Part shown: piece after piece, positions 1 to 64,000 of the stretch
Position numbering within the stretch: position 1 is the first letter of the stretch
How the letters are laid out: every line of letters begins with the position of its first letter
Virus record (IMG/VR): IMGVR_UViG_3300026521_000471
Coordinates: 58,518 to 122,517 of that record
Length of the DNA: 64,000 nucleotides
From: a virus
Direction: 5' to 3' (one strand)
Notes under the pieces: generated by a model
What the model saw: only the letters and a program-made list of their open reading frames with translations
The model's database searches: none
Told to the model about the DNA's origin: nothing
Position numbers and translations under genes: made by a program

Positions 1-1
1 T

Positions 2-655
2 AAATTATCTGCAGGTTCAACAATTTTTGCTGAAATCGCACAAACAGCTTTAAGTGAAACTGAAATTGCAGGCGGAGCATTTGTAAAATATTTTGATGAG
101 AATAATGCGGTTTTAGATACATTTATCGTAGTTAAACCTTCTTGTGACATTGATTTAGAAACAGCTCAAGATGCAGCATTAAGATATGCAAAAGATAATA
201 TCGCACAAATTATTTTAGGACTTAACTTAGATAATTTAGATACTACTTCTACAACAGTTGCTGGTTTGGTTATGGAAATTGAAAAAGCATTACTTTCTAA
301 TCAAAATGCACCAACTGATGTTGTAACTCCATATTTAACTAACCCATCAGATACTTTAAGAGCTAAAGCATTTGTACATGCTAATACTGATAATGCTGAA
401 ATCATTAATGTTATGACTGCTGAAGATACTGCTGGAAATAATATCGATGGATTTAAATTAGCAATGATTGAAGATTTAAATACTGATGCTATGATTCAAT
501 CAAATGCAGCAATCGTTACATATTTATTAGGTGAAAATCAATCAACACCAGTAAGATATGCAATGTTTAAAAGTTATATTACTGTGGTTCTTAATGGTGG
601 AACTGCTATTCCAGGTCTTGATACAGAAGCATTAATCGCTGCTTACGTAGGTTAA
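2..655 (+). CDS. C-terminal part of probable structural protein (partial)
   Basis: The frame is open from the left edge to the stop at 655, giving about 217 residues; the start lies outside the window. The protein is rich in Ala, Asp, Asn and Thr, has no Cys-rich motif or membrane segment, and is followed at once by a strong terminator. Its regular codons and well-terminated position at the end of an operon suit an abundant virion protein, but I do not recognise the family, so 'structural' is inference. Confidence 0.6.
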   Translation, partial: KLSAGSTIFAEIAQTALSETEIAGGAFVKYFDENNAVLDTFIVVKPSCDIDLETAQDAALRYAKDNIAQIILGLNLDNLDTTSTTVAGLVMEIEKALLSNQNAPTDVVTPYLTNPSDTLRAKAFVHANTDNAEIINVMTAEDTAGNNIDGFKLAMIEDLNTDAMIQSNAAIVTYLLGENQSTPVRYAMFKSYITVVLNGGTAIPGLDTEALIAAYVG

Positions 656-683
656 TCTTTATTTGTAAAATTTAATTTACTTT

Positions 684-710
684 AAAGGGGAGTTAAACTC
701 CCCTTTTTTT
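684..710 (+). terminator. Rho-independent terminator
   Basis: A GC-rich hairpin (AAAGGGGAGTT paired with AACTCCCCTTT) runs directly into seven T residues, 28 bases after the preceding stop codon. Confidence 0.9.
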
Positions 711-738
711 ATGTTCGCATTTTCATCATTTATTTTTT

Positions 739-761
739 TTTAAGGTAGATTATATTATAAT
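739..761 (+). promoter_or_regulatory. Promoter for the telA-like operon
   Basis: TTTAAG at 739-744 and TATAAT at 756-761, with start codon 792 about 30 bases downstream. It matches the TTTAAG-N10-TATAAT pattern seen before many genes here. Confidence 0.7.
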
Positions 762-791
762 AAACTATTCAAAAAAATAAAGGATTACAAA

Positions 792-1925
792 ATGGCAGAA
801 CATTTAATAGATGGTGAAGAATTTGTCGATGTACAATCAGTTGAAGAAAGTAAACCAAAGAAAGCAAAAAGAAAATCAAAAAAGAAAAAAGTAGAAACTG
901 TTGCTCCCGCAGAGATAATGGATGAAACGGAAGATAAAATTGCTGAAATTCAACTCAAAATCGTTACTTTAAATGATGAGGCTGATTCAATTACAACCCA
1001 GGCATTATCAAATGCCAAAACTTCTGATCTAACACAATATCAAGAAACTCTTGTGACTGCTATTCTAGCTATTCAAGAAGCAACGGGAGAGAAAATTGAT
1101 GATGAAGAAGGCTTAATTGGGGGTCTTTGGAGCAAATTTACTTCAAGTTTTGGTTTGGCAAAAAAAATTCAACGTTCAGTAGAAGAAACTTTTATTGAAA
1201 ATGCTTCTTTGCAAGAGAATATTGATAGAATTTTTGATAGTTTAGAGGGGTCTATTCAAGCTACTGAATCCGACTTCGTTACTCTTTCACATTTACAAGA
1301 TTCTTTGACGAGAAGTGTTGATTATGGAGCTGAGCTTGTAAGTGAGATTACGAATCTTATTTCTGAATTGTCAGACAGTAATGATGATCTAATGGAGCGT
1401 GCTAAACTAGACGGTCTTCTGAGAGAGCTAAAATCTATTAACTTAGTAAACTCTAATACTGCAGATCAAATTAGAGCACAAATTACAACTACGGGTGGAT
1501 TAGCACAAAACCTTAGAGAGGTTAGACCTATTCTTAAAAATCTTATTAAATCTCAAACCTTAGTTGCCCTTCAAAATGCAAGAATGGGACAAGCAAAAGA
1601 AGTAAGAGATTTAGTTTCGGGTGTTGTTAATGATTTCATTACTAGAAATAATGCAAATACTAATGCTACTATCCTTGACGCTATTGAATATAGTGGTAAA
1701 ACTGTTATTGAAAAAGAAACAGTAGAAGAACTAGGTACACAACATGAACAATTTGTTAAAGAGTTACAACATATTGTGACAGATCTTAATAGACAAAAAA
1801 TCGAATACAATAAAACAGTAGATAGAGTTACTACACAGTTAGGTAAAGGGCTTACAGAATTACCTAGATTAATGGCCGGTGAAACTTCTAGACCTGCTAT
1901 TTCATCTGGAAAAACTGAGGCTTAA
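792..1925 (+). CDS. TelA-like (toxic anion resistance family) protein
   Basis: 377 residues. A Lys-rich N-terminus (about residues 20-35) is followed by an almost wholly helical, Gln/Glu/Asn-rich body. Residues about 245-340 resemble the TelA/KlaA family: a Q-x-L-R-E-V-x-P-I-L segment, then a helix with L-x-x-A-R-x-x-Q-A and a long amphipathic C-terminal helix. TelA proteins occur with tellurite-resistance and stress operons and in some large phages; their biochemical role is not settled. The gene has its own promoter and leads an operon with the next two genes, 5 bases from its neighbour. The family call is by eye. Confidence 0.55.
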   Translation: MAEHLIDGEEFVDVQSVEESKPKKAKRKSKKKKVETVAPAEIMDETEDKIAEIQLKIVTLNDEADSITTQALSNAKTSDLTQYQETLVTAILAIQEATGEKIDDEEGLIGGLWSKFTSSFGLAKKIQRSVEETFIENASLQENIDRIFDSLEGSIQATESDFVTLSHLQDSLTRSVDYGAELVSEITNLISELSDSNDDLMERAKLDGLLRELKSINLVNSNTADQIRAQITTTGGLAQNLREVRPILKNLIKSQTLVALQNARMGQAKEVRDLVSGVVNDFITRNNANTNATILDAIEYSGKTVIEKETVEELGTQHEQFVKELQHIVTDLNRQKIEYNKTVDRVTTQLGKGLTELPRLMAGETSRPAISSGKTEA

Positions 1926-1930
1926 AGGTT

Positions 1931-2530
1931 ATGGGATATAGAGTCCCTCGACCCAAGAAACCGAATTTTGATAAATTTTCAAATAACTTAAATACAAAAA
2001 TAGAGACCGGTTTAAAAGAACGAATTTCTGAGCATATTAATAACTCGGTTAATTTTAAAGATGATTTACTTAAATACGTAAAACCACAAGATAACATAAA
2101 AGGACACTCAATGAATCAATTCTTAACATTAGATATTGGTAGTAATAAAGCTACAATAGATCTTTCAAAAGTTCGTAAGCAAGGACTAATATTTGAAAAA
2201 TCAATGTTTGGTAAAAAGCCTAAAATCGTTATTTATTATAATGACCGTCCAGATACACCAGAAGTAAATTTTGAACTTAATTCTGAAGAAGAAGCTGAAA
2301 AAGTGTACAACGATATTCAAAAAAAATTAAATCGTTGGGCTGAAGACTCAAATTCTGCAAGATTACAATTACTTGAAAAAGAACTAGATATTATGAAAGA
2401 GCAAAAAGAAGCTCTCCTTGAAGAAAAACAGGTTCTAATGGATGTATTTAATCAATTTAAAGAAATGATGCAAATTATGGAAGATGATACAAAAACTTCA
2501 TCATTAGTTGATGTTATTAAAGAAATGTAG
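1931..2530 (+). CDS. Unknown protein with C-terminal coiled coil
   Basis: 199 residues. The first 40 residues are basic and Pro/Asn-rich. The middle (about 60-120) looks like a compact alpha/beta domain, and residues 125-185 are a Glu/Lys/Leu heptad-rich helix likely to form a coiled coil. It sits 5 bases after the telA-like gene and directly before an unknown 501-residue protein, so the three may act together. Family not recognised. Confidence 0.7.
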   Translation: MGYRVPRPKKPNFDKFSNNLNTKIETGLKERISEHINNSVNFKDDLLKYVKPQDNIKGHSMNQFLTLDIGSNKATIDLSKVRKQGLIFEKSMFGKKPKIVIYYNDRPDTPEVNFELNSEEEAEKVYNDIQKKLNRWAEDSNSARLQLLEKELDIMKEQKEALLEEKQVLMDVFNQFKEMMQIMEDDTKTSSLVDVIKEM

Positions 2531-2531
2531 A

Positions 2532-4037
2532 ATGGAAAATATTGAGTATAGACCTAGATTTAAATCATATCATATCAATATACCAACTATTATAGGTGGA
2601 GTTATAGACTATTCGCCTATAATGGATAAAATCGCTTCACCAAATATAAAATTTACTGATAATTTTAATAATAATTTCGATAAGCAAATAGTAATATCTA
2701 ATCTTAATAATTTAAGTACCGATTTACTTATCGAAATTAGTATTTATTATAGAGGTGAGGTTTTAAACGTTAGATCTATAATCAATAGATACGATTTAAT
2801 AGATATTAGTGAGCCGATAATTCTATTAAATGACCATTTAGAAAGAATGCTTTATAGTTTAAAAGAAGCTATGTATAATTTATCACCCTTTAAGGATGAA
2901 TTAGATAGAATATATAGAGAATTATATATGAATAGAACATTAATAAGCAATGATTATCTTGTTAATCGAGAATTTGAATTAAAGAAACGCATTGATAACT
3001 TAGAAGATATAATGAATAAAGAATTTGAAAGGATGATTATGAGTGAAACATATTTTGAATCTAGTCAATCTATCGACAAACCTCAAATTTCAAAAGAAGA
3101 AGAAACATTTGAAGAAATTGAGTCTAGACTTTTATCTAGTTCAGACACATTTAAATTAACTATCAAAACTATTAAAAGATTAGATAAAGAGCGAACTGAT
3201 AAATTTGTATTACCCTTAGAAAGAGGTAAAGATGGTGATGTTGATAAATTTGAACATTTAACAAAACAGCCATTTAGCTTCTTAAATTATAATGGTGCAA
3301 CTTTCTGTGTGAATTTAAATACAGGTATTCATAGTGATTGGGATGAAGATAAAGATGAGAGTGTTTGGATAAGTAGCGTGAAACGGTATTATGATTTATA
3401 TAGTGAGAATACTAAAAAAATCAATACTAAAAAAACAGAAATTTATGAACGTATCTCAAAAGTTTCTGACTCATTCAAAGTGTTATCTGAACAAATAGAT
3501 TATCTTAAAAAACAGTTTGAAGATAGAAGTAAGAAGTTTAAGAATTCAACATATGTAAAATTTTTAGGTGAACGAACTATTAAAAATATTGAAACTATAC
3601 GCACTGCAGAATCTATTGCCAAAAGAAAATTAGAGGTACTAAAAAATAAAAATTTAATCAAGCGACCTATAGCTTTTTTTGAAAGAGCCGCAACATTATA
3701 TCTTGGTAAAACAGGCGAAGATATTATGACCGATATGTATAAATTGGGTTATACAAGTAAAGATATTCATATATTAGCTATCGAATATTTATTCTTTTTA
3801 CTAAAGGTAGTTAAATTAAATGAGGAAGGTGGACATTATACATCACCAATTTTACCTATTCTAAATGGTGAAGACACTAATAGTCTATCTTATATTGAAC
3901 CAGATCTTCTTAGACTTATGGCAAATCATATGTTTATTCATACTATAAACATTACAACTGATTATAAATTTGATGACCCAGTTAAAAAAGAAGAAGATCC
4001 TATTGAAATTCCTAGTATAGTTTACGTTATGGAATAA
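2532..4037 (+). CDS. Unknown 501-residue protein
   Basis: The reading frame extends back to an ATG at 2508 inside the previous gene, but the ATG at 2532, just after that gene's stop, is the more natural start. The protein has a beta-rich N-terminal third, a long helical Lys/Glu middle (about residues 120-370, probably coiled coil) and a mixed C-terminal domain. There is no signal peptide, membrane segment or nucleotide-binding motif. Third gene of the telA-like operon; function unknown. Confidence 0.7.
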   Translation: MENIEYRPRFKSYHINIPTIIGGVIDYSPIMDKIASPNIKFTDNFNNNFDKQIVISNLNNLSTDLLIEISIYYRGEVLNVRSIINRYDLIDISEPIILLNDHLERMLYSLKEAMYNLSPFKDELDRIYRELYMNRTLISNDYLVNREFELKKRIDNLEDIMNKEFERMIMSETYFESSQSIDKPQISKEEETFEEIESRLLSSSDTFKLTIKTIKRLDKERTDKFVLPLERGKDGDVDKFEHLTKQPFSFLNYNGATFCVNLNTGIHSDWDEDKDESVWISSVKRYYDLYSENTKKINTKKTEIYERISKVSDSFKVLSEQIDYLKKQFEDRSKKFKNSTYVKFLGERTIKNIETIRTAESIAKRKLEVLKNKNLIKRPIAFFERAATLYLGKTGEDIMTDMYKLGYTSKDIHILAIEYLFFLLKVVKLNEEGGHYTSPILPILNGEDTNSLSYIEPDLLRLMANHMFIHTINITTDYKFDDPVKKEEDPIEIPSIVYVME

Positions 4038-4049
4038 AAAAGGGTTATA

Positions 4050-4382
4050 ATGATTAATTCAATAGATTTTACAAAAGTACGACCCAACCAAACATTATAC
4101 TTGGTTCGATATAGTCAAAAAGAACATCCTGATGTAATTGATATAAAGTTTAAAGGATATGATAAGACAAAGCAAATTATAGAATATGAGTATGAAACCC
4201 CAAAAGGATTAAAACTTAAACGTATTCCAATACGCAAGGCTAATTTCCGTATTTTTATAGATTCTGATGAGATGGCTAGAACATTATATGATTGCTTTGA
4301 AAAACGAGAGATTAAACCGTCTGAAAAATATACTGAAATATTTAATCAAAGTCAAAATAATAGACCAGAAATATGGATATAA
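4050..4382 (+). CDS. Small unknown protein ending in PEIWI
   Basis: 110 residues, beta-rich first half and basic middle. Its last five residues, PEIWI, fit the P-E-x-x-[I/L] C-terminal ending shared by seven proteins in the window. It overlaps the next gene by 10 bases, indicating translational coupling. Function unknown. Confidence 0.7.
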   Translation: MINSIDFTKVRPNQTLYLVRYSQKEHPDVIDIKFKGYDKTKQIIEYEYETPKGLKLKRIPIRKANFRIFIDSDEMARTLYDCFEKREIKPSEKYTEIFNQSQNNRPEIWI

Positions 4383-4681
4383 TACCTGTAAGTTATGATA
4401 ATGGTATAGGACGATTGTTAGTTTCTATTGAATCTATAACTGGGACATTTGCATATCAAAAAGTTATTAATAGACATATAATAGAAACGCTTAATTGGTT
4501 TTATGATGATATAGCATACACACCCCATAAAATAATTAAGGGATTGATTATAGAAAAAGCAGCACTTGAAAAGAATATTATATTATGTCATTCATCAAAA
4601 TATTATGCAGCTATTCTATTTACTATAAATCATTTAGAAAATAAATTCCCAGTTGAAACATATCCAGAATTATATATTTAA
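4373..4681 (+). CDS. Small unknown protein ending in PELYI
   Basis: 102 residues, starting inside the end of the preceding gene. The C-terminus is YPELYI. The body has short strands then helices; no motif recognised. It resembles the proteins at 55217 and 59760 in size and ending only, so they may be distant paralogs or may share just a tail signal. Confidence 0.7.
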   Translation: MDIIPVSYDNGIGRLLVSIESITGTFAYQKVINRHIIETLNWFYDDIAYTPHKIIKGLIIEKAALEKNIILCHSSKYYAAILFTINHLENKFPVETYPELYI

Positions 4682-4733
4682 TCTTTTTATAAGGTTTGAT
4701 TATTTATAATTAATTATAAAGAAGGAGATAGAA

Positions 4734-4910
4734 ATGGACAGAACTAAATATACTGAAGAAATATTTAATGAGATAAAAAAATTATCTGAAAGAGATTTAC
4801 GAGTCGGACAAACCTTTGAAATTATAAGAGGACAGGCTGGAGATTTATTTTCTATGGAAAATTATAAATTGCTTGAACTCTTAAAAAATCTAAATGCATC
4901 CTTTAAATGA
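4734..4910 (+). CDS. Small unknown protein (58 aa)
   Basis: An ATG at 4734 lies 7 bases after a strong GAAGGAG ribosome site. The product is acidic and helical with no known motif. Its stop overlaps the start of the next gene as ATGA, so the two are translationally coupled. Confidence 0.7.
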   Translation: MDRTKYTEEIFNEIKKLSERDLRVGQTFEIIRGQAGDLFSMENYKLLELLKNLNASFK

Positions 4911-5515
4911 TGAAATTAACACTTTCAGAACTTATTAATTTAATTGATGAAAATAACAGTCCATTTTATATTCTTGTAGCCGGTTCAGTAGGTAGTGGAA
5001 AATCTTATTTAGTTAATCAATATTTATCTCATTTAAAATTAATTGATCCGGATATGTTTACAATGCAATTGGGGGATGGGATATATGATAGTAAAAATGT
5101 TGCTAAATCTATGAGTTTAGTTAAGAAAACAGTAAAAACATATTTAGATGATAAAATATCATTTATTCAACAAGGAACTTCAGCTAACTTACAATCAACA
5201 ATTAATAAATTAATATTAGCAAAAGAAAAAGGGTATAATACTGTATTATTTTACGTCGATACCATTCCTGATAAAGCAGAAGAATATATTAAAATGAGAG
5301 TATCAAATAATGGTCATGGTTCAACAATTACTAAAGATAAAATAAATCGTACTTATGAAGGATCGAATTTTACTTATCGATTTTTAACTTCTGAAGTTAA
5401 AAATGTCTTTTCAATAGAAGAAAAAGAAAGAATTGATGAAATATTGAATAAATTTAAGTTATCCAGAGATAAATTGAGAAGTAATTTAGATTATTTTATT
5501 AGAATTGAAAATTGA
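4907..5515 (+). CDS. P-loop kinase, zeta-toxin-like
   Basis: 202 residues. Residues about 20-35 carry a Walker A loop (AGSVGSGKS). The small alpha/beta layout with a later strand (VLFYVDT) and a basic 'lid' stretch resembles the zeta-toxin/AAA_33 group of phosphotransferases. Such phage kinases may act on polynucleotide ends, sugars or nucleotides; the substrate cannot be read here. A 5'-OH polynucleotide kinase role in RNA repair is possible but not shown, because the usual T4 Pnk phosphatase signature is absent. Confidence 0.7.
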   Translation: MMKLTLSELINLIDENNSPFYILVAGSVGSGKSYLVNQYLSHLKLIDPDMFTMQLGDGIYDSKNVAKSMSLVKKTVKTYLDDKISFIQQGTSANLQSTINKLILAKEKGYNTVLFYVDTIPDKAEEYIKMRVSNNGHGSTITKDKINRTYEGSNFTYRFLTSEVKNVFSIEEKERIDEILNKFKLSRDKLRSNLDYFIRIEN

Positions 5516-5551
5516 ATTATTTTGATATAAATAAAATAAAAAGGATTTTTA

Positions 5552-5983
5552 ATGAGACTTAATAACATTATTAAAACAAGTAAAAATAATTTAAACGAAT
5601 CAACTATTGATATAATTGTAGGTAACAAATTATCAGATATAGTAACATCGAATAAAGTACCTAAACACTTTATCAAATTAGAAAATGAATTAGCAGTAGG
5701 TAAATTTGAGGGTGATATATATAACTTATATACATCTTTATATTCTCAGCTTAAAAAATATAAAGGAAACCCATGTATTGTAAATTACGTGGATGGAATT
5801 GAATTTCAAATTATAGAAATTGATAAATCAGGGCTAAATATCATGACGTATGATTTTTGGGATAATATTAATGAAGTAGGTGATGATTTTGAAACCACTA
5901 AACCAATATCTGTAAAGCCAGATAAAACTGTAAAACATATAAAAATGCCATTTGATTTTAGTATTATTTCACAATTTTTATAA
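5552..5983 (+). CDS. Unknown protein (143 aa)
   Basis: Start follows an AAAAGGA ribosome site. A helical N-terminus is followed by a beta-rich domain (about residues 65-125). No recognisable motif. Confidence 0.65.
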   Translation: MRLNNIIKTSKNNLNESTIDIIVGNKLSDIVTSNKVPKHFIKLENELAVGKFEGDIYNLYTSLYSQLKKYKGNPCIVNYVDGIEFQIIEIDKSGLNIMTYDFWDNINEVGDDFETTKPISVKPDKTVKHIKMPFDFSIISQFL

Positions 5984-6055
5984 AATTGTATAATTATTAT
6001 TAAGGTATGAGATAATTTCAATAACCCTAAAAGATAAATTCAATAGGACTTAATA

Positions 6056-6907
6056 ATGAAAGAAATAAATAAAACTGTTGTACGTAAAACCTTCTTAGAT
6101 TTTGCAAAAGCACACAATTTAACAAATGGGAATTTAATAGACACCCTCAGTAATTATGGGAATATAGATTTCTTTAATAATATTACATTATCTATATTAG
6201 ATAAACCTGCTTTTACTCACGATAAAAATAATTCTAATAATATATCGGCACTTACCTATGTTCCTCATAGTGTTAAAGATAAATTTGTGGAGTCTGTCGA
6301 GATTATATCATTTAATAATCTCTATCAGGGAATAATACATAATATGGAATTTAATTATGAGAATTACCCAAAATTTTTAAGGTTATTATTTGAAGTACGT
6401 AAAGACCTAAAAAAAGAATATTCCGAAACACACAATAATTTATTTGATACAACTCAAATGCTTATTAAATTATATTTAAATATGGTTTATGGAATGATTG
6501 ATAATGAGCGGTCAATTCTAACATCATCGAATAGCACTCCACGAAGTTATATAACAAAAGTGGGTACTGAAGCTGTATTAACCATCGTTTCTTTTTTATT
6601 AAATAAATCATATCCAATTTTTTATATTGATACTGATGAAATTCACACCAATAAATTAACAGATGCAGACTTTAATGAATTAGATTCACTTATTTCTAAA
6701 AACCTAAATAATATCAATACTAGTATAACTACAATCGATCGTGAAAATGAAATAAGAAATGCTTATTACATAGCTAAAAAAAGGTTCTTAATAGGTAATA
6801 TGAATAGCAGAGGTATGAAAACACCAGATATCAATGATATTTTAAAAGAGAATAAGAAATTTTTTGGACATAAATATCCGGATATTTTTCCAGAATACCG
6901 TATTTGA
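6056..6907 (+). CDS. Miniature family-B DNA polymerase-like palm protein
   Basis: 283 residues, far shorter than a replicative family-B polymerase (about 600-900). Three palm motifs are visible in order: a motif A-like stretch SFNNLYQGII near residue 87, motif B KLYLNMVYG near 142 (consensus K-x3-N-x-x-Y-G), and motif C YIDTDE near 198 (consensus Y-x-D-T-D-S). The motif A catalytic Asp appears replaced by Ser, while the motif C acidic pair is kept. No exonuclease domain is present. It could be a degenerate replicase relative or a specialised non-catalytic protein. The C-terminus is FPEYRI, the shared P-E-x-x-I ending. Confidence 0.6.
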   Translation: MKEINKTVVRKTFLDFAKAHNLTNGNLIDTLSNYGNIDFFNNITLSILDKPAFTHDKNNSNNISALTYVPHSVKDKFVESVEIISFNNLYQGIIHNMEFNYENYPKFLRLLFEVRKDLKKEYSETHNNLFDTTQMLIKLYLNMVYGMIDNERSILTSSNSTPRSYITKVGTEAVLTIVSFLLNKSYPIFYIDTDEIHTNKLTDADFNELDSLISKNLNNINTSITTIDRENEIRNAYYIAKKRFLIGNMNSRGMKTPDINDILKENKKFFGHKYPDIFPEYRI

Positions 6908-6944
6908 AATAATTTATATAAATAAACTAAAAAAGGAACACCTA

Positions 6945-7256
6945 ATGAAAAAAGAAACGTTAAAATCAATTTTTAATAATATAGAATTGAATGAAAGAGT
7001 TTTAGAGCCTGCAGGTTGGTTACATTTTGATAAAGAGTGTTTAGCACAAGAAAAAATCAAAATTTTAAAGAAATTTAATTTAGAAGAATTTGAAATTATA
7101 AACTTTTTAAATAGTATGCCGAATTCTCGAAATGTTAATGATACTATTAGAAAAATTGGTGCAAAAGGTGGATTAGAAAGATTCTTAAGATATAATCCAG
7201 TAGAAAAAAGTTTAACAAAACAAGTAATAGAACGGATGATTAAAAGAGGTTATTAA
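6945..7256 (+). CDS. Unknown protein (103 aa)
   Basis: The frame opens upstream within the previous gene, but ATG 6945 follows an AAAAGGA ribosome site and is preferred. Basic, helical product with no recognised motif. Confidence 0.65.
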   Translation: MKKETLKSIFNNIELNERVLEPAGWLHFDKECLAQEKIKILKKFNLEEFEIINFLNSMPNSRNVNDTIRKIGAKGGLERFLRYNPVEKSLTKQVIERMIKRGY

Positions 7257-7312
7257 ATATTATTTAAGCTAAATTTGAATATAATTATTTAATAATTTAT
7301 AAAGGGATTAAT

Positions 7313-8614
7313 ATGGGTGGAAACGCAAGATTTATAGATAGACAAACGGGTAAAGATAAAGGGTTTGCTGAAAAAATTGATTTAAATAAAATCCCTAGAG
7401 ATACTATAATCAATGAAGTAACAACTTGTTTATTGTCTATTAATAAAAAAATTAATGAGAAAAAAGGTAATTATTTGTGGCCTGATATTGAAATCATTAA
7501 ACAAGGCTATATATTTAATGGTTCCAGTTTTTCATTATTTGATAGAACTATATCAGATGAGGATTTTATTAAATTTAAACCCTTAGTCGGTGACATTGAT
7601 GTTACATTTCCAAAAGAATATATGAAAGATTTATGGGATGTTTTAAATGACTTGGAAAATGTTGAACTTTCTAAAAATATTACATATATGGGACATAAAA
7701 ATTCTACAATTGAACCAAGTAAAGCTGGTAATCTTAATCAAATAAATGCTGTATTTCGATTTGATAATGATGATATATCTACATATATACAAATAGACTT
7801 TGAAGCCTCTGAATATCATGACAATATGCCAACTGAATGGACAATGTTTTCACATAATTCAGATTGGGAAGATATAAAAAATGGATTTAAAGGTGTGATG
7901 CATAAATTCACTTTAATTAATCTTGCTAGAGCATCTTCAAAAATGACTGATATAAAAGTGGTTACACCGACACAAGTCAAGAAAATAGAAGATGTAACAT
8001 CTATTGAATATGCAGACTTTCTAAAACAAAGTAAAAAAAATAAGCTTGCAAAAGTTTCTACTAAAAAAGATTTCATAAACCCCACAAATTTAGCTTTTTC
8101 TGTTGATAAAGGTGTGCGATTGAAATTCCGTCAATTATTCCATAAAGATGGAGTACCAGCAAAAATCGATAATTTATCGGTTTTTGTTTTTGTAGCGCCA
8201 AATGAATCAAAATATGAAACAGATTTAAAAACCATTTTTAGTTTATTTTTTCATACGGAACCAGAAGCCAATGACCTTATTAATTTCAGATCATTTGTAG
8301 GTGTAGTTGGGTTAATGAAAAAATATCTAAATCAATCAATCATTGAAGATTTTTTTATTAATCATCTTATCAAAAAATCACTATTTGGTGAAGGAGCTCA
8401 AGGCTTAGAACGTAATAATCCTACTGAGGATAAAAAAATCAAAACAAATATGATTAATAAATTATATTCTGAATTTGATTATTTAAAAAAGTTCAATAAT
8501 GAAGTTGAAGATCTTAAAACCAGATATTATGCAGCTTATAAAATGTATGATGAAACCGAAGGTAAATTTATCTCTAAATCTTTTTCTCAAATATTCGAAT
8601 CAGTTAATATATAG
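7313..8614 (+). CDS. Nucleotidyltransferase-fold protein
   Basis: 433 residues. Residues about 65-100 contain a G-S-S motif followed by G-D-I-D-V, and a third acidic strand (Q-I-D-F) lies near residue 161: the G-S...D-x-D...D pattern of the polymerase-beta nucleotidyltransferase superfamily. The remaining 250 residues are helical and not recognised. Members transfer nucleotides to RNA, protein or antibiotics; no substrate can be assigned. A tRNA-related role is conceivable given the tRNA region 0.6 kb downstream. Confidence 0.6.
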   Translation: MGGNARFIDRQTGKDKGFAEKIDLNKIPRDTIINEVTTCLLSINKKINEKKGNYLWPDIEIIKQGYIFNGSSFSLFDRTISDEDFIKFKPLVGDIDVTFPKEYMKDLWDVLNDLENVELSKNITYMGHKNSTIEPSKAGNLNQINAVFRFDNDDISTYIQIDFEASEYHDNMPTEWTMFSHNSDWEDIKNGFKGVMHKFTLINLARASSKMTDIKVVTPTQVKKIEDVTSIEYADFLKQSKKNKLAKVSTKKDFINPTNLAFSVDKGVRLKFRQLFHKDGVPAKIDNLSVFVFVAPNESKYETDLKTIFSLFFHTEPEANDLINFRSFVGVVGLMKKYLNQSIIEDFFINHLIKKSLFGEGAQGLERNNPTEDKKIKTNMINKLYSEFDYLKKFNNEVEDLKTRYYAAYKMYDETEGKFISKSFSQIFESVNI

Positions 8615-8644
8615 GGTATAAATAAAAGAAAAAGGAGTCTTTTT

Positions 8645-8881
8645 ATGAAAATCAAAGATTTACTAGAAGGTAGTCGTCCAATAGTTTCAAAAGTGATATG
8701 CTCTGATGGAACTGAAAAAGGTTTTGTATGTAATAAAAAAACATATAATTTCCTACATAATATAGAACAGTCAGATAAAAATTCTATAACAACTTGGGCT
8801 AATAAATATTGTAAAGGTACATGGAAAGTAGAAACAACAAATGATTATGTTGGAGAAGAAAGATATGGAGGGAAAGAATAA
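8645..8881 (+). CDS. Small unknown protein (78 aa)
   Basis: Starts after AAAAAGGAG. Contains two Cys in the first half and a Trp-rich middle. Its stop shares one base with the start of the next gene. Confidence 0.65.
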   Translation: MKIKDLLEGSRPIVSKVICSDGTEKGFVCNKKTYNFLHNIEQSDKNSITTWANKYCKGTWKVETTNDYVGEERYGGKE

Positions 8882-9210
8882 TGTTAAGGGAACAAATATT
8901 AAAAGATTTTCCTAGTTGGTCTCCAGAAAAACAACTAGCAGAATTCCAAGGTTATAAATCATTAGGTTCTTTTTCACCTTTCACAGAAGATGACTATCTA
9001 GTTATGGAAGCAGTAATGAATAATCAAAATGTTGCTATTGAATGTGAGAATGGAGTATGTTCTATTAAAGATATAGAAAATGAAGTAGAAGAATTTGTAG
9101 AAATTAACTATAAAGAATTATTAGAATCGATTTTAAAAGAAATTGAAAATAGCAATGATACAAATTTAATAGAAAATATTGAAAAAATTATAAATGAAAG
9201 GTTACATTAA
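8881..9210 (+). CDS. Small acidic unknown protein (109 aa)
   Basis: Overlaps the preceding stop as TAATG, so coupled. The second half is a Glu/Asn-rich helix. Last gene before the first non-coding block. Confidence 0.65.
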   Translation: MLREQILKDFPSWSPEKQLAEFQGYKSLGSFSPFTEDDYLVMEAVMNNQNVAIECENGVCSIKDIENEVEEFVEINYKELLESILKEIENSNDTNLIENIEKIINERLH

Positions 9211-9228
9211 GTTTTTATTTTGTATAAT
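9206..9228 (+). promoter_or_regulatory. Promoter for first tRNA block
   Basis: TTAAG near 9207 and GTATAAT ending at 9228, 35 bases before the tRNA at 9263. Confidence 0.7.
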
Positions 9229-9262
9229 TAAAATGTTAAAAGGTAGTTTTTAATTTAACAAT

Positions 9263-9334
9263 TAACTTGTAGCTATAATGGTAGAGCGGAGTGTGAAGTT
9301 CCTCGCGATATTGGTTCGATTCCAATCAAGTTAA
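9263..9334 (+). tRNA. tRNA with irregular anticodon arm (possibly His, GTG)
   Basis: Acceptor TAACTTG pairs perfectly with CAAGTTA, the D-arm has GCT/AGC with GG in its loop, and the T-arm is ATTGG-TTCGATT-CCAAT. The anticodon region is only 22 bases and gives at best a 3-4 bp stem with a GTG-containing loop, so the anticodon is uncertain. No CCA is encoded. Either a degenerate tRNA or one needing unusual folding. Confidence 0.55.
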
Positions 9335-15311: not shown

Positions 15312-16076
15312 ATGAACAAAACTAAATTAATAATTGTGGGTTTAGTTACAGCTTTAATACTAAGTGGTTGTGGTGATTCAACGAAGAGCAATATAGATGA
15401 AAATTATGTGGTGAAGGTCTCAAGAGGACCAGTTTATGGTGCCGAAGTTAAGGATAGTGCAGACCCTGCTAATATAGCAGTTGAGATTGAAGGAACTAAC
15501 ACATATCGATTTGCTGTCTCAGAAGACGAAATTGTGCTACCAGTTACTGCTAATGGTGGATTTATTGACGTAAATAACGATGGAAAAATCGAAGCCGGTG
15601 TAGATATGAAATTAAATATGGAGTTGCGTTCTTATACTGAAAACTTAACACCAATTACGACTTATTTGGCAACTGAAGCAAATAATACAATAAGAGATGC
15701 GAAATTAGATAGTCTTACAAAGTTAGTAAATAATTCAATAGATGACATAAACGTTTCTGATACTGATTTACTTAAAGCAACAGAAGATGCTTCAACAGAG
15801 GCACAATTAGTTATCAATGCGGTTTACAGTAAAATAATTGAAGCTCAAAATTCAAACAGTTCTTTGGAGTTAGATACTGATTCAGCACAAGCAGACCTAA
15901 TAGGGAAACTTACGGATTTATCAAATCGTTTGAATACATTCGATGATAATTTAACAGACGCAGAAATTGCTGTAGAACTTGAAAAGCAAACTATGACTGA
16001 GTTAGACATCGATCCTATTTTAGAGGCCGACTTAAATCTAACAACAGAACTTAACATTACAGATATTAGTAGTTAA
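15312..16076 (+). CDS. Lipoprotein (254 aa)
   Basis: ATG 15312 follows AAGGAG. A 20-residue signal ends in LSGCG (lipobox), then an acidic domain. A short stretch with D-V-N-N-D-G-K-I-E-A-G looks like a calcium-binding EF-hand/dockerin-type loop near residue 98. The second half is a helical, Asp/Leu/Thr-rich region. Similar acidic lipoproteins occur in epsilonproteobacteria, so host origin is possible. It would be displayed on the infected cell's envelope; function unknown. Confidence 0.7.
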   Translation: MNKTKLIIVGLVTALILSGCGDSTKSNIDENYVVKVSRGPVYGAEVKDSADPANIAVEIEGTNTYRFAVSEDEIVLPVTANGGFIDVNNDGKIEAGVDMKLNMELRSYTENLTPITTYLATEANNTIRDAKLDSLTKLVNNSIDDINVSDTDLLKATEDASTEAQLVINAVYSKIIEAQNSNSSLELDTDSAQADLIGKLTDLSNRLNTFDDNLTDAEIAVELEKQTMTELDIDPILEADLNLTTELNITDISS

Positions 16077-16091
16077 ATTTATTTTAATTCA

Positions 16092-16126
16092 AAGGGAGAG
16101 TAATCATACTCTCCTCACCCTCTTTT
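16092..16126 (+). terminator. Terminator after lipoprotein
   Basis: Hairpin GGAGAGTA-ATCA-TACTCTCC followed shortly by CTCTTTT, 20 bases after the stop codon. Confidence 0.75.
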
Positions 16127-16128
16127 AT

Positions 16129-16168
16129 GGAAGTGTAACCGAGAGTTCGAATCTCTCCACTTCCACCA
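16129..16168 (+). tRNA. Acceptor/T-arm minihelix with CCA
   Basis: Acceptor GGAAGTG pairs perfectly with CACTTCC. The intervening sequence is only TAACC, then a canonical T-arm GAGAG-TTCGAAT-CTCTC, then ACCA. D-arm and anticodon arm are wholly absent. It is either a deletion relic of a Ser/Leu-type tRNA or a minihelix RNA that CCA/EF-Tu/RNase P-type proteins could recognise. Confidence 0.65.
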
Positions 16169-16189
16169 TTCTAATTTTTTATCAAATCA

Positions 16190-16508
16190 ATTAATTTCTA
16201 AAATTATAAATAATGTATAATAATATTTAAAAGGGTTTTCGTGTACAAAAGCGATATGATAACTCTTACTAAATATGCTATGGAATTGGTTTAGTTGGGC
16301 TAAGGATAAAGGAAGGTTATAATGGAATACCATTATTATCAAATCTAATTGTAATAGCTCCTACGCAGATTTATTACAAAAATTTGCTGAGAAGATATCA
16401 CGAAAACAAACAACTATATTAAAATTGAAGATTGATTTGTTTAAAGTATCAGCCATCTTTGGTGAAGATACCCGTTGATAATTCTATACACCACATTAAG
16501 GAAAATAT
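16190..16508 (+). ncRNA. Structured leader upstream of the chemoreceptor gene
   Basis: GTATAAT at about 16215-16221 is followed by an RNA whose outer stem GTTTTCGTG/CACGAAAAC (16235-16243 with 16399-16407) encloses hairpins including ATAATGG-AATA-CCATTAT and TTGTAATA/TATTACAA. GTATC/GATAC follows near 16446-16472. It resembles the other long-stem RNAs and could control the MCP gene. Confidence 0.45.
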
Positions 16509-18695
16509 ATGAAATGGAATATTAATAAAAAATTAAAAGCCATGACAATCATTCCGAGTATAATAATGATATTTGGATTTGGTTATCTGGTTTATACCGA
16601 TTATAATGAATATCGAGATTTAGTTGTTTTAGAAAAAACAGTTAAAATCGATACACATATTAATCATTTAGTGCATTTCTTGCAACAAGAAAGAGGAGCT
16701 AGTGCTGGATACGTAGCATCCAATGGTAAAAAATTTAAAAATCAACTATCTGAAATTCGTAAAAAAACTGATACAAAATTCACTATCTTAGAGAAAGCAT
16801 TAAAAGGTAACAGAAATCATTTTACATTAGAAATGTCTAGAAAAATAGATGAGGCACTTCAAATGTATAACGAACTTTCCGTTATGCGAAGTAGTATTGA
16901 TAATTTAACAATAACCGTTCCAGAAACTGTTAAATACTTTAGTTCCATGAATGCAACCTTTTTAGATTTTATTAAACTAAGTAAAGATTTATCTAATGAT
17001 AATGAATTTTCAAAACAACTTTCAGTAATTACAGCTATTAGTGCTACAAAAGAATTAGCAGGTAAAGAAAGAGCTGTTATGACAAGTGTTTTTGCTAAAG
17101 ATAAATTTATAGATGGTTTCTATGCACAATTTAAAACTTTAGTAGCATTACAGAAAAGTTATATGGAAAGTTTTAGATTACTTGCAACTCCAACAGCAAT
17201 TAAAATTCTTAATGAAATATCTTCTACTTCTCCTTTTTTAGACGTTGAAGAAATGCGAAAGATTGCAATGGAACGAAATAAAGATGGGGCTTTTGGTGTT
17301 GACTCGGTAAGATGGTTTGATACTATGACTAAAAAAATAAATGGTATGGAACAAATCGAACATAAATTAGAAAATATTCTTCTAGATGAAATTGATAGTC
17401 AAATGAAATATTTATTGTCGATGGTTATTACAATGTTTATCCTTGCAGTCTTAATTACATCTAGTTTAACTTATGCAGGGTATAAATTTAATAAATTTTT
17501 AATCGATAGAGTGAACAAGATGAATATTATTTTAGAAGATTCTATTAATACTCATAGCTATGATGAACAATTATTAATTTCTAATGATGATGAATTATCA
17601 AAGATAGAAAATGCAATTAATAAAATGTTTGTGAGTTTAACTGAAGCTGCAGAGGCTAGAAGAATTTCGGATATTGAAATAAAGAAAAAAGCTGAAGAAA
17701 CTGCAAAACTATTAGCAAGAAATAATATGAATCTTAAACTGAATAAACTAATGAGTACGCATACAACCGATAACCTAAATGATATTAAAGATGGGCTGAG
17801 TGATGGGACTGAAGAATTAGAAAAAATTAATGAAATTAATGATAAAGCCCAAGATAATTTTAATTCTGTTATTGCGGCTAAAAATACTATGGTTACTACT
17901 TTAGAAACCGTTTCTGAAGGAATGAATTCTACAACAGAAAGAGCGGAACAATTAGAAGAATCTGTTAATGAAATTGCAAGCATTATTGGTTTAATCAAAG
18001 ATATTTCTGAACAAACAAACTTACTTGCACTTAATGCAGCTATTGAAGCAGCAAGAGCGGGTGAGCATGGACGAGGTTTTGCCGTGGTTGCTGATGAAGT
18101 TCGTAAACTAGCTGAGAGAACAGCTGTTGCAACTAAGAATGTAGAAGCGAGTATTAATATCGTTAAACAAAATACTTCTGAAATGAATGAAAGTACTGAA
18201 CAAATGACAGAAAGTATTAAAGATGCTCAAGAGGTATCTCATACTCTAGATGTAGAATTAGACACCTTAATATCTATCAATAGAAATAATACTGTTAGAA
18301 ATAATATGATTAGTGAAGATATTCTTGTTACCCTTACTAAATTAGAACATGTTATTTTTAAAATAATGGGTTATAATAGCGTTTTAGAAGAATGTACAAA
18401 ATGTGAACCTGTCACTCATGAAGCTTGTAGATTTGGACAATGGTATAAAACTGAGGGAAAAAATAGATATAGTAAAAATTCATCTTTTAGAAGTATCGAA
18501 ATACCGCATAAAGAAGTCCACGAAAATGTTAGAAAAGCCGTTGAATTAATAGGCAAAAAAGATGATGATACTATTATTCGATACTTTGAGATCGTAGAAG
18601 TAAATTCTAAAAAATTATTTGATCTTTTGACAAGAATAGTTAAAGAAGAAAATGATAAAATGGTTCTGGAGATTAATGATGGAAAAAATAAATAA
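16509..18695 (+). CDS. Methyl-accepting chemotaxis protein with NIT-like and CZB domains
   Basis: 728 residues, full receptor length. TM1 at about 12-32; a periplasmic helical domain with [10 protein letters not shown] near 56 typical of nitrate/nitrite-sensing (NIT) domains; TM2 about 297-320; HAMP-like linker; cytoplasmic coiled coil with the conserved signalling tip ([21 protein letters not shown]) near 500; and a C-terminal CZB zinc domain near 620-720 with [10 protein letters not shown] and later His residues. CZB domains sense zinc or hypochlorite in bacterial receptors. In a phage this is very unusual; it could bias CheA signalling and host swimming. All signalling motifs look intact, so it is probably functional. 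Confidence 0.9.
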
Positions 18696-18870
18696 ACCAC
18701 AGTTAGAAGATTTTAACTTATTAATTCAAAGCGAAGAGGGAATCAATGCCCTTTTCGATTATGTTCGACATTTAGATAAACAACACGCTCAAGATAAAAG
18801 AGAGATAAAATATTTAAACGATTATATTGAAAAGCTAGAAGCTACAATTAGTAAATTAAGAAAAAGATAA
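18676..18870 (+). CDS. Small coiled-coil protein (64 aa)
   Basis: The start at 18676 has GGAG at proper spacing and lies inside the end of the MCP gene, so it is translationally coupled to it. The product is helical and charged, ending in a Lys/Leu heptad helix. Coupling to a chemoreceptor suggests, but does not prove, a related role. Confidence 0.6.
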
Positions 18871-18914
18871 TTTAATTTATTTAAAATTATAAATAAGAAT
18901 AAAGGAGATGTATT

Positions 18915-19307
18915 ATGAAAGTACAAAATATTATACCAATATACCAACAACCAAAAATAGAAGATATGGTTGGACAACAAAAACAGGAATACCCAAAACC
19001 TAGTGTTCCGCCTGAATTACCAAATGAAAACCCAGTAGAATCTCAAGATAAAAAAGAAGATTCTACTAATACAACTCCATCTTTAACAGATGGACAAACT
19101 TTAGCAGTAAAAGCTAATTCAGTTCAAGGTAAAATAGATGCTTATGCTGCTGGAACAGGAATAGATAGAAATGATAATACGCCTGATTTATCTAATAATC
19201 AATTCCAACGAACAATAGACGATCTTAATCAATATAGAGAAATTCAAGATAAAGTTCAGAAACAAAATGGTATCAAAGAATATCAATCTATTTTGGGAAT
19301 GAATTGA
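18915..19307 (+). CDS. Unknown, largely disordered protein (130 aa)
   Basis: Pro/Gln/Asp-rich first 50 residues, likely disordered, then a short helical C-terminus. Good AAAGGAG site. No known motif; could be a virion accessory protein. Confidence 0.65.
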   Translation: MKVQNIIPIYQQPKIEDMVGQQKQEYPKPSVPPELPNENPVESQDKKEDSTNTTPSLTDGQTLAVKANSVQGKIDAYAAGTGIDRNDNTPDLSNNQFQRTIDDLNQYREIQDKVQKQNGIKEYQSILGMN

Positions 19308-19325
19308 TATATTTTTTAAGGTTTT

Positions 19326-19348
19326 TTTAAGGTTTTTTTATGTATAAT
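19326..19348 (+). promoter_or_regulatory. Promoter for second structured-RNA block
   Basis: TTTAAG (19326-19331) and TATAAT (19343-19348). TTTTTTAAGG is repeated just upstream. Confidence 0.75.
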
Positions 19349-19354
19349 TTCCTA

Positions 19355-19560
19355 AGTAAGTTACTAATATTTAGTGTAATTCGGATATGATTCCATCTTA
19401 CTATAAAAATCAAAGTTTCACAAAGATCGGGCTTTGTAGGTTAATTAGTTTTGCCTTAGAATAGGTGATCTTTATCGTCAGTATATCCATTATATCGATA
19501 GTAGAGCGAAAGCGTAGAAGCTGATATAAAGGTGCGATGCCACACAATTAGAATAGTATT
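19355..19560 (+). ncRNA. Structured RNA
   Basis: No gene. Alternative stems ACAAAG/CTTTGT and AAAGATC/GATCTTT (about 19424 to 19475) cannot form together, suggesting a switching fold. Confidence 0.4.
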
Positions 19561-19661
19561 AAAGTTGCTACTACCTCAGGACGAGCAGTTTGATTCTGAT
19601 GGGTTCGAGTCCCATGATTGAGGAAGGAAGGTTAAGTTCGAGTCTTAACAGTAGCAACTTT
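19561..19661 (+). ncRNA. Long-stem RNA with tandem T-arm hairpins
   Basis: Perfect 12-bp outer stem (19561-19572 with 19650-19661). Inside, CCTCA/TGAGG closes a small module with T-arm ATGGG-TTCGAGT-CCCAT but no D-arm. A second T-arm-like hairpin, TTAAG-TTCGAGT-CTTAA, follows. Same two-T-arm design as 9699-9853. Confidence 0.55.
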
Positions 19662-19863
19662 TAATTTATTTAAGTTAAGTGTATTACTTAGTTTAATTAA
19701 ATTAAAACATCGGGAAATATTGGTATGGAATCCAATGGTGAATAAATTATTTTTTTCATTTCGACTAAGAACCAGTAGGAAGGTCACCCGAAATAGTTTA
19801 GCAGTTAAAGGTAGATTTGAAACTGTTAAGTAATATTAGCAATTGCAAGCCAATATGAAAATT
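19662..19863 (+). ncRNA. Non-coding interval with weak hairpins
   Basis: No gene and no strong long stem. ATTGG/CCAAT near 19719 and CAGTTAAAG/ACTGTTAAG-like pairs near 19802 suggest it belongs to the same structured transcript. Confidence 0.3.
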
Positions 19864-20030
19864 TAATGGATTAAATAATGAATTGAGGGCTTTCTTTGGG
19901 TTCTGCAGCGAAAAAGAAAGAACGGTTGCAAACACGTAAAAATGTTGGGAATAATATAATAGTATATTAAATATGCCGACTGGATACCGTCTCAGTATGA
20001 GCTTAACTCAATTCATTATTTAGTCTATTA
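19864..20030 (+). ncRNA. RNA element with 24-bp outer stem
   Basis: 19864-19887 pairs with 20007-20030; the only non-Watson-Crick pairs are two G-U. Internal hairpins include CTTTCTTT/AAAGAAAG and an ACGGT/ACCGT closing stem. No tRNA parts are certain. Confidence 0.55.
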
Positions 20031-20134
20031 TAAATAAATTAGTAGCTTCAAGAAATTAAGTTTGATAGTAAAAGCAAATTCTTTTTAGAATTGAGTGTTA
20101 GTGCAAGTCTAACCTAGTTGAATTTATAATAGAC
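20023..20134 (+). ncRNA. RNA element with 13-bp stem and T-arm-like hairpin
   Basis: 20023-20035 pairs perfectly with 20122-20134; its 5' strand overlaps the preceding element's 3' strand, so the two folds compete. Contains GTTAG-TGCAAGT-CTAAC, a T-arm with an altered loop like that at 15250. Confidence 0.5.
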
Positions 20135-20138
20135 ATTT

Positions 20139-20339
20139 TAATCATTTTATAAAGATTACCCTAACCGATAAGGAAATTAGTACTAGCCTTATTCGTACAG
20201 TTGTACTTATATAATAATTACCTATACGTAAAAAATTGATTTTGGTGATGGATAAGAATTATAATACTAAAGAACCGTTTGAACCAATAATCAGAAGAAC
20301 TGTCTCTCTGAGCAATGGGTAATCTTTATAAGGTGATTA
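20139..20339 (+). ncRNA. RNA element with 23-bp outer stem
   Basis: 20139-20161 pairs with 20317-20339; the only deviations are two adjacent G-U pairs. Internal hairpins ATAAGG/CCTTAT and GTAC-AGTT-GTAC. Function unknown. Confidence 0.55.
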
Positions 20340-20566
20340 GACTCCATAATTTTTCGTTTTTAGATTACCTCCGAAGGGGTTTAAAAAATTATGCCTTTTC
20401 ACCGGTTTTAAATACCATTGGCAGTCGGAGATTGATAAAAAAGTATTGCTTTTTTATTAAGGTTTGTAAGTGAACTAATCAGACGTAGAATTTAAGAGTA
20501 AGATAATTTCAAGCTATTAAATGACAACCATAAAATTAAGTGAGTTTTTGGTCTCACTTAAAAATA
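20340..20566 (+). ncRNA. Structured tail of second non-coding block
   Basis: CATAATTTTT/AAAAATTATG encloses a CCTC-CGAA-GGGG hairpin. At the end AAGTGAG/CTCACTT (about 20538-20559) could terminate or process the transcript. No gene. Confidence 0.4.
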
Positions 20567-20588
20567 CTTTTTGACTTTATTGTATAAT
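20567..20588 (+). promoter_or_regulatory. Promoter for spike-tip operon
   Basis: T-rich run then GTATAAT (20583-20588), 31 bases before start 20619. Confidence 0.65.
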
Positions 20589-20618
20589 AATATATAATCT
20601 AATAATAAAGGAATATAT

Positions 20619-21365
20619 ATGTCATATGATTGGTCTAAATACTCTGCATCATCCGATTCTAAAACTCTTAATAGTACAAATCAACCAACACTTAAAGAAC
20701 TTCGAGAAGCATTAATACGACCTTTAGGCGAAAGTATTAATGAAGCAATTGAAGAACATGTATCTACTGCAATGGCAAAAATCATTACAGGTAATAATAA
20801 CGCTGACTCAGCTTTAAGTAACTCTTTGAATAATCAATTAAAAGTTAATGAATCATCATTAGAAAATATATTAAAAAATAATGAAATATCATTAGAAGCA
20901 CGAATTAAAAAAACCACAGAAATTATTACTGGTATATTAGTAGGAATATATGATGAAGATATAATAGAAGATACCTTAAAATCTATCGATATTAATAACT
21001 TAACATCAATTAATGATAATTGGGATGGTTTAGAAAAGGGTGCGTCATTTATGAAAAATGACATAAAAAGAAATTCTAATTTTACCATGGATAATGGGAC
21101 GGAACATAATCCAGTAGATCCATTGATTGAATTAACAAGAGCCGTAAAAAGTCTAGTTGTGCAACATACTTGGATGTCAGTAAAATCTGATAAACAGGCT
21201 AGCAATATGGGTGTTGCTGTAGATGGTGTTGTTTCTGAAGCCTTTTACAATGATGCAAAAGCCGCAAATAGAAAAGTAGCAGAAGATACAGTTCATCAGA
21301 TTTTAAATTTAGATGGTACACATGATGATGACGGAATTTATCCAAATAATCAGGGATTTGAATAA
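20619..21365 (+). CDS. Unknown protein, probable tail/baseplate neighbour
   Basis: 248 residues, soluble, no signal. Overlaps the PAAR gene by one base, so likely co-produced with the spike tip. Ser/Asn-rich; a helical region about 90-130 and a C-terminal region with His/Asp-rich motifs near 235. Not recognised. Confidence 0.65.
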   Translation: MSYDWSKYSASSDSKTLNSTNQPTLKELREALIRPLGESINEAIEEHVSTAMAKIITGNNNADSALSNSLNNQLKVNESSLENILKNNEISLEARIKKTTEIITGILVGIYDEDIIEDTLKSIDINNLTSINDNWDGLEKGASFMKNDIKRNSNFTMDNGTEHNPVDPLIELTRAVKSLVVQHTWMSVKSDKQASNMGVAVDGVVSEAFYNDAKAANRKVAEDTVHQILNLDGTHDDDGIYPNNQGFE

Positions 21366-21661
21366 TGGGTACTTTAGCGGGTAGAGTCCCAGATTTAAAT
21401 ACAGGTCACCCACCTTGTTTTACACCTACCGTAGCTATTACAGGTTCTCCAACAGTATTTGCAAATTCATTACCAGCTCATAGAATGGTTGATTTACATA
21501 TCCCACATCCTTGTCCTGGAATACCACCACATCCAGTATTTCAAGCGATAGGATGTTCGAGAGTATATGTAAATTCATTAATGTGGGCTGGAGTTGGACA
21601 TCCTCAATTATGTCTATCTTTATTATTAACCGGTTCACCGACAGTATTTGTATGTATTTAA
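21365..21661 (+). CDS. PAAR-repeat spike-tip protein
   Basis: 98 residues, Pro/His/Gly/Cys-rich. Repeated G-S-P-T-V-F motifs and D-x-x-T-G-H-P-P-C near the start are typical of PAAR proteins, which cap the tail-spike or type VI needle with a metal-bound tip. Length matches single-domain PAAR caps such as T4 gp5.4. Supports a contractile-tail phage. Confidence 0.85.
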   Translation: MGTLAGRVPDLNTGHPPCFTPTVAITGSPTVFANSLPAHRMVDLHIPHPCPGIPPHPVFQAIGCSRVYVNSLMWAGVGHPQLCLSLLLTGSPTVFVCI

Positions 21662-21674
21662 AGGAGAGAAATAA

Positions 21675-22061
21675 ATGGACTTAACACAAGATGAAATGAC
21701 AAAATTAAAAAAATTATTAAAAAGTATAAAGTCAATCGAGTCGTCAAATAATATAGATACTATCACGTTTAATAAAACGGTAGTACTAGAATCTGAAGAT
21801 AACTTTATAACAATCGCAAATGGTTTTGCAATAACTCAAGCTAAGCAAGTACACCTAAATCCTTTTGAGACTAAAAAAGATATAACAGATTCACTTTTGA
21901 CGTTAGAAAGTCTAGAGTTTAAGAAAAAAATTGTTGAATCTATTGTTTCAAAATTAAATATTATTGCGTCTATAGATGAAATAGAAGGGATTGTTTCTGG
22001 TAGAATTGATATTAATGATTTAATTGATATTGAATCGTTAAAACAATCACAGTTAAGTTAA
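21675..22061 (+). CDS. Unknown protein following PAAR (128 aa)
   Basis: Start behind GGAGAG; third gene of the spike operon. Helical N-terminus, a beta-rich middle (about 30-60), helical C-terminus. Possibly a baseplate component. Confidence 0.6.
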   Translation: MDLTQDEMTKLKKLLKSIKSIESSNNIDTITFNKTVVLESEDNFITIANGFAITQAKQVHLNPFETKKDITDSLLTLESLEFKKKIVESIVSKLNIIASIDEIEGIVSGRIDINDLIDIESLKQSQLS

Positions 22062-22062
22062 T

Positions 22063-22085
22063 TTTAAGAACATTTATTGTATAAT
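22063..22085 (+). promoter_or_regulatory. Promoter
   Basis: TTTAAG (22063-22068), 11 bases, TATAAT (22080-22085). Confidence 0.7.
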
Positions 22086-22142
22086 TACAGTAATTAAAAA
22101 GAATTTAACATTTTTTAAAAAGAATTTCAAAATTTTAGCTAA

Positions 22143-22176
22143 TTTAAGGTTAAAAAAAGAAAACTTTTTGTATAAT
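22143..22176 (+). promoter_or_regulatory. Promoter for cassette 2
   Basis: TATAAT at 22171-22176 after a T-run. TTTAAG lies further upstream (22143). Drives the peptide at 22217. Confidence 0.65.
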
Positions 22177-22216
22177 GTTATAAATAAAAATAAAAATTAA
22201 ATCAAGGAGAATAGTA

Positions 22217-22324
22217 ATGAAAACTATTACACTACAAAATAAAAATATTACTACTATTCATAATGCCAATAAACCGGCGGTCCTTGAAATTATTAAACAA
22301 GAACAGGATAAACAGATTCTGTAA
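22217..22324 (+). CDS. Leader-like peptide 2 (35 aa)
   Basis: Starts behind AAGGAG. The TAA stop is in TGTAAGAGATAA at the base of a 13-15 bp hairpin, as in peptides 11635 and 23655, but the peptide sequences differ. This points to the act of translation or the hairpin, not the peptide, as the conserved function. Confidence 0.6.
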   Translation: MKTITLQNKNITTIHNANKPAVLEIIKQEQDKQIL

Positions 22325-22352
22325 GAGATAATTAATCTTATCTTTTACAGAA
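22317..22352 (+). promoter_or_regulatory. Stop-codon hairpin of cassette 2
   Basis: TTCTGTAAGAGATAA pairs with TTATCTTTTACAGAA (one G-U). A second longer imperfect hairpin (about 22352-22408, GGTTTT/AAACC ends) follows. Confidence 0.6.
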
Positions 22353-22425
22353 TTGGTTTTCTGTGAGAGATAAGATATTCTAAATATCTATTCTCCCACA
22401 AAACCTTTTCAATTTTTAATATTAT

Positions 22426-22448
22426 TTTAAGATAATTAATTGTATAAT
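22426..22448 (+). promoter_or_regulatory. Promoter for small membrane protein and tRNA-Lys group
   Basis: TTTAAG (22426-22431) and TATAAT (22443-22448). Confidence 0.75.
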
Positions 22449-22473
22449 TCACTATATCAATTAAGGATTTAAA

Positions 22474-22596
22474 ATGGTTTACTTTATAACTAGTATTCTG
22501 ATTCCATCAGTAGTACTTTTAGGTTTAATGTATGTTGTGTATCATCAATATGGTGAAATGAAATACAAAAGTGAAAAACGAAAAAATAAAAATTAA
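22474..22596 (+). CDS. Single-pass membrane peptide (40 aa)
   Basis: Residues 3-23 are a hydrophobic membrane segment, followed by a Lys/Arg-rich tail expected to stay in the cytoplasm. Own promoter and AAGGA site. Holin-like or regulatory peptide are guesses only. Confidence 0.65.
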   Translation: MVYFITSILIPSVVLLGLMYVVYHQYGEMKYKSEKRKNKN

Positions 22597-22688
22597 GGAA
22601 CGAGTCAATGAAAGACAAGAGCGACAAGTGTCGTAAAACAATTCAAACTCTGTTTTCTTAAATAGTCATTAAAAGTGATTGTTTAGGA

Positions 22689-22716
22689 TGCGGAGTATAA
22701 ACTATTCCGTATCCGT
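22689..22716 (+). promoter_or_regulatory. Hairpin overlapping the tRNA-Lys 5' end
   Basis: GGATGCGGAGTA pairs with TATTCCGTATCC (12 bp, two G-U). The 3' arm includes the first bases of the tRNA acceptor, so hairpin and tRNA fold are mutually exclusive. Confidence 0.5.
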
Positions 22717-22785
22717 AACTCAACTGGATAGAGTATTCGGCTTTTAACCGAAAGGTTGTGAGTTCAAGTCTCACCGGATACACCA
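22709..22785 (+). tRNA. tRNA-Lys(TTT)
   Basis: Acceptor GTATCCG/CGGATAC, anticodon arm TTCGG-CTTTTAA-CCGAA, T-loop TTCAAGT, CCA encoded. Confidence 0.94.
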
Positions 22786-22787
22786 TT

Positions 22788-22863
22788 GGGTGTATAGCTC
22801 AGTTGGTAGAGCACATCACTTTTAATGATGGGGTCTAGGGTTCAAATCCCTATGCACCCACCA
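22788..22863 (+). tRNA. tRNA-Lys(TTT), second copy
   Basis: Acceptor GGGTGTA/TGCACCC, anticodon arm CATCA-CTTTTAA-TGATG, CCA encoded. Different body from the preceding tRNA-Lys. Confidence 0.94.
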
Positions 22864-22948
22864 ATGTAGCATTTTACTAAGAAGATTAGATTCTTTTTAT
22901 TAAAGTGTTATTGTTAGGACGCTAACATAACTCTTAGGAGTATTTTTA

Positions 22949-23021
22949 TAGTAGTAATAACCTTTGTCGGTTTCTCCTTACTAAGGAAATGAGTTCGAGT
23001 CTCATTAAAGGCTTACTACTA
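22949..23021 (+). ncRNA. D-arm-less tRNA-like element
   Basis: Outer stem TAGTAGTAA/TTACTACTA (22949-22957 with 23013-23021). Inside, CCTTT/AAAGG closes a 53-base module with a canonical T-arm ATGAG-TTCGAGT-CTCAT and one other hairpin (CCTT/AAGG), but no D-arm. Resembles the inner module of 19561-19661. Upstream hairpins TTGTTAG/CTAACA and ACTC-TTAG-GAGT lie at about 22905-22942. Confidence 0.5.
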
Positions 23022-23082
23022 TATCAAAAAGTAATAGCGTGGAGTAATTAACCACAAAATTATATACTCCGATTTTAAATAT

Positions 23083-23158
23083 TGCGGAGTGGAGCAGTTG
23101 GTAGCTCGCTGGGCTCATAACCCGGAGGTCATTGGTTCAAGTCCAATCTCCGCCACCA
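23083..23158 (+). tRNA. Initiator tRNA-fMet(CAT)
   Basis: First acceptor pair is T1-C72, unpaired as in bacterial initiators. The D-arm GGAGCAG...GCTCG and the anticodon stem with three consecutive G-C pairs flanking the loop TCATAA closely match bacterial initiator tRNA. CCA encoded. Confidence 0.92.
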
Positions 23159-23496
23159 AATTTTAAAAATTAGATTTTTTTAACAATGTGTATAAATAGA
23201 TTATATATACATTTTTAAGAGAATTAAAGATGGAAATTACATCGAATTATTGGAAATTAGGAAACAACTTTCCATTGATTTTATCTCTTACAACCGAGAA
23301 AAAGCCATAAATTGAGTGGTGTTGTAAAACTAAGAGTTGTCTAAGTTACCTGAAAGAATGGTTATTAAATAGATGCACCCAGTAAGAAAGTGCCGGGCAT
23401 CAACTAAACTTAATATTATTAATTTAATATGAATGACAAACGGGCGGAGTATGGTATAAACAGGGCAGCTCAAAATTTATAAATGTATATGAAAAT
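23159..23496 (+). ncRNA. Structured non-coding interval before tRNA-Ala
   Basis: No gene. TGGAAA/TTTCCA pairs (about 23230/23268) and several short stems are present. A short frame from 23230 with an ATG and no good ribosome site is not called. Probably another structured RNA. Confidence 0.35.
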
Positions 23497-23572
23497 GGGG
23501 CATTAGCTCATCTGGGAGAGCGCTACCCTTGCAAGGTAGAGGCGAACGGTTCGAGTCCGTTATGCTCCACCA
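23497..23572 (+). tRNA. tRNA-Ala(TGC)
   Basis: Acceptor GGGGCAT/ATGCTCC, anticodon arm CTACC-CTTGCAA-GGTAG, CCA encoded. Confidence 0.95.
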
Positions 23573-23654
23573 TTTTTAAAAATTTATTAAAGCTTTTAAT
23601 AAAAGTTTTAACAAGTTTTTACTTGAAAATAAAAATTAAATTAAGGAAATTAGT

Positions 23655-23813
23655 ATGAGAACAATTAATACAATTACAACTACTGTAAATACACTTATTA
23701 ATAACACTATTGATACTCATGCAAATGATATTATTAATATTCATACTAATGAACAAATTCTGGATATTCAGCCGAATATTCAAGAAGATGAGCAGGAACC
23801 AATCTTTCTGTAA
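23655..23813 (+). CDS. Leader-like peptide 3 (52 aa)
   Basis: Starts behind AAGGA; Thr/Asn/Ile-rich then acidic. Its stop lies in CTGTAAGAGATAA at the base of a hairpin, as in cassettes 1 and 2, just before the largest tRNA cluster. Confidence 0.6.
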   Translation: MRTINTITTTVNTLINNTIDTHANDIINIHTNEQILDIQPNIQEDEQEPIFL

Positions 23814-23900
23814 GAGATAACTTAAACTTTATCCCTTACAGAGAGATTTGTAGGGGATAAAAGAAACAAACTTTCCACTTTCTTTTCTCAATCCTTTACA
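23805..23900 (+). promoter_or_regulatory. Tandem hairpins of cassette 3
   Basis: TCTGTAAGAGATAA pairs with TTTATCCCTTACAGA, then a second long stem from GAGAG...to...CTCTC (about 23838-23900) with matching TTTGTAGGGGATAAAAG and CTTTTCTC...TTTACAAA segments. Same order as cassettes 1 and 2. Confidence 0.55.
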
Positions 23901-23918
23901 AACTCTCTAAATTATTAT

Positions 23919-24004
23919 TGTGATATGCGCCGAATGGTAAGGTAGCCGACTGTTAATCGGTCGAGAGAAATCTCATTGCTGGTTCGAATCCAGCTATCAC
24001 AGCC
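23919..24004 (+). tRNA. tRNA-Asn(GTT) with long variable arm
   Basis: Acceptor TGTGATA/TATCACA, anticodon loop CTGTTAA, T-arm GCTGG-TTCGAAT-CCAGC. The variable region forms a GAGA-GAAA-TCTC hairpin, a type II feature not normal for Asn. The 3' end reads GCC, not CCA. Possibly evolved from a Ser/Leu/Tyr tRNA with a changed anticodon. Confidence 0.8.
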
Positions 24005-24081
24005 CGTCCCTTAGCTCAGTTGGTTAGAGCGTTCCGCTGATAACGGAGAGGTCGGAAGTTCAAATCTTCCAGGGACGACCA
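24005..24081 (+). tRNA. tRNA-Ile(GAT)
   Basis: Acceptor CGTCCCT/AGGGACG, anticodon arm TTCCG-CTGATAA-CGGAG, CCA encoded. Directly abuts the preceding tRNA. Confidence 0.94.
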
Positions 24082-24095
24082 TAAAAATTAAATAC

Positions 24096-24172
24096 GGTCT
24101 GTTAGTTCAGTTGGTTAGAACGCAACCCTGTCAAGGTTGAGGTCACCGGTTCGAGTCCGGTACAGATCGCCA
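24096..24172 (+). tRNA. tRNA-Asp(GTC)
   Basis: Anticodon arm CAACC-CTGTCAA-GGTTG, T-arm ACCGG-TTCGAGT-CCGGT, discriminator G then CCA. First of two tRNA-Asp; the phage also encodes AspRS. Confidence 0.94.
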
Positions 24173-24176
24173 TTAC

Positions 24177-24250
24177 TGAGGTATCGTCTAGTGGTAGGAC
24201 ATCTGGTTTTGGTCCAGAGAGCGGGGGTTCGAACCCCTCTACCTCGTCCA
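24177..24250 (+). tRNA. tRNA-Gln(TTG)
   Basis: Acceptor TGAGGTA/TACCTCG, anticodon loop TTTTGGT, T-arm GGGGG-TTCGAAC-CCCTC-like, CCA encoded. Confidence 0.93.
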
Positions 24251-24263
24251 TTGTGTATTTTGC

Positions 24264-24336
24264 TGGGCTATCGTCTAGTGGCAGGACTCCGTCTTTTGGC
24301 GGCGGTAACATAGGTTCGAATCCTATTAGCCCATCA
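24264..24336 (+). tRNA. tRNA-Gln(TTG), second copy
   Basis: Acceptor TGGGCTA/TAGCCCA, anticodon arm CCGTC-TTTTGGC-GGCGG. The 3' end reads TCA rather than a full CCA. Confidence 0.85.
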
Positions 24337-24378
24337 AAGTACATTGTACTTTTATCAATGAAGATATAAAAATAAAAC

Positions 24379-24453
24379 GGCTCCATGGAGAAGTGGTTAT
24401 CTCATCGCTCTTTCACAGCGAAATCTCGGGTTCAAATCCCGATGGAGTCACCA
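24379..24453 (+). tRNA. tRNA-Glu(TTC)
   Basis: Acceptor GGCTCCA/TGGAGTC, anticodon arm TCGCT-CTTTCAC-AGCGA, CCA encoded. Confidence 0.94.
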
Positions 24454-24462
24454 AATTTAATT

Positions 24463-24545
24463 GCCGAAATGGTGGAATTGGTAGACACGCTAGACTTAGG
24501 ATCTAGTGCTTTTGCGTGAGAGTTCGAGTCTCTCTTTCGGCACCA
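24463..24545 (+). tRNA. tRNA-Leu(TAG)
   Basis: Acceptor GCCGAAA/TTTCGGC, anticodon loop CTTAGGA, short type II variable arm, CCA encoded. Normal gene order; useful comparison for the permuted tRNA-Leu. Confidence 0.95.
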
Positions 24546-24615
24546 TTATATCAATTTATTGATGAAGCCTTAATTTAAATATTAAAGTTTCACAAATAAA
24601 TTGTTACGAGCTTTA

Positions 24616-24715
24616 GAATCGCACATAGGATACGCGGCCTATGTAGCAGAAGTACCCACTTTAAGGAGGGAGATAGATTTCAAGGGATTGAAATTGAATA
24701 TCCAGAATGCGATTC
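24616..24715 (+). ncRNA. Cloverleaf-like RNA element
   Basis: Perfect 8-bp outer stem GAATCGCA/TGCGATTC (24616-24623 with 24708-24715) encloses CATAGG/CCTATG, an ACCC/GGG hairpin with TTTAAGG in its loop, and ATTTCAA/TTGAAAT. Not a recognisable tRNA; between tRNA-Leu and tRNA-Asp. Confidence 0.45.
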
Positions 24716-24725
24716 ATTAAAAAAT

Positions 24726-24802
24726 GTCGATGTATATCAACTGGTTAGATTGCCACCCTGTCAAGGTGGAGGTTGTGGGTTCGAGTCCCATCATTGACGC
24801 CA
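24726..24802 (+). tRNA. tRNA-Asp(GTC), second copy
   Basis: Acceptor GTCGATG/CATTGAC, anticodon loop CTGTCAA, T-arm GTGGG-TTCGAGT-CCCAT, G then CCA. Confidence 0.92.
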
Positions 24803-24805
24803 AAT

Positions 24806-24880
24806 GCTTCGTTCGACTATCGGCTAGGTCATTAGGTTTTCATCCTAAAAAGAGGGGTTCGATTCCCCTACGAAGTACCA
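24806..24880 (+). tRNA. tRNA-Glu(TTC), second copy
   Basis: Acceptor GCTTCGT/ACGAAGT, anticodon arm TTAGG-TTTTCAT-CCTAA, T-arm AGGGG-TTCGATT-CCCCT, CCA encoded. Confidence 0.92.
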
Positions 24881-24893
24881 TTTTTTATTATAA

Positions 24894-24971
24894 CGGGGTG
24901 TGGGAAAGTTTGGTTAATCCGCTACTTTTGGGAAGTAGAAATCCTCAGTTCGAGTCTGAGCACCCCGACCA
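24894..24971 (+). tRNA. tRNA-Pro(TGG)
   Basis: Acceptor CGGGGTG/CACCCCG, anticodon arm CTACT-TTTGGGA-AGTAG, CCA encoded. Confidence 0.94.
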
Positions 24972-24984
24972 TTTACATATCAAT

Positions 24985-25060
24985 GCCGATTTAGCTCAGT
25001 TGGTAGAGCAACTCACTTGTAATGAGTAGGCCTGGAGTTCAAATCTTCAAATCGGCACCA
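24985..25060 (+). tRNA. tRNA-Thr(TGT)
   Basis: Acceptor GCCGATT/AATCGGC, anticodon arm ACTCA-CTTGTAA-TGAGT, CCA encoded. One T-stem mismatch. Confidence 0.93.
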
Positions 25061-25079
25061 CTTCTAATTGTTAAATATG

Positions 25080-25156
25080 GTAGTAGTAGCTCAGTTGGTT
25101 AGAGCGACGGTTTGTGGCACCGTAGGTCGTGGGTTCGAATCCCATCTATTACCCCA
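25080..25156 (+). tRNA. tRNA-His(GTG)
   Basis: Anticodon arm ACGGT-TTGTGGC-ACCGT. An extra G before position 1 faces C73, the identity feature of tRNA-His. CCA encoded. Confidence 0.93.
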
Positions 25157-25158
25157 TT

Positions 25159-25245
25159 GTCGATATGGTGAAATTGGTAAACACACTACCTTGAGGGGGT
25201 AGCGCCTATTAAGGTTTGAGAGTTCGAATCTCTCTATCGACACCA
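25159..25245 (+). tRNA. tRNA-Leu(GAG)
   Basis: Acceptor GTCGATA/TATCGAC, anticodon arm CTACC-TTGAGGG-GGTAG, type II variable arm, CCA encoded. Last tRNA of the array. Confidence 0.94.
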
Positions 25246-25316
25246 TCTTTTAATTCTCCTTTCAATCAAATTTCATTAAATCTTAGAATAAATAAAAATA
25301 AAAAAAGAGGTTTCAA

Positions 25317-25559
25317 ATGAATCTTAAATCAATTATCGAATCATCTTATGAAGATAGAGTTTGTGAATGCAATAATATTTCCAGAGGTGAGTTATTAAAG
25401 CAATCTTCATTCAATCAAGCATTAACAGCAAAAGAAGTAATAGAATCTTTAGTGAAAAAAGGATGTGGATGCTGTTTAAAAAATAAAGACGATTGGGAAA
25501 ATTCTTCATGTAGAGAAAAAAAAGAATTAGTTATTCATTACTCAGATATAATCAGATAA
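25317..25559 (+). CDS. BFD-like [2Fe-2S] protein
   Basis: 80 residues. VCECNNIS near residue 15 and GCGCC near 53, with T-A-K-E-V between them, follow the C-x-C ... C-x-x-C spacing of bacterioferritin-associated ferredoxin-like domains, which bind a [2Fe-2S] cluster. A third Cys at about 66 is extra. It could donate electrons to a partner such as the radical SAM or oxidoreductase enzymes encoded later; that link is speculative. Confidence 0.6.
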   Translation: MNLKSIIESSYEDRVCECNNISRGELLKQSSFNQALTAKEVIESLVKKGCGCCLKNKDDWENSSCREKKELVIHYSDIIR

Positions 25560-25629
25560 TATATTAAAATCATTTATAAATAATATTGATTTGTTTTACA
25601 AATTACTATTTTATAAATGGAGAAAATTT

Positions 25630-26079
25630 ATGTATAATTTTGGAAAAAGAAGTAGAAGCAGACTTGACACTTGTCACCCAGACTTAATTAAGATTATGGA
25701 AGAAGCTATTAAAGTTTTTGACTTTTCTGTTTTGGAAGGCATTAGAACTACTGAAAAACAACAAGAATATTTTGAAACAGGTAGAAGTAAATTAGATGGC
25801 ATTCATAAACTATCTAAACATCAAGACCATGGAGATGGTTTATCTCATGCAATCGATATTATGCCTTATAAAAAAGGGACAAATGCTTTTAGTGGAAAAG
25901 AGAAAGATAAAGCAAGGTTTTATTTCTTGGCAGGATTGATTAAAGGTATTACTTATAGACTTTTAGAAGAAGGAAAAATTTCACATACTATTAGATGGGG
26001 TGGAGATTGGGATTCCGATGATATCTTTAATGATCAAAATTTTGATGATTTACCTCACTTTGAGTTAAAAGCTATTTAA
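25630..26079 (+). CDS. Endolysin, L-alanyl-D-glutamate peptidase (M15 family)
   Basis: 149 residues from ATG 25630, which has GGAG at proper spacing; the upstream extension to 25591 lacks one. The layout matches T5-type LAG peptidases: EGIRTTEKQ near 38, a zinc site H...SHAIDI (about 71-80) and a final PHFEL. These enzymes cut stem peptides of cell-wall peptidoglycan at lysis. No signal sequence, so a holin or spanin system would be needed for release. Confidence 0.88.
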   Translation: MYNFGKRSRSRLDTCHPDLIKIMEEAIKVFDFSVLEGIRTTEKQQEYFETGRSKLDGIHKLSKHQDHGDGLSHAIDIMPYKKGTNAFSGKEKDKARFYFLAGLIKGITYRLLEEGKISHTIRWGGDWDSDDIFNDQNFDDLPHFELKAI

Positions 26080-26166
26080 TATAAGAAATTTACCTACTCT
26101 TTGACTAAATTTAATATAAAATTAAGTATAAATAAATTAAAATTAAATTAAAAAAGAGCAGGTAAT

Positions 26167-26463
26167 ATGTACAAATTTAAACCCTCCCCTCTTGTTGAAA
26201 AACTATACGAAGAAATTAACAAATCAATAAATTCATCATCAGAAATAGAATCTTATATTGTAGATGGTATAATCAGCGGATTATTATTAGAATATATGGA
26301 AGCAACTAGTAAAAATCAAGAATTTAATGGATTTGGTTCTCTTAATGCCGATGACTTTGATAAACTTGTGGGTTTAATTGATGAAGAAAATGCACCTTTT
26401 GAGGACATAACGCCGATTGAAGAAGTATTAGGTAATATAGATAGCTTTGAAAATGAGGATTAA
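26167..26463 (+). CDS. Small acidic unknown protein (98 aa)
   Basis: Helical, strongly acidic C-terminal half. Ends 3 bases before the RNA ligase fusion, so likely co-translated with it. Function unknown. Confidence 0.65.
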   Translation: MYKFKPSPLVEKLYEEINKSINSSSEIESYIVDGIISGLLLEYMEATSKNQEFNGFGSLNADDFDKLVGLIDEENAPFEDITPIEEVLGNIDSFENED

Positions 26464-26466
26464 TAT

Positions 26467-28614
26467 ATGCAACTGAAAGATTTATTATGTGAAAAAATCA
26501 CTCCAACTGATAAAGATATTATCGATTGTGTTACAGCTGTTGGTATAAAAGGTATGTATTTAAATGCCACCGATAAAAAAGAGTTACCAAAAAATAATAA
26601 AGTTTTAAATTCCTATAATAAAATACAAAATGATTTTATGTTCATTATGAAAAAATTTACTACATTGACTAAATTTTATTTTAGAGAATCAGATAAAACA
26701 ATGAAAGGTAATACTGAGAAAGCAGCACAATATCTATTATTAAATAAAGATAAATATAACACAATTAAATCAACATATGACTTTATTGAAAAGAGTATTA
26801 AAACATTTAAAAGTAATACTAAAAAGATAAAAAAAATTATTAATAATTCTAGGAAATCTAAAAATGAAAAACTACTTTTAGATTTAGATATTCTGGAATC
26901 TAAATTAACTAAAACATTAAGTTTAATAAATTATACAGAAAGAACTTTGGATAATGTGAAATCTGTTTTAGATTTAGTAGAAAAACCTAATTTCCAATCA
27001 GCATTCGGAATTGTTACAACTTTAAAAGCCAAAAATAAAGTTTTAACTGAAAATGCTATGCTTGACATAAGTATCCCGAATCTAGATAAAGTTGTAACCA
27101 ATGATGAAAAATTAGAAACTTTTTTATTAGATTATTATCGAATAGAAGAAAAATTTGATGGGACAAAACTGACGTTATGGCGAAATAGCAATGAATGGGA
27201 AGAAGATTATCGTAAAAATTGGGTAGTTTCATTTAAAAACCAAATTTTATATCCAGCTGAATTTGACAAGATTGATAGAAATATTATTAAAAAATATTCA
27301 TTAGGTATTTCACAATATGCATTTATTCATGATCACCTTAAAAGATTTCATAAAAATACTAAAGATATACCAACAAATACTGAATTCTTTATAGAATTTA
27401 TACAAAATAAATTAACCACTACTAGAGATTATAAAAAACAACATGATCTATTTCTTATTGCTTATTCACCTGCTAAGGGAAGTATTGAGGGTGGCATGCT
27501 AAAGACCTCCCCTATTGGGTTTTTTCAGCAGGATTTAAATATATTTAGTGAAATCTTATCTTTAAAAATGCCTCCCGTAGTTTTTCATGGACAAATAAAT
27601 TCTGAAGAAAATTTTACGAAAGGCATTAAAAATAATAATCTTATGAATGCTTGGATTAGTAATAAACATTTATTTGAGAAAAATAAATATGATACTATTA
27701 AGAAAACATTATTATCATTTGAATCTATATTAGGTGGAAAAACTGAGGGAGTAGTACTTCATTCTTCTAGTGGCACAATGTTTAAATTTCTACAAGATGA
27801 CCAACATGATAAAAGTGTAAGATTTGCTAAAAAATTAAGATTTCAAAATAGCAAAGAAATTGAAGAAAAATATTGGTCTGAAATTTATATTTTAGCTAAG
27901 GAAAATATAGACAATATAGAAAATCTTAATAGTAATAATTATGAAATAAATCTTAGTAAAATAGTTAAAGCTATTTATAGTATTAAAGATAATAGAATTA
28001 AAAGTCTTTTTACCTTTAAATTTAAAGCCATGAAAAAAGAAGATAAATTGACTGATGATAAGGCTTTAATACAAAAGATTAGAGATGATTTGCATTTAAC
28101 ATCAAAACAATTACTTATGGATAAGCTTCCTGAAAATCAGAACGCACTTTTTATTGGGAAATTAAGAGTACCTACTAAAGCTCATACTGATATTATTAGA
28201 AAAGCTATAGACAAGTATAATCATGTGATTATTTGTATTGTGAAAGCCAAAAAAGATAATAAACTGTCTTTAAACTTAGAATATCAAAAAAAGATTCTAA
28301 AAAGATTATTTGGTGAAAAAGTAACTATTATTGAACATAGTACTGGAAACTTAACTTCAATTATAAATAAATCACCAAAAAGAATTAAATTCTTATTAAC
28401 CGGTACTGATAGAATTGAAAGTTATAAAGGTCAGTTAAAAAGACATCCTCAGATCAATATGATTGAAATAGAAAGGGATGAAGAATCAGTTGATAATATT
28501 TCAGCCACAAAAACAATAGATTATATTAGAAATAATAATATAAGTGGTTTTAAGGAAATGGTGGATATAGAAATATGGGATGAATTTGAGAATATAAGAG
28601 AGGTGTTAAAATGA
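26467..28614 (+). CDS. RNA ligase fused to NMN adenylyltransferase-like domain
   Basis: 715 residues. About 1-200: Lys-rich helical domain. About 220-460: nucleotidyltransferase/ligase core with motif I E-K-F-D-G (adenylated Lys229), motif III-like E-F-F-I-E-F near 305 and motif IV T-E-G-V-V near 434, as in T4 Rnl2-type RNA ligases. About 555-715: a Rossmann HIGH-type nucleotidyltransferase with G-K-L-R-V-P-T-K-A-H and a late I-S-A-T-K-T motif, like NadM/NadR NMN adenylyltransferases. The ligase could seal cleaved or permuted tRNA; the C-terminal domain would make NAD+ from NMN, which fits the nicotinate phosphoribosyltransferase at 56 kb. Bifunctionality is inferred from motifs. Confidence 0.8.
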   Translation: MQLKDLLCEKITPTDKDIIDCVTAVGIKGMYLNATDKKELPKNNKVLNSYNKIQNDFMFIMKKFTTLTKFYFRESDKTMKGNTEKAAQYLLLNKDKYNTIKSTYDFIEKSIKTFKSNTKKIKKIINNSRKSKNEKLLLDLDILESKLTKTLSLINYTERTLDNVKSVLDLVEKPNFQSAFGIVTTLKAKNKVLTENAMLDISIPNLDKVVTNDEKLETFLLDYYRIEEKFDGTKLTLWRNSNEWEEDYRKNWVVSFKNQILYPAEFDKIDRNIIKKYSLGISQYAFIHDHLKRFHKNTKDIPTNTEFFIEFIQNKLTTTRDYKKQHDLFLIAYSPAKGSIEGGMLKTSPIGFFQQDLNIFSEILSLKMPPVVFHGQINSEENFTKGIKNNNLMNAWISNKHLFEKNKYDTIKKTLLSFESILGGKTEGVVLHSSSGTMFKFLQDDQHDKSVRFAKKLRFQNSKEIEEKYWSEIYILAKENIDNIENLNSNNYEINLSKIVKAIYSIKDNRIKSLFTFKFKAMKKEDKLTDDKALIQKIRDDLHLTSKQLLMDKLPENQNALFIGKLRVPTKAHTDIIRKAIDKYNHVIICIVKAKKDNKLSLNLEYQKKILKRLFGEKVTIIEHSTGNLTSIINKSPKRIKFLLTGTDRIESYKGQLKRHPQINMIEIERDEESVDNISATKTIDYIRNNNISGFKEMVDIEIWDEFENIREVLK

Positions 28615-30215
28615 AAATTTCCGATTTAAAAGGATTAAAAAAAGATGATAAACTTCGTTTTTTACAATCTGTGGATATTGAAAAATTAGATGATGAAATT
28701 TTAAAGAAATTATCTAATGATGCGGCAATCGACGTCCGTTTAAAAATAGCTCGTAAATGCCCTTCATCGAAAATTTTATTAGATATGATGTTTAATAAAA
28801 AAAATTGGAAACCTCATATTATATCAGAAATTTATATGAATAAAGCATTTACTATTGAAAATAAGATAGAGTTTATTAAGTCTAAAAAATGGCAGGAGAA
28901 CTTATTTCCATTTCACCAAGTAAAATTTGATTTGGTTAGAGATCTAAACAATCCTGAATCAAACGACGATTTTATTGATTTAATTATATCTTTTTTAGAA
29001 GAAGATCCGGAAGGAACTCCTATAAATTTTGTACGTAATGCTATATATGGGACTTCAAAAGAAGAATTATTAAAGATTATAAACCTAACAATGATGAAAA
29101 AAGACAATTATTTAAATTTATTTTTAGGACATTCCCATGTAATAAATCTATTATCTGTAAAGGAATTAAGAAATCTATTTAGTAAATATGCTGATAATAG
29201 TATAACTTTTATTCACTTTGAAAGTCCATTTTATAGATCAATTATAAATGATGAGATTTTTAAGAAACTATTAAAAAATAGTGATTATATAGGTCAAAAT
29301 AGTTTTAGTTTAATTAGTTTAGATTCTAAAATTGTATTCTTTAATAATCCTGATATTTCTCAATATATCTATGATGATATATTAAATGAATATATTAATG
29401 CCGATATTAAACTGCGCATGGCTATTGGTTCTAAAAAATATAATGAAATAGTTAAATATATTAAATTAACAGAAGATACTAATAAAAAGGTTATTAACTT
29501 TGCTTTAGAATTGAAAAAACTAGATGCTGATTTAGCTAACACAATATGGTTTTCTTATATATCAAATGAAACGGCTATTTTCAAATTGGTAAAAGACAAT
29601 CTTAAATTTTTTAATAATAGTGCTAGAAATCTAGCCTTTTTATCAGATAATAAATCCTTTAAAGATGATGAAGTAAATGAACTTGTAGATGAAGCTATAA
29701 ATAATTCGGATAACCCTACTGAAAAGACTTTATCGCTTTTTAAACATATGCTAATAAATGGTGAGGCTCCTAGAAATGACTTAATAAATAAAGTATGGGA
29801 GATTATAAAAGATACAAAAGTTGAAAGAGAAGATAGTGTAAATAGTGATGACCCAATAACAAATATTTTTAAACGATTTTTTAATACTTCTGCAACAAAA
29901 AATAGTTATGGGCAAAAAGCTAAAGTACCAAAAGAAATTCAAATTGAAAAAGCTTTAGAATATTATATGAAATTTATGATTCCAGATTGGTTAGTTTACT
30001 CTGATGATTTACCAGAAGAATTATGGGAAGAAATCTTAGACCATCCAAAATTAAAAGATTTGATTGTTGCACCTCATAGTTCAGACTTTTTTATTTCATT
30101 AAAGGAACAAATTTTAACTGGTAAGTATCAAGCAAAATTCGGTATGAAATATTATGAACAAACAAATGATGAAAGATATATACCTGAAGAAGTAAAAAAT
30201 ATATTTTTATTTTAA
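28611..30215 (+). CDS. Unknown helical-repeat protein (534 aa)
   Basis: Start overlaps the ligase stop (ATGA), so translationally coupled. Nearly all-helical with repeated short Leu/Ile/Asn-rich helices; an early D-V-R-L-K-I-A segment suggests HEAT-like repeats. Acidic, no membrane segment. Could be a scaffold for the ligase; not recognised. Confidence 0.65.
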   Translation: MKISDLKGLKKDDKLRFLQSVDIEKLDDEILKKLSNDAAIDVRLKIARKCPSSKILLDMMFNKKNWKPHIISEIYMNKAFTIENKIEFIKSKKWQENLFPFHQVKFDLVRDLNNPESNDDFIDLIISFLEEDPEGTPINFVRNAIYGTSKEELLKIINLTMMKKDNYLNLFLGHSHVINLLSVKELRNLFSKYADNSITFIHFESPFYRSIINDEIFKKLLKNSDYIGQNSFSLISLDSKIVFFNNPDISQYIYDDILNEYINADIKLRMAIGSKKYNEIVKYIKLTEDTNKKVINFALELKKLDADLANTIWFSYISNETAIFKLVKDNLKFFNNSARNLAFLSDNKSFKDDEVNELVDEAINNSDNPTEKTLSLFKHMLINGEAPRNDLINKVWEIIKDTKVEREDSVNSDDPITNIFKRFFNTSATKNSYGQKAKVPKEIQIEKALEYYMKFMIPDWLVYSDDLPEELWEEILDHPKLKDLIVAPHSSDFFISLKEQILTGKYQAKFGMKYYEQTNDERYIPEEVKNIFLF

Positions 30216-30253
30216 ATATATATTGTATAAATATAAACAAAAGGAGAAATAAT

Positions 30254-31015
30254 TTGAAAAAAATAATATTACTAATGTTGCTAGGAGGCTTATTATTTTC
30301 AGCTACATTACCAAAAACATTTTCTAGTGCAAAAAACATGTCGGTTAGATTATATAGCACGTACCATTTAAAAACATTTTATACTGATAGCAATATGAGT
30401 TTAGCTGCTAAGATTCACCAAAAAAAATTCCCGTATAAATCAACTGTTGATTTATATTTAAAATTAGATAACTCGCCGTATAAAGGAACAAAATATGTTT
30501 CGAGAGGTCAAAAAATTGAATGGGAACATATTACTCCAGCATCATGGTTTGTAACATCAGATCCAGCGATTAAAGAAGCTTGGGATAATGGCGATCCTAA
30601 ATGTACCACATCATCTGGTAAAAAATATAAAGGTAGAAAATGTGCTGAAAAAGTTTCAAAACTCTTTAATTTAATGGAGTCGGATATGTATAATTTAGTA
30701 CCTGTGATAGGTGCTCTAAATGCTATGAGAAGCGATAAGCCATATGGCATTATAGATGGAGAGATACGTGAATTTGGTGAAACATTAGACGTAGAAATTA
30801 ATAAAGATAAAATTGAAATTATGCCTAGTAGAAGAGGTGATGTAGCGAGAGTTTTATTATATATGCATAAAAGATATGGAGTTATATTCCCTGACCATAA
30901 TAATACCGTCTTAATGTTAAATCAATGGGATTTAGATGATCCAATGAGTCCATGGGAAAAAGAAAAAAATAATATTTTAAATAAAACTTACGGTACGGAT
31001 TTTATATATAAATAA
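30254..31015 (+). CDS. Secreted endonuclease I (EndA/NucM family)
   Basis: 253 residues with a TTG start behind AAAGGAG. N-terminal signal peptide (hydrophobic residues 4-17, cleavage near FSA). EWEHITPASWF at about 93 supplies the catalytic His, and a later N-L-x-P and N-A-M-R-S region (about 148-160) matches the endonuclease I/NucM family of non-specific nucleases. Expected in the periplasm or outside. In Campylobacter, nucleases carried by integrated elements block natural transformation, so competing DNA or phages may be the target. Confidence 0.87.
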   Translation: MKKIILLMLLGGLLFSATLPKTFSSAKNMSVRLYSTYHLKTFYTDSNMSLAAKIHQKKFPYKSTVDLYLKLDNSPYKGTKYVSRGQKIEWEHITPASWFVTSDPAIKEAWDNGDPKCTTSSGKKYKGRKCAEKVSKLFNLMESDMYNLVPVIGALNAMRSDKPYGIIDGEIREFGETLDVEINKDKIEIMPSRRGDVARVLLYMHKRYGVIFPDHNNTVLMLNQWDLDDPMSPWEKEKNNILNKTYGTDFIYK

Positions 31016-31033
31016 TAATAAACTCAAGGGAAG

Positions 31034-31402
31034 ATGATGACTATACACGAAATGAATGAAGAATTAAATGAAATGATTACAATGAAAGATATAAAAAATA
31101 AAGCTAAAGATACATTAGATGCTGCTAAACAATTTGGTAAAGATACAAAGAGAGAAGTAATAGAAACGGCTAAGATGATAAAGGTTGCGAAAGATGCTCT
31201 TAAACACGCATTATCAAAGGGTATTACTGAAAAGCCATCAAAAGAGGAAATTTTGAATGCTAAGAATCAGTTAAAAGATATTGGTAAAATAACTGCATTA
31301 TTACCTTTATTTGCAGCACCAGGTGGGGGTTTAGCTATTGCAGCATTATTTAAGTTAGCTGAAAAAAATGGATATAAACTTGCACCATCAAAATCATTTT
31401 AA
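31034..31402 (+). CDS. Unknown protein with hydrophobic C-terminus (122 aa)
   Basis: Starts at ATGATG after AAGGGAAG. Basic amphipathic helices to residue 85, then a hydrophobic Pro/Gly/Ala-rich stretch (about 86-108) that could insert in a membrane. Not recognised. Confidence 0.6.
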   Translation: MMTIHEMNEELNEMITMKDIKNKAKDTLDAAKQFGKDTKREVIETAKMIKVAKDALKHALSKGITEKPSKEEILNAKNQLKDIGKITALLPLFAAPGGGLAIAALFKLAEKNGYKLAPSKSF

Positions 31403-31443
31403 TTTTGTATAATAATATATAGAATTTAAAACATGGAGTAAAT

Positions 31444-31734
31444 ATGAAAATATTACAAAAATGGTGGAATGTTATTAAAAGCTGGTTAAGTCTTTCCGAT
31501 GAAAGTAGTACACCTCCTAAAAAAGCGAAAACTAAATCTAAAAAGAAAGTGAAAAAAGATGATTATTTAACTATGATTCTAGAAGCAAAGAAAACAGAAG
31601 ATGAAGTTGGTAAAAGAAGATATATGTCAAGATTAGCCAACAATCTTACAAAAGCTATTGCATCAAATGATTCATCAGCAATAGATATAGCTGAAAAACG
31701 TATTAGAAACTATCTAAATAAAAGAAAGAAGTAA
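31444..31734 (+). CDS. Small basic protein (96 aa)
   Basis: Very Lys-rich (about residues 25-40) with helical flanks; nucleic-acid binding is plausible. Preceded by GTATAAT near 31405. Confidence 0.6.
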   Translation: MKILQKWWNVIKSWLSLSDESSTPPKKAKTKSKKKVKKDDYLTMILEAKKTEDEVGKRRYMSRLANNLTKAIASNDSSAIDIAEKRIRNYLNKRKK

Positions 31735-31748
31735 TTTTCTTTCTTCTC

Positions 31749-32045
31749 TTACAACTCTCTTATTTCCCAACCTTTTAGTTTTCTCTTTGAAGCATAAATT
31801 ACAAAACTATTATCATTCATTTTAAAAGCAGCATACAATAGTTTATTATTATCAGAATGAATCTTCATTAATAATAAATGTGCTATCATGTGTTCTTCTG
31901 GAAATAATGCAACTTTGTTATTATTAGCATCTGTACCATCAATACATTTTGGAATTATGTGATGTACTTCTCTGTATTCGGATTTAAGGATACTTCTATT
32001 TTGAGCTTTTGAGATAAGTTTCTCGTAATGGAGTTTGTAGTTCAT
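31749..32045 (-). CDS. HNH homing endonuclease
   Basis: 98 residues from the internal ATG at 32045; an upstream in-frame ATG at 32096 would run through the small RNA and is less likely. EYREVHHIIPK near 25-35, then N-N-x-V-x-L-F-P-E-E-H-x-x-A-H, is the phage HNH endonuclease pattern. Second of the two leftward genes; like the first, it lies beside a three-way-junction RNA. Confidence 0.85.
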   Translation of the reverse strand: MNYKLHYEKLISKAQNRSILKSEYREVHHIIPKCIDGTDANNNKVALFPEEHMIAHLLLMKIHSDNNKLLYAAFKMNDNSFVIYASKRKLKGWEIREL

Positions 32046-32073
32046 TTTGTCAACCTTTAATTGTATAATTATT

Positions 32074-32138
32074 GAAGAAGGACAGTTAGGAGTCAACCCC
32101 TAATTTCTTAACTATTCGTAGTAGTTAAGATTACTTCT
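32074..32138 (+). ncRNA. Three-way-junction small RNA, copy 2
   Basis: AGAAGGACAG, hairpin TTAGG/CCTAA, TTTC, hairpin TTAACTA/TAGTTAA, GATTACTTCT. The same joining sequences as copy 1 at 13185 but different stems. A rightward GTATAAT lies about 12 bases upstream. Confidence 0.6.
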
Positions 32139-32238
32139 CTTTCTACTATTCTTTATACTCCAAAACTACTAAATTACTTAACTTTCCAAAAAAAAATTGT
32201 AAAATAAAATATATTTAATATAAACATAAGGTCAAAAA

Positions 32239-32841
32239 ATGATAATCAGAAAACTATTTAAATTTGAAGGTGCACATATTGTGAGAAATTGTTCATCAGT
32301 AAGATGTAAGAAATCAATCCACGGACACAGCTATGTTGTTGAAGTATTTTTCACAGCAAAGGGTTTTGATAATGGACAAATGTTATTAGACTTTGGTTTA
32401 ATGAAAGGAACTATCAAAGATATAGTTGATTCTTTCGACCATGCTTATTCTATGTGGAATAAAGAGAGTGATGAATTCCAAAAATTTATGATGGAAAATT
32501 CAGATAGATATATTACTATGCCAGTATCACCAAGTGCAGAAGCATACTCACTAATGTTATTATTTATTATTGATAGAATTGTTAAAGCGACTGAATTTAA
32601 TAATGGCGAACAAGGTGTGGAGGTATCAAGTGTCAGGGTTGCAGAAACTGTAACCGGTTGGGCTGAGTCTTTTAGAGATGATTTAGATTGGGTAGATTTT
32701 AAGTTAGAAGATATAGTATTTTCAGATGGAGTTAAAGCTGAATGGAATAACCCAGAAATGTATGATAAATTAATATCGTTTCATTCTGATAGTTCTTTAC
32801 CTAAACCATTTATAAACTCACCGGTAGAACAGCAGGTTTAA
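32239..32841 (+). CDS. queD: QueD-like 6-carboxytetrahydropterin synthase
   Basis: 200 residues. FEGAHIVRNCSSVRCKKSIHGHSY at the N-terminus carries the zinc His residues and catalytic Cys of QueD; L-L-D-F-G-x-M-K follows near 55; DHAY near 76; and a late V-R-V-A-E-T with the conserved Glu near 136. QueD makes 6-carboxy-tetrahydropterin, substrate for QueE, on the way to preQ0. Together with QueE and the DpdA-like genes it supports phage synthesis of a 7-deazaguanine base. No QueC or GTP cyclohydrolase gene is visible in this window. Confidence 0.9.
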   Translation: MIIRKLFKFEGAHIVRNCSSVRCKKSIHGHSYVVEVFFTAKGFDNGQMLLDFGLMKGTIKDIVDSFDHAYSMWNKESDEFQKFMMENSDRYITMPVSPSAEAYSLMLLFIIDRIVKATEFNNGEQGVEVSSVRVAETVTGWAESFRDDLDWVDFKLEDIVFSDGVKAEWNNPEMYDKLISFHSDSSLPKPFINSPVEQQV

Positions 32842-32843
32842 CA

Positions 32844-32954
32844 ATGTTTTGTGAAATCTGTAAGTGAGGTGAGAATTGTTATAATAGTACTAAGGAATAC
32901 CTAAGAGTACATTGTAACTTTCACAGCCAATCTTTTCCAGAAAAACATAATTGA
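32844..32954 (+). pseudogene. Possible frameshifted small zinc-finger gene
   Basis: MFCEICK begins at 32844 and stops early; after a frame change the sequence encodes a Cys/His-rich stretch ending FHSQSFPEKHN. Together they resemble a small C2HC-type phage zinc protein broken by a one-base shift. Alternatively chance. Confidence 0.35.
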
Positions 32955-32988
32955 GTAGATTTAAAGAAAAGAAGATAAAGGGGGGGTA

Positions 32989-33303
32989 ATGAACGAATTT
33001 ATAATTACTGATATTCGCACTCAGATGGATTATAATGAAATGTCGTTTAATGGCTATACTCAAATAGATGGTATGGGTGTACCATCTGTTGAATTAACTC
33101 TTAGACCAAGAATACCAGATACAGAACTTTTAAGAAAACTTTCAAATATTGTTCAAGCCGGGCGAACAGTTATTCTCAATGATGCAGAATATCATTCATT
33201 ATTGGGCGAATTCAAAGATGAATTTATTATTTTTATGAACGAAAAATATCCTGAAAAAGTATTAGCAAAACCTGAATCATGGGATAAGTTAATAAATTTT
33301 TAA
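32989..33303 (+). CDS. Unknown protein (104 aa)
   Basis: Starts behind a very strong G-rich site (GGGGGGG, 32980s). Beta-rich first half, helical second half. Not recognised. Confidence 0.65.
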   Translation: MNEFIITDIRTQMDYNEMSFNGYTQIDGMGVPSVELTLRPRIPDTELLRKLSNIVQAGRTVILNDAEYHSLLGEFKDEFIIFMNEKYPEKVLAKPESWDKLINF

Positions 33304-33346
33304 GTAAGATTATATTATAATTGATTAATATTTAAAAAGGGACAAT

Positions 33347-33940
33347 ATGAATATAAAATCTGAACTTAAAAAGAATCAAAATAAATTTCTACCATTTTTG
33401 ACATTACCTACTATACTATTTGCTTTAATTACAGCTATAGCTATATCAATTCTTACATTTCTTGTCGGGCAAGTATTATGGTTTAAGTTACTTTTTATAA
33501 TTCTCTCAATAATAGGTGTGCTTGTTTATGTTTATGATAACAATAGAGATAAAAAAGATAAGTCCTATACTCTTAAACAAGGGTGGACATATACAATCCT
33601 TGTACTTATTTTTTTAGAAATGCCACTATATTTGATCGCAAATCAAGAACATACTCTACCTATATCAGTAATATCGGAAATTAAAACTAAAAAAGGTGAT
33701 AAAGTAGATCCAAATTGCGAAAGCAACTGCAAATATAAAAAAATCAAATATTTAAAGCTTAGTCTTTATAACAGAGAAAATAATGAGCAACTGGGTTATA
33801 GAACATTTGATTCTTTAGATGATCCAAGAAGTACTATTTATGATGGTATTGTTTCAAAACACATATACTTTGATTATATACCGTTTTTAGTTTTTGAAGA
33901 AAAATTTAATTACATTTATAAAGATAAATTAAATGACTGA
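33347..33940 (+). CDS. Membrane protein with three hydrophobic segments
   Basis: 197 residues. Hydrophobic segments at about 18-38, 40-60 and 84-100, then a hydrophilic domain of about 95 residues with Cys residues near 124 and 128. Overlaps the next gene by 8 bases. Function unknown. Confidence 0.65.
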   Translation: MNIKSELKKNQNKFLPFLTLPTILFALITAIAISILTFLVGQVLWFKLLFIILSIIGVLVYVYDNNRDKKDKSYTLKQGWTYTILVLIFLEMPLYLIANQEHTLPISVISEIKTKKGDKVDPNCESNCKYKKIKYLKLSLYNRENNEQLGYRTFDSLDDPRSTIYDGIVSKHIYFDYIPFLVFEEKFNYIYKDKLND

Positions 33941-34316
33941 AGATGATTTCAATAATCTAAAAATTGGTGATATTGTTTATAACTATAAAACTGTAAATCC
34001 TAAATATTTAGGGTCTATTAATGCAGCAGTTATAAAAAAAAGAGTTATTTCAATAAACTTGAAAAATGGCAAAAGAGTTATTGGTTTAGAACACGGCGGC
34101 ATTATTATGAAAGCATTTTTGAATAGATTTGAAACCGACAAAAATACACTAATTTATCTAAAACTTAAAGACATAAAAAGAAAATTATTTAACTTGAAAC
34201 AAAGTCAAAATAAAGATGTCGTAACAATACGAGCTGTTGAATATAAATTAGAGAAAATTTTAAATCAAAAAAATGTTAAAAAAGTTTTAGATTTATACCC
34301 AGAAATCTTAATATAG
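33933..34316 (+). CDS. Small unknown protein ending in PEILI
   Basis: 127 residues, basic. An early G-D-I-V-Y-N-Y resembles a small SH3/Kow-like barrel, then a Lys-rich helix, ending YPEILI (shared tail). Translationally coupled to the preceding membrane protein. Confidence 0.65.
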   Translation: MTEDDFNNLKIGDIVYNYKTVNPKYLGSINAAVIKKRVISINLKNGKRVIGLEHGGIIMKAFLNRFETDKNTLIYLKLKDIKRKLFNLKQSQNKDVVTIRAVEYKLEKILNQKNVKKVLDLYPEILI

Positions 34317-34326
34317 GAGCACTACA

Positions 34327-34563
34327 ATGAAAATTAAAATAAAAGATGAAATGGATGATATTAGATTAAAAGTTTCTCATCAAGAACTTTTATTAATTCT
34401 TGATGCTTTAGAAGAATATGATTATGACAAAGTTGATATTGAAGAAATAAACTATAAACTATTTGACAAGGATGAATTTCTTGATAATGATAGTCTTGGC
34501 AAACAATTATATAGAATGATCAAAAAAATTCGCTGTAAAATAGAAGATATTAATCCTTGGTAA
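34327..34563 (+). CDS. Small acidic unknown protein (78 aa)
   Basis: Asp/Glu-rich, helical. Start behind AGGAG. No motif recognised. Confidence 0.6.
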   Translation: MKIKIKDEMDDIRLKVSHQELLLILDALEEYDYDKVDIEEINYKLFDKDEFLDNDSLGKQLYRMIKKIRCKIEDINPW

Positions 34564-34573
34564 TATAAACAAA

Positions 34574-35101
34574 ATGAGATTTTATACTGGTATTGGATCG
34601 AGAGAAACCCCACAAGAAATTTTAGAATATATGAAAAGTATATCAACTCGTCTTAGATTACTTGGTTATATTCTAAGAAGTGGTGGAGCCGATGGTGCTG
34701 ATAAAGCATTTGAATCAAATGCAAAAAGACTTAAAGAGATTTACCTGCCCTGGAAAGGTTTTAATAACAATGATAGTGATTTATACAATATCGATAATAA
34801 CGCATTAGAATTAGCTTCCCATTTACATCCTGGATGGGATTATTTGAAACAAGGTGCTAGAAAACTTATGGCGAGAAATTGTTACCAAGTTTTAGGTGCA
34901 GATTTAGAAACACCCTCCGATTTTGTTATTTGTTGGACTCCAGATGGTTGTGAAACTCATAAAGATAGGAAAAACAAAACTGGTGGTACAGGTCAAGCAA
35001 TTTCTTTAGCAAATTTAGCCGAAATTAGAGTATATAATTTATTTAATGATGAATCTATTGATGAATTAGAAAACTTATTATCTAAATTGGAAAATCAATG
35101 A
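34574..35101 (+). CDS. SLOG-family nucleotide-binding protein
   Basis: 175 residues. G-I-G-S-R-E-T-P at the start, G-G-A-D-G-A-D near 38 and a G-G-T-G-Q-A-I stretch near 138 are typical of the SLOG Rossmann-like superfamily (DprA/LOG/TIR-linked nucleotide sensors). Such proteins bind nucleotides or NAD-derived signals; stand-alone phage members could act as sponges. Function unproven. Confidence 0.75.
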   Translation: MRFYTGIGSRETPQEILEYMKSISTRLRLLGYILRSGGADGADKAFESNAKRLKEIYLPWKGFNNNDSDLYNIDNNALELASHLHPGWDYLKQGARKLMARNCYQVLGADLETPSDFVICWTPDGCETHKDRKNKTGGTGQAISLANLAEIRVYNLFNDESIDELENLLSKLENQ

Positions 35102-35346
35102 AACAATTTATAGGTTACAACGGTAAGGTTGTTGAAGTAGAATCTATCTGTGGCTATTATAATAGAACTATGAGTGTCGAACTTAAAGATGGTACAAGAA
35201 TATCTGGTATTAATACTATCTATCATTGTGATAGAAATGGAAAATCGTTATCAACCAATGAATATTTAAATTGGAATGATGATTTTTTCCCATATGAAAA
35301 TGGGATATTTAAAAGTGAAAGGTTAAAGAAAAATGAAAGAAATTAA
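35098..35346 (+). CDS. Small unknown protein (82 aa)
   Basis: ATGA overlap with the SLOG gene. Beta-rich with aromatic residues. Not recognised. Confidence 0.6.
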   Translation: MKQFIGYNGKVVEVESICGYYNRTMSVELKDGTRISGINTIYHCDRNGKSLSTNEYLNWNDDFFPYENGIFKSERLKKNERN

Positions 35347-35533
35347 GAGAGTGTCATTTAGAATCTTAGAAAAAGAAGGAACAGATATGGATCCGTACAT
35401 ATCAGATGAAATTGAAGATATCATGGATACGTATAGAATAAAAGAAAAAAATATTATTAATATAACCGAAAACAAAATTGGCGAAACATACCATATTTCA
35501 ATTTATTATCGCAAAAAGTTTAAGGCTAAATAA
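35333..35533 (+). CDS. Small unknown protein (66 aa)
   Basis: Overlaps the previous gene by 14 bases. Charged, with alternating helix and strand pattern. Not recognised. Confidence 0.55.
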   Translation: MKEIKRVSFRILEKEGTDMDPYISDEIEDIMDTYRIKEKNIINITENKIGETYHISIYYRKKFKAK

Positions 35534-35569
35534 ATGTTAATATTTGTATAATTAAGGAAAGGATTAAAT

Positions 35570-35836
35570 ATGTCTAAATTTATTATTCATAGAAAAGACA
35601 ATATCTTGGAAATTGTTGATAAAGATATACGTTTAAAATTTTATGGAAATGTAGTTAATAGTTTTTGTAATTATATAAAAGATAGCAAAATTGTTAATAC
35701 AGCTTTTACAAATGAACAATGGATTGCATCAAATAAAATTAATAAACATTATGAGAATGAAATAACTCTTAAACGAAAAGATAAAATAATAACATTTTAT
35801 AGCTCTCAGATACCTGATGGCTTGAACTATTTTTAA
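35570..35836 (+). CDS. Small unknown protein (88 aa)
   Basis: Preceded by GTATAAT (about 35547) and GGAAAGGA. Basic beta-rich product. Ends 10 bases before aspS. Confidence 0.6.
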   Translation: MSKFIIHRKDNILEIVDKDIRLKFYGNVVNSFCNYIKDSKIVNTAFTNEQWIASNKINKHYENEITLKRKDKIITFYSSQIPDGLNYF

Positions 35837-35846
35837 AAGGAAAGAA

Positions 35847-37697
35847 ATGAGAACAAACTATAATTTAGAAATTAGAAAAAATTATATAGATAAGGAAGTT
35901 ACGGTTTCGGGGTGGGTTAATTCAATCCGTGACCATGGTGGCGTTTACTTTATTGATTTAAGAGATACTTCCGGTATTGTACAAATTGTTGCAAATCCAA
36001 CTTCTTTAACAGAAGATGAATATGAAAAGTATCACGCTTTAAGAGATGAGTGGGTAATTGAAGTTACTGGTAAAGTTAGACTTCGTGGAGAAGGTCTTGA
36101 AAATCCAAAATTATTAACTGGTGAAATTGAAATTGTTGCAGAAGATTTAAAAATTCTAAGTAAAGCAAAAACATTACCGTTCCAACCTGGAGACGAATCT
36201 GTTAATGATGATTTAAAGCTTAAATACAGATATTTGGATATGAGAGATAACAAACTGCAGGATACTCTTACTAAAAGAAGTGATATGGCGTTTAATATCA
36301 GAGTTGCTCTGCATAACGAATTAGATTATGCGGAAATCGAAACTCCAATCTTAATGAAGTCATCTGAAGGTGGAGCAGAAGAAGTATATGCCACTTCTAA
36401 ACTATTTCCTGGAGAATTCTATTCACTGCCACAATCACCACAATTATATAAACAGTTACTTATGATTGGTGGGAGAGAAAAGTATTATTCATTTGCAAAA
36501 TGCTTTAGAGCTGAAAGTGCTCGTAAAGATAGAAACATCGAATTCACACAAATAGATATGGAACGATCTTTTTCAGATAGAAATGGTATTTTAAAAGATG
36601 TTACTAAAGTTTTAACTGCAGCTTTTGAAACAACCAATGTCGATTTTGATAAAATTAATAATGATGTTAGAGAAACAGTCCGGTGGCTTGATAGTATTAG
36701 TATTGAAGGTGAAATTGATTCTTCAGCTGATATTTTAATTCCTATGATCAAATACAATGACGCATTAAACTACTTCGGTAGTGATAAGCCGGATTTACGT
36801 TTCAAAATGTCATTGATTGAAGCTAAGAAACTTTTTATTAATACTGATTTTACGGTTTTTAAAGATATTGCTAAAAAGGATAATACAGTTGTTAAAGCTT
36901 TAGTGGCTAAAAATGCAGACTATCCAGACAAACTATCTAAAAAGAAAATTAAAGATTTAGAAAAATTTGTTAGTGAATTTGGAGCTAAAGGTTTAGCTTA
37001 TTTTCAAATGAAAGAAGAAGGCCTAAAAGGTCCTTTAACTAAATTTCTAAAACAAGTGGATTTAGATTTAATCCAAATTGAATGTGAATTAGAAGTAGGT
37101 GATATTGTTTTCTTTGGAGCAGGTGATAAAGATACCGTTTTAGATTACATGGGTCGACTAAGAATTAAAATAGCAGAAGAGTTAAATTTAATTAATGATA
37201 AATTCATACCATTATTTGTTACTGATTTTCCTATGTTTGAAAAAGGTAAAGACGGCACAATTAAAGCTATGCACCATCCATTTACAGCACCTATAATGGA
37301 ATCTTATACAAATTATTTAAATGATGAATGTGACCTTACAGAAATTCTTACTGATAGTTATGATCTTGTTTTAAATGGTGTGGAATTAGGTGGTGGTTCA
37401 GTAAGAATTTATGATGAAGAGTTACAAGAAAATATATTTAAGATTATGGGGCTTACTGATGAGGAAATAAAAGAAAAATTTGGTTTCTTTACAGAGGCTT
37501 TACAGTATGGTACTCCGCCACATTGTGGATTTGCTTTTGGTTTTGATAGATTAGTTTCACTATTATTAAAAAAAGAAACTATTAGAGAAGTAATAGCATT
37601 TCCTAAAAATCAAAGTGGTCTATGTCCTATGTCTGAATCACCAAATAAACCGGATGTTAATCAATTAAAAGAATTAGGTTTAAGAATAAAATCTTAA
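35847..37697 (+). CDS. aspS: Aspartyl-tRNA synthetase
   Basis: 616 residues, the normal length of a bacterial AspRS. The N-terminal OB fold (about 1-105) starts R-K-N-Y-I-D-K-E-V-T-V-S-G-W-V. Class II motif 2 is visible as FRAESARKDRNIEFTQIDME (about 215-234); the usual F-R-D-E-D-x-R is changed to F-R-A-E-S-A-R. SLPQSPQLYKQLLM lies before it. A bacterial GAD insertion (about 280-400) and motif 3 (FGFDRLVSLL near 565) are present. It would charge the two phage tRNA-Asp genes (24096, 24726). The gene is intact; a full synthetase is rare in phages. Confidence 0.93.
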   Translation: MRTNYNLEIRKNYIDKEVTVSGWVNSIRDHGGVYFIDLRDTSGIVQIVANPTSLTEDEYEKYHALRDEWVIEVTGKVRLRGEGLENPKLLTGEIEIVAEDLKILSKAKTLPFQPGDESVNDDLKLKYRYLDMRDNKLQDTLTKRSDMAFNIRVALHNELDYAEIETPILMKSSEGGAEEVYATSKLFPGEFYSLPQSPQLYKQLLMIGGREKYYSFAKCFRAESARKDRNIEFTQIDMERSFSDRNGILKDVTKVLTAAFETTNVDFDKINNDVRETVRWLDSISIEGEIDSSADILIPMIKYNDALNYFGSDKPDLRFKMSLIEAKKLFINTDFTVFKDIAKKDNTVVKALVAKNADYPDKLSKKKIKDLEKFVSEFGAKGLAYFQMKEEGLKGPLTKFLKQVDLDLIQIECELEVGDIVFFGAGDKDTVLDYMGRLRIKIAEELNLINDKFIPLFVTDFPMFEKGKDGTIKAMHHPFTAPIMESYTNYLNDECDLTEILTDSYDLVLNGVELGGGSVRIYDEELQENIFKIMGLTDEEIKEKFGFFTEALQYGTPPHCGFAFGFDRLVSLLLKKETIREVIAFPKNQSGLCPMSESPNKPDVNQLKELGLRIKS

Positions 37698-37715
37698 AAC
37701 ATATATTAAAGTTTT

Positions 37716-37738
37716 TTTAAGACTCTTCTTATTATAAT
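37716..37738 (+). promoter_or_regulatory. Promoter
   Basis: TTTAAG (37716-37721) and TATAAT (37733-37738), 22 bases before start 37760. Confidence 0.75.
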
Positions 37739-37759
37739 ATGTAATAAGGAGTCTTAAAA

Positions 37760-38353
37760 ATGACAATTATACAAGCAACTCGACAAATTATTAGAATTTA
37801 TATACCAATTATAGAAGATGCATTTATCAAATCAACTAAAAAGTCAAAAACTAAAAATTTATTTATAATTCTATCAATGTGCCATACTATTTTAGATAAT
37901 ACTTATGATGAAGATATAAATCAAACCAAAAATAAAATGACTGATGATAAAATTAGTAGATGGTTGGGTTTTATACAAGGTATTATGAAAGTTTATAATA
38001 TTTTAGATATTGAAACTGAAAGAAATACAACCAGAGCATTATTTCATAAAGTTTATAGCGATAATAATATCGAAAAACCTATATCGATTACAGCTAAATT
38101 TAATGATATAATATTCCATATTGTAGATATGCAAGATTTTAATAATCGATGTGTTAAAAAGTATAATGTTAGATCTTATAAAGAACTTTCTAAGGACAAA
38201 TTATTAAAAATTTGTTTTAAAATTATGAAGAAAAGTAAACCCAGAGTTTACAAAATGTTAAAAAAATTAAACTATACTTATGAGTTTAGAACTGAAAATC
38301 CAAACATATATTCATTTGTTTTTATCAATCCAAGGTTAAAAAATGATTCTTGA
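37760..38353 (+). CDS. Unknown basic helical protein (197 aa)
   Basis: Own promoter. Lys-rich, helical, soluble. Overlaps the next gene by 11 bases. Not recognised. Confidence 0.65.
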   Translation: MTIIQATRQIIRIYIPIIEDAFIKSTKKSKTKNLFIILSMCHTILDNTYDEDINQTKNKMTDDKISRWLGFIQGIMKVYNILDIETERNTTRALFHKVYSDNNIEKPISITAKFNDIIFHIVDMQDFNNRCVKKYNVRSYKELSKDKLLKICFKIMKKSKPRVYKMLKKLNYTYEFRTENPNIYSFVFINPRLKNDS

Positions 38354-38621
38354 TGAATTTATCGATTATATAAATCTAGGTTTTTATTTTAAAGCTCATG
38401 AACTACTCGAAGAAAACTTATGGATAAAAAATGATAAGAGTAAGAAGAATTTATATTATAAGGGTTTGGTCAATGCTGCCGTTGCAATGGAACTTATTAA
38501 AAGAGGGAAAATAGAACAAGGGAAAAAAGTCTGGAAAACATATTTAAAATACAAAATAGATTCCTTCTATGAATTAAACTTTAGAGTTGAAAGAGCATAT
38601 GAAAAACTTACTAAATTTTAA
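38343..38621 (+). CDS. DUF309-like protein
   Basis: 92 residues. F-Y-F-K-A-H-E-L-L-E-E-N-L-W near 18 and Y-K-G-L-V-N-A-A-V-A near 40 match the DUF309 helical family. Role unknown. Confidence 0.65.
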   Translation: MILDEFIDYINLGFYFKAHELLEENLWIKNDKSKKNLYYKGLVNAAVAMELIKRGKIEQGKKVWKTYLKYKIDSFYELNFRVERAYEKLTKF

Positions 38622-38832
38622 AAACTTAAAATGGTTAGCATCAATTATAGGATTTATAGGAGCTATGACTATCGCACTTAATACACCATATTCTAAATAT
38701 GCTTTTATGATGTTTATTATATCATCAACCATATGGATAATAGCAGGTTATAAAGTTCGTGATTGGGCATTAGTATTTCTTAATATTGGCTTTTTTATAG
38801 TCGATATTATTGGTTTATGGAGGTGGTTTTAA
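38599..38832 (+). CDS. Small membrane protein, three segments (77 aa)
   Basis: ATG 38599 preferred over the TTG at 38587. Three hydrophobic segments with R-D-W-A near 48 and a final G-L-W-R-W-F. The layout resembles small bacterial inner-membrane proteins; a relation to half a PnuC-type transporter is possible but weak. Confidence 0.6.
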   Translation: MKNLLNFKNLKWLASIIGFIGAMTIALNTPYSKYAFMMFIISSTIWIIAGYKVRDWALVFLNIGFFIVDIIGLWRWF

Positions 38833-39312
38833 ATGGGAAAAGGTAATTATAATGGTAAACCTCACGAAATGGTTATGTTCTTTTTAAATAAAGACTTTGA
38901 CATTGATTGTGATTTATCACCTTTTATCAAACAAAATAATATTTTTATTAGTACTATTAAATACCAAAATTACAAATTTATTTTTGAAACCAAACATTTT
39001 AATATCAATATTCTAGCCGAAGAGATAATAGAAAAACTTTCAGAGTTAAATATAAAAGACTTTCAATATAAAATTATTTACGATAATGCTCTAAGACGAG
39101 ATGCTATTTCTGTCTTATATGAAAAAATCAACCATAAAAATTTTGATATTGACATCGGATTTACTTATTTTAACCCCTATCTATCAGAATATAGTATTTT
39201 AATTTCAATAAACGGTCATAAATCTACTTATAAAACAGGTAAATTAAATGAACCCCATATTATGAATATAGGACACCTTTATATGAATTTATTTCCCGAA
39301 TATACTATCTAA
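38833..39312 (+). CDS. Unknown protein ending in PEYTI
   Basis: 159 residues, starts directly after the previous stop. Alpha/beta content, His- and Phe-rich. Ends LFPEYTI, the shared C-terminal motif. Function unknown. Confidence 0.65.
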   Translation: MGKGNYNGKPHEMVMFFLNKDFDIDCDLSPFIKQNNIFISTIKYQNYKFIFETKHFNINILAEEIIEKLSELNIKDFQYKIIYDNALRRDAISVLYEKINHKNFDIDIGFTYFNPYLSEYSILISINGHKSTYKTGKLNEPHIMNIGHLYMNLFPEYTI

Positions 39313-39350
39313 TTTTTGTATAATTAATATAAAAATGTTAAGGAAACTGT

Positions 39351-40904
39351 ATGGCTAAAACTAAATTAGTAAATGGTGTTAAACTTGATTATGTTGCCGG
39401 TTCTTTTGCCAGTTTTGCCAAAATTAATAATTCTAATAAAGAACTGAAAGAAGAAAATATTAAAGATTATATAGGACTTATGAAATTTATAGAAGGTAAG
39501 CTCAAGGGTTATATAAATGTTAGCACTTTATTTAATGCTTATCAAGAAGAAGGGGATGGTCGATCTATAAAAGAACATAATAATTTTGGTTATGATAAAG
39601 TTTATGCTGATTCTGGTGGATTACAAGTCCTTACAGCAGGTAAAACTATCAATGATGAAGTTAAAGAAAAAGTTTATACAGTCCAAGCTAAATATTCAGA
39701 CTATGCTATGACATTTGATGAAATGCCTATAATGATAGCTAAAGACTTAGGTAAAAAATCAAAAATCGGCGATTATGGACAAGTCTTTGTTGATGAGTTA
39801 GTAGAGAAAAATGCGGAATTATCTGCAATGCATATTCAAAAACAAATAGATATGTTTGAATCATTAAATACATCCACTAAAATTTTACCAATCATACATG
39901 GATATGACATTGATTCATATTTACGTTATGCTAAATCTATTTTTAATAACCTAGATCATATAGGACATCATATTCAAGGGATGTCTATTGCATCGTTAAG
40001 TGGTCATGCGGATAATAAAGTGGGGATAATGAAAGTATTTGACTTTGTGCCAAAGATATTAAATAGTGGTGAGATTAATCCTCAATATTTAGAACATATT
40101 CATTTACTAGGTGTTGCATCTTCACAAAGAATAATACCTATTATTATGATGATTAAAAAAGGATTATTACCAATTAAAACACTTTCATTTGATAGCACCG
40201 CAATAACAAAAGCATACACATTTGGTAGAGCATATCAGACCATAGAAGAATATAAAAATCCGAGGGACTTTAGTACAGAAGTAACATTAAAAAGTTATAA
40301 AAATAAAGAGTTTCCAAACATAAAACAATTATATCAGAGTATGTATGATACGTTTAAAGATTATGAAAATTTTATGTTTGATGATTGGGAAGATATAGCA
40401 AAACATTCACCAAATAATGGCGATAAACGGGCTTTAAAAGATCAATATTTGGAAGAAGGCTTAGAATATCAAAGAAAATACTTACAGCAAGTAAGGATAG
40501 CTAATCTATATCATCATTATACTTATGTTTCCATGCTAGAAGGCTATATTGACGATGAACTTAGTATAACAGAATTGTTTGGTTATAATAAAACTGTTGA
40601 AACTATGATGCAATCATTTGAGAGTGTAAACACACTTGAAGAATTATCAGAAATGTGCGAATATTTTTATAATTTTGCTAAAGTCGGTCGAACAGATTTA
40701 AGAATTAAAAAAGTAAAAACGGTTAAAGAGTTTAAAGAAAAATATGAAGAAGAAGGTATTGATGTATATGCGGAATTAGGTATCGACAAAGACGTTGAAA
40801 TCCTAAGTGAAGAATTAAAAAAACCTTGGATTAAATCTTCAATAAAAAGAGCAAAAGGGGAAGATTATCCTCATGGTGAGGAACCAACCAATGCACTTTT
40901 TTAA
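39351..40904 (+). CDS. dpdA: DpdA-like transglycosylase A
   Basis: 517 residues. YADSGGLQVLT near 84-94 is the D-S-G-G-x-Q substrate motif of the tRNA-guanine transglycosylase fold; HLLGVA near 250 and SFDST near 280, the likely nucleophile position, follow. The Cys zinc cluster of bacterial TGT is missing, as in phage DpdA enzymes that exchange guanine in DNA for a 7-deazaguanine. Closest relative in the window is copy C (43422); both begin with a matching N-terminal domain and have longer C-terminal tails than B and D. Confidence 0.85.
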   Translation: MAKTKLVNGVKLDYVAGSFASFAKINNSNKELKEENIKDYIGLMKFIEGKLKGYINVSTLFNAYQEEGDGRSIKEHNNFGYDKVYADSGGLQVLTAGKTINDEVKEKVYTVQAKYSDYAMTFDEMPIMIAKDLGKKSKIGDYGQVFVDELVEKNAELSAMHIQKQIDMFESLNTSTKILPIIHGYDIDSYLRYAKSIFNNLDHIGHHIQGMSIASLSGHADNKVGIMKVFDFVPKILNSGEINPQYLEHIHLLGVASSQRIIPIIMMIKKGLLPIKTLSFDSTAITKAYTFGRAYQTIEEYKNPRDFSTEVTLKSYKNKEFPNIKQLYQSMYDTFKDYENFMFDDWEDIAKHSPNNGDKRALKDQYLEEGLEYQRKYLQQVRIANLYHHYTYVSMLEGYIDDELSITELFGYNKTVETMMQSFESVNTLEELSEMCEYFYNFAKVGRTDLRIKKVKTVKEFKEKYEEEGIDVYAELGIDKDVEILSEELKKPWIKSSIKRAKGEDYPHGEEPTNALF

Positions 40905-41268
40905 TAAAATTAAATCATTTATAAAAGGATTAGAATTAACTAAATTCGATAAAATCTTCTTTATAGGATATATTAGTTTATGGATATATTATTTATTTAG
41001 TGGAATGAGTTATTTAACTGCTGGCGGTATATTATTAATTCTTGGAGCATGGCTAGTTTTTAAAGGTGAAATTTTTGTTGCAACTTTAAACTATGTTATA
41101 GCCGATATAATGTGGGTTTTAAATGCTATTAATATAGGTGATAATGAAGGTACTATTTTCATTATAATTGGTATGCTTTTAGGTATTGCAGCAACTTATA
41201 AAATGCAAATTGGATCTTTAGCAAAATCATTAAAAATAGAAAAAAATTGTAAAATAAAACTAAAATAA
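40891..41268 (+). CDS. Small membrane protein (125 aa)
   Basis: ATG 40891 lies inside the end of dpdA-A. Three to four hydrophobic segments with A-D-I-M-W-V-L-N-A-I-N-I-G-D in the third, recalling the small membrane protein at 38599. Basic C-terminus. Function unknown. Confidence 0.6.
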   Translation: MHFFNKIKSFIKGLELTKFDKIFFIGYISLWIYYLFSGMSYLTAGGILLILGAWLVFKGEIFVATLNYVIADIMWVLNAINIGDNEGTIFIIIGMLLGIAATYKMQIGSLAKSLKIEKNCKIKLK

Positions 41269-41280
41269 AAAAGGATTAAT

Positions 41281-42045
41281 ATGATACCTATTATGGAAAT
41301 GTTTGGCCCAACTATACAAGGTGAGGGTGCAAGAAGTGGTGTAATTTCATATTTTTTAAGAGTTGGTGGGTGTAATTTTACTTGTAAAGGTTTTGGTGTG
41401 GCATATACCGATCCTGATGGCAATGAAAAGTTTGGATGTGATAGTTATTATGCCGTTGACCAAAAATTTAAGAAGTCATGGGATTTTTTAAACTATAAAG
41501 AAATTGTTAATAAAATGAATATAATTCTGAATAAAGGGGCTCATGGTATTTTTAAACCTGATATAATTATAACCGGTGGAGAACCACTAATGTATTGGAA
41601 TAATGAAGACTTTCAAAACGTATTAATTTACTATATATCAAGAGGTTATAAAATCACGATTGAAACTAATGGTAGTATTGATATTGATTTCACAAAAGAT
41701 TATCAAAAAGAAATTATGTTTTCTATGTCGGTTAAATTAAAAAATAGTGGTGAAGCAGAACATAGAAGAATTAATATAAAAAATCTTACTAATATACTTG
41801 AAAATTCTAAATATAGTTATTTTAAATTTGTTATTGGTAATGATATGAATGATGTAGAAAAAGAAATTATAGATATTTTAGACAGCATTCCATATTATAC
41901 TGATGTTTTTGTAATGCCTATGGGAGAAACTACCGATGGGATTGAAAAACACGCTTTAAAAACTGCTGAATTAGCTATTAAAAATAATTGGAAATATAGC
42001 GATAGATTACATATTAGATTATGGAATGATAAACCGGGTGTTTAG
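41281..42045 (+). CDS. queE: QueE-like 7-carboxy-7-deazaguanine synthase
   Basis: 254 residues. MEMFGPTIQGEG near the start and G-G-C-N-F-T-C are typical of QueE, a radical SAM enzyme. The third cluster Cys comes 17 residues later (GCDS) rather than two, giving C-x3-C-x17-C, a known type of insertion in some phage and bacterial QueE proteins. ITGGEPL near 98 and an E-T-N-G near 123 match the family. It would convert 6-carboxy-tetrahydropterin to CDG, feeding the DpdA enzymes on either side. Confidence 0.9.
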   Translation: MIPIMEMFGPTIQGEGARSGVISYFLRVGGCNFTCKGFGVAYTDPDGNEKFGCDSYYAVDQKFKKSWDFLNYKEIVNKMNIILNKGAHGIFKPDIIITGGEPLMYWNNEDFQNVLIYYISRGYKITIETNGSIDIDFTKDYQKEIMFSMSVKLKNSGEAEHRRINIKNLTNILENSKYSYFKFVIGNDMNDVEKEIIDILDSIPYYTDVFVMPMGETTDGIEKHALKTAELAIKNNWKYSDRLHIRLWNDKPGV

Positions 42046-42062
42046 ATTTAAGAGGAAAATAT

Positions 42063-43412
42063 ATGAGTAAATTTAAAAATACAGAACTAATTGTCGATTA
42101 TGTTCTTTCAGGATTCGGAGCTTCATTTCGATTAGGCTCACCAAATGAAGCTTACGCTAGAGGTGTTGCAGAAGAATTATTTAGTTCTACTAAATTTTTA
42201 GAATCAGAAACTAGAGGCGATAATATTGAAATGAGTGCATTGTTTAATGCATATACAGAAGATAGAATGGCGGAACAGTTAAATGGGTTTAATCTTAATT
42301 TAAGAGATCTATATACTGGGGGTATGTATGTTGATTCTGGAGGATTACAGGTTTTAACACAAGGCAAAACTATCGATGAAGAAATGAGAAAAAAAATATA
42401 TAAAACTCAGGCTTCATATGGTGATTTTGCTATGAGTTTTGATGTTATTCCTTCTGAATTTGTAAATGGCGAAAAAATATATTTTCCGGAGCGAGTAGCT
42501 GATGCGGGAACACAAGCTGGAAAAAATTTAATTGAACAAATTAAAGCATTTAAAGAATACAATACCTCTTGTAAAATCATGCCAATCATTCAAGGATTAG
42601 GTGAAAGTGACATGGATTTATATGCTAATAATATGTTTAGCCAACTATCTAAAGATGAATTGGATTATATCACAAGTGTCGCTTTTGGTGGTGGTACAAG
42701 TGGTTTTGAATTTTTAAATAGAATGATGAATGCTCATCATTCAAAAATTTTATCACAAAAAATGAATCATGTGCATTTACTAGGGATTACAGGCTTTTCT
42801 AGACTATTACCGCCTATTATTGCAGCAATGAATGGAATTCTTCCAGATGTTAATAGAATTTCTTTTGATAGTACAACAATATCAAAGACTTATGTATTAG
42901 GGATGGTATGGCCAGAAGTTGAGGATGTTATTTCTGGTAATGTTAAAGCTGGTGCAAGTACATCGTTAGGCAAAGTAAGAAATAAAACTGTTGAAGCTCA
43001 TTATGAAAAAATGTGGAATTGGTGGAAAAAAAATCCTAATAATATTTTTGATGGTGTTGAAGATCTTTTAGAACATTCCGTATATAACTCTAAAGGTTTT
43101 ACAACTGGATACCAACAAACAGAAAATTTATCATTAGAAGATGGAATCAAAACAATTACCCAAAAGCATGTTTTTGTATATTATAACACATATAATTTTA
43201 TCAATATTTTAAAAGGATATATAAAAGGCGAGGTACCATTATCCAACTTGTTAGGTAAGAATCAAAAAGGTATTTTCTTATTTGAACAATTAGAGAGTAT
43301 TACTGATGTAAACGATTATAATGAGTGGTTTATAGATGTTAAAAAACATATAAAGATTGATGTTCCATCTGTTGGTTCAGATAAAGGACAATCAACAAAT
43401 ATTTTATTTTAG
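42063..43412 (+). CDS. dpdA: DpdA-like transglycosylase B
   Basis: 449 residues. YVDSGGLQVLT near 88-98, HLLGITG near 240 and SFDST near 270. Shorter than A and C and most like D (53287), sharing the N-terminal S-x-F-N-A-Y-T-E-D/E segment and the HLLGVTGF-type motif. Ends in N-I-L-F; A, C and D also end with a small residue or Leu, Leu/Ala and Phe. Confidence 0.85.
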   Translation: MSKFKNTELIVDYVLSGFGASFRLGSPNEAYARGVAEELFSSTKFLESETRGDNIEMSALFNAYTEDRMAEQLNGFNLNLRDLYTGGMYVDSGGLQVLTQGKTIDEEMRKKIYKTQASYGDFAMSFDVIPSEFVNGEKIYFPERVADAGTQAGKNLIEQIKAFKEYNTSCKIMPIIQGLGESDMDLYANNMFSQLSKDELDYITSVAFGGGTSGFEFLNRMMNAHHSKILSQKMNHVHLLGITGFSRLLPPIIAAMNGILPDVNRISFDSTTISKTYVLGMVWPEVEDVISGNVKAGASTSLGKVRNKTVEAHYEKMWNWWKKNPNNIFDGVEDLLEHSVYNSKGFTTGYQQTENLSLEDGIKTITQKHVFVYYNTYNFINILKGYIKGEVPLSNLLGKNQKGIFLFEQLESITDVNDYNEWFIDVKKHIKIDVPSVGSDKGQSTNILF

Positions 43413-43421
43413 GTGATATTG

Positions 43422-45002
43422 ATGGCTACAAGTAAAAAACAAATAAATGGTATTACTTTAGATTATGTTTCTGGTTCATTACGACCTTTCTTAAAAATAG
43501 GTTCTGGTAGTACAGATGCTATAAAGCATGAGGGAGTTGAAGATTTTAAGAAACTACTAGATTGGTCTCAAACACATTTAAAAGGTTACTTTGTACTATC
43601 AACACTTTTTAATGCGTTTCAAGAAGAAAAAGATGGTAAAGTATTAAAAGAAGAAAACAAACTTAATCATGACGCAATTTATGCCGATTCTGGTGGATTA
43701 CAAGTCCTCACTAGAGGATTAGAAATTACAGATGATATTAAATTGAAAGTATATGATACTCAAGCTAAATATTGTGATTTTGCCATGACATTCGATGAAA
43801 TGCCTTTAAAAGTTATAGAAAATCAAGATCAATTTGGTAAATCAATTATTGATAATAACAGGGTTGTTCATATCAAAGAAATGGTAGGTATATCTGCAAA
43901 AAATTCAGCAGCACATATTCAACAGCAAATTGATGTATTTGAAAAACTTAAGACGAATACAAAAATATTACCTATTGTACATGGTTTTAGTGAAGAAACA
44001 TATATCGAATACGCCGAAACAATTATGAAAAACTTACATAATATTAAGGAACATATCCAAGGTATGGCTATTGCTTCATTATCAGCATCAGCGGATAATA
44101 AGGTAGGTATAATGAAAGTTTTTGATTATGTACCAACTCTTATGAATGCTAAAGAGATAAAAGAAGAGTATAGACAACATGTCCACTTACTAGGAGTAGC
44201 TTCATATCAAAGAATAATTCCAGTTATGATGATGGCTAAAAAGGGTATTTTTGATACCGTTAAAAGAATTTCATTTGATAGTACTGCACTTACAAAATCA
44301 TATACATTTGGGCGTGTATATGCTAGTGTTGAAGAAATGAAAAATCCTAAAGATTATGAACCTCTTTTATCATTAAATCATTGGAAAGATCCTCATTCAA
44401 AAAATATTAGACAATTTTATAATAACGTACACAATTTACTCAAAGACTACCCCGATTATATTTTTGAAGATGTTGAAGATTTGATGAACCATTCACAAAA
44501 TAATGGTGAGAAATTAAAAGTTAGTGAACAATTTAAAAAATATGGAACTGAATATGAAAGAAAATATCTGGCTCAAGTGAGATATAATAGCATTTATAAT
44601 ATGATTCAGTATTTAAGTGTTATTGAAGCTTATTTAGAAGATGAACTGGCTGTAGCTGATATATTCTCATATAATGGGACAGTAAGATTTATGTTTGAAA
44701 CCTTTGAGCATAATGCACATACAAAAGAAGATTTTAAAGAGATGTGTAACTATTTTTATACAACGGCTACAACAGGAAGAACGAACCTCAATTATATAAT
44801 AATGGACACTTTAGAAGAATTTGAAAAAAGTGAATATGGAAATAATCCCGATGTAAAATCGGACCCATTAGCCGAATTAGGAGTAGGGGAAGTACCAAAA
44901 CATGAAAAAGGGTATGTTCGACCAGATCTTTTAGCTCGACGAGCTAAAAGAGCACCTAGAGATTTTAAAGAAGATGGAAATCCATCAGATTCTCTTTTTT
45001 AA
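43422..45002 (+). CDS. dpdA: DpdA-like transglycosylase C
   Basis: 526 residues from ATG 43422 (ATG 43413 is also possible). YADSGGLQVLT near 82-92, AMTFDEMP shared with A, HLLGVASYQR near 258 and SFDSTALTKSYTFGR near 284. Clearly a paralog of A. Ends D-S-L-F. Directly downstream of copy B, so the two are co-transcribed. Confidence 0.85.
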   Translation: MATSKKQINGITLDYVSGSLRPFLKIGSGSTDAIKHEGVEDFKKLLDWSQTHLKGYFVLSTLFNAFQEEKDGKVLKEENKLNHDAIYADSGGLQVLTRGLEITDDIKLKVYDTQAKYCDFAMTFDEMPLKVIENQDQFGKSIIDNNRVVHIKEMVGISAKNSAAHIQQQIDVFEKLKTNTKILPIVHGFSEETYIEYAETIMKNLHNIKEHIQGMAIASLSASADNKVGIMKVFDYVPTLMNAKEIKEEYRQHVHLLGVASYQRIIPVMMMAKKGIFDTVKRISFDSTALTKSYTFGRVYASVEEMKNPKDYEPLLSLNHWKDPHSKNIRQFYNNVHNLLKDYPDYIFEDVEDLMNHSQNNGEKLKVSEQFKKYGTEYERKYLAQVRYNSIYNMIQYLSVIEAYLEDELAVADIFSYNGTVRFMFETFEHNAHTKEDFKEMCNYFYTTATTGRTNLNYIIMDTLEEFEKSEYGNNPDVKSDPLAELGVGEVPKHEKGYVRPDLLARRAKRAPRDFKEDGNPSDSLF

Positions 45003-45042
45003 AAATGTAAAATTAATATAAAATATTAAAAAAAGGATATAT

Positions 45043-46077
45043 ATGAAAATAGCTATTATTGGTGCTGGATGGTATGGATGTCATATAGCTTCAATTTTAA
45101 AATCGTACGCTGTTGATATAACTATTTTTGAACAAGAAGATGATATTTTTAAACATGCATCATCAAAAAATCAAAATAGACTTCATTTGGGTTTTCATTA
45201 TCCTAGATCTTCAATAACACGACTGCAGTCAAAACAGGGTTTTAAAAATTTTAAAAAAGAGTATGATTTTTGTTGTAGTCCTATAAGTAAAAATTTCTAT
45301 GCAGTAGATAATCAACGATCTTTAATAGACTTTGAAACATTTAAAATTATTATGGAACACGATCTGGATTTTAAAATAAAAGATAATACGGACAGACTAC
45401 AAAACTTATCTGGATTAATTAATACTAAGGAAGAAGTTATTAATTTTGATATTGCCATAGAACACTTTAAAGAATTATTGTCAGGCGATTTAAGATTAAA
45501 CTGTAAAATTGAAAATGCAGATATTCAAAATTGTGATGATTATGTCCAAATTAAAGATGAAAATTTTGATTATTTAATCAACTGTACTTGGGCTACTTTT
45601 AGAAATAATTTCAATATTGACGCTTTTTATGAATCATGTATTGTTTTACTTTATAAAACATCACATCACGAAAATGATTTCGCTATAACTATTATGGATG
45701 GTGAATTTGTATCTCTATTTCCATATACTGAAAACGGGGTGTACACACTCACATCTGTAAAAAATACAGTTCTAAAAAGAGATAAAAGTTATAAAAAAAT
45801 TATAGATTTTCAAAATAATTTATCGGATGATTTTATACAAGAAATTATTAAAAAAATGGAAGCTGAAATGATATATTATTATCCAGATTTTTTAATAGAT
45901 TTTGAATTTAAAGACTATTTTCTTACAACAAAAAGTAAACTTAATGTACAAACTGATTCTCGTGAAGTGGTAGTAAAACATAATAATCGAGAGATTTTTG
46001 TATTTTCTGGAAAAATAGATACTATCTTTGAAGCTGAAAAAGAAATTTTAAAAATACTAGGATTAAAAAATGAATAA
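45043..46077 (+). CDS. FAD-dependent oxidoreductase (DAO-like)
   Basis: 344 residues. IIGAGWYGCHIA at residues 4-15 is an FAD/NAD-binding Rossmann loop; NQNRLHLGFHYPRS near 44 is typical of a DAO-type family found in surface-polysaccharide and modification clusters. Overlaps the next SDR gene by 8 bases. A role in modifying a sugar or base is inferred from context. Confidence 0.75.
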   Translation: MKIAIIGAGWYGCHIASILKSYAVDITIFEQEDDIFKHASSKNQNRLHLGFHYPRSSITRLQSKQGFKNFKKEYDFCCSPISKNFYAVDNQRSLIDFETFKIIMEHDLDFKIKDNTDRLQNLSGLINTKEEVINFDIAIEHFKELLSGDLRLNCKIENADIQNCDDYVQIKDENFDYLINCTWATFRNNFNIDAFYESCIVLLYKTSHHENDFAITIMDGEFVSLFPYTENGVYTLTSVKNTVLKRDKSYKKIIDFQNNLSDDFIQEIIKKMEAEMIYYYPDFLIDFEFKDYFLTTKSKLNVQTDSREVVVKHNNREIFVFSGKIDTIFEAEKEILKILGLKNE

Positions 46078-46738
46078 TAAAATATGTATCATTGGCGGTA
46101 CCTCCAATATTTCAAAATCATTTATAAAAATGGTTGAAAATAATTTTGATATTATAACGGTTGGTAAAAGCTCTAATAATGATATTGAATTTGATATTAA
46201 TAATGGAAATTTTAATAATATTAATAAAATACCTTTAAATTGTTCGTATTATTTAATTGCTGCAGGCATATTATACCCAAAAAAGATTATCGAACAAACA
46301 AATAATGAGATTTTAAATAGTATATCTTTAAATCTTTTATTTCCGACTTATTTAATTGAACAGATATTAGATATTAATGAAGATGTAAGAATTGTAGTGG
46401 TTGGTTCTGAATCGGGTAAAAAAGGTTCATATGACACAACTTACTTTTTAAGTAAAGCAGCTTTAAAATCTTATATACAAGAAAAACATATTAAATCTAA
46501 AAACCAATCACTAAATATGATTGCTCCATCGGTTATACTGGATACAAAAATGACACAAGATCGGGACGATTTAGAAGAAGTATTAGAAAGAGCAAAAGAT
46601 TTACCAAAAGAAAGATATTTAATGAGTGAAGAAGTCGCTAAACTTATTTATTATTTATTTTTTGAGGATTCAGGGTATATTAATAACGAAGTTATTAATA
46701 TGAATGGTGGTAAATTTGCAAGAATGAATTACAGATAA
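46070..46738 (+). CDS. Short-chain dehydrogenase/reductase
   Basis: 222 residues. I-I-G-G-T-S-N-I near the start (nucleotide loop), VVVGSESG near 107 and YFLSK near 124 (Y-x3-K catalytic pair). Coupled to the FAD oxidoreductase and followed by a glycosyltransferase, suggesting a shared sugar or base pathway. Confidence 0.78.
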   Translation: MNNKICIIGGTSNISKSFIKMVENNFDIITVGKSSNNDIEFDINNGNFNNINKIPLNCSYYLIAAGILYPKKIIEQTNNEILNSISLNLLFPTYLIEQILDINEDVRIVVVGSESGKKGSYDTTYFLSKAALKSYIQEKHIKSKNQSLNMIAPSVILDTKMTQDRDDLEEVLERAKDLPKERYLMSEEVAKLIYYLFFEDSGYINNEVINMNGGKFARMNYR

Positions 46739-46748
46739 GGAAAGGGAT

Positions 46749-48188
46749 ATGAAACAATATAAAAAACGAATAGCATTTATTATATCATCACAACATTTTA
46801 TAATACATGGTGGTATAGGAACATTTGCACGAGCTTTCGTAGATATGTGCAATGATTTAGATTATAAAGTCGACTATATAATGGATAAAGCTCCGGCTAA
46901 TAAAGATTTAGAAGAATACATACTTAAAAATAATGGAAATATTTTATACCCTCACAAAGACTTGTCTTATAAAGGTCATAATGCAAGGTTTGTTTTCTCA
47001 GATAGTATGAATTTAGAAAAAACTATAAACTTTAGGGATTCGTTTTTACAATCATTTAAGAATGCAATTTATGATGTTATCATCATAAATTCTAATGATG
47101 CTATATTACCAATATTAATAACCGGGATTCAGAGTATTGCACCGACAATAGTATATTCTCATAGTGGTGAACTAGTTTTTGTAAATGAAAAACATGATCC
47201 AGTCTTTAAAAAGTCTGTAGTCGAAATTTATAAACAATTAATGTGTTTGGATGATATTATAATCGGAACTCATAGTGACCATAATAAAGCTATCATAGAA
47301 AATAACTTTCCAGATATAAATGTCAAAACATTACCTTTAAGGATAGCTGATAAGGGGTTATTAGACTCCATAGATCCGAATATTGAAAAAAATGGCGTGT
47401 TATTTGTAGGTCGTTATGAACCAAGAAAAAATCCCGACACATTTTTAAAAGGTGTTTCTGAAGCAGGACTAAAAATCTTAATAATGACAAATGATAACGG
47501 GGCTAAAAAATTTGAAGCTAAACTTTTAGCTTTAGGTTATGAAAAATTTAATGAAAGAAAAAATGATCCACTGCAAAATGATGGAAAAGTATATGAAATA
47601 AAATTTGGTATATTTGGAAAAGAAAAAGAAGCTTTCATGAATAAAGCTAGGCTTTCTTTCCAACCTGCTATTTTAGAATCATATGCATATAGTACAGTTG
47701 AAGCATTACATTGTTGTAGAACCGTAGTACTTGATGAATATTCGTGGGGTAAAAATTTCAAAGGGTTAGCATATTTTACAAATAAAAAGACAATGAGTGA
47801 AGATTTAAAACGTTGGCATGATGAAGATTATGATATGGAACAGCAATTAGAAAAAATGCGAAAAATTTATAATGATGGTGCGCAGTATTGGACAGATATA
47901 TTTGAAGAATATTCCGCTTTAAATTTAAACCCTAAAAAAGTAACAAAAACTAAGTTATACAAATTATTGGATGAACAGAAGGATTTTGTATCCATTTCAT
48001 ATATACTTGAAACGCTACTAAATAGAGATTTAAATTGGATAGCTATTGATGATGCTGAAATTTTTTATAAAATTATTAATGAATTGGATATTGTTCATAC
48101 TGATAAAGAAACTTTTATAGCATTAAAAAATAAAAAATTCAAATTTAATATATCGGACGAAGTTGATGGTTCCGAATTATTATTTTAA
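46749..48188 (+). CDS. Glycosyltransferase (GT4-like)
   Basis: 479 residues. G-G-I-G-T-F-A-R-A near 22 (GT-B N-domain), LFVGRYEPRKNPDTF near 218 (start of C-domain) and Y-S-T-V-E-A-L near 316 with the usual acidic sugar-nucleotide residue. Last 90 residues are an extra helical domain. Could glycosylate DNA bases, surface or protein. Confidence 0.82.
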   Translation: MKQYKKRIAFIISSQHFIIHGGIGTFARAFVDMCNDLDYKVDYIMDKAPANKDLEEYILKNNGNILYPHKDLSYKGHNARFVFSDSMNLEKTINFRDSFLQSFKNAIYDVIIINSNDAILPILITGIQSIAPTIVYSHSGELVFVNEKHDPVFKKSVVEIYKQLMCLDDIIIGTHSDHNKAIIENNFPDINVKTLPLRIADKGLLDSIDPNIEKNGVLFVGRYEPRKNPDTFLKGVSEAGLKILIMTNDNGAKKFEAKLLALGYEKFNERKNDPLQNDGKVYEIKFGIFGKEKEAFMNKARLSFQPAILESYAYSTVEALHCCRTVVLDEYSWGKNFKGLAYFTNKKTMSEDLKRWHDEDYDMEQQLEKMRKIYNDGAQYWTDIFEEYSALNLNPKKVTKTKLYKLLDEQKDFVSISYILETLLNRDLNWIAIDDAEIFYKIINELDIVHTDKETFIALKNKKFKFNISDEVDGSELLF

Positions 48189-48226
48189 AATGATATTTGT
48201 ATAATACATATAAAAAGGTTAAAAAA

Positions 48227-48976
48227 ATGAAAATATACCAAATCGAAATAACAAATGCATGTCAATTTAGATGTGATTACTGCCCTAGAACAACAGCTAT
48301 GACTAGAAAAGTAGGCTCTATGTCTAATGAAACGATTAACAGAATAGCTGATGTACTAACTAGTGATTCAATTCGACTTCACCACTATGGCGAAAGTTTA
48401 ATTGAGTTGGATAAAACTCTTTATGCGATTAAAGCATTAAAAAATAAAAACCCAGAATTGGTTATAGAATTAAATACAAATGGTGAGTACTTAACCCCAG
48501 AAACGACAGATAAACTATTTGAGGCCGGCCTTTCAAAAGTTAATTTATCATATCATTTCCCACCAAGTATTAAACACTTAAAAAATATTGATCCAAAATA
48601 TAGAGAACGAATTGAAGTTATGAAAATAGCCCACTTATCTGAAATTGAAAAGTATAAAAATGAGTTAAAAGAAGTAAAAGAAATAGGATACAAAGTAATC
48701 TTAAAACAATTAAGAGACTTAGGTCAAGTTAATGCAGATAGTGCAGGAAAAGGTAATGCATGGAAAGAATGTTCTTTTATAAAAAATAATGAATTCGTAG
48801 TATTATGGGATGGACGTATTGTCACTTGTTGCGAAGTATTTGATGGTGAACCAGAAGAAATACTAGGATCAATTTTTGATGACTCTTTACCAGAAAAAAA
48901 TAAATATATTTCTAAATGTGCTACTTGTATGGGTTATGGAAATGGCGATATTGAAACTGAAAAAATAAATATTTAA
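48227..48976 (+). CDS. Radical SAM protein with SPASM-like C-terminus
   Basis: 249 residues from ATG 48227. NACQFRCDYCPR gives the C-x3-C-x2-C cluster motif. The C-terminus has T-C-C-E and K-C-A-T-C-M clusters like a SPASM auxiliary domain. Its place among glycosyltransferase and DpdA genes suggests maturation of a modified base or small peptide; substrate unknown. Confidence 0.82.
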   Translation: MKIYQIEITNACQFRCDYCPRTTAMTRKVGSMSNETINRIADVLTSDSIRLHHYGESLIELDKTLYAIKALKNKNPELVIELNTNGEYLTPETTDKLFEAGLSKVNLSYHFPPSIKHLKNIDPKYRERIEVMKIAHLSEIEKYKNELKEVKEIGYKVILKQLRDLGQVNADSAGKGNAWKECSFIKNNEFVVLWDGRIVTCCEVFDGEPEEILGSIFDDSLPEKNKYISKCATCMGYGNGDIETEKINI

Positions 48977-49020
48977 GGGTCTATTAAGGTATTACTACTT
49001 ATAATATTTAATACCATTAT

Positions 49021-49033
49021 AAGGAGGTTCATA
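49021..49033 (+). promoter_or_regulatory. Strong ribosome binding site
   Basis: A full AGGAGG sits 11 bases before ATG 49038, unusually strong for this genome, implying high translation of the 826-residue protein. Confidence 0.6.
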
Positions 49034-49037
49034 CCAT

Positions 49038-51518
49038 ATGAACGCAGATTTAGAAAAAACACATAGTACCTTACCAGCACACCCTGTTGGGCAGGCTATA
49101 ACTACGAAAACCAAAGTAATAGAATTTGCTGAAAAAATCGTAAATTCTCAACTAGGAGAAATTACTGGCGCATTCATAGATACCGATACAATGCACCTTT
49201 GTTTAAAATATTCAAGTAGTAAAACTGCTCTCACAGCAAAAATGAATAATAAAAAAGAAGATATTTTAACCCCTATTTTCTTAAAAGCAAAAGGTAAAAA
49301 TATTCAAGATTATACCTTTAATGTAATTCTAAACTCATCCGATAGTTCAACAAAAATACGTACAGATGCAGCATTAATTGAACATGGAATATTATATGCT
49401 ATTGAATCAAAATTTTCTGAATCCATTTCAGAAAAAAAGATTATTGATCTATTGAATGAACTTCGTAATAAACACTTGAAAAGTTTTTATACAGCTTTAA
49501 AAGATGACAAACTATATCTTAATTTAGTAAAACAAAATTACATGCCTGTAACAGATATTATAATGACTGGCAAAATAATAGAAAACCCAATATTACTTGA
49601 AGCTTATGCTGATGAAGCATATATAAGTGAGATGGATATTCTGGATATTATAGAAAAATTTGGTCACTATATGCGCTCATACAAAATGAAACTCAAAGAG
49701 GGTGTTAATATCAATGATGATATATTTGATGATAAATCAAAAATGGTAAAGCCACAATTTGTAGAATTTGAATATATATCAGACCACCTATATAATTTAT
49801 TTGATGTAGAAATTGCTGCTAGAATCGATACATCTTCTACCGAACCAATAAGTGCTATTACTCATATGAAATTAGAAAAAGCATTTGAAATGATTGGACA
49901 AAATGGTAATGTTGAAGATGGTCTAGGTAATAATAGAGCGAAGAAAAAGTGGAATGATCCGGCTAGAATTGGTTTATTTTATGATCAACTAAACACTTAT
50001 ATAAATGAAATGGAATCAGGGTCATTTAATCATCATGCCCGTCACGATGCGTACGTAACAGCGACAAAACAACGTACTCTACTCTATAGACATTTTGAAG
50101 AACATATAACTAAAGATTTTGAGATAGATAAAGTTAGTGGTAAGTTGAAAGAAGTAAAAGTTAAATCAATTACTCCTTCAAACACTAAACTTATAATTAG
50201 TTCAGGGAATATAACTGTTGCTAATTCGCAGCATTTAGTTGAAAATAGATTACTCATAAAACAGTTGGCTTATTATTTTATCGAAACATCAATATATGGC
50301 AAATTTCATTATAATCCATGGGAACGTGATGAATTAATTAAAGAAGTTTATGATTGCAATAAAGGTTTGATTGATAAAGTTTTAGATAGATTTAAAGAAC
50401 ATTTTTTATCAAAAAAATTCAAAGATACTGATAAATCAAAAATAAAAGAGATGATTGAAAGATGGGGCGATGATAGAATCCCTGTAAGATTTGTAACTGA
50501 AGAGGGTGATATAATCAACCAATTTATAACTTCATCAAATACAGGTTTATCGGCTACAAAAAACCAAGAAATACTAGCTCCATATAAAACAGAGCAAAAT
50601 ACTATTAGAAGTATTATAGCCGATTATCAGATTGATAATAAAAATATTTCATTAGCATTAACACATAGTGATATTAGAAAAATTTCTGCTAAGTTAAATT
50701 ATAATGAAAATATAATAACATTAGTTAATCTTATATCTGATAATCCTCTGTATTGGGATGATGAACAGAAAAAAACAAAAATCGATTCTATGAACACAGT
50801 TGATTGTACTTATACAGTATCACTCACTAAAAAAATGGCTAAATCCTTTGCCCAATTATTTATTAAGGGTGATGATAAACTTCAAGATAACTTGTTAAAG
50901 TATGAAAAACTTATAGAGACAGAATTGGCTAAAGACGACTACGATGAATTGATACTAAAATCATTTGAAAATAGCGTCGCCGATTTAAAAAGCCAATTAG
51001 AAGGACATTACAGTCATCATAGACTATTCCATTTGAAAAAATATGCCCACCTACAATTAGAAGCTATTATTAAGGTCATTAATGTTTTTGAAAAAGTATA
51101 TAAAATGGACCAATATAATGAACGTATGAGAGATTTGACAATTGCAAGCAACGATAATACTGTGTTAGTTTCAGAACACGACTATACTAAAGGTCGCTTG
51201 GTCGGTTTATTCTTTAATGCTTTAAAAATATTAAAAACTAAAAAAGCCAATTATTGGCATGATGAAGATGAAATGATTCGATATTTTAAATTGTTTATAG
51301 AAACCCTAGAAGATGTCCGATTATTATATAGAAATATTAATGGCGACATTGTAACGGTAACAAAATTATTCAAAGAGACCATATATCCTAAGAATATAGA
51401 TACCAACAATAGTAATATTGTATTATCTACCTTTAAAGTATCAGTAACCGATCTTACAGATAATATTATAAAAGTGTTTAAATCGAAAATAATAAATACT
51501 AATCAAAATAATGTATAA
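49038..51518 (+). CDS. Large unknown protein, possible exonuclease relation
   Basis: 826 residues, mostly helical and charged. FIDTDTMH near 48 and FNHHARHDAYVTATKQR near 330 weakly recall motifs I and III (H-x4-D) of DEDDh exonucleases such as ExoI, but the spacing is not convincing. Strong ribosome site and central position in the modification region indicate importance. Function not assigned. Confidence 0.7.
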   Translation: MNADLEKTHSTLPAHPVGQAITTKTKVIEFAEKIVNSQLGEITGAFIDTDTMHLCLKYSSSKTALTAKMNNKKEDILTPIFLKAKGKNIQDYTFNVILNSSDSSTKIRTDAALIEHGILYAIESKFSESISEKKIIDLLNELRNKHLKSFYTALKDDKLYLNLVKQNYMPVTDIIMTGKIIENPILLEAYADEAYISEMDILDIIEKFGHYMRSYKMKLKEGVNINDDIFDDKSKMVKPQFVEFEYISDHLYNLFDVEIAARIDTSSTEPISAITHMKLEKAFEMIGQNGNVEDGLGNNRAKKKWNDPARIGLFYDQLNTYINEMESGSFNHHARHDAYVTATKQRTLLYRHFEEHITKDFEIDKVSGKLKEVKVKSITPSNTKLIISSGNITVANSQHLVENRLLIKQLAYYFIETSIYGKFHYNPWERDELIKEVYDCNKGLIDKVLDRFKEHFLSKKFKDTDKSKIKEMIERWGDDRIPVRFVTEEGDIINQFITSSNTGLSATKNQEILAPYKTEQNTIRSIIADYQIDNKNISLALTHSDIRKISAKLNYNENIITLVNLISDNPLYWDDEQKKTKIDSMNTVDCTYTVSLTKKMAKSFAQLFIKGDDKLQDNLLKYEKLIETELAKDDYDELILKSFENSVADLKSQLEGHYSHHRLFHLKKYAHLQLEAIIKVINVFEKVYKMDQYNERMRDLTIASNDNTVLVSEHDYTKGRLVGLFFNALKILKTKKANYWHDEDEMIRYFKLFIETLEDVRLLYRNINGDIVTVTKLFKETIYPKNIDTNNSNIVLSTFKVSVTDLTDNIIKVFKSKIINTNQNNV

Positions 51519-51542
51519 TTATTAATAAAAAGGATAACTGAT

Positions 51543-51896
51543 ATGGCTGTTAAGCAATTAAATAATTTTGTATGGATTACAACGAGTTTTGAGGGGTTTC
51601 ATAAATACCCCGATGCTCCTGAAGAGGTTTCATTTTTAAAAGAAAGACACAGACATATATTCAAACTTAAAATTTGGATTGAAGTATTTCATAATGATAG
51701 AGACATTGAATTTATTCTTTTTAAAAGATTTATTGATTCATTAATAGTTGAAAATGAAATGGATTATAAATCATGTGAAATGATTTCTGATGATCTCGCA
51801 AATTGGATTAATGAAAAATTTCCAAAGCGGACTATAAAAATTGAAGTTTCTGAAGATGGAGAAAATGGCTCTTATAAAGAATATGAAGCTATATAG
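51543..51896 (+). CDS. QueD-like T-fold protein
   Basis: 117 residues. H-R-H-I-F-K-L near 37, D-R-D-I-E-F near 55 and a late I-E-V-S-E-D with Glu line up with the H-G-H-x-Y-V, D-F and A-E-T landmarks of QueD, but the catalytic Cys and several zinc residues are absent. Similar short proteins (F-H-x-Y-P-D-A-P-E-E) are common in phages with no proven role. Confidence 0.6.
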   Translation: MAVKQLNNFVWITTSFEGFHKYPDAPEEVSFLKERHRHIFKLKIWIEVFHNDRDIEFILFKRFIDSLIVENEMDYKSCEMISDDLANWINEKFPKRTIKIEVSEDGENGSYKEYEAI

Positions 51897-51904
51897 GTTT
51901 AGAC

Positions 51905-52993
51905 ATGAAAAATATTTTTTTAGTTGATATTGAATATATACCAACCCGTTATTCTTCACAATGGAAAGAATGGATTCCAGAAGAAATTAATAAATCCGAG
52001 TTATTAAATTGTGTTGTAATAGATGGTCCGGATAACAAAGATTATGAAACAACCCCTGGTGGGTTTTTCAATTTCTTTGAAACTAATTTATATAAAATGG
52101 TGCAAGGGCAAAAAATAGCAAAACTCTTTATGGAAGATAAAGTCAATGATGGTGATATATTCTTATTTACTGATGGTTGGCATCCTGCAGTAATATCTTT
52201 AAGACAAATGATAAATCTCTCTAAGAAAAAAATTAAAATGATGGGTATGTTTCATGCTGGGGCTTATGACCCAGCAGATATATTGGGACAAACTTGCAGA
52301 GATAATTTTTTAAATATTGAATTAGGTTACTTAGATTGCTTAGATACGGCTATATTTGCTACTAAATTTAGTAAACAACTTATGCTTGACAATCTTATTA
52401 TTGATGATGTGAAAAAAAATGAATTAGATAAAAAAATGGTAGTGACAGGTTTCCCATATAATTTTGATCATTTATATCAAAGTAAAAATAAATCTAACAA
52501 TATTTTATTTCCTCACAGAATAAGTCCAGAAAAACATATTGAACTTTTTAGAAAAAAAGATAAAATATCAGAACAATACAACACTATTGAGGAATTACTT
52601 CCCAATTTTGAAGCAATTGTTACTTTAGAAATAACAAAAAATAAAGATGAGTTTCATGAATTATTAGCTAACTCAAAATATAGTGTTAGTTTCGCAGATC
52701 AAGAAACTTGGGGCATTTCAGTATTTGAATCATTAATGAGTGGATGCTTGCCAATTATACCAAATAAATTAAGTTATAATGAAATGTATTCAGATGAACT
52801 TAAATATGATCCATATGATGAAAATGGTAATGAAGATATATATAACTGGCCTATAAAAGTTAAAAAAGTTATTGACCGTTTAGAACAATTAACACTAGAA
52901 GATAAACAAAAAATAATAGATAAAAATATAAAATATTTAAAAGAATATTATTGTACTTTTGAGTATATTTTAGATTTACTAATTATAGGATAG
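51905..52993 (+). CDS. Glycosyltransferase-like protein
   Basis: 362 residues with GT-B layout: ILFPHRISPEKHIELF near 198 and E-T-W-G-I-S-V-F-E-S-L-M-S-G-C-L-P-I-I-P (about 275). The F-P-H-R...P-E-K-H motif is reminiscent of GTDC1/QTMAN-type enzymes that mannosylate tRNA queuosine, an attractive link to 7-deazaguanine chemistry, but the match is short. Confidence 0.72.
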   Translation: MKNIFLVDIEYIPTRYSSQWKEWIPEEINKSELLNCVVIDGPDNKDYETTPGGFFNFFETNLYKMVQGQKIAKLFMEDKVNDGDIFLFTDGWHPAVISLRQMINLSKKKIKMMGMFHAGAYDPADILGQTCRDNFLNIELGYLDCLDTAIFATKFSKQLMLDNLIIDDVKKNELDKKMVVTGFPYNFDHLYQSKNKSNNILFPHRISPEKHIELFRKKDKISEQYNTIEELLPNFEAIVTLEITKNKDEFHELLANSKYSVSFADQETWGISVFESLMSGCLPIIPNKLSYNEMYSDELKYDPYDENGNEDIYNWPIKVKKVIDRLEQLTLEDKQKIIDKNIKYLKEYYCTFEYILDLLIIG

Positions 52994-53286
52994 AGTCCAT
53001 CTAATTTCAAAGTTAAATTCAAGACTATTATCGAATACAGGATATGAATTTAACTTAATTTTTATTAAATTCCTTTTGCAACGTCTATTTAGATTTAACT
53101 CCATTAAATCTAATTTTTAATAGCTTTATAATTCACCCCCCACTTATTTTCTTATAAATATTTTTTAATATTTCTACTATTTTATCATAATATCATTTAT
53201 CATATTAAAATAGGATTTTGACTTTTTTTGTATAATATTATCTATACAAATTCACTCAATAAAAGAGTTACCAAGGATAAAAAATT
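52994..53286 (+). promoter_or_regulatory. Intergenic region with promoter for dpdA-D
   Basis: No gene. AT-rich with imperfect repeats of AAATTTAAC-type sequence and a C-run near 53138. A T-run followed by GTATAAT at about 53230-53236 gives a promoter 50 bases before the dpdA-D start. Confidence 0.6.
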
Positions 53287-54833
53287 ATGACACAAAATAA
53301 TATTTCAAATATTAAATCTACTATCGAGAATGATCCAAAAGGATTGAAATTAGAGCTTGTAATTTCGGGCATACCTTAGGCTACTTTAAATTAAGAAGTC
53401 AGCACGATGATTTATTTAGAATTACAGCATTATCTTTACGAAAATGCCTAGACTATATTGAAGAAAAATTACCAGGCAATGTTTTATTACAGGGTCTATT
53501 CAATGCATACACAGAGGAAGTCATGGCTCGTAGAGCAAGTGAAGAATCAATTAATGTACCGTTCAAATCTATCTTCCCACATGGATTGCATGCTGATTCA
53601 GGTGGTTTACAAATGGTTACTTTAGGTAAGGGTACTGTTGAAAAAGAAGATAGACTTAAAATCTATGAAACACAAAGTAAGTATGCTGATTATGCTATGA
53701 GCTTTGATGAAATTCCTGCAGTATTTATTGATGATGTTAAATACTATATGCAAAGTCTAATTGAAGAAAAAGGTATTGAGTCAGGTAATAATCTCAGGGA
53801 ACAATTTGATTATTTTGCTACAACCGATTCAACTTGTAGAATTGTACCCATCGTACAAGGTTGGGGGATAAAAGACACAAATACATTCGCTAAAGGATTA
53901 TTTGCACAATTTACTGATGAAGAAAAAAGCAAAATGGATATTTTTGCTTCGGGTTTCCAAAGTACATCTGTTTATGCATCGGCGAAAAGGGCATTCGACT
54001 TATACAGAGTTGAGTCAATACCTGAAAATGCTAAACAACATCTGCACCTTTTAGGGGTAACAGGTTTTAAAAGGTTAATACCTATTTTGATACTAATCAA
54101 AAATAATATGACTGAGGGTTTAAAATCTCTATCATTTGATTCGGTTACACTTTCTATGAGTTATGTTATGGGTGGCACTGTTCCTTCTGTTGATGATTTT
54201 AAAAATGGTAAGGGCAAAATAAAATTAGGTAAAAAACGTAATAAAGATGTGGATGCTTATTGGCAAGAAATTTTTGATTTTTGGAAAGACGATCCAGAAT
54301 TCCCTTTTGATGATTTAAATGATATGATGGAACATAGCTATTATAATTCAAATGGATTAACTAGTGGTTACCAACAATATGAGCATTTTTTACAAGCTGA
54401 TGAAGATGGCAATTTTACTAAAAAAAATAAAAAAATAGCTGATTTTCATTTTGCTAAAGTATTGAAGCAAGAGCAGTATTATATTTTATATCAAGTTCAT
54501 AATTATGTACAAATATTAGAATCCTTTTTAGAAGATGATATTAAACTTGAGCATATTTTTAAAGGTAAAGATCTAGTATTATTCCAAGCTTTAGAAAAAG
54601 TTACAACTGATGATGATTTTAATGATTGGTATGAATACCTTAAAAAATCTACAGGTTTTTCAATTTTAACTATGAATTCTGAAGCAAAATCATCAGAGGA
54701 AACAACTAATTTATTATTTGATGACTCAAATAACGAACCTATAAAAGAAAGAAAAAAACAACCATCTAGAGTAGCTAAAAAACCGACTAAAGTAGAAGAA
54801 GATAATATTGATGCTATGAATGATTTATTTTAA
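53287..54833 (+). CDS. dpdA: DpdA-like transglycosylase D (frameshifted N-terminus)
   Basis: The ATG at 53287 begins a matching N-terminus, but that frame stops at 53379. The homologous sequence resumes one frame back at FGHTLGYFKLRS and runs to 54833 with HADSGGLQMVT, HLLGVTGFKR and SFDSV. One base appears missing near GGG at 53368-53370, or the ribosome shifts -1 there. From the internal ATG 53523 only a truncated protein results. Otherwise full length and most like copy B. The last 50 residues are Lys-rich. Confidence 0.8.
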
Positions 54834-54839
54834 TTATTA

Positions 54840-54862
54840 TTTAAGGGAATTCTTCTTATAAT
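54840..54862 (+). promoter_or_regulatory. Promoter
   Basis: TTTAAG (54840-54845), 11 bases, TATAAT (54857-54862), 27 bases before start 54889. Confidence 0.75.
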
Positions 54863-54888
54863 AGATTTAATTATACTAAAGGATTTAA

Positions 54889-55209
54889 ATGAATTTTTAT
54901 ATTGAATTTTATAAACGTGTTGATGAAAGAGTTAATCATACATTAACAGGATTTTTACTTTTACTCGAAAGTATTTTATTAGGAATAATTTTATATTTTA
55001 CAATTTTTACAAGTGATACAAATGCATGGGTACTAACTTTTATTATAGCATGGCTTATGTCATTACTTATTAATGTTACTCTATTTGGTGTGTTTGTAAT
55101 GATTAAGCATTTTTTAAAATGGATTAATACCGATTTAAAAAATGCTATAAATGAAACTCATGCGTCATTTGGTACTATACCTAGTAAACATGGTAGAATT
55201 AAATTTTAA
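54889..55209 (+). CDS. Two-pass membrane protein (106 aa)
   Basis: Hydrophobic segments at about 22-42 and 49-72; charged ends. Function unknown. Confidence 0.65.
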   Translation: MNFYIEFYKRVDERVNHTLTGFLLLLESILLGIILYFTIFTSDTNAWVLTFIIAWLMSLLINVTLFGVFVMIKHFLKWINTDLKNAINETHASFGTIPSKHGRIKF

Positions 55210-55216
55210 ATTATAA

Positions 55217-55501
55217 ATGAAATATCTTATAATAGAAGAGACCTTATTAATTGCCAAAGTTGAGAAAATATCTCATGGGTTTAATTCTACAAGTGTAGTA
55301 TATAGAAATCCAATTTCCGATAAAGTTTCAGAAACTACTTGGCCTACATATCATGCTAAAAAAATATTATTTGAAACATTTATTGATGCAATAGCATATA
55401 TTATAAAACATTTAGATAAGACATCTAATCTTGAGTTTAAACAACGAGTATTTGAGTATGAGTATATTCTATTAAACAACTATCCGGAGAAATTATTATG
55501 A
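55217..55501 (+). CDS. Small unknown protein ending in PEKLL
   Basis: 94 residues, ends NNYPEKLL. Central T-Y-H-A-K-K-I-L-F-E-T-F resembles T-Y-H-N-A-K-I-M-F-G in 59760, suggesting true homology between these two. Coupled to the next gene by an ATGA overlap. Confidence 0.65.
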   Translation: MKYLIIEETLLIAKVEKISHGFNSTSVVYRNPISDKVSETTWPTYHAKKILFETFIDAIAYIIKHLDKTSNLEFKQRVFEYEYILLNNYPEKLL

Positions 55502-56025
55502 AATATACACAAAAAGGCCTAATGCGCTTTTTTAGAGATAATGAGGTATCTGAAATTGAGGTCTTTATAAGTTATGTTGGAGATTATAGAAAAAATGGAC
55601 GTAAAACTATATCGACCTTGTTTACTATTATCAATCCTCAAAAAATTATTATTAAAGAATCTATTTTCGGAAAAATACTATTTGATGATATTGATGATGA
55701 AGATACTAGTAAAGCCTCTGCTCTTTTTGGATTTGATATAAATCGCAGTAATAATCCATTATATCCTAATGATGGTAGCATTATTAATAATTTTGATACT
55801 CACTCAGATATATTAGATATAAATAATAATAAATTCGATTTTGATGGAGATTTAATTAATAGAATTTTCTTCTTCACAAAAAAAGAGGAAGCAGAAATAC
55901 ACTTCGTTAAGTTACTTAATCATTACCTTAAAGGGGTTGGGTTAAGCGAAGCATTATCAGAAAGAGATAAAATTTTAAATAAATTAAAGGATACAAATCC
56001 CGAAAAGATTTTAGAATTGATTTAA
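55498..56025 (+). CDS. Unknown protein (175 aa)
   Basis: Starts inside the previous gene's stop. Asp/Asn-rich middle and a helical C-terminal third with NPEKILELI at the end, near to but not exactly the shared tail. Not recognised. Confidence 0.6.
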   Translation: MKYTQKGLMRFFRDNEVSEIEVFISYVGDYRKNGRKTISTLFTIINPQKIIIKESIFGKILFDDIDDEDTSKASALFGFDINRSNNPLYPNDGSIINNFDTHSDILDINNNKFDFDGDLINRIFFFTKKEEAEIHFVKLLNHYLKGVGLSEALSERDKILNKLKDTNPEKILELI

Positions 56026-56048
56026 GTTATCTTTAAATAGATTTTTTG

Positions 56049-56054
56049 TATAAT
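56049..56054 (+). promoter_or_regulatory. -10 element for pncB-like gene
   Basis: T-run and GTATAAT, 70 bases before the start. The leader holds GATTCAACTAAAGTTGAA, a small hairpin. Confidence 0.6.
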
Positions 56055-56123
56055 AAATAAAACAAAATTCATACTGTTATTGGATTCAACTAAAGTTGAA
56101 AGGAATAACAAAGGAGAACACTT

Positions 56124-57488
56124 ATGATTAATTTTAAAACACTTCAAACTGATTTCTATCAGATTTCAATGGCTTTCGCTTATGTACTTTCAAATAAAGC
56201 AAATGTAACAACTGGTTTTGAGGGCTTTGTAAGAAATGTAAAAGCGGCTGTAAACCCAAACAGAGATTTTTATATCTTTAGTGGAGAGCAGGAAGTAAAA
56301 GACTACATCGAAACTGTAAAAAAAGAAATCAGAGACCCACAATTCATAGAAACTTTTATTGAGCTTATAGAACCTAAAATAACTGCTAAGAATAAAGAGG
56401 ATCTTATTCAAGAATTTAGAGAAAAATGGAAAACTCTTGATTTTGATTTTGAGTATAACGTAGTTGCAGAAGGCTCTATTGTATTTCCTTTTGTACCTGT
56501 TTTTCAATATAAAGGACCTAAAATTTGGGGGCAACTTATTGAAACTTATGTTACAAATATTTACAACGGTAAAACAGCATTTGCTACTCTTAAAAAACTT
56601 AAAGAAGAAGATAAAGCATTTGTAACAGATAGTGAATTTATTTTCATTAAAGGTATTATGGAAAATAATCCTTTTGCTATAAATGAATACACTAAAAATC
56701 TTGAGAGAACTGCTGAGGAATTTAGAAAGTCAACAGATAAAATCCTTCTTGAAGCAGCATTTAGAAGAGCACCAACAAAAATTATAGCAGATGTAGCATC
56801 TAATGTAGCTATTAGTAAAGGTTGGGATGGTACTTCAAATGTTTCAAATGTTCTTAATGGTATGATTACAGCTGATAAAGTTGGTGGTACAATGGCTCAT
56901 GCTTTTGTAATGAGTTTTGAAAATGAAAGAGATGCCTTTAAAGCATGGGATAGAATCTTTCCTGGAACAACAATGCTTATCGATACTTATGACGTTGAAA
57001 ATGCAGCAAAAATGATTAAAGAGATGGTTGATAACGGTGAGATAACTAAACCGAACGATCTTAGAATTGATAGTGACCCTATTGATGATTACTGTAAACT
57101 CGTTTACGATATTTTTGATAATGCTATTGGTATCTTTGTAAGTGGCGATATGGACACAGAAAAATTTGAAATCCTAGATGGACAAAATATTCCATATAGT
57201 AAAGCTATGGCTGGAACAAAATATGTTTATGAAAACTATATCGCATCAAAACTTAATAGTGGTTTTGTTTACAAAATCGTAGAGTACATTAATGAGGATG
57301 GGAAAACTATTAGACCTGAGAAAAAAGCAAATGGGAAATCAAATTACCCTGGACTTAAAATGGTAAGTTATGATGAGTTTAGAAATATTCTTACTATTTG
57401 GAATAATACAGATAAAGGACAGTTTGGGTTTTCAGGAATGAGTAAAATCAAACCAGATTCAAAAGTTGAATTCAAAACTTCTTCATAA
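56124..57488 (+). CDS. pncB: Nicotinate phosphoribosyltransferase
   Basis: 454 residues. TDFYQISM near 10, EGFVRN near 33, GTMAHAFVMSFENERDAF (about 256-273) with the conserved His, a MLIDTYD segment near 286 and L-R-I-D-S-D near 315 match the nicotinate phosphoribosyltransferase family rather than NAMPT. It makes nicotinate mononucleotide in NAD+ salvage. Strong ribosome site (AAAGGAG) and codon choice richer in CTT/GGT than its neighbours suggest recent host origin. Pairs functionally with the NMNAT-like domain at 26467. Confidence 0.87.
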   Translation: MINFKTLQTDFYQISMAFAYVLSNKANVTTGFEGFVRNVKAAVNPNRDFYIFSGEQEVKDYIETVKKEIRDPQFIETFIELIEPKITAKNKEDLIQEFREKWKTLDFDFEYNVVAEGSIVFPFVPVFQYKGPKIWGQLIETYVTNIYNGKTAFATLKKLKEEDKAFVTDSEFIFIKGIMENNPFAINEYTKNLERTAEEFRKSTDKILLEAAFRRAPTKIIADVASNVAISKGWDGTSNVSNVLNGMITADKVGGTMAHAFVMSFENERDAFKAWDRIFPGTTMLIDTYDVENAAKMIKEMVDNGEITKPNDLRIDSDPIDDYCKLVYDIFDNAIGIFVSGDMDTEKFEILDGQNIPYSKAMAGTKYVYENYIASKLNSGFVYKIVEYINEDGKTIRPEKKANGKSNYPGLKMVSYDEFRNILTIWNNTDKGQFGFSGMSKIKPDSKVEFKTSS

Positions 57489-57538
57489 AAAAATACCACT
57501 TCTTTATAAATATTAACATATAGAGAGGTGGGTCAAAT

Positions 57539-58288
57539 ATGTTAGCAAAAGTTACAAAAAAAGTAAAAAATTTCATTCAAAATCTAGAAGTTGTTTCTCC
57601 TAAAGACTACAACAAATACTTTAATGACATTGCATTTGATATGGGTATAGAAACAAGCGAATTTGATTGTGATATGTCTAATGCTATTGATAAACATCGT
57701 GACACTTTAGAAGAAAATACATCTCTTGCTATAAATGCTATTAATACTCGTGATGTAAAAGCTCTAGAACTTGTAAACGATAATATGAGTAAATTAAAAA
57801 AAGAAATTATAGAACTTAAAGAATTAGTATATAAAGACGAATTAACTCAAGTATATAATAGAAAATATATTACTGATAATATATTATCTGGAGATTATTT
57901 TAAAATTAATGGTCTTATGGTTATTCTTGACATGAATAATCTTAAAAAAATCAATGATACCATTGGACATGTAGCTGGAGATAAGGCTATAATCTATCTT
58001 TCTAAAGAACTAAAGAATTTAACAGAAAATACTATTAGATTTGGAGGAGATGAATTTCTATTATTTTTTGATGACATTGATTTAGAAGATTGCTTCTTAA
58101 AACTACATAAATTACGTGAAAAAATAAGTACCAAAATATTTCGCTTTAAAGGTGTTGAATTTAATATTAGTTTTGCTTTCGCTGCTATAGCTATCGACCC
58201 ATCAAAAAAATTCAAAGAAACTCTTGAAATTGTAGATAATGAAATGTATAAAGATAAAGAAAGAGTTAAAAATATGTTAAACAAATAA
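57539..58288 (+). CDS. Diguanylate cyclase (GGDEF)
   Basis: 249 residues. N-terminal 95 residues are helical and could form a sensory coiled coil. Residues about 98-248 are a GGDEF domain: DELTQVYNRKY near 100, then R-F-G-G-D-E-F near 161, the intact active-site signature for making cyclic di-GMP from two GTP. No EAL domain. No membrane segment, so cytoplasmic. Phage-driven cyclic di-GMP would lower motility and favour attachment. Confidence 0.92.
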   Translation: MLAKVTKKVKNFIQNLEVVSPKDYNKYFNDIAFDMGIETSEFDCDMSNAIDKHRDTLEENTSLAINAINTRDVKALELVNDNMSKLKKEIIELKELVYKDELTQVYNRKYITDNILSGDYFKINGLMVILDMNNLKKINDTIGHVAGDKAIIYLSKELKNLTENTIRFGGDEFLLFFDDIDLEDCFLKLHKLREKISTKIFRFKGVEFNISFAFAAIAIDPSKKFKETLEIVDNEMYKDKERVKNMLNK

Positions 58289-58313
58289 AAAAAATAATTT
58301 TATTTTAAGTTCT

Positions 58314-58326
58314 TCTTTGGTATAAT
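58314..58326 (+). promoter_or_regulatory. Promoter
   Basis: TTTAAG (58314-58319) close to GGTATAAT (58321-58326 for TATAAT), just before start 58344. Confidence 0.6.
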
Positions 58327-58343
58327 CTTTAGAAGGATTTAAA

Positions 58344-59174
58344 ATGAATATACACTTTACAAATAAAAGTCTTTTTTACGATTTAAATAAACAATCAATA
58401 GCAACAGTAAAAGTTGGATCTCATATGTATGGTCTAAATAATGAACGTAGTGATATAGATTATCTATCAATTTATATAGAACCTATTAAAAATAGAGATA
58501 GTTTTATGTGGACTCATCACCAACTACAATTTAAAGACGATAAGATAGATTATAATTTTTCATCAATCCAAACTTTTATAAGAAATACTTTAACAGGTGA
58601 TGCTACAATCAATTTTGAAGTAATTCATTCCAAAGATTTACTTCAAACTGATTTAGCATGGCTTTATGAATATAAAGATTTTTTTATAAATTACAATATA
58701 ATTAAAAGTTATTTAGGATTAGCTAAACGAGATTTAAAATATTGGAATAAAGATACAAAAAATGCTAAATTTCATAATGGAGAATCCAATAAAAAATTAT
58801 CTCATTTTGTTAGAGGTGTTTTATTTGCTAAACTACTACTAGAAGATAATTTTGATTTTAATTTAGAAATTAAACATACTTTTTCAGAATTTAAATATAA
58901 TGATTTAGAATTATTATCAAGAATAAAAAATGGTTCATTAGATTTTTCATTTGATTATCTTATATCGATTATTAGTTCATATATGGAACAACTAAGAATT
59001 TTAAATAATAAAAAATTAGAAGAAGGAGCAATCCATAGATATATGAAAACCGATATTTTAGCAAAATTAGATATAGAGATCCAAAAAACAGTTGAAAAAT
59101 TAGATACCGAGATCAATTTTTTAGATTATGATGATTTATTTTATAAAGCGTTAGAAGAAGGGGTTGAGTATTGA
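58344..59174 (+). CDS. Predicted nucleotidyltransferase (RlaP-like)
   Basis: 276 residues. V-G-S-H-M-Y-G-L-N-N-E-R-S-D-I-D near 25-40 is the G-S...S-D-x-D motif of a large predicted nucleotidyltransferase family found in T4-like and other phages (DUF4269/RlaP type). Helical C-terminal domain. The substrate of these proteins is unclear; RNA or tRNA is possible. Overlaps the next gene. Confidence 0.75.
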   Translation: MNIHFTNKSLFYDLNKQSIATVKVGSHMYGLNNERSDIDYLSIYIEPIKNRDSFMWTHHQLQFKDDKIDYNFSSIQTFIRNTLTGDATINFEVIHSKDLLQTDLAWLYEYKDFFINYNIIKSYLGLAKRDLKYWNKDTKNAKFHNGESNKKLSHFVRGVLFAKLLLEDNFDFNLEIKHTFSEFKYNDLELLSRIKNGSLDFSFDYLISIISSYMEQLRILNNKKLEEGAIHRYMKTDILAKLDIEIQKTVEKLDTEINFLDYDDLFYKALEEGVEY

Positions 59175-59770
59175 AAGAGTTAATTAAAGCAACTAAAAAA
59201 TTTGATAATTTCTTAAAAATGCAATTATATGTCATTTTTATAATCAGTATGAGTTGGTCTTTGATACTACCTTTAATAACTAAATTACAAGGATTACTTT
59301 GGGCTACTAGTATTATTTCTATTTTTTTAATATTGACTAAATTAACAGCTTTTATAGCTCCAAGATTTAAAAATATTAAATTGCATTTAGCATATAGAAA
59401 TCTAATTATATTAGATGGACTTTATCTTCTAAGTCTTTCAACATATTTTATAAGCCCGTTGTTATTCTTGTATGTTGAAGGTGTATTAATGTTAATCTAT
59501 ACAATTATAATGTCGGTTTTTGGTATTAGATATGATGCCTTTTTAATGAAAAAATACGATATTACTACTTTTGAAAACGTTCAATATGCTGAACGTATTT
59601 CAATGGCAACAGCATCAATCATAGGTTATTCTATTGTTGTACTATTAGATCTGTTTACAAATAGTATTTCAACAGTTTTATACGTTTTCATTATAATTTT
59701 ATTAATCAATCTATTGATGCAGATTTACAATTATATATTTTATTGGAAAAGGTTGAATATTGGAAATTAA
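59171..59770 (+). CDS. Membrane protein, four to five segments
   Basis: 199 residues from a TTG start overlapping the previous stop. Hydrophobic segments at about 18-38, 43-62, 74-95, 98-118 and 140-190. No motif recognised. Confidence 0.65.
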   Translation: MKELIKATKKFDNFLKMQLYVIFIISMSWSLILPLITKLQGLLWATSIISIFLILTKLTAFIAPRFKNIKLHLAYRNLIILDGLYLLSLSTYFISPLLFLYVEGVLMLIYTIIMSVFGIRYDAFLMKKYDITTFENVQYAERISMATASIIGYSIVVLLDLFTNSISTVLYVFIIILLINLLMQIYNYIFYWKRLNIGN

Positions 59771-60074
59771 AGTTGGTAATATAAAATACGTAGTTAATAA
59801 AGACAAATATATTATAGCTAAAGTATATGTTTCGGAAATACTTGATGATGCTATTGTAGTACAAAATATAATTGAAGAAGATCTATGCCCGGCATTACTA
59901 AGAATACCAAATACACATAAAAATATAATATTTGATACTTATCACAATGCTAAAATTATGTTTGGTGCTCTCATCTTTAAAGAGGGGAAAAATATAAATG
60001 CCAAAATTGATTATAAATCATTTGATTCATTTGTAAAATATACAGAAAGATTTAGCCCAGAGCTATTAATTTAG
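59760..60074 (+). CDS. Small unknown protein ending in PELLI
   Basis: 104 residues, TTG or ATG-like start overlapping the previous gene by 11 bases. Ends RFSPELLI. The D-T-Y-H-N-A-K-I-M segment is shared with 55217, so the two are probably paralogs. Confidence 0.65.
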   Translation: MEIKVGNIKYVVNKDKYIIAKVYVSEILDDAIVVQNIIEEDLCPALLRIPNTHKNIIFDTYHNAKIMFGALIFKEGKNINAKIDYKSFDSFVKYTERFSPELLI

Positions 60075-60083
60075 GAGATAACA

Positions 60084-60578
60084 ATGAATTGTATAGGATT
60101 ATTTGGTACTTGCGGTAACAGTAAATGGAGAGATAGTTTCATTAAAGATTTTAAAGAACGAGATATTGAATGTTTTAACCCTTTAGTAGAAGATTGGAAA
60201 CCAGAAGACGCTGTAATTGAAGCAGAACATTTAGCTAATGATAGCATTTTATTATTCCCAATAACAAAAGAAACGTACGGTGTAGGATCATTATCTGAAG
60301 TAGGTTTTGGAATATTAAACGCTATAAAAATAGATGATAGACGTGATTTCATAGTTATGATCGAAAGTGAATTAGATGATGAATTAATGAAAGATAAAGA
60401 AAGAGCTAAAGAAAGTTTAAGAGCAAGAGCATTAGTTTTAGAACATCTTAAAAAACATAATTTTTCCAACGTGTATCTTGTTGATACATTTGATGAAATG
60501 GCAAATGCTGCTAGAGTTCTATATCGAGCGAATTCTATTCGATCACAAATGGATAAATTTTCAATTAAAAATAAATAA
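60084..60578 (+). CDS. Nucleoside 2-deoxyribosyltransferase-like protein
   Basis: 164 residues. G-L-F-G-T-C-G near the start, W-R-x-x-F, F-N-P-L-V-E-D-W near 32, and Y-G-V-G-S-L-S-E-V-G near 64 match the SLOG-related nucleoside deoxyribosyltransferase group. Could process free nucleosides or NAD-derived signals. Second SLOG-type protein in the window. Confidence 0.78.
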   Translation: MNCIGLFGTCGNSKWRDSFIKDFKERDIECFNPLVEDWKPEDAVIEAEHLANDSILLFPITKETYGVGSLSEVGFGILNAIKIDDRRDFIVMIESELDDELMKDKERAKESLRARALVLEHLKKHNFSNVYLVDTFDEMANAARVLYRANSIRSQMDKFSIKNK

Positions 60579-60618
60579 TTGTAATAAATAATTCTAGAAT
60601 ATAAACTAGGATTATTAA

Positions 60619-60996
60619 ATGACATTAACACAATTAAACGAATTTAACTTATTTGGTAATAAGAACAAAGAACTTAAATTTAAAAAACAAGGTGACTTTA
60701 TTGAATTTGATTTGAGTGATAATAGATTCAAAAAAGATAGTATCAAATTTATTAAAATACGTAAACGAGATGGTTATCCAAATTTAGTAGGGCAATACAG
60801 AGCATTTATTAGAGCTAGAGGTCATGTATTCAAAGTTATAGACCCAAATTTTGATAACTTAATTCGAGAAATTATAAGAACCCTAAAAGATTTAAGAATA
60901 ATGGCTAAAAGTAGTAGAACAGAAACAGCACCAGCAGATATTCCATATATAGAAGTAAAAGACTTTAAAGGAATTAAAGCTTACCTTGATAAATAA
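60619..60996 (+). CDS. Unknown basic protein (125 aa)
   Basis: Lys/Arg-rich alpha/beta protein. Its stop shares a base with the next ATG. Not recognised. Confidence 0.6.
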   Translation: MTLTQLNEFNLFGNKNKELKFKKQGDFIEFDLSDNRFKKDSIKFIKIRKRDGYPNLVGQYRAFIRARGHVFKVIDPNFDNLIREIIRTLKDLRIMAKSSRTETAPADIPYIEVKDFKGIKAYLDK

Positions 60997-61112
60997 TGTT
61001 AATTTTAGATATTATGACATATACAATCTTATTTATACCCATAGTATATTTGATAATTACTAAGGGTACAGATCATTCATTTATGGATAAGATTATAAAC
61101 CTCCGACGTTAA
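60996..61112 (+). CDS. Membrane peptide (38 aa)
   Basis: Start overlaps the previous stop (TAATG). Residues 5-22 are hydrophobic, then a short basic tail. Function unknown. Confidence 0.55.
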   Translation: MLILDIMTYTILFIPIVYLIITKGTDHSFMDKIINLRR

Positions 61113-61143
61113 AATTGTAAAATACCTTAAAAAGGTATAAATT

Positions 61144-61542
61144 TTGACAACAACAGATATTTTTTTAAACCCCTTAGAAGAAAAGTTTTATAAATCAGGA
61201 TTTGAATATTATAAAGAAGTAGGACATATCGATAATGAGATTTTAGAACCTCTTTCAGAATTAAATTCTATTAATGGCTTAGCTTCATTATATTCATGCC
61301 AATCTCATCCAGAAAAAAACATTAATAGCAGTTATTTAATAATAAAATTTTCGGAAGAATTAACATACCCCATCACAAATGCTATTTACGATATTAAAGA
61401 AAAATATAACTTGGAAATAGAATGGTATAACTCATGCTACTATAATTTTGAAACATCATATTTCATTGATAATGTTGTGATTATTAGAGGTGGAACTGAT
61501 TATAGATATTTTCAAGCTCTTTCTAATTTAATAATTGACTGA
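61144..61542 (+). CDS. Unknown protein (132 aa)
   Basis: TTG start behind AAAAGG. Acidic, Tyr-rich alpha/beta protein with C-Q-S-H near 56. Not recognised. Confidence 0.6.
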   Translation: MTTTDIFLNPLEEKFYKSGFEYYKEVGHIDNEILEPLSELNSINGLASLYSCQSHPEKNINSSYLIIKFSEELTYPITNAIYDIKEKYNLEIEWYNSCYYNFETSYFIDNVVIIRGGTDYRYFQALSNLIID

Positions 61543-61586
61543 TTTTTTTGTAAAATAAATTAAAAATGAATAAAAGGATAGAATTA

Positions 61587-61826
61587 ATGGCTAAAGAAAA
61601 TAATACTGAAGAGGTTATGAAAGTACAGATTTTTAATAATGTGTATGATTACAATCAATTATCAGACGACACAAAAAAAATGTTTATTTTACAGGATGAT
61701 ATAAGACGAGATTTAGCGTTTCATCACGCTAGAGCAGATGCAGCTCTAATGCATATTAGACAAAATTTAGAAGATTTAATTAAAAATGAAACCCCAATCG
61801 GTACAGTTGATAAAGGAGAAAAATAA
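61587..61826 (+). CDS. Small unknown protein (79 aa)
   Basis: ATG 61587 behind AAAGGA is preferred to the ATG at 61566. Acidic helical product. Shares one base with the next gene. Confidence 0.6.
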   Translation: MAKENNTEEVMKVQIFNNVYDYNQLSDDTKKMFILQDDIRRDLAFHHARADAALMHIRQNLEDLIKNETPIGTVDKGEK

Positions 61827-62152
61827 TGAGTAAAGTAAGAAAAGTTTATAAACTAATAGATAAATCGGTTATTTTAGGAACAGAATTAGAATCATCTGAA
61901 TCTACAATAACTGTTGGTACACCAGTAAGTTTAACACAAGTCGTTAATCCACAAACAGGAGAACCGGAGATCGCATTTTTACCAATGGATTTAATATTCG
62001 CTGATGTTCAAGATTCAAAAAATCATGTAACATTAAAACAATCTCATATTATGTGGGAAAAAGATATGGCTGATTTTCCAGCTTATGATGCAAACTATGT
62101 ACAAACAACAACTGGTATTGAGCCTGTTACATCTGGTATAATTAAGGGGTAA
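61826..62152 (+). CDS. Unknown protein (108 aa)
   Basis: Behind AAGGAG. Beta-rich, with a Pro/Asn-rich middle. Fifth gene of a coupled run of small genes. Not recognised. Confidence 0.6.
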   Translation: MSKVRKVYKLIDKSVILGTELESSESTITVGTPVSLTQVVNPQTGEPEIAFLPMDLIFADVQDSKNHVTLKQSHIMWEKDMADFPAYDANYVQTTTGIEPVTSGIIKG

Positions 62153-62155
62153 GTT

Positions 62156-62374
62156 ATGGTATTAACATTAGACGAAGCAAAAGCACATATTCAATATTAT
62201 AAAGTTGCACATCCAAATCATTTTAAAGATATTGGTGGTGAAAATATAACTGATGAAAAAATTGAAGAAGCTCTTAGAATTACTGAGGTTATTGCCGGTG
62301 GACTACCACAATCTGAAGATGAGATTTTTATAAATGAGTTAAAAAGAATTTGTAATGACACTCAACGAAGCTAA
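62156..62374 (+). CDS. Small unknown protein (72 aa)
   Basis: Acidic helical; its N-terminal layout (L-x-x-A-K...Y-K...P-x-x-F) is repeated in the next gene, suggesting tandem duplication. Overlaps it by 20 bases. Confidence 0.6.
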   Translation: MVLTLDEAKAHIQYYKVAHPNHFKDIGGENITDEKIEEALRITEVIAGGLPQSEDEIFINELKRICNDTQRS

Positions 62375-62609
62375 GCAATTTTATAGTAAATTTAAATCAA
62401 ATTATCCTGAGAAAATATTTTCATTATCTGCAAATATTGAATTATCAGATGATAAATTGGATACAGCTATTTTTTTAGCTGAACAATTTTGGTTAAGTGA
62501 AAATATATCAGAAGAATCGGCATTTGAAAAAGCATTAAATTTCTTAATTAAAGAATCAAGGAACGATACAAATGAAGAAACTAAAAGAGATCGAATTCAA
62601 AACAACTAA
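62355..62609 (+). CDS. Small unknown protein (84 aa), paralog of previous
   Basis: L-N-E-A-K-Q-F-Y...Y-P-E-K-I-F...S-D-D-K-L-D-T-A-I mirrors L-D-E-A-K-A-H-I...P-N-H-F-K...T-D-E-K-I-E-E-A-L upstream. Overlaps the next small gene. Confidence 0.6.
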   Translation: MTLNEAKQFYSKFKSNYPEKIFSLSANIELSDDKLDTAIFLAEQFWLSENISEESAFEKALNFLIKESRNDTNEETKRDRIQNN

Positions 62610-62697
62610 TGTAGAATCTTTTATTGAAGAATGTAGGACTTTAAAAATAAACTATGTAGGCATTATGAATTATTTAAGGACAGAGCATAATGGATAA
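62572..62697 (+). CDS. Small unknown protein (41 aa)
   Basis: Starts within the previous gene behind AAGGAACG; ends 8 bases into the NADAR gene. Lys/Glu-rich. Confidence 0.5.
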   Translation: MKKLKEIEFKTTNVESFIEECRTLKINYVGIMNYLRTEHNG

Positions 62698-63205
62698 ATT
62701 AACAGAACAATATCGACAAACAGATTCTCATTTTTATTTTTGGAATACTATATATTCGCAATGGTACACATCAAAAAATCAAATCAATGATAATGGTGTA
62801 AGCTATCCAAATGCTGAGAAATATATGATGGTTGCAAAAGCTAAACATTTCGATGATGATAAAATATTAGAAAAAATGTTAAAAACTGATAACCCAAAGG
62901 AAGTTAAAGCACTTGGTAGAAGGGTTAAAAATTTTAACGATGAAAGTTGGGATAAAGTTAAGGAAGATATTGTTACCAAAGCAAATTACCTTAAATTTAA
63001 ACAAAACTCAGATTTATTAAAGATACTCATGGAACATAAAGATTTAATTCTTGTAGAGGCTTCACCAGTTGATAAAATTTGGGGTATTGGTTTACATTTT
63101 TCCGATAATAAAGTACTGGATGAATCAAAATGGCGTGGAAAAAATCTACTAGGAAAATGTATAATGAAAGCTAGAGATTTAATATTAAAAGAAGAGGAAA
63201 AATAA
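62690..63205 (+). CDS. NADAR-domain protein (YbiA-like)
   Basis: 171 residues. HFYFWNTIYSQWY near 15-27, YPNAEKYMMVAKA near 44-56 and a late KIWGIGL near 140 fit the NADAR/YbiA fold. NADAR enzymes act on ADP-ribose linkages; T4's NADAR protein counters the DarT1 defence by removing ADP-ribose from DNA. Here it may protect guanine-modified phage DNA or recycle ADP-ribose, consistent with the NAD genes nearby. Confidence 0.85.
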   Translation: MDKLTEQYRQTDSHFYFWNTIYSQWYTSKNQINDNGVSYPNAEKYMMVAKAKHFDDDKILEKMLKTDNPKEVKALGRRVKNFNDESWDKVKEDIVTKANYLKFKQNSDLLKILMEHKDLILVEASPVDKIWGIGLHFSDNKVLDESKWRGKNLLGKCIMKARDLILKEEEK

Positions 63206-63208
63206 AAT

Positions 63209-64000
63209 ATGAGTAAAAAGAAAATTAAAGATTTAATTATTGGCACGGAAGCTAGAGATGCATTAGCACAAGGAGTAGAATCAGTTGTTAATGCAGTTGG
63301 TACTACACTTGGACCAAAAGGTCAAAATGTATTAATTGATAGTGGACATCCTATGGCACCTTCAACAATCACAAAGGACGGTGTAACAGTTATTAGAAAT
63401 CTTCAGTTATCAGATTATACAGAAAATTTAGCAGTAAAAATTCTAAGACAAGCATCAGAAAAAACTGTTGATGAGTGCGGTGACGGTACAACTACTACTG
63501 CTATTTTGGGTGGAGCAATTTATACAGAAGGCCTTAAGCATTTAGCAAGTGGAGCTAATCCCGTTATGATTAAAAGAGGTATTGATAAAGTAGTTAGTAA
63601 ACTAATTGAATCTCTTGATAATATTAAAGTTGATGTGACTACTGATGATCAAATTAGAAATGTCGCGACAATTTCTGCTAATGGTGATGAAGAAATTGGT
63701 AGTCTAATTGTTCAAGCTATGGATAAAGTTGGGAAAGATGGAGTTATTACTGTTGAAAATGGTAAATCTATGAATGATGAATTAGAAACAACTGATGGAA
63801 TGAAAATTGATAGAGGATTTGCTAGTGCATACTTTGTTACTAATCCTGAAAAAAATATCGCTGAATTACAAAATCCATTAATTCTTGTTACTGATTATGA
63901 ATTCCAAACAGCAAATGATGTTGTTCCACTTTTAGAAGCAGCACATAGTAAATCAAGACCATTATTAATTATCTCTGAAGGTGGAAGTGCAGAAGCATTA
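63209..64000 (+). CDS. groEL: GroEL chaperonin (5' part)
   Basis: 264 residues to the window edge. VVNAVGTTLGPKGQNVLID near 26-44, DGVTVIRN near 56, CGDGTTTTAIL near 92 (nucleotide-binding D-G-T-T-T), G-A-N-P-V-M-I-K-R-G-I-D and the apical domain follow the Hsp60 pattern. Some large phages carry their own GroEL for capsid or polymerase folding. GGAA ribosome site; the end is outside the window. Confidence 0.93.
   Translation, partial: MSKKKIKDLIIGTEARDALAQGVESVVNAVGTTLGPKGQNVLIDSGHPMAPSTITKDGVTVIRNLQLSDYTENLAVKILRQASEKTVDECGDGTTTTAILGGAIYTEGLKHLASGANPVMIKRGIDKVVSKLIESLDNIKVDVTTDDQIRNVATISANGDEEIGSLIVQAMDKVGKDGVITVENGKSMNDELETTDGMKIDRGFASAYFVTNPEKNIAELQNPLILVTDYEFQTANDVVPLLEAAHSKSRPLLIISEGGSAEAL

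Follow-up and report, generated by a model that had tools for sequence, protein, structure and literature searches.

A large-phage gene encoding a chemoreceptor with a NIT sensor and a CZB zinc-binding domain

Does the reading frame at 16509-18695 encode an intact chemoreceptor, does it belong to a phage, and what might a phage do with such a protein? These questions concern a window of 64,000 nt, comprising positions 58,518-122,517 of a 224,467-bp IMG/VR virus record. The initial annotation described a full-length, intact methyl-accepting chemotaxis protein (MCP) with a sensor, two transmembrane (TM) segments, a signalling tip and a CZB domain, and the ORF, Pfam and hydropathy results agree with that description. 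An ORF check of the 64-kb window gave 728 codons on the plus strand without an internal stop, and an SD sequence, AAGGA, lies at 16498-16502, 6 nt 5' of the ATG. We confirm an intact chemoreceptor with the order TM1–NIT–TM2–HAMP-like–MCP signalling hairpin–CZB, whose parts are as follows.

16509-18695, plus strand: chemoreceptor of the methyl-accepting chemotaxis protein type, 728 aa (ORF, Pfam, model and PDB matches)
16533-16598, plus strand: TM1, residues about 9-30 (hydropathy peak; helix 5-70 in the model)
16668-17372, plus strand: NIT nitrate/nitrite-type sensor domain, residues 54-288, with conserved R62, E187/R188 and R250 (Pfam, alignment, PDB matches)
17397-17483, plus strand: TM2, residues about 297-325 (hydropathy peak)
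17487-17663, plus strand: HAMP-like helix-loop-helix, residues about 327-385 (model and inference, with no Pfam call)
17919-18311, plus strand: MCP signalling domain, residues 471-601, with its tip at 497-538 (Pfam, alignment)
18348-18542, plus strand: CZB zinc-binding domain, residues 614-678, with ligands H614, C640, H667 and H671 (Pfam, alignment)

All three Pfam matches exceeded their curated cut-offs (NIT, 54-288, E 1.7e-52, 179.6 bits vs 24.9; MCPsignal, 471-601, E 4e-33, 115 bits vs 34.6; CZB, 614-678, E 6e-13). Hydropathy places the NIT domain between TM1 and TM2, the topology of a transmembrane sensor, with the HAMP region recognized by the model only. The AlphaFold model (mean pLDDT 82.6, about 95 in NIT) displays the NIT helices, a helix-loop-helix at the position expected of HAMP and a long signalling helix. 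Its top PDB matches were NasR (4akk, E 4e-9) and chemoreceptor signalling domains, and a BFVD fold search returned coiled-coil noise only. The protein also matches PHROG 8572, which is annotated 'unknown function'. Methylation sites and a CheR-B docking pentapeptide are found in many chemoreceptors, though not in all. A consensus regular expression found no methylation site in either this receptor or the phage relative described below, and the strict motif was absent from the checked cellular relatives too; an NWETF-like C-terminal pentapeptide was likewise absent from the phage receptor and from the checked cellular relatives. Because the expression detected no canonical motif of this kind, adaptation of the phage receptor is uncertain.

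We asked whether the gene is part of the phage genome rather than a host flank. The record carries rIIA, a T4-type topoisomerase II, an Rnl1-type RNA-ligase/tail-fibre catalyst and a DnaB-type helicase; 23 tRNAs lie in the window, and a PAAR-like protein is encoded 2.7 kb 3' of the receptor gene (26.9 bits, Pfam cut-off 27). HMM searches of the record found no terminase and no Gp23-type major capsid protein (PF07068), the marker by which T4-like membership was judged, with other T4-type genes present; the record is therefore either partial or divergent in its virion genes. GC3 of the receptor gene was 0.160, compared to a phage mean of 0.166. The strongest evidence for phage ownership is a sister gene on a second contig, IMGVR_UViG_3300026488_000025 (79.7 kb; locus L019), whose product is full length, has the same domains and is 47% identical over residues 4-718. 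A distance of 1.8 kb separates this gene from that of a Gp23-type major capsid protein, and its record contains three Gp23 matches in total; 20 tRNAs are nearby, and the flanking proteins gave no matches to those of the window's phage. An IMG/VR scan with the single receptor protein recovered no relatives; the sister was obtained by alignment-based scans, and two further scans with patterns from the phage pair recovered only its contig again. The NIT–CZB type is thus found in one other contig among the 2.9 million of IMG/VR, and the earlier description of the gene as very rare holds for this type but not for phage chemoreceptors at large, of which others exist (see below). A tblastn search of INPHARED gave three weak matches only, all of them to bacterial contigs labelled phage: the Acinetobacter contig was rejected because it carries cheA/cheW and host genes, while the Salmonella contig was judged bacterial from its name and size.

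Identical host copies and adjoining host chromosome were looked for and not found. The best cellular proteins, sought in 397 Campylobacterota genomes and 228 nearest-family genomes, share the architecture at 34-39% identity over the full length. Misassembly or a host flank was rejected on the basis of this 39% ceiling, the phage-like GC3 and a sister gene that sits near a capsid gene amid unrelated flanks. Taken together, the hallmark genes, the matching codon composition, the capsid-adjacent sister and the phage-only clade described next support the assignment of the receptor gene to the phage genome, as the initial annotation had it.

The two phage receptors grouped together in each of two trees, with 100/100 support and a long shared stem, and fell outside 24 cellular receptors whose own clade was supported at 99-100. 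A long-branch warning applies to the second tree; the first, which includes more distant rows, agrees with it. The phylum of a Desulfobulbaceae match was considered as donor, and 0 of its 297 genomes gave a match at E <= 1e-75. The EF-Tu encoded by the phage is 78-82% identical to EF-Tu of Campylobacterota and 66-71% identical to that of other phyla, with Sulfurimonas indica highest, and by the same protein the genomes with the nearest receptors fall together with S. indica (89-98%). The receptor tree and the phage EF-Tu are independent lines, and both bear out the Campylobacterota kinship suggested earlier; the host is probably a member of the Campylobacterota, and probably Sulfurimonas-like. 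As a separate observation, the EF-Tu gene (L004:2110-3682, at about 42.1-43.7 kb of the record) is interrupted, its N-terminal exon, MAKEKFVRGEKPHVNVGTVGH, being split from VDHGKTTLT... by about 360 nt with stops. This interruption is probably a self-splicing intron in the P-loop; an Rfam search of it gave no gathering-level match.

The surroundings of the receptor gene had been described as a dedicated structured leader on one side and a coupled coiled-coil gene on the other. Three features are pertinent.

16094-16115, no strand assigned: terminator-like hairpin after the upstream lipoprotein-like gene, its T-rich tail listed on the minus strand only
about 16129-16170, plus strand: tRNA-like acceptor/T-arm remnant, 94% identical over 33 nt to the 3' end of the tRNA-Ser at 11876-11907
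18679-18870, plus strand: coiled-coil ORF of 64 aa, overlapping the receptor gene by 17 nt, with the SD sequence GGAG upstream

Although the leader at 16077-16508 is structured overall (z -3.8), the hairpin and the tRNA-Ser remnant explain most of that structure, and the remaining 280-340 nt are weak (z about -2); we therefore rejected a dedicated riboregulator. A T4-type late-promoter motif, TATAAATA, occurs at 16205, but was set aside as evidence because its upstream enrichment was only modest (rank 3 of 56 permutations). The claim of coupling fared better: given the 17-nt overlap and the SD sequence, translational coupling of the coiled-coil ORF to the receptor gene is plausible, although the sister locus has no counterpart of this ORF. 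Exact-pattern searches of IMG/VR for relatives of the neighbouring gene at 20619, the topoisomerase II and the aspartyl-tRNA synthetase found none. The 1.3 kb at 19308-20618 of the window hold no convincing gene, and show several long inverted repeats and tRNA-like arms, and may possibly represent an undescribed large RNA.

Other features of the phage are recorded here in their own right. A GOLLD-like giant RNA with a tRNA-like part inside matched window positions 10767-11268 (110.7 bits, E 8e-29, below the gathering score of 150), and a tmRNA is encoded at L007:19437-19818 on the minus strand (115 bits). The aspartyl-tRNA synthetase at window 35847-37697 is about 40% identical to the nearest INPHARED records; together with the tRNAs, EF-Tu, tmRNA and a GroEL segment, it marks the phage as translation-rich. 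Five paralogues of phrog_10773, of unknown function, are present in the phage (window 39351-40904, 42063-43412 and 53523-54833; L005:4151-6805). A Sir2 sirtuin (L009:8233-9078), a NAPRTase-like protein (window 56124-57488) and DnaJ (L002:1162-1980) are also encoded.

We next consider what the receptor might sense. The zinc ligands H614, C640, H667 and H671 (3His/1Cys) were identical in 34 of 34 aligned sequences, as were E187, R188 and R250 of the NIT domain, while R62 was conserved in 33, with one gap. R250 aligns with R236 of NasR, which we take to be another residue of the pocket. E187 and R188 align with E175 and R176 of NasR, both predicted nitrate-pocket residues (PMC7496416), and these residues make the NIT domain a candidate nitrate/nitrite binder. 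NasR (PDB 4AKK) shares the NIT fold but, unlike the phage receptor, is soluble and works as an antiterminator through an ANTAR output. H. pylori TlpD and Salmonella McpA likewise possess a CZB domain with the 3His/1Cys zinc motif, and are reported to mediate HOCl/redox taxis (PMC6715182, PMC13370339); the zinc cysteine is reported to be what lets CZB receptors sense HOCl/redox (PMC6715182, PMC8262984, PMC13370339). Whereas TlpD is cytosolic and lacks a periplasmic NIT domain, the phage receptor joins CZB to one. The closest systems are the NIT-MCP-CZB receptors of Sulfurimonas-like Campylobacterota (G336, G502, G191 and others), which have the same domain order, length and ligand residues and a near-identical tip, but which are cellular and stand apart from the long-stemmed phage pair. 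As a protein, the receptor follows a cellular architecture that is already known and is not exceptional within it; what is unusual is that phages own it.

The pattern of conservation bears on how such a receptor would act. When the two phage receptors are aligned with each other, identity reaches 84% in the signalling core (471-572), compared to 41% in NIT, 33% in TM2/HAMP, 42-54% in the linker and return arm, and 41% in CZB; in a cellular pair compared the same way, the core is 84% identical and other regions 46-66%. Of the about 42 residues of the tip (497-538), a single one departs from Sulfurimonas-like receptors, a conservative change in which E501 replaces D. No indels between HAMP and CZB were seen in the alignment of the phage receptor with its nearest cellular receptors, as would be needed for joining mixed host arrays. 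As read from the alignments, these comparisons demonstrate purifying constraint on the tip and a CheA/CheW-contacting core kept by selection.

Besides its single MCP, the record encodes neither CheA nor CheW, and no CheW-family domain was detected; the phage receptor must therefore use the CheA/CheW of its host. In the mechanism we propose, the phage would make a membrane receptor during infection of a motile, Sulfurimonas-like member of the Campylobacterota; its periplasmic NIT domain would sense nitrate/nitrite or a similar anion, its cytoplasmic CZB domain would sense redox/Zn, and the conserved hairpin tip would insert it into the existing CheA-CheW arrays. Swimming of the infected cell would then follow the input of the phage receptor, for example towards an electron acceptor powering replication. 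We infer that the gene is expressed, that its product enters the array and that the phage benefits, and likewise the ligand and the direction of taxis. Redirected swimming towards oxidants or nitrate, as first suggested for this gene, fits the anatomy predicted from its sequence. A lytic infection could be over too soon for taxis to make a difference, which counts against a behavioural role. On balance, we consider it reasonably probable that this is a virus-owned chemoreceptor serving as a behavioural auxiliary gene, which adds nitrate/nitrite and redox/Zn input to the host array.

An alternative is that the receptor jams the array by displacing or locking host receptors, causing infected cells to stop or to ignore their own cues; the ligand would then matter little, and the benefit would be saved energy or cells kept clustered. 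The absence of any other chemotaxis gene from the phage agrees with such a role, as does the restriction of strong conservation between the phage copies to the CheA/CheW-contacting core (84% vs 33-54% elsewhere). However, the cellular pair displays a similar contrast between core and sensor, and both phages have kept the NIT pocket residues together with all four zinc ligands, which jamming would not need; we regard this alternative as unlikely. Still less likely is an output other than swimming, exerted through a host chemosensory kinase (e.g. on biofilm, pili or surface attachment) or in redox/Zn homeostasis: c-di-GMP enzymes, too, are regulated by CZB domains (PMC8262984), but the nearly unchanged tip is that of the host's standard receptor type. 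Finally, phages are known to pick up host genes, but recently captured cargo without a selected role, or misassembled chromosome, is highly improbable given the distant cellular matches, the 47% identical, capsid-adjacent sister on a shared long stem, the GC3 and the intact ORF.

If the gene is a behavioural auxiliary gene of the phage, it may not be alone. The cultured Vibrio jumbo phage vB_VmeM-Yong XC31 (MK308674.1, L252:3233-5065) encodes QAX96201.1, a 'hypothetical protein' that proved to be a dCache-HAMP-MCPsignal chemoreceptor, and another IMG/VR phage contig (L030:8804-10744) encodes a Cache_3-MCP chemoreceptor between tail-fibre, thymidylate synthase and helicase genes. Each of these two has one MCP and no CheW. 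QAX96201.1 resembles the receptor described here in being a single full-length phage MCP, but differs in its sensor, its lack of CZB and its separate origin. A search of the open-access literature brought up no description of a phage chemoreceptor; closest is a study of a glacier-ice vOTU whose phage motA/motB, stator genes rather than a receptor, were proposed to influence host chemotaxis (PMC8290583). We tentatively suggest, at somewhat less than even confidence, that large phages keep and diversify their own chemoreceptor lineages, which would steer infected cells through redox/electron-acceptor gradients, with at least three origins: the NIT–CZB type in phages of Campylobacterota and the Cache types in the Vibrio jumbo phage and the L030 contig.

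What is known of auxiliary phage genes concerns metabolism for the most part. Should an intact phage receptor plug into the host array, phages would be able to rewrite where infected cells swim. With two sister genes at hand, and with the ligand residues and the zinc cysteine defined, the idea can be tested directly by expressing one gene.

Follow-up and report, generated by a model that had tools for sequence, protein, structure and literature searches.

The stretch of DNA analysed here (64,000 nucleotides, referred to as the window) covers positions 58518-122517 of a virus record of 224,467 bases (G000). As described in the original prediction, three DpdA paralogs (A, B and C) flank a QueE gene at 41281-42045, and the fourth one, D, is located at 53.3-54.8 kb. 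The count of four had to be raised, as a search of the whole record revealed six such genes. The two additional copies, E and F, are adjacent to each other (record positions 126668-127999 and 128012-129322) and start about 4 kb beyond the 3' end of the window; B and C are likewise direct neighbours. The genes of the window that are relevant to this analysis are as follows.

32239-32841, plus strand: QueD (6-carboxy-tetrahydropterin synthase) homolog, 200 aa (PF01242, 3.9e-19)
39351-40904, plus strand: DpdA2 paralog A, 517 aa, member of the A/C subfamily with His where TGT has Q203 (phrog_10773, 1.2e-51; TGT fold, Z 17.7; catalytic motifs)
40873-41268, plus strand: predicted membrane protein, 131 aa, conserved next to QueE in G001, a related phage
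41281-42045, plus strand: QueE (7-carboxy-7-deazaguanine synthase), 254 aa (phrog_2076, 5.1e-56; TIGR03365, 3.9e-20, below the cut-off of that model; Radical_SAM)
42063-43412, plus strand: DpdA2 paralog B, 449 aa, member of the B subfamily with Gln where TGT has Q203 (phrog_10773, 6.8e-51; AF2 pLDDT 90.7; TGT fold, Z 19.4)
43422-45002, plus strand: DpdA2 paralog C, 526 aa from the ATG at 43422, A/C subfamily (phrog_10773, 4.4e-61; 47% identical to A)
46749-48188, plus strand: GT1, glycosyltransferase (group 1), with tail SELLF at 48171-48185 (PF00534, 2.5e-6)
51543-51896, plus strand: conserved 117-aa protein with an H..HRH motif (phrog_17812, 8.2e-27)
51905-52993, plus strand: GT2, second glycosyltransferase, without a tail
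53287-54833, plus strand: DpdA2 paralog D, with an ATG-initiated ORF at 53523-54833 (436 aa; 63% identity with its intact ortholog in G001)

Between the A-B-C cluster and D, a row of genes at 45043-48976 encodes an FAD oxidoreductase, a short-chain dehydrogenase, GT1 and a radical SAM/SPASM protein, and among these only GT1 had homologs in other DpdA2 loci. Elsewhere in the window, 22 tRNA genes were predicted and an aspartyl-tRNA synthetase-like gene was noted (9262-25245 and 35847-37697), and a NAMPT-like gene (56124-57488) precedes a GGDEF-type diguanylate cyclase-like gene (57539-58288), with the last three assignments made by eye. Also by eye, an EF-Tu-like ORF without its N-terminus was seen at record positions 42531-43682, and no matching segment was present in any frame just upstream.

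In a profile search, A to D matched phrog_10773 (2.5e-39 to 4.4e-61), and in the genome search this match extended over most of the protein in all six copies (9.7e-38 to 4.9e-63). This family is listed as having unknown function. The protein on which DpdA2 was founded, that of Vibrio phage nt-1 (YP_008125322; Hutinet et al. 2019, PMC6884629), matches it at 9.1e-213, however, so that the family name DpdA2 is secure. DpdA2 itself is already known from phage nt-1; new are its ancient six-fold expansion and a disordered C-terminal tail of the "SLExLF" type.

The relation to TGT enzymes was visible only by fold comparison, as a PDB profile search returned no TGT relative by sequence. The AlphaFold model of B (pTM 0.90) matched Z. 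mobilis TGT with a Z of 19.4 and an rmsd of 4.2 over 308 residues, and its Foldseek matches included the DNA preQ0 insertase DpdA (7ui4), Cap10 and 7owz, while the best viral structural match was the nt-1 DpdA2 (TM 0.76). The model of A (pLDDT 80) matched TGT as well (see above). Both catalytic Asp residues (in DSGG and FDS) were invariant in all 56 aligned sequences, and the motifs DSGGLQ and S-F-D-S, which include the D-S-G-G and F-D-S that had been proposed to be intact, were invariant in all copies. Family and fold support the earlier identification of these proteins as DNA base-exchange (DpdA-type) enzymes, and the six genes belong to the DpdA2 branch of the TGT-fold enzymes. We consider it very probable that they exchange bases in DNA.

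Since the fold is that of tRNA TGT and the window holds 22 predicted tRNAs, the substrate might instead be tRNA or another nucleic acid, but this appears highly improbable. None of A to D matched the Pfam and NCBIfam TGT models at E 0.1, and the ten G000 and G001 copies have no conserved Cys, which leaves no equivalent of the zinc site (CxCxxC...H). In addition, the single-copy family members that have been tested sit in phages with modified DNA: nt-1 DNA contains dPreQ0, dADG and dG+ at no more than approximately 0.1% of G (PMC6884629), and in DNA of Schizotequatrovirus 6E351A dPreQ1 amounts to 15% of G (PMC12028318). The tail described below, which is shared with replication enzymes, also speaks against a tRNA substrate.

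The six copies are not all in the same state. D had been regarded as simply intact, but a frame change disrupts its 5' end: translation from the ATG at 53287 would reach a stop codon (53377-53379), while the conserved sequence goes on in a different frame that is open from 53334. The ORF that starts with the ATG at 53523 lacks approximately 75 N-terminal residues, whereas the D ortholog in G001 is uninterrupted (503 aa, 63% identical). A programmed frameshift was considered and set aside, as no standard slippery heptamer was seen there and the gene is unbroken in G001. A mutation, an internal start and an assembly error cannot be distinguished here; we prefer a mutation or an assembly error over a programmed frameshift, and D may be damaged.

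With respect to the supply of the base, no FolE and no QueC were found in the record. One ORF was considered as a QueC candidate and rejected, since its match covered 29 positions, remained below the cut-off, and the ORF reads like NAD synthase. Loci of DpdA2 relatives contain FolE, QueC and QueE genes, and G001 carries two ArcS-core proteins, QueC and an amidotransferase with a weak match. The missing steps may be provided by the host, or their genes may be absent because the record is incomplete. The 117-aa protein has homologs in 37 of 84 DpdA2 loci and is possibly QueD-like.

We then considered how unusual six copies are. The statement that phages usually have one DpdA held for the DpdA2 family: tblastn with B and tblastn with A each returned 70 places in 70 phage records. 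Among approximately 100 other phage records examined, the sole exception was G001, a related phage of 306 kb with four copies. Each of the remaining records that were searched whole (in a list that counts phage pf16 twice) has one copy, and the viral scans that found relatives likewise gave more than one locus from G001 only. An open frame of 1087 aa in G001 that looked like a double-DpdA2 fusion was dismissed, as its individual ORFs resolve into two genes, one of 551 aa and one of 503 aa. No relative was found in the bacterial and archaeal genomes scanned with the A/C alignment.

In a maximum-likelihood tree, the ten G000 and G001 copies formed one clade (98/88) comprising the subfamilies A/C, B, D/F and E, and both phages have orthologs of B and of D. 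The proposed pairing of A with C agrees with this tree and with their sequence identity, whereas the proposed pairing of B with D does not: D is closest to F (43%), and B is sister to D plus F. Because subfamilies are common to both phages, the duplications predate the split of the two, whose shared proteins are roughly 30-80% identical. Within one genome, the identity between most subfamilies is only ~27-34%, while G000/G001 orthologs are 48-63% identical.

These values bear on the question of whether the copies are merely redundant, with every active copy catalysing one reaction at one set of sites and the surplus copies only raising dosage or drifting. Jumbo phages tolerate redundancy, the catalytic residues are the same in all copies, and the 5' end of D is interrupted, all of which would fit such an amplification. 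However, recent dosage copies would be near-identical, and old duplications with retained subfamilies argue against a recent amplification, although a functional difference is not thereby shown; moreover, both the catalytic residues and the tails were kept in all ten copies. We therefore regard redundancy as unlikely. Still less likely, in our view, is that the paralogs form mixed dimers like QTRT1/QTRT2 of the eukaryotic TGT, in which some copies would mainly serve as DNA readers. TGT enzymes are dimeric, the eukaryotic one is a heterodimer (7owz, among the structural matches), and B adjoins C just as E adjoins F, but both catalytic Asp residues are present in every copy, whereas a subunit that only reads DNA should have lost one of them.

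The subfamilies have stayed distinct over a long divergence, as would be expected if their jobs differ. One difference was seen at the position of TGT Q203, where all four A/C members have His but B, D, E, F and the B and D orthologs have Gln. We presume this correspondence to Z. mobilis TGT numbering from the motif and from general knowledge of TGT enzymes rather than from a solved complex. The Gln/His difference is consistent with differing substrates. In our judgement, specialisation of the copies is about as likely as not. Of note, the DpdA of phage CAjan, which belongs to another branch, is described in work cited in PMC8306585 as serving two DNA motifs with a single enzyme, so that several enzymes need not mean several motifs.

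A second feature of the copies is their C-terminal end, which in the window takes the following forms.

40887-40901, plus strand: tail of A, TNALF, on a linker predicted to be disordered (residues 471-517)
43395-43409, plus strand: tail of B, TNILF, predicted to be disordered (residues 439-449, pLDDT <50)
44985-44999, plus strand: tail of C, SDSLF
54816-54830, plus strand: tail of D, MNDLF

The final residues of A and B were predicted to be disordered by AlphaFold. Only 9 of the 244 record ORFs of at least 100 aa end in LF, namely the six DpdA2 copies, GT1 and two others. The chance of all six copies ending this way is 3e-10 if common descent is ignored, and common descent does account for part of the sharing among the six. 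In the G000/G001 lineage the tail takes the form [ST][ND]xLF and not SLExLF, while single-copy relatives usually end in SLE[DEG][LF]F. Across 82 loci, the tail was present in 46 of 62 DpdA2 ORFs versus 22 of 1,312 neighbouring ORFs (Fisher 4e-55, ignoring relatedness); the strict form was missing from the other 16 DpdA2 proteins, that of nt-1 included.

The 22 tailed ORFs that are not DpdA2 were chiefly DNA polymerases, GT1 homologs and the ArcS-core protein of nt-1, with a small number of other or unknown products. In these T4-like DpdA2 phages, the DNA polymerases end in STLDDFFS, TLESFFG, SLEDLFGW, SLEDFFS and SLESLFA. In the complete phage Moby, which also has an annotated gp45, the tail occurs on 3 of 229 ORFs, which are the polymerase, a T4 baseplate-family protein and DpdA2, the latter with the ending SLDDLFG. 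RNase HII (TTDILF) and one of the two ArcS-core proteins (PSNSLF) of G001 likewise end in LF. Separately, many G001 ORFs at record positions 135714-141591 and 188164-194593 share a different repeated ending that resembles 'LPEK[IVL]xxLxF'.

An extreme C-terminal hydrophobic and acidic peptide on a flexible linker is also what characterizes the T4-type clamp-binding motif. The T4 polymerase gp43, gp55 and gp33 bind the sliding clamp via such interchangeable C-termini (PMC2988020), and T4 alpha-glucosyltransferase binds gp45, although this binding is not the main determinant of its share of modification (PMC13216743). Given these precedents and the presence of the tail on polymerases, clamp binding is the best reading of the tail that we can infer, and by this analogy DpdA2 is probably tethered to the clamp. 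Alternatively, the tail might dock to a different hub or be a functionless relic of common descent, for which we see a minor chance. A clamp (PF09116) was not found in either G000 or G001, the two multi-copy phages, and the ending of the T4 baseplate-family protein is similar. On the other hand, the proteins that share the tail are non-homologous and nearly all act on DNA (DNA polymerases, GT1, the DUF5591/ArcS core and the RNase HII of G001), and the GT2 homologs, present in 27 DpdA2 loci, carry it in none.

The search for a complete DNA polymerase, with the models of family B polymerase (PF00136) and Pol III alpha (PF07733), was likewise negative in G000 and G001, where nothing beyond a short polymerase-like ORF and weak, incomplete matches turned up. 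With neither a clamp nor a complete polymerase at hand, the tail cannot be matched to a partner in that lineage. An ORF of 283-300 aa, present at 6056-6907 of the window and at L021:3265-4167, resembles the palm of DNA polymerase B (PF00136, 3.5e-8) and is conserved in G001.

GT1 homologs were present in nine other DpdA2 phage loci, and all nine carry a related tail, which suggests that GT1 may act on DNA.

We next compared this system with those already described. The DpdA2 proteins of nt-1 and 6E351A have in common with the present ones phrog_10773, the fold, the catalytic motifs and a QueE/QueC/QueD/FolE-type context. They differ in occurring as one copy per genome instead of six, and in that no FolE or QueC was found here; the nt-1 DpdA2 furthermore lacks the strict tail, though the nt-1 ArcS-core protein has it. 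The CAjan DpdA and the bacterial Dpd systems (7ui4) share the TGT-like preQ0 exchange on DNA, which is putative here, but constitute a separate, highly diverged single-copy branch. Z. mobilis TGT has the same fold (Z 17.7-19.4) and the same paired catalytic Asp positions, and the DpdA2 copies differ from it in the lack of a TGT model match and of a conserved zinc Cys cluster, in their presumed DNA substrate and in the disordered tail. With the C-termini of T4 gp43, gp55 and gp33 they share a short hydrophobic and acidic peptide at the very end of a variable linker, and with T4 alpha-glucosyltransferase, if clamp binding applies, the attachment of a DNA-modifying enzyme to the clamp. Unlike in T4, the peptide is here found on 7-deazaguanine base-exchange enzymes and, in this lineage, as [ST][ND]xLF. 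In a limited search of the literature we found no description of clamp-tethered 7-deazaguanine enzymes or of glycosylated 7-deazaguanine in DNA.

Taken together, these observations can be joined in the following model. Guanine would be removed from phage DNA by double displacement via the two invariant Asp residues, and a 7-deazaguanine precursor would be inserted, made by the phage QueD and QueE together with FolE and QueC that are either undetected or of host origin. The disordered tail with its short hydrophobic peptide would most likely dock on the sliding clamp and so direct the exchange to freshly replicated DNA. A single ancestral DpdA2 gene would have been duplicated before the split of the two sampled jumbo phages, and the A/C, B, D/F and E subfamilies would have been kept, most likely for different sequence contexts or different bases. 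Finally, the tail-bearing GT1 may decorate the inserted base on the DNA. We lean towards this explanation as a whole, that is, clamp-tethered base-exchange enzymes, specialised by subfamily, that feed a glycosyltransferase. Its most far-reaching version is more doubtful: a set of clamp-riding DpdA2 enzymes, each with its own contexts and with at least two base pockets among them, followed by a clamp-tethered glycosyltransferase, would place more than one guanine modification in a single phage genome, including a glycosylated 7-deazaguanine.

The model suggests that the phage re-writes its DNA while copying it. If true, it would answer the open question of how base-exchange enzymes get to the phage DNA before restriction does. 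A simple sequence rule would also follow from the tail, as enzymes that would act on DNA (DpdA2, the ArcS core and GT1) carry it and those that act on free precursors (QueE and QueC) do not, where checked, and this rule would offer a way to find unknown modification enzymes. Altogether, the six paralogs would form a natural set for studying the DNA sequence and base specificity of TGT-fold enzymes, and could serve for site-selective DNA labelling.
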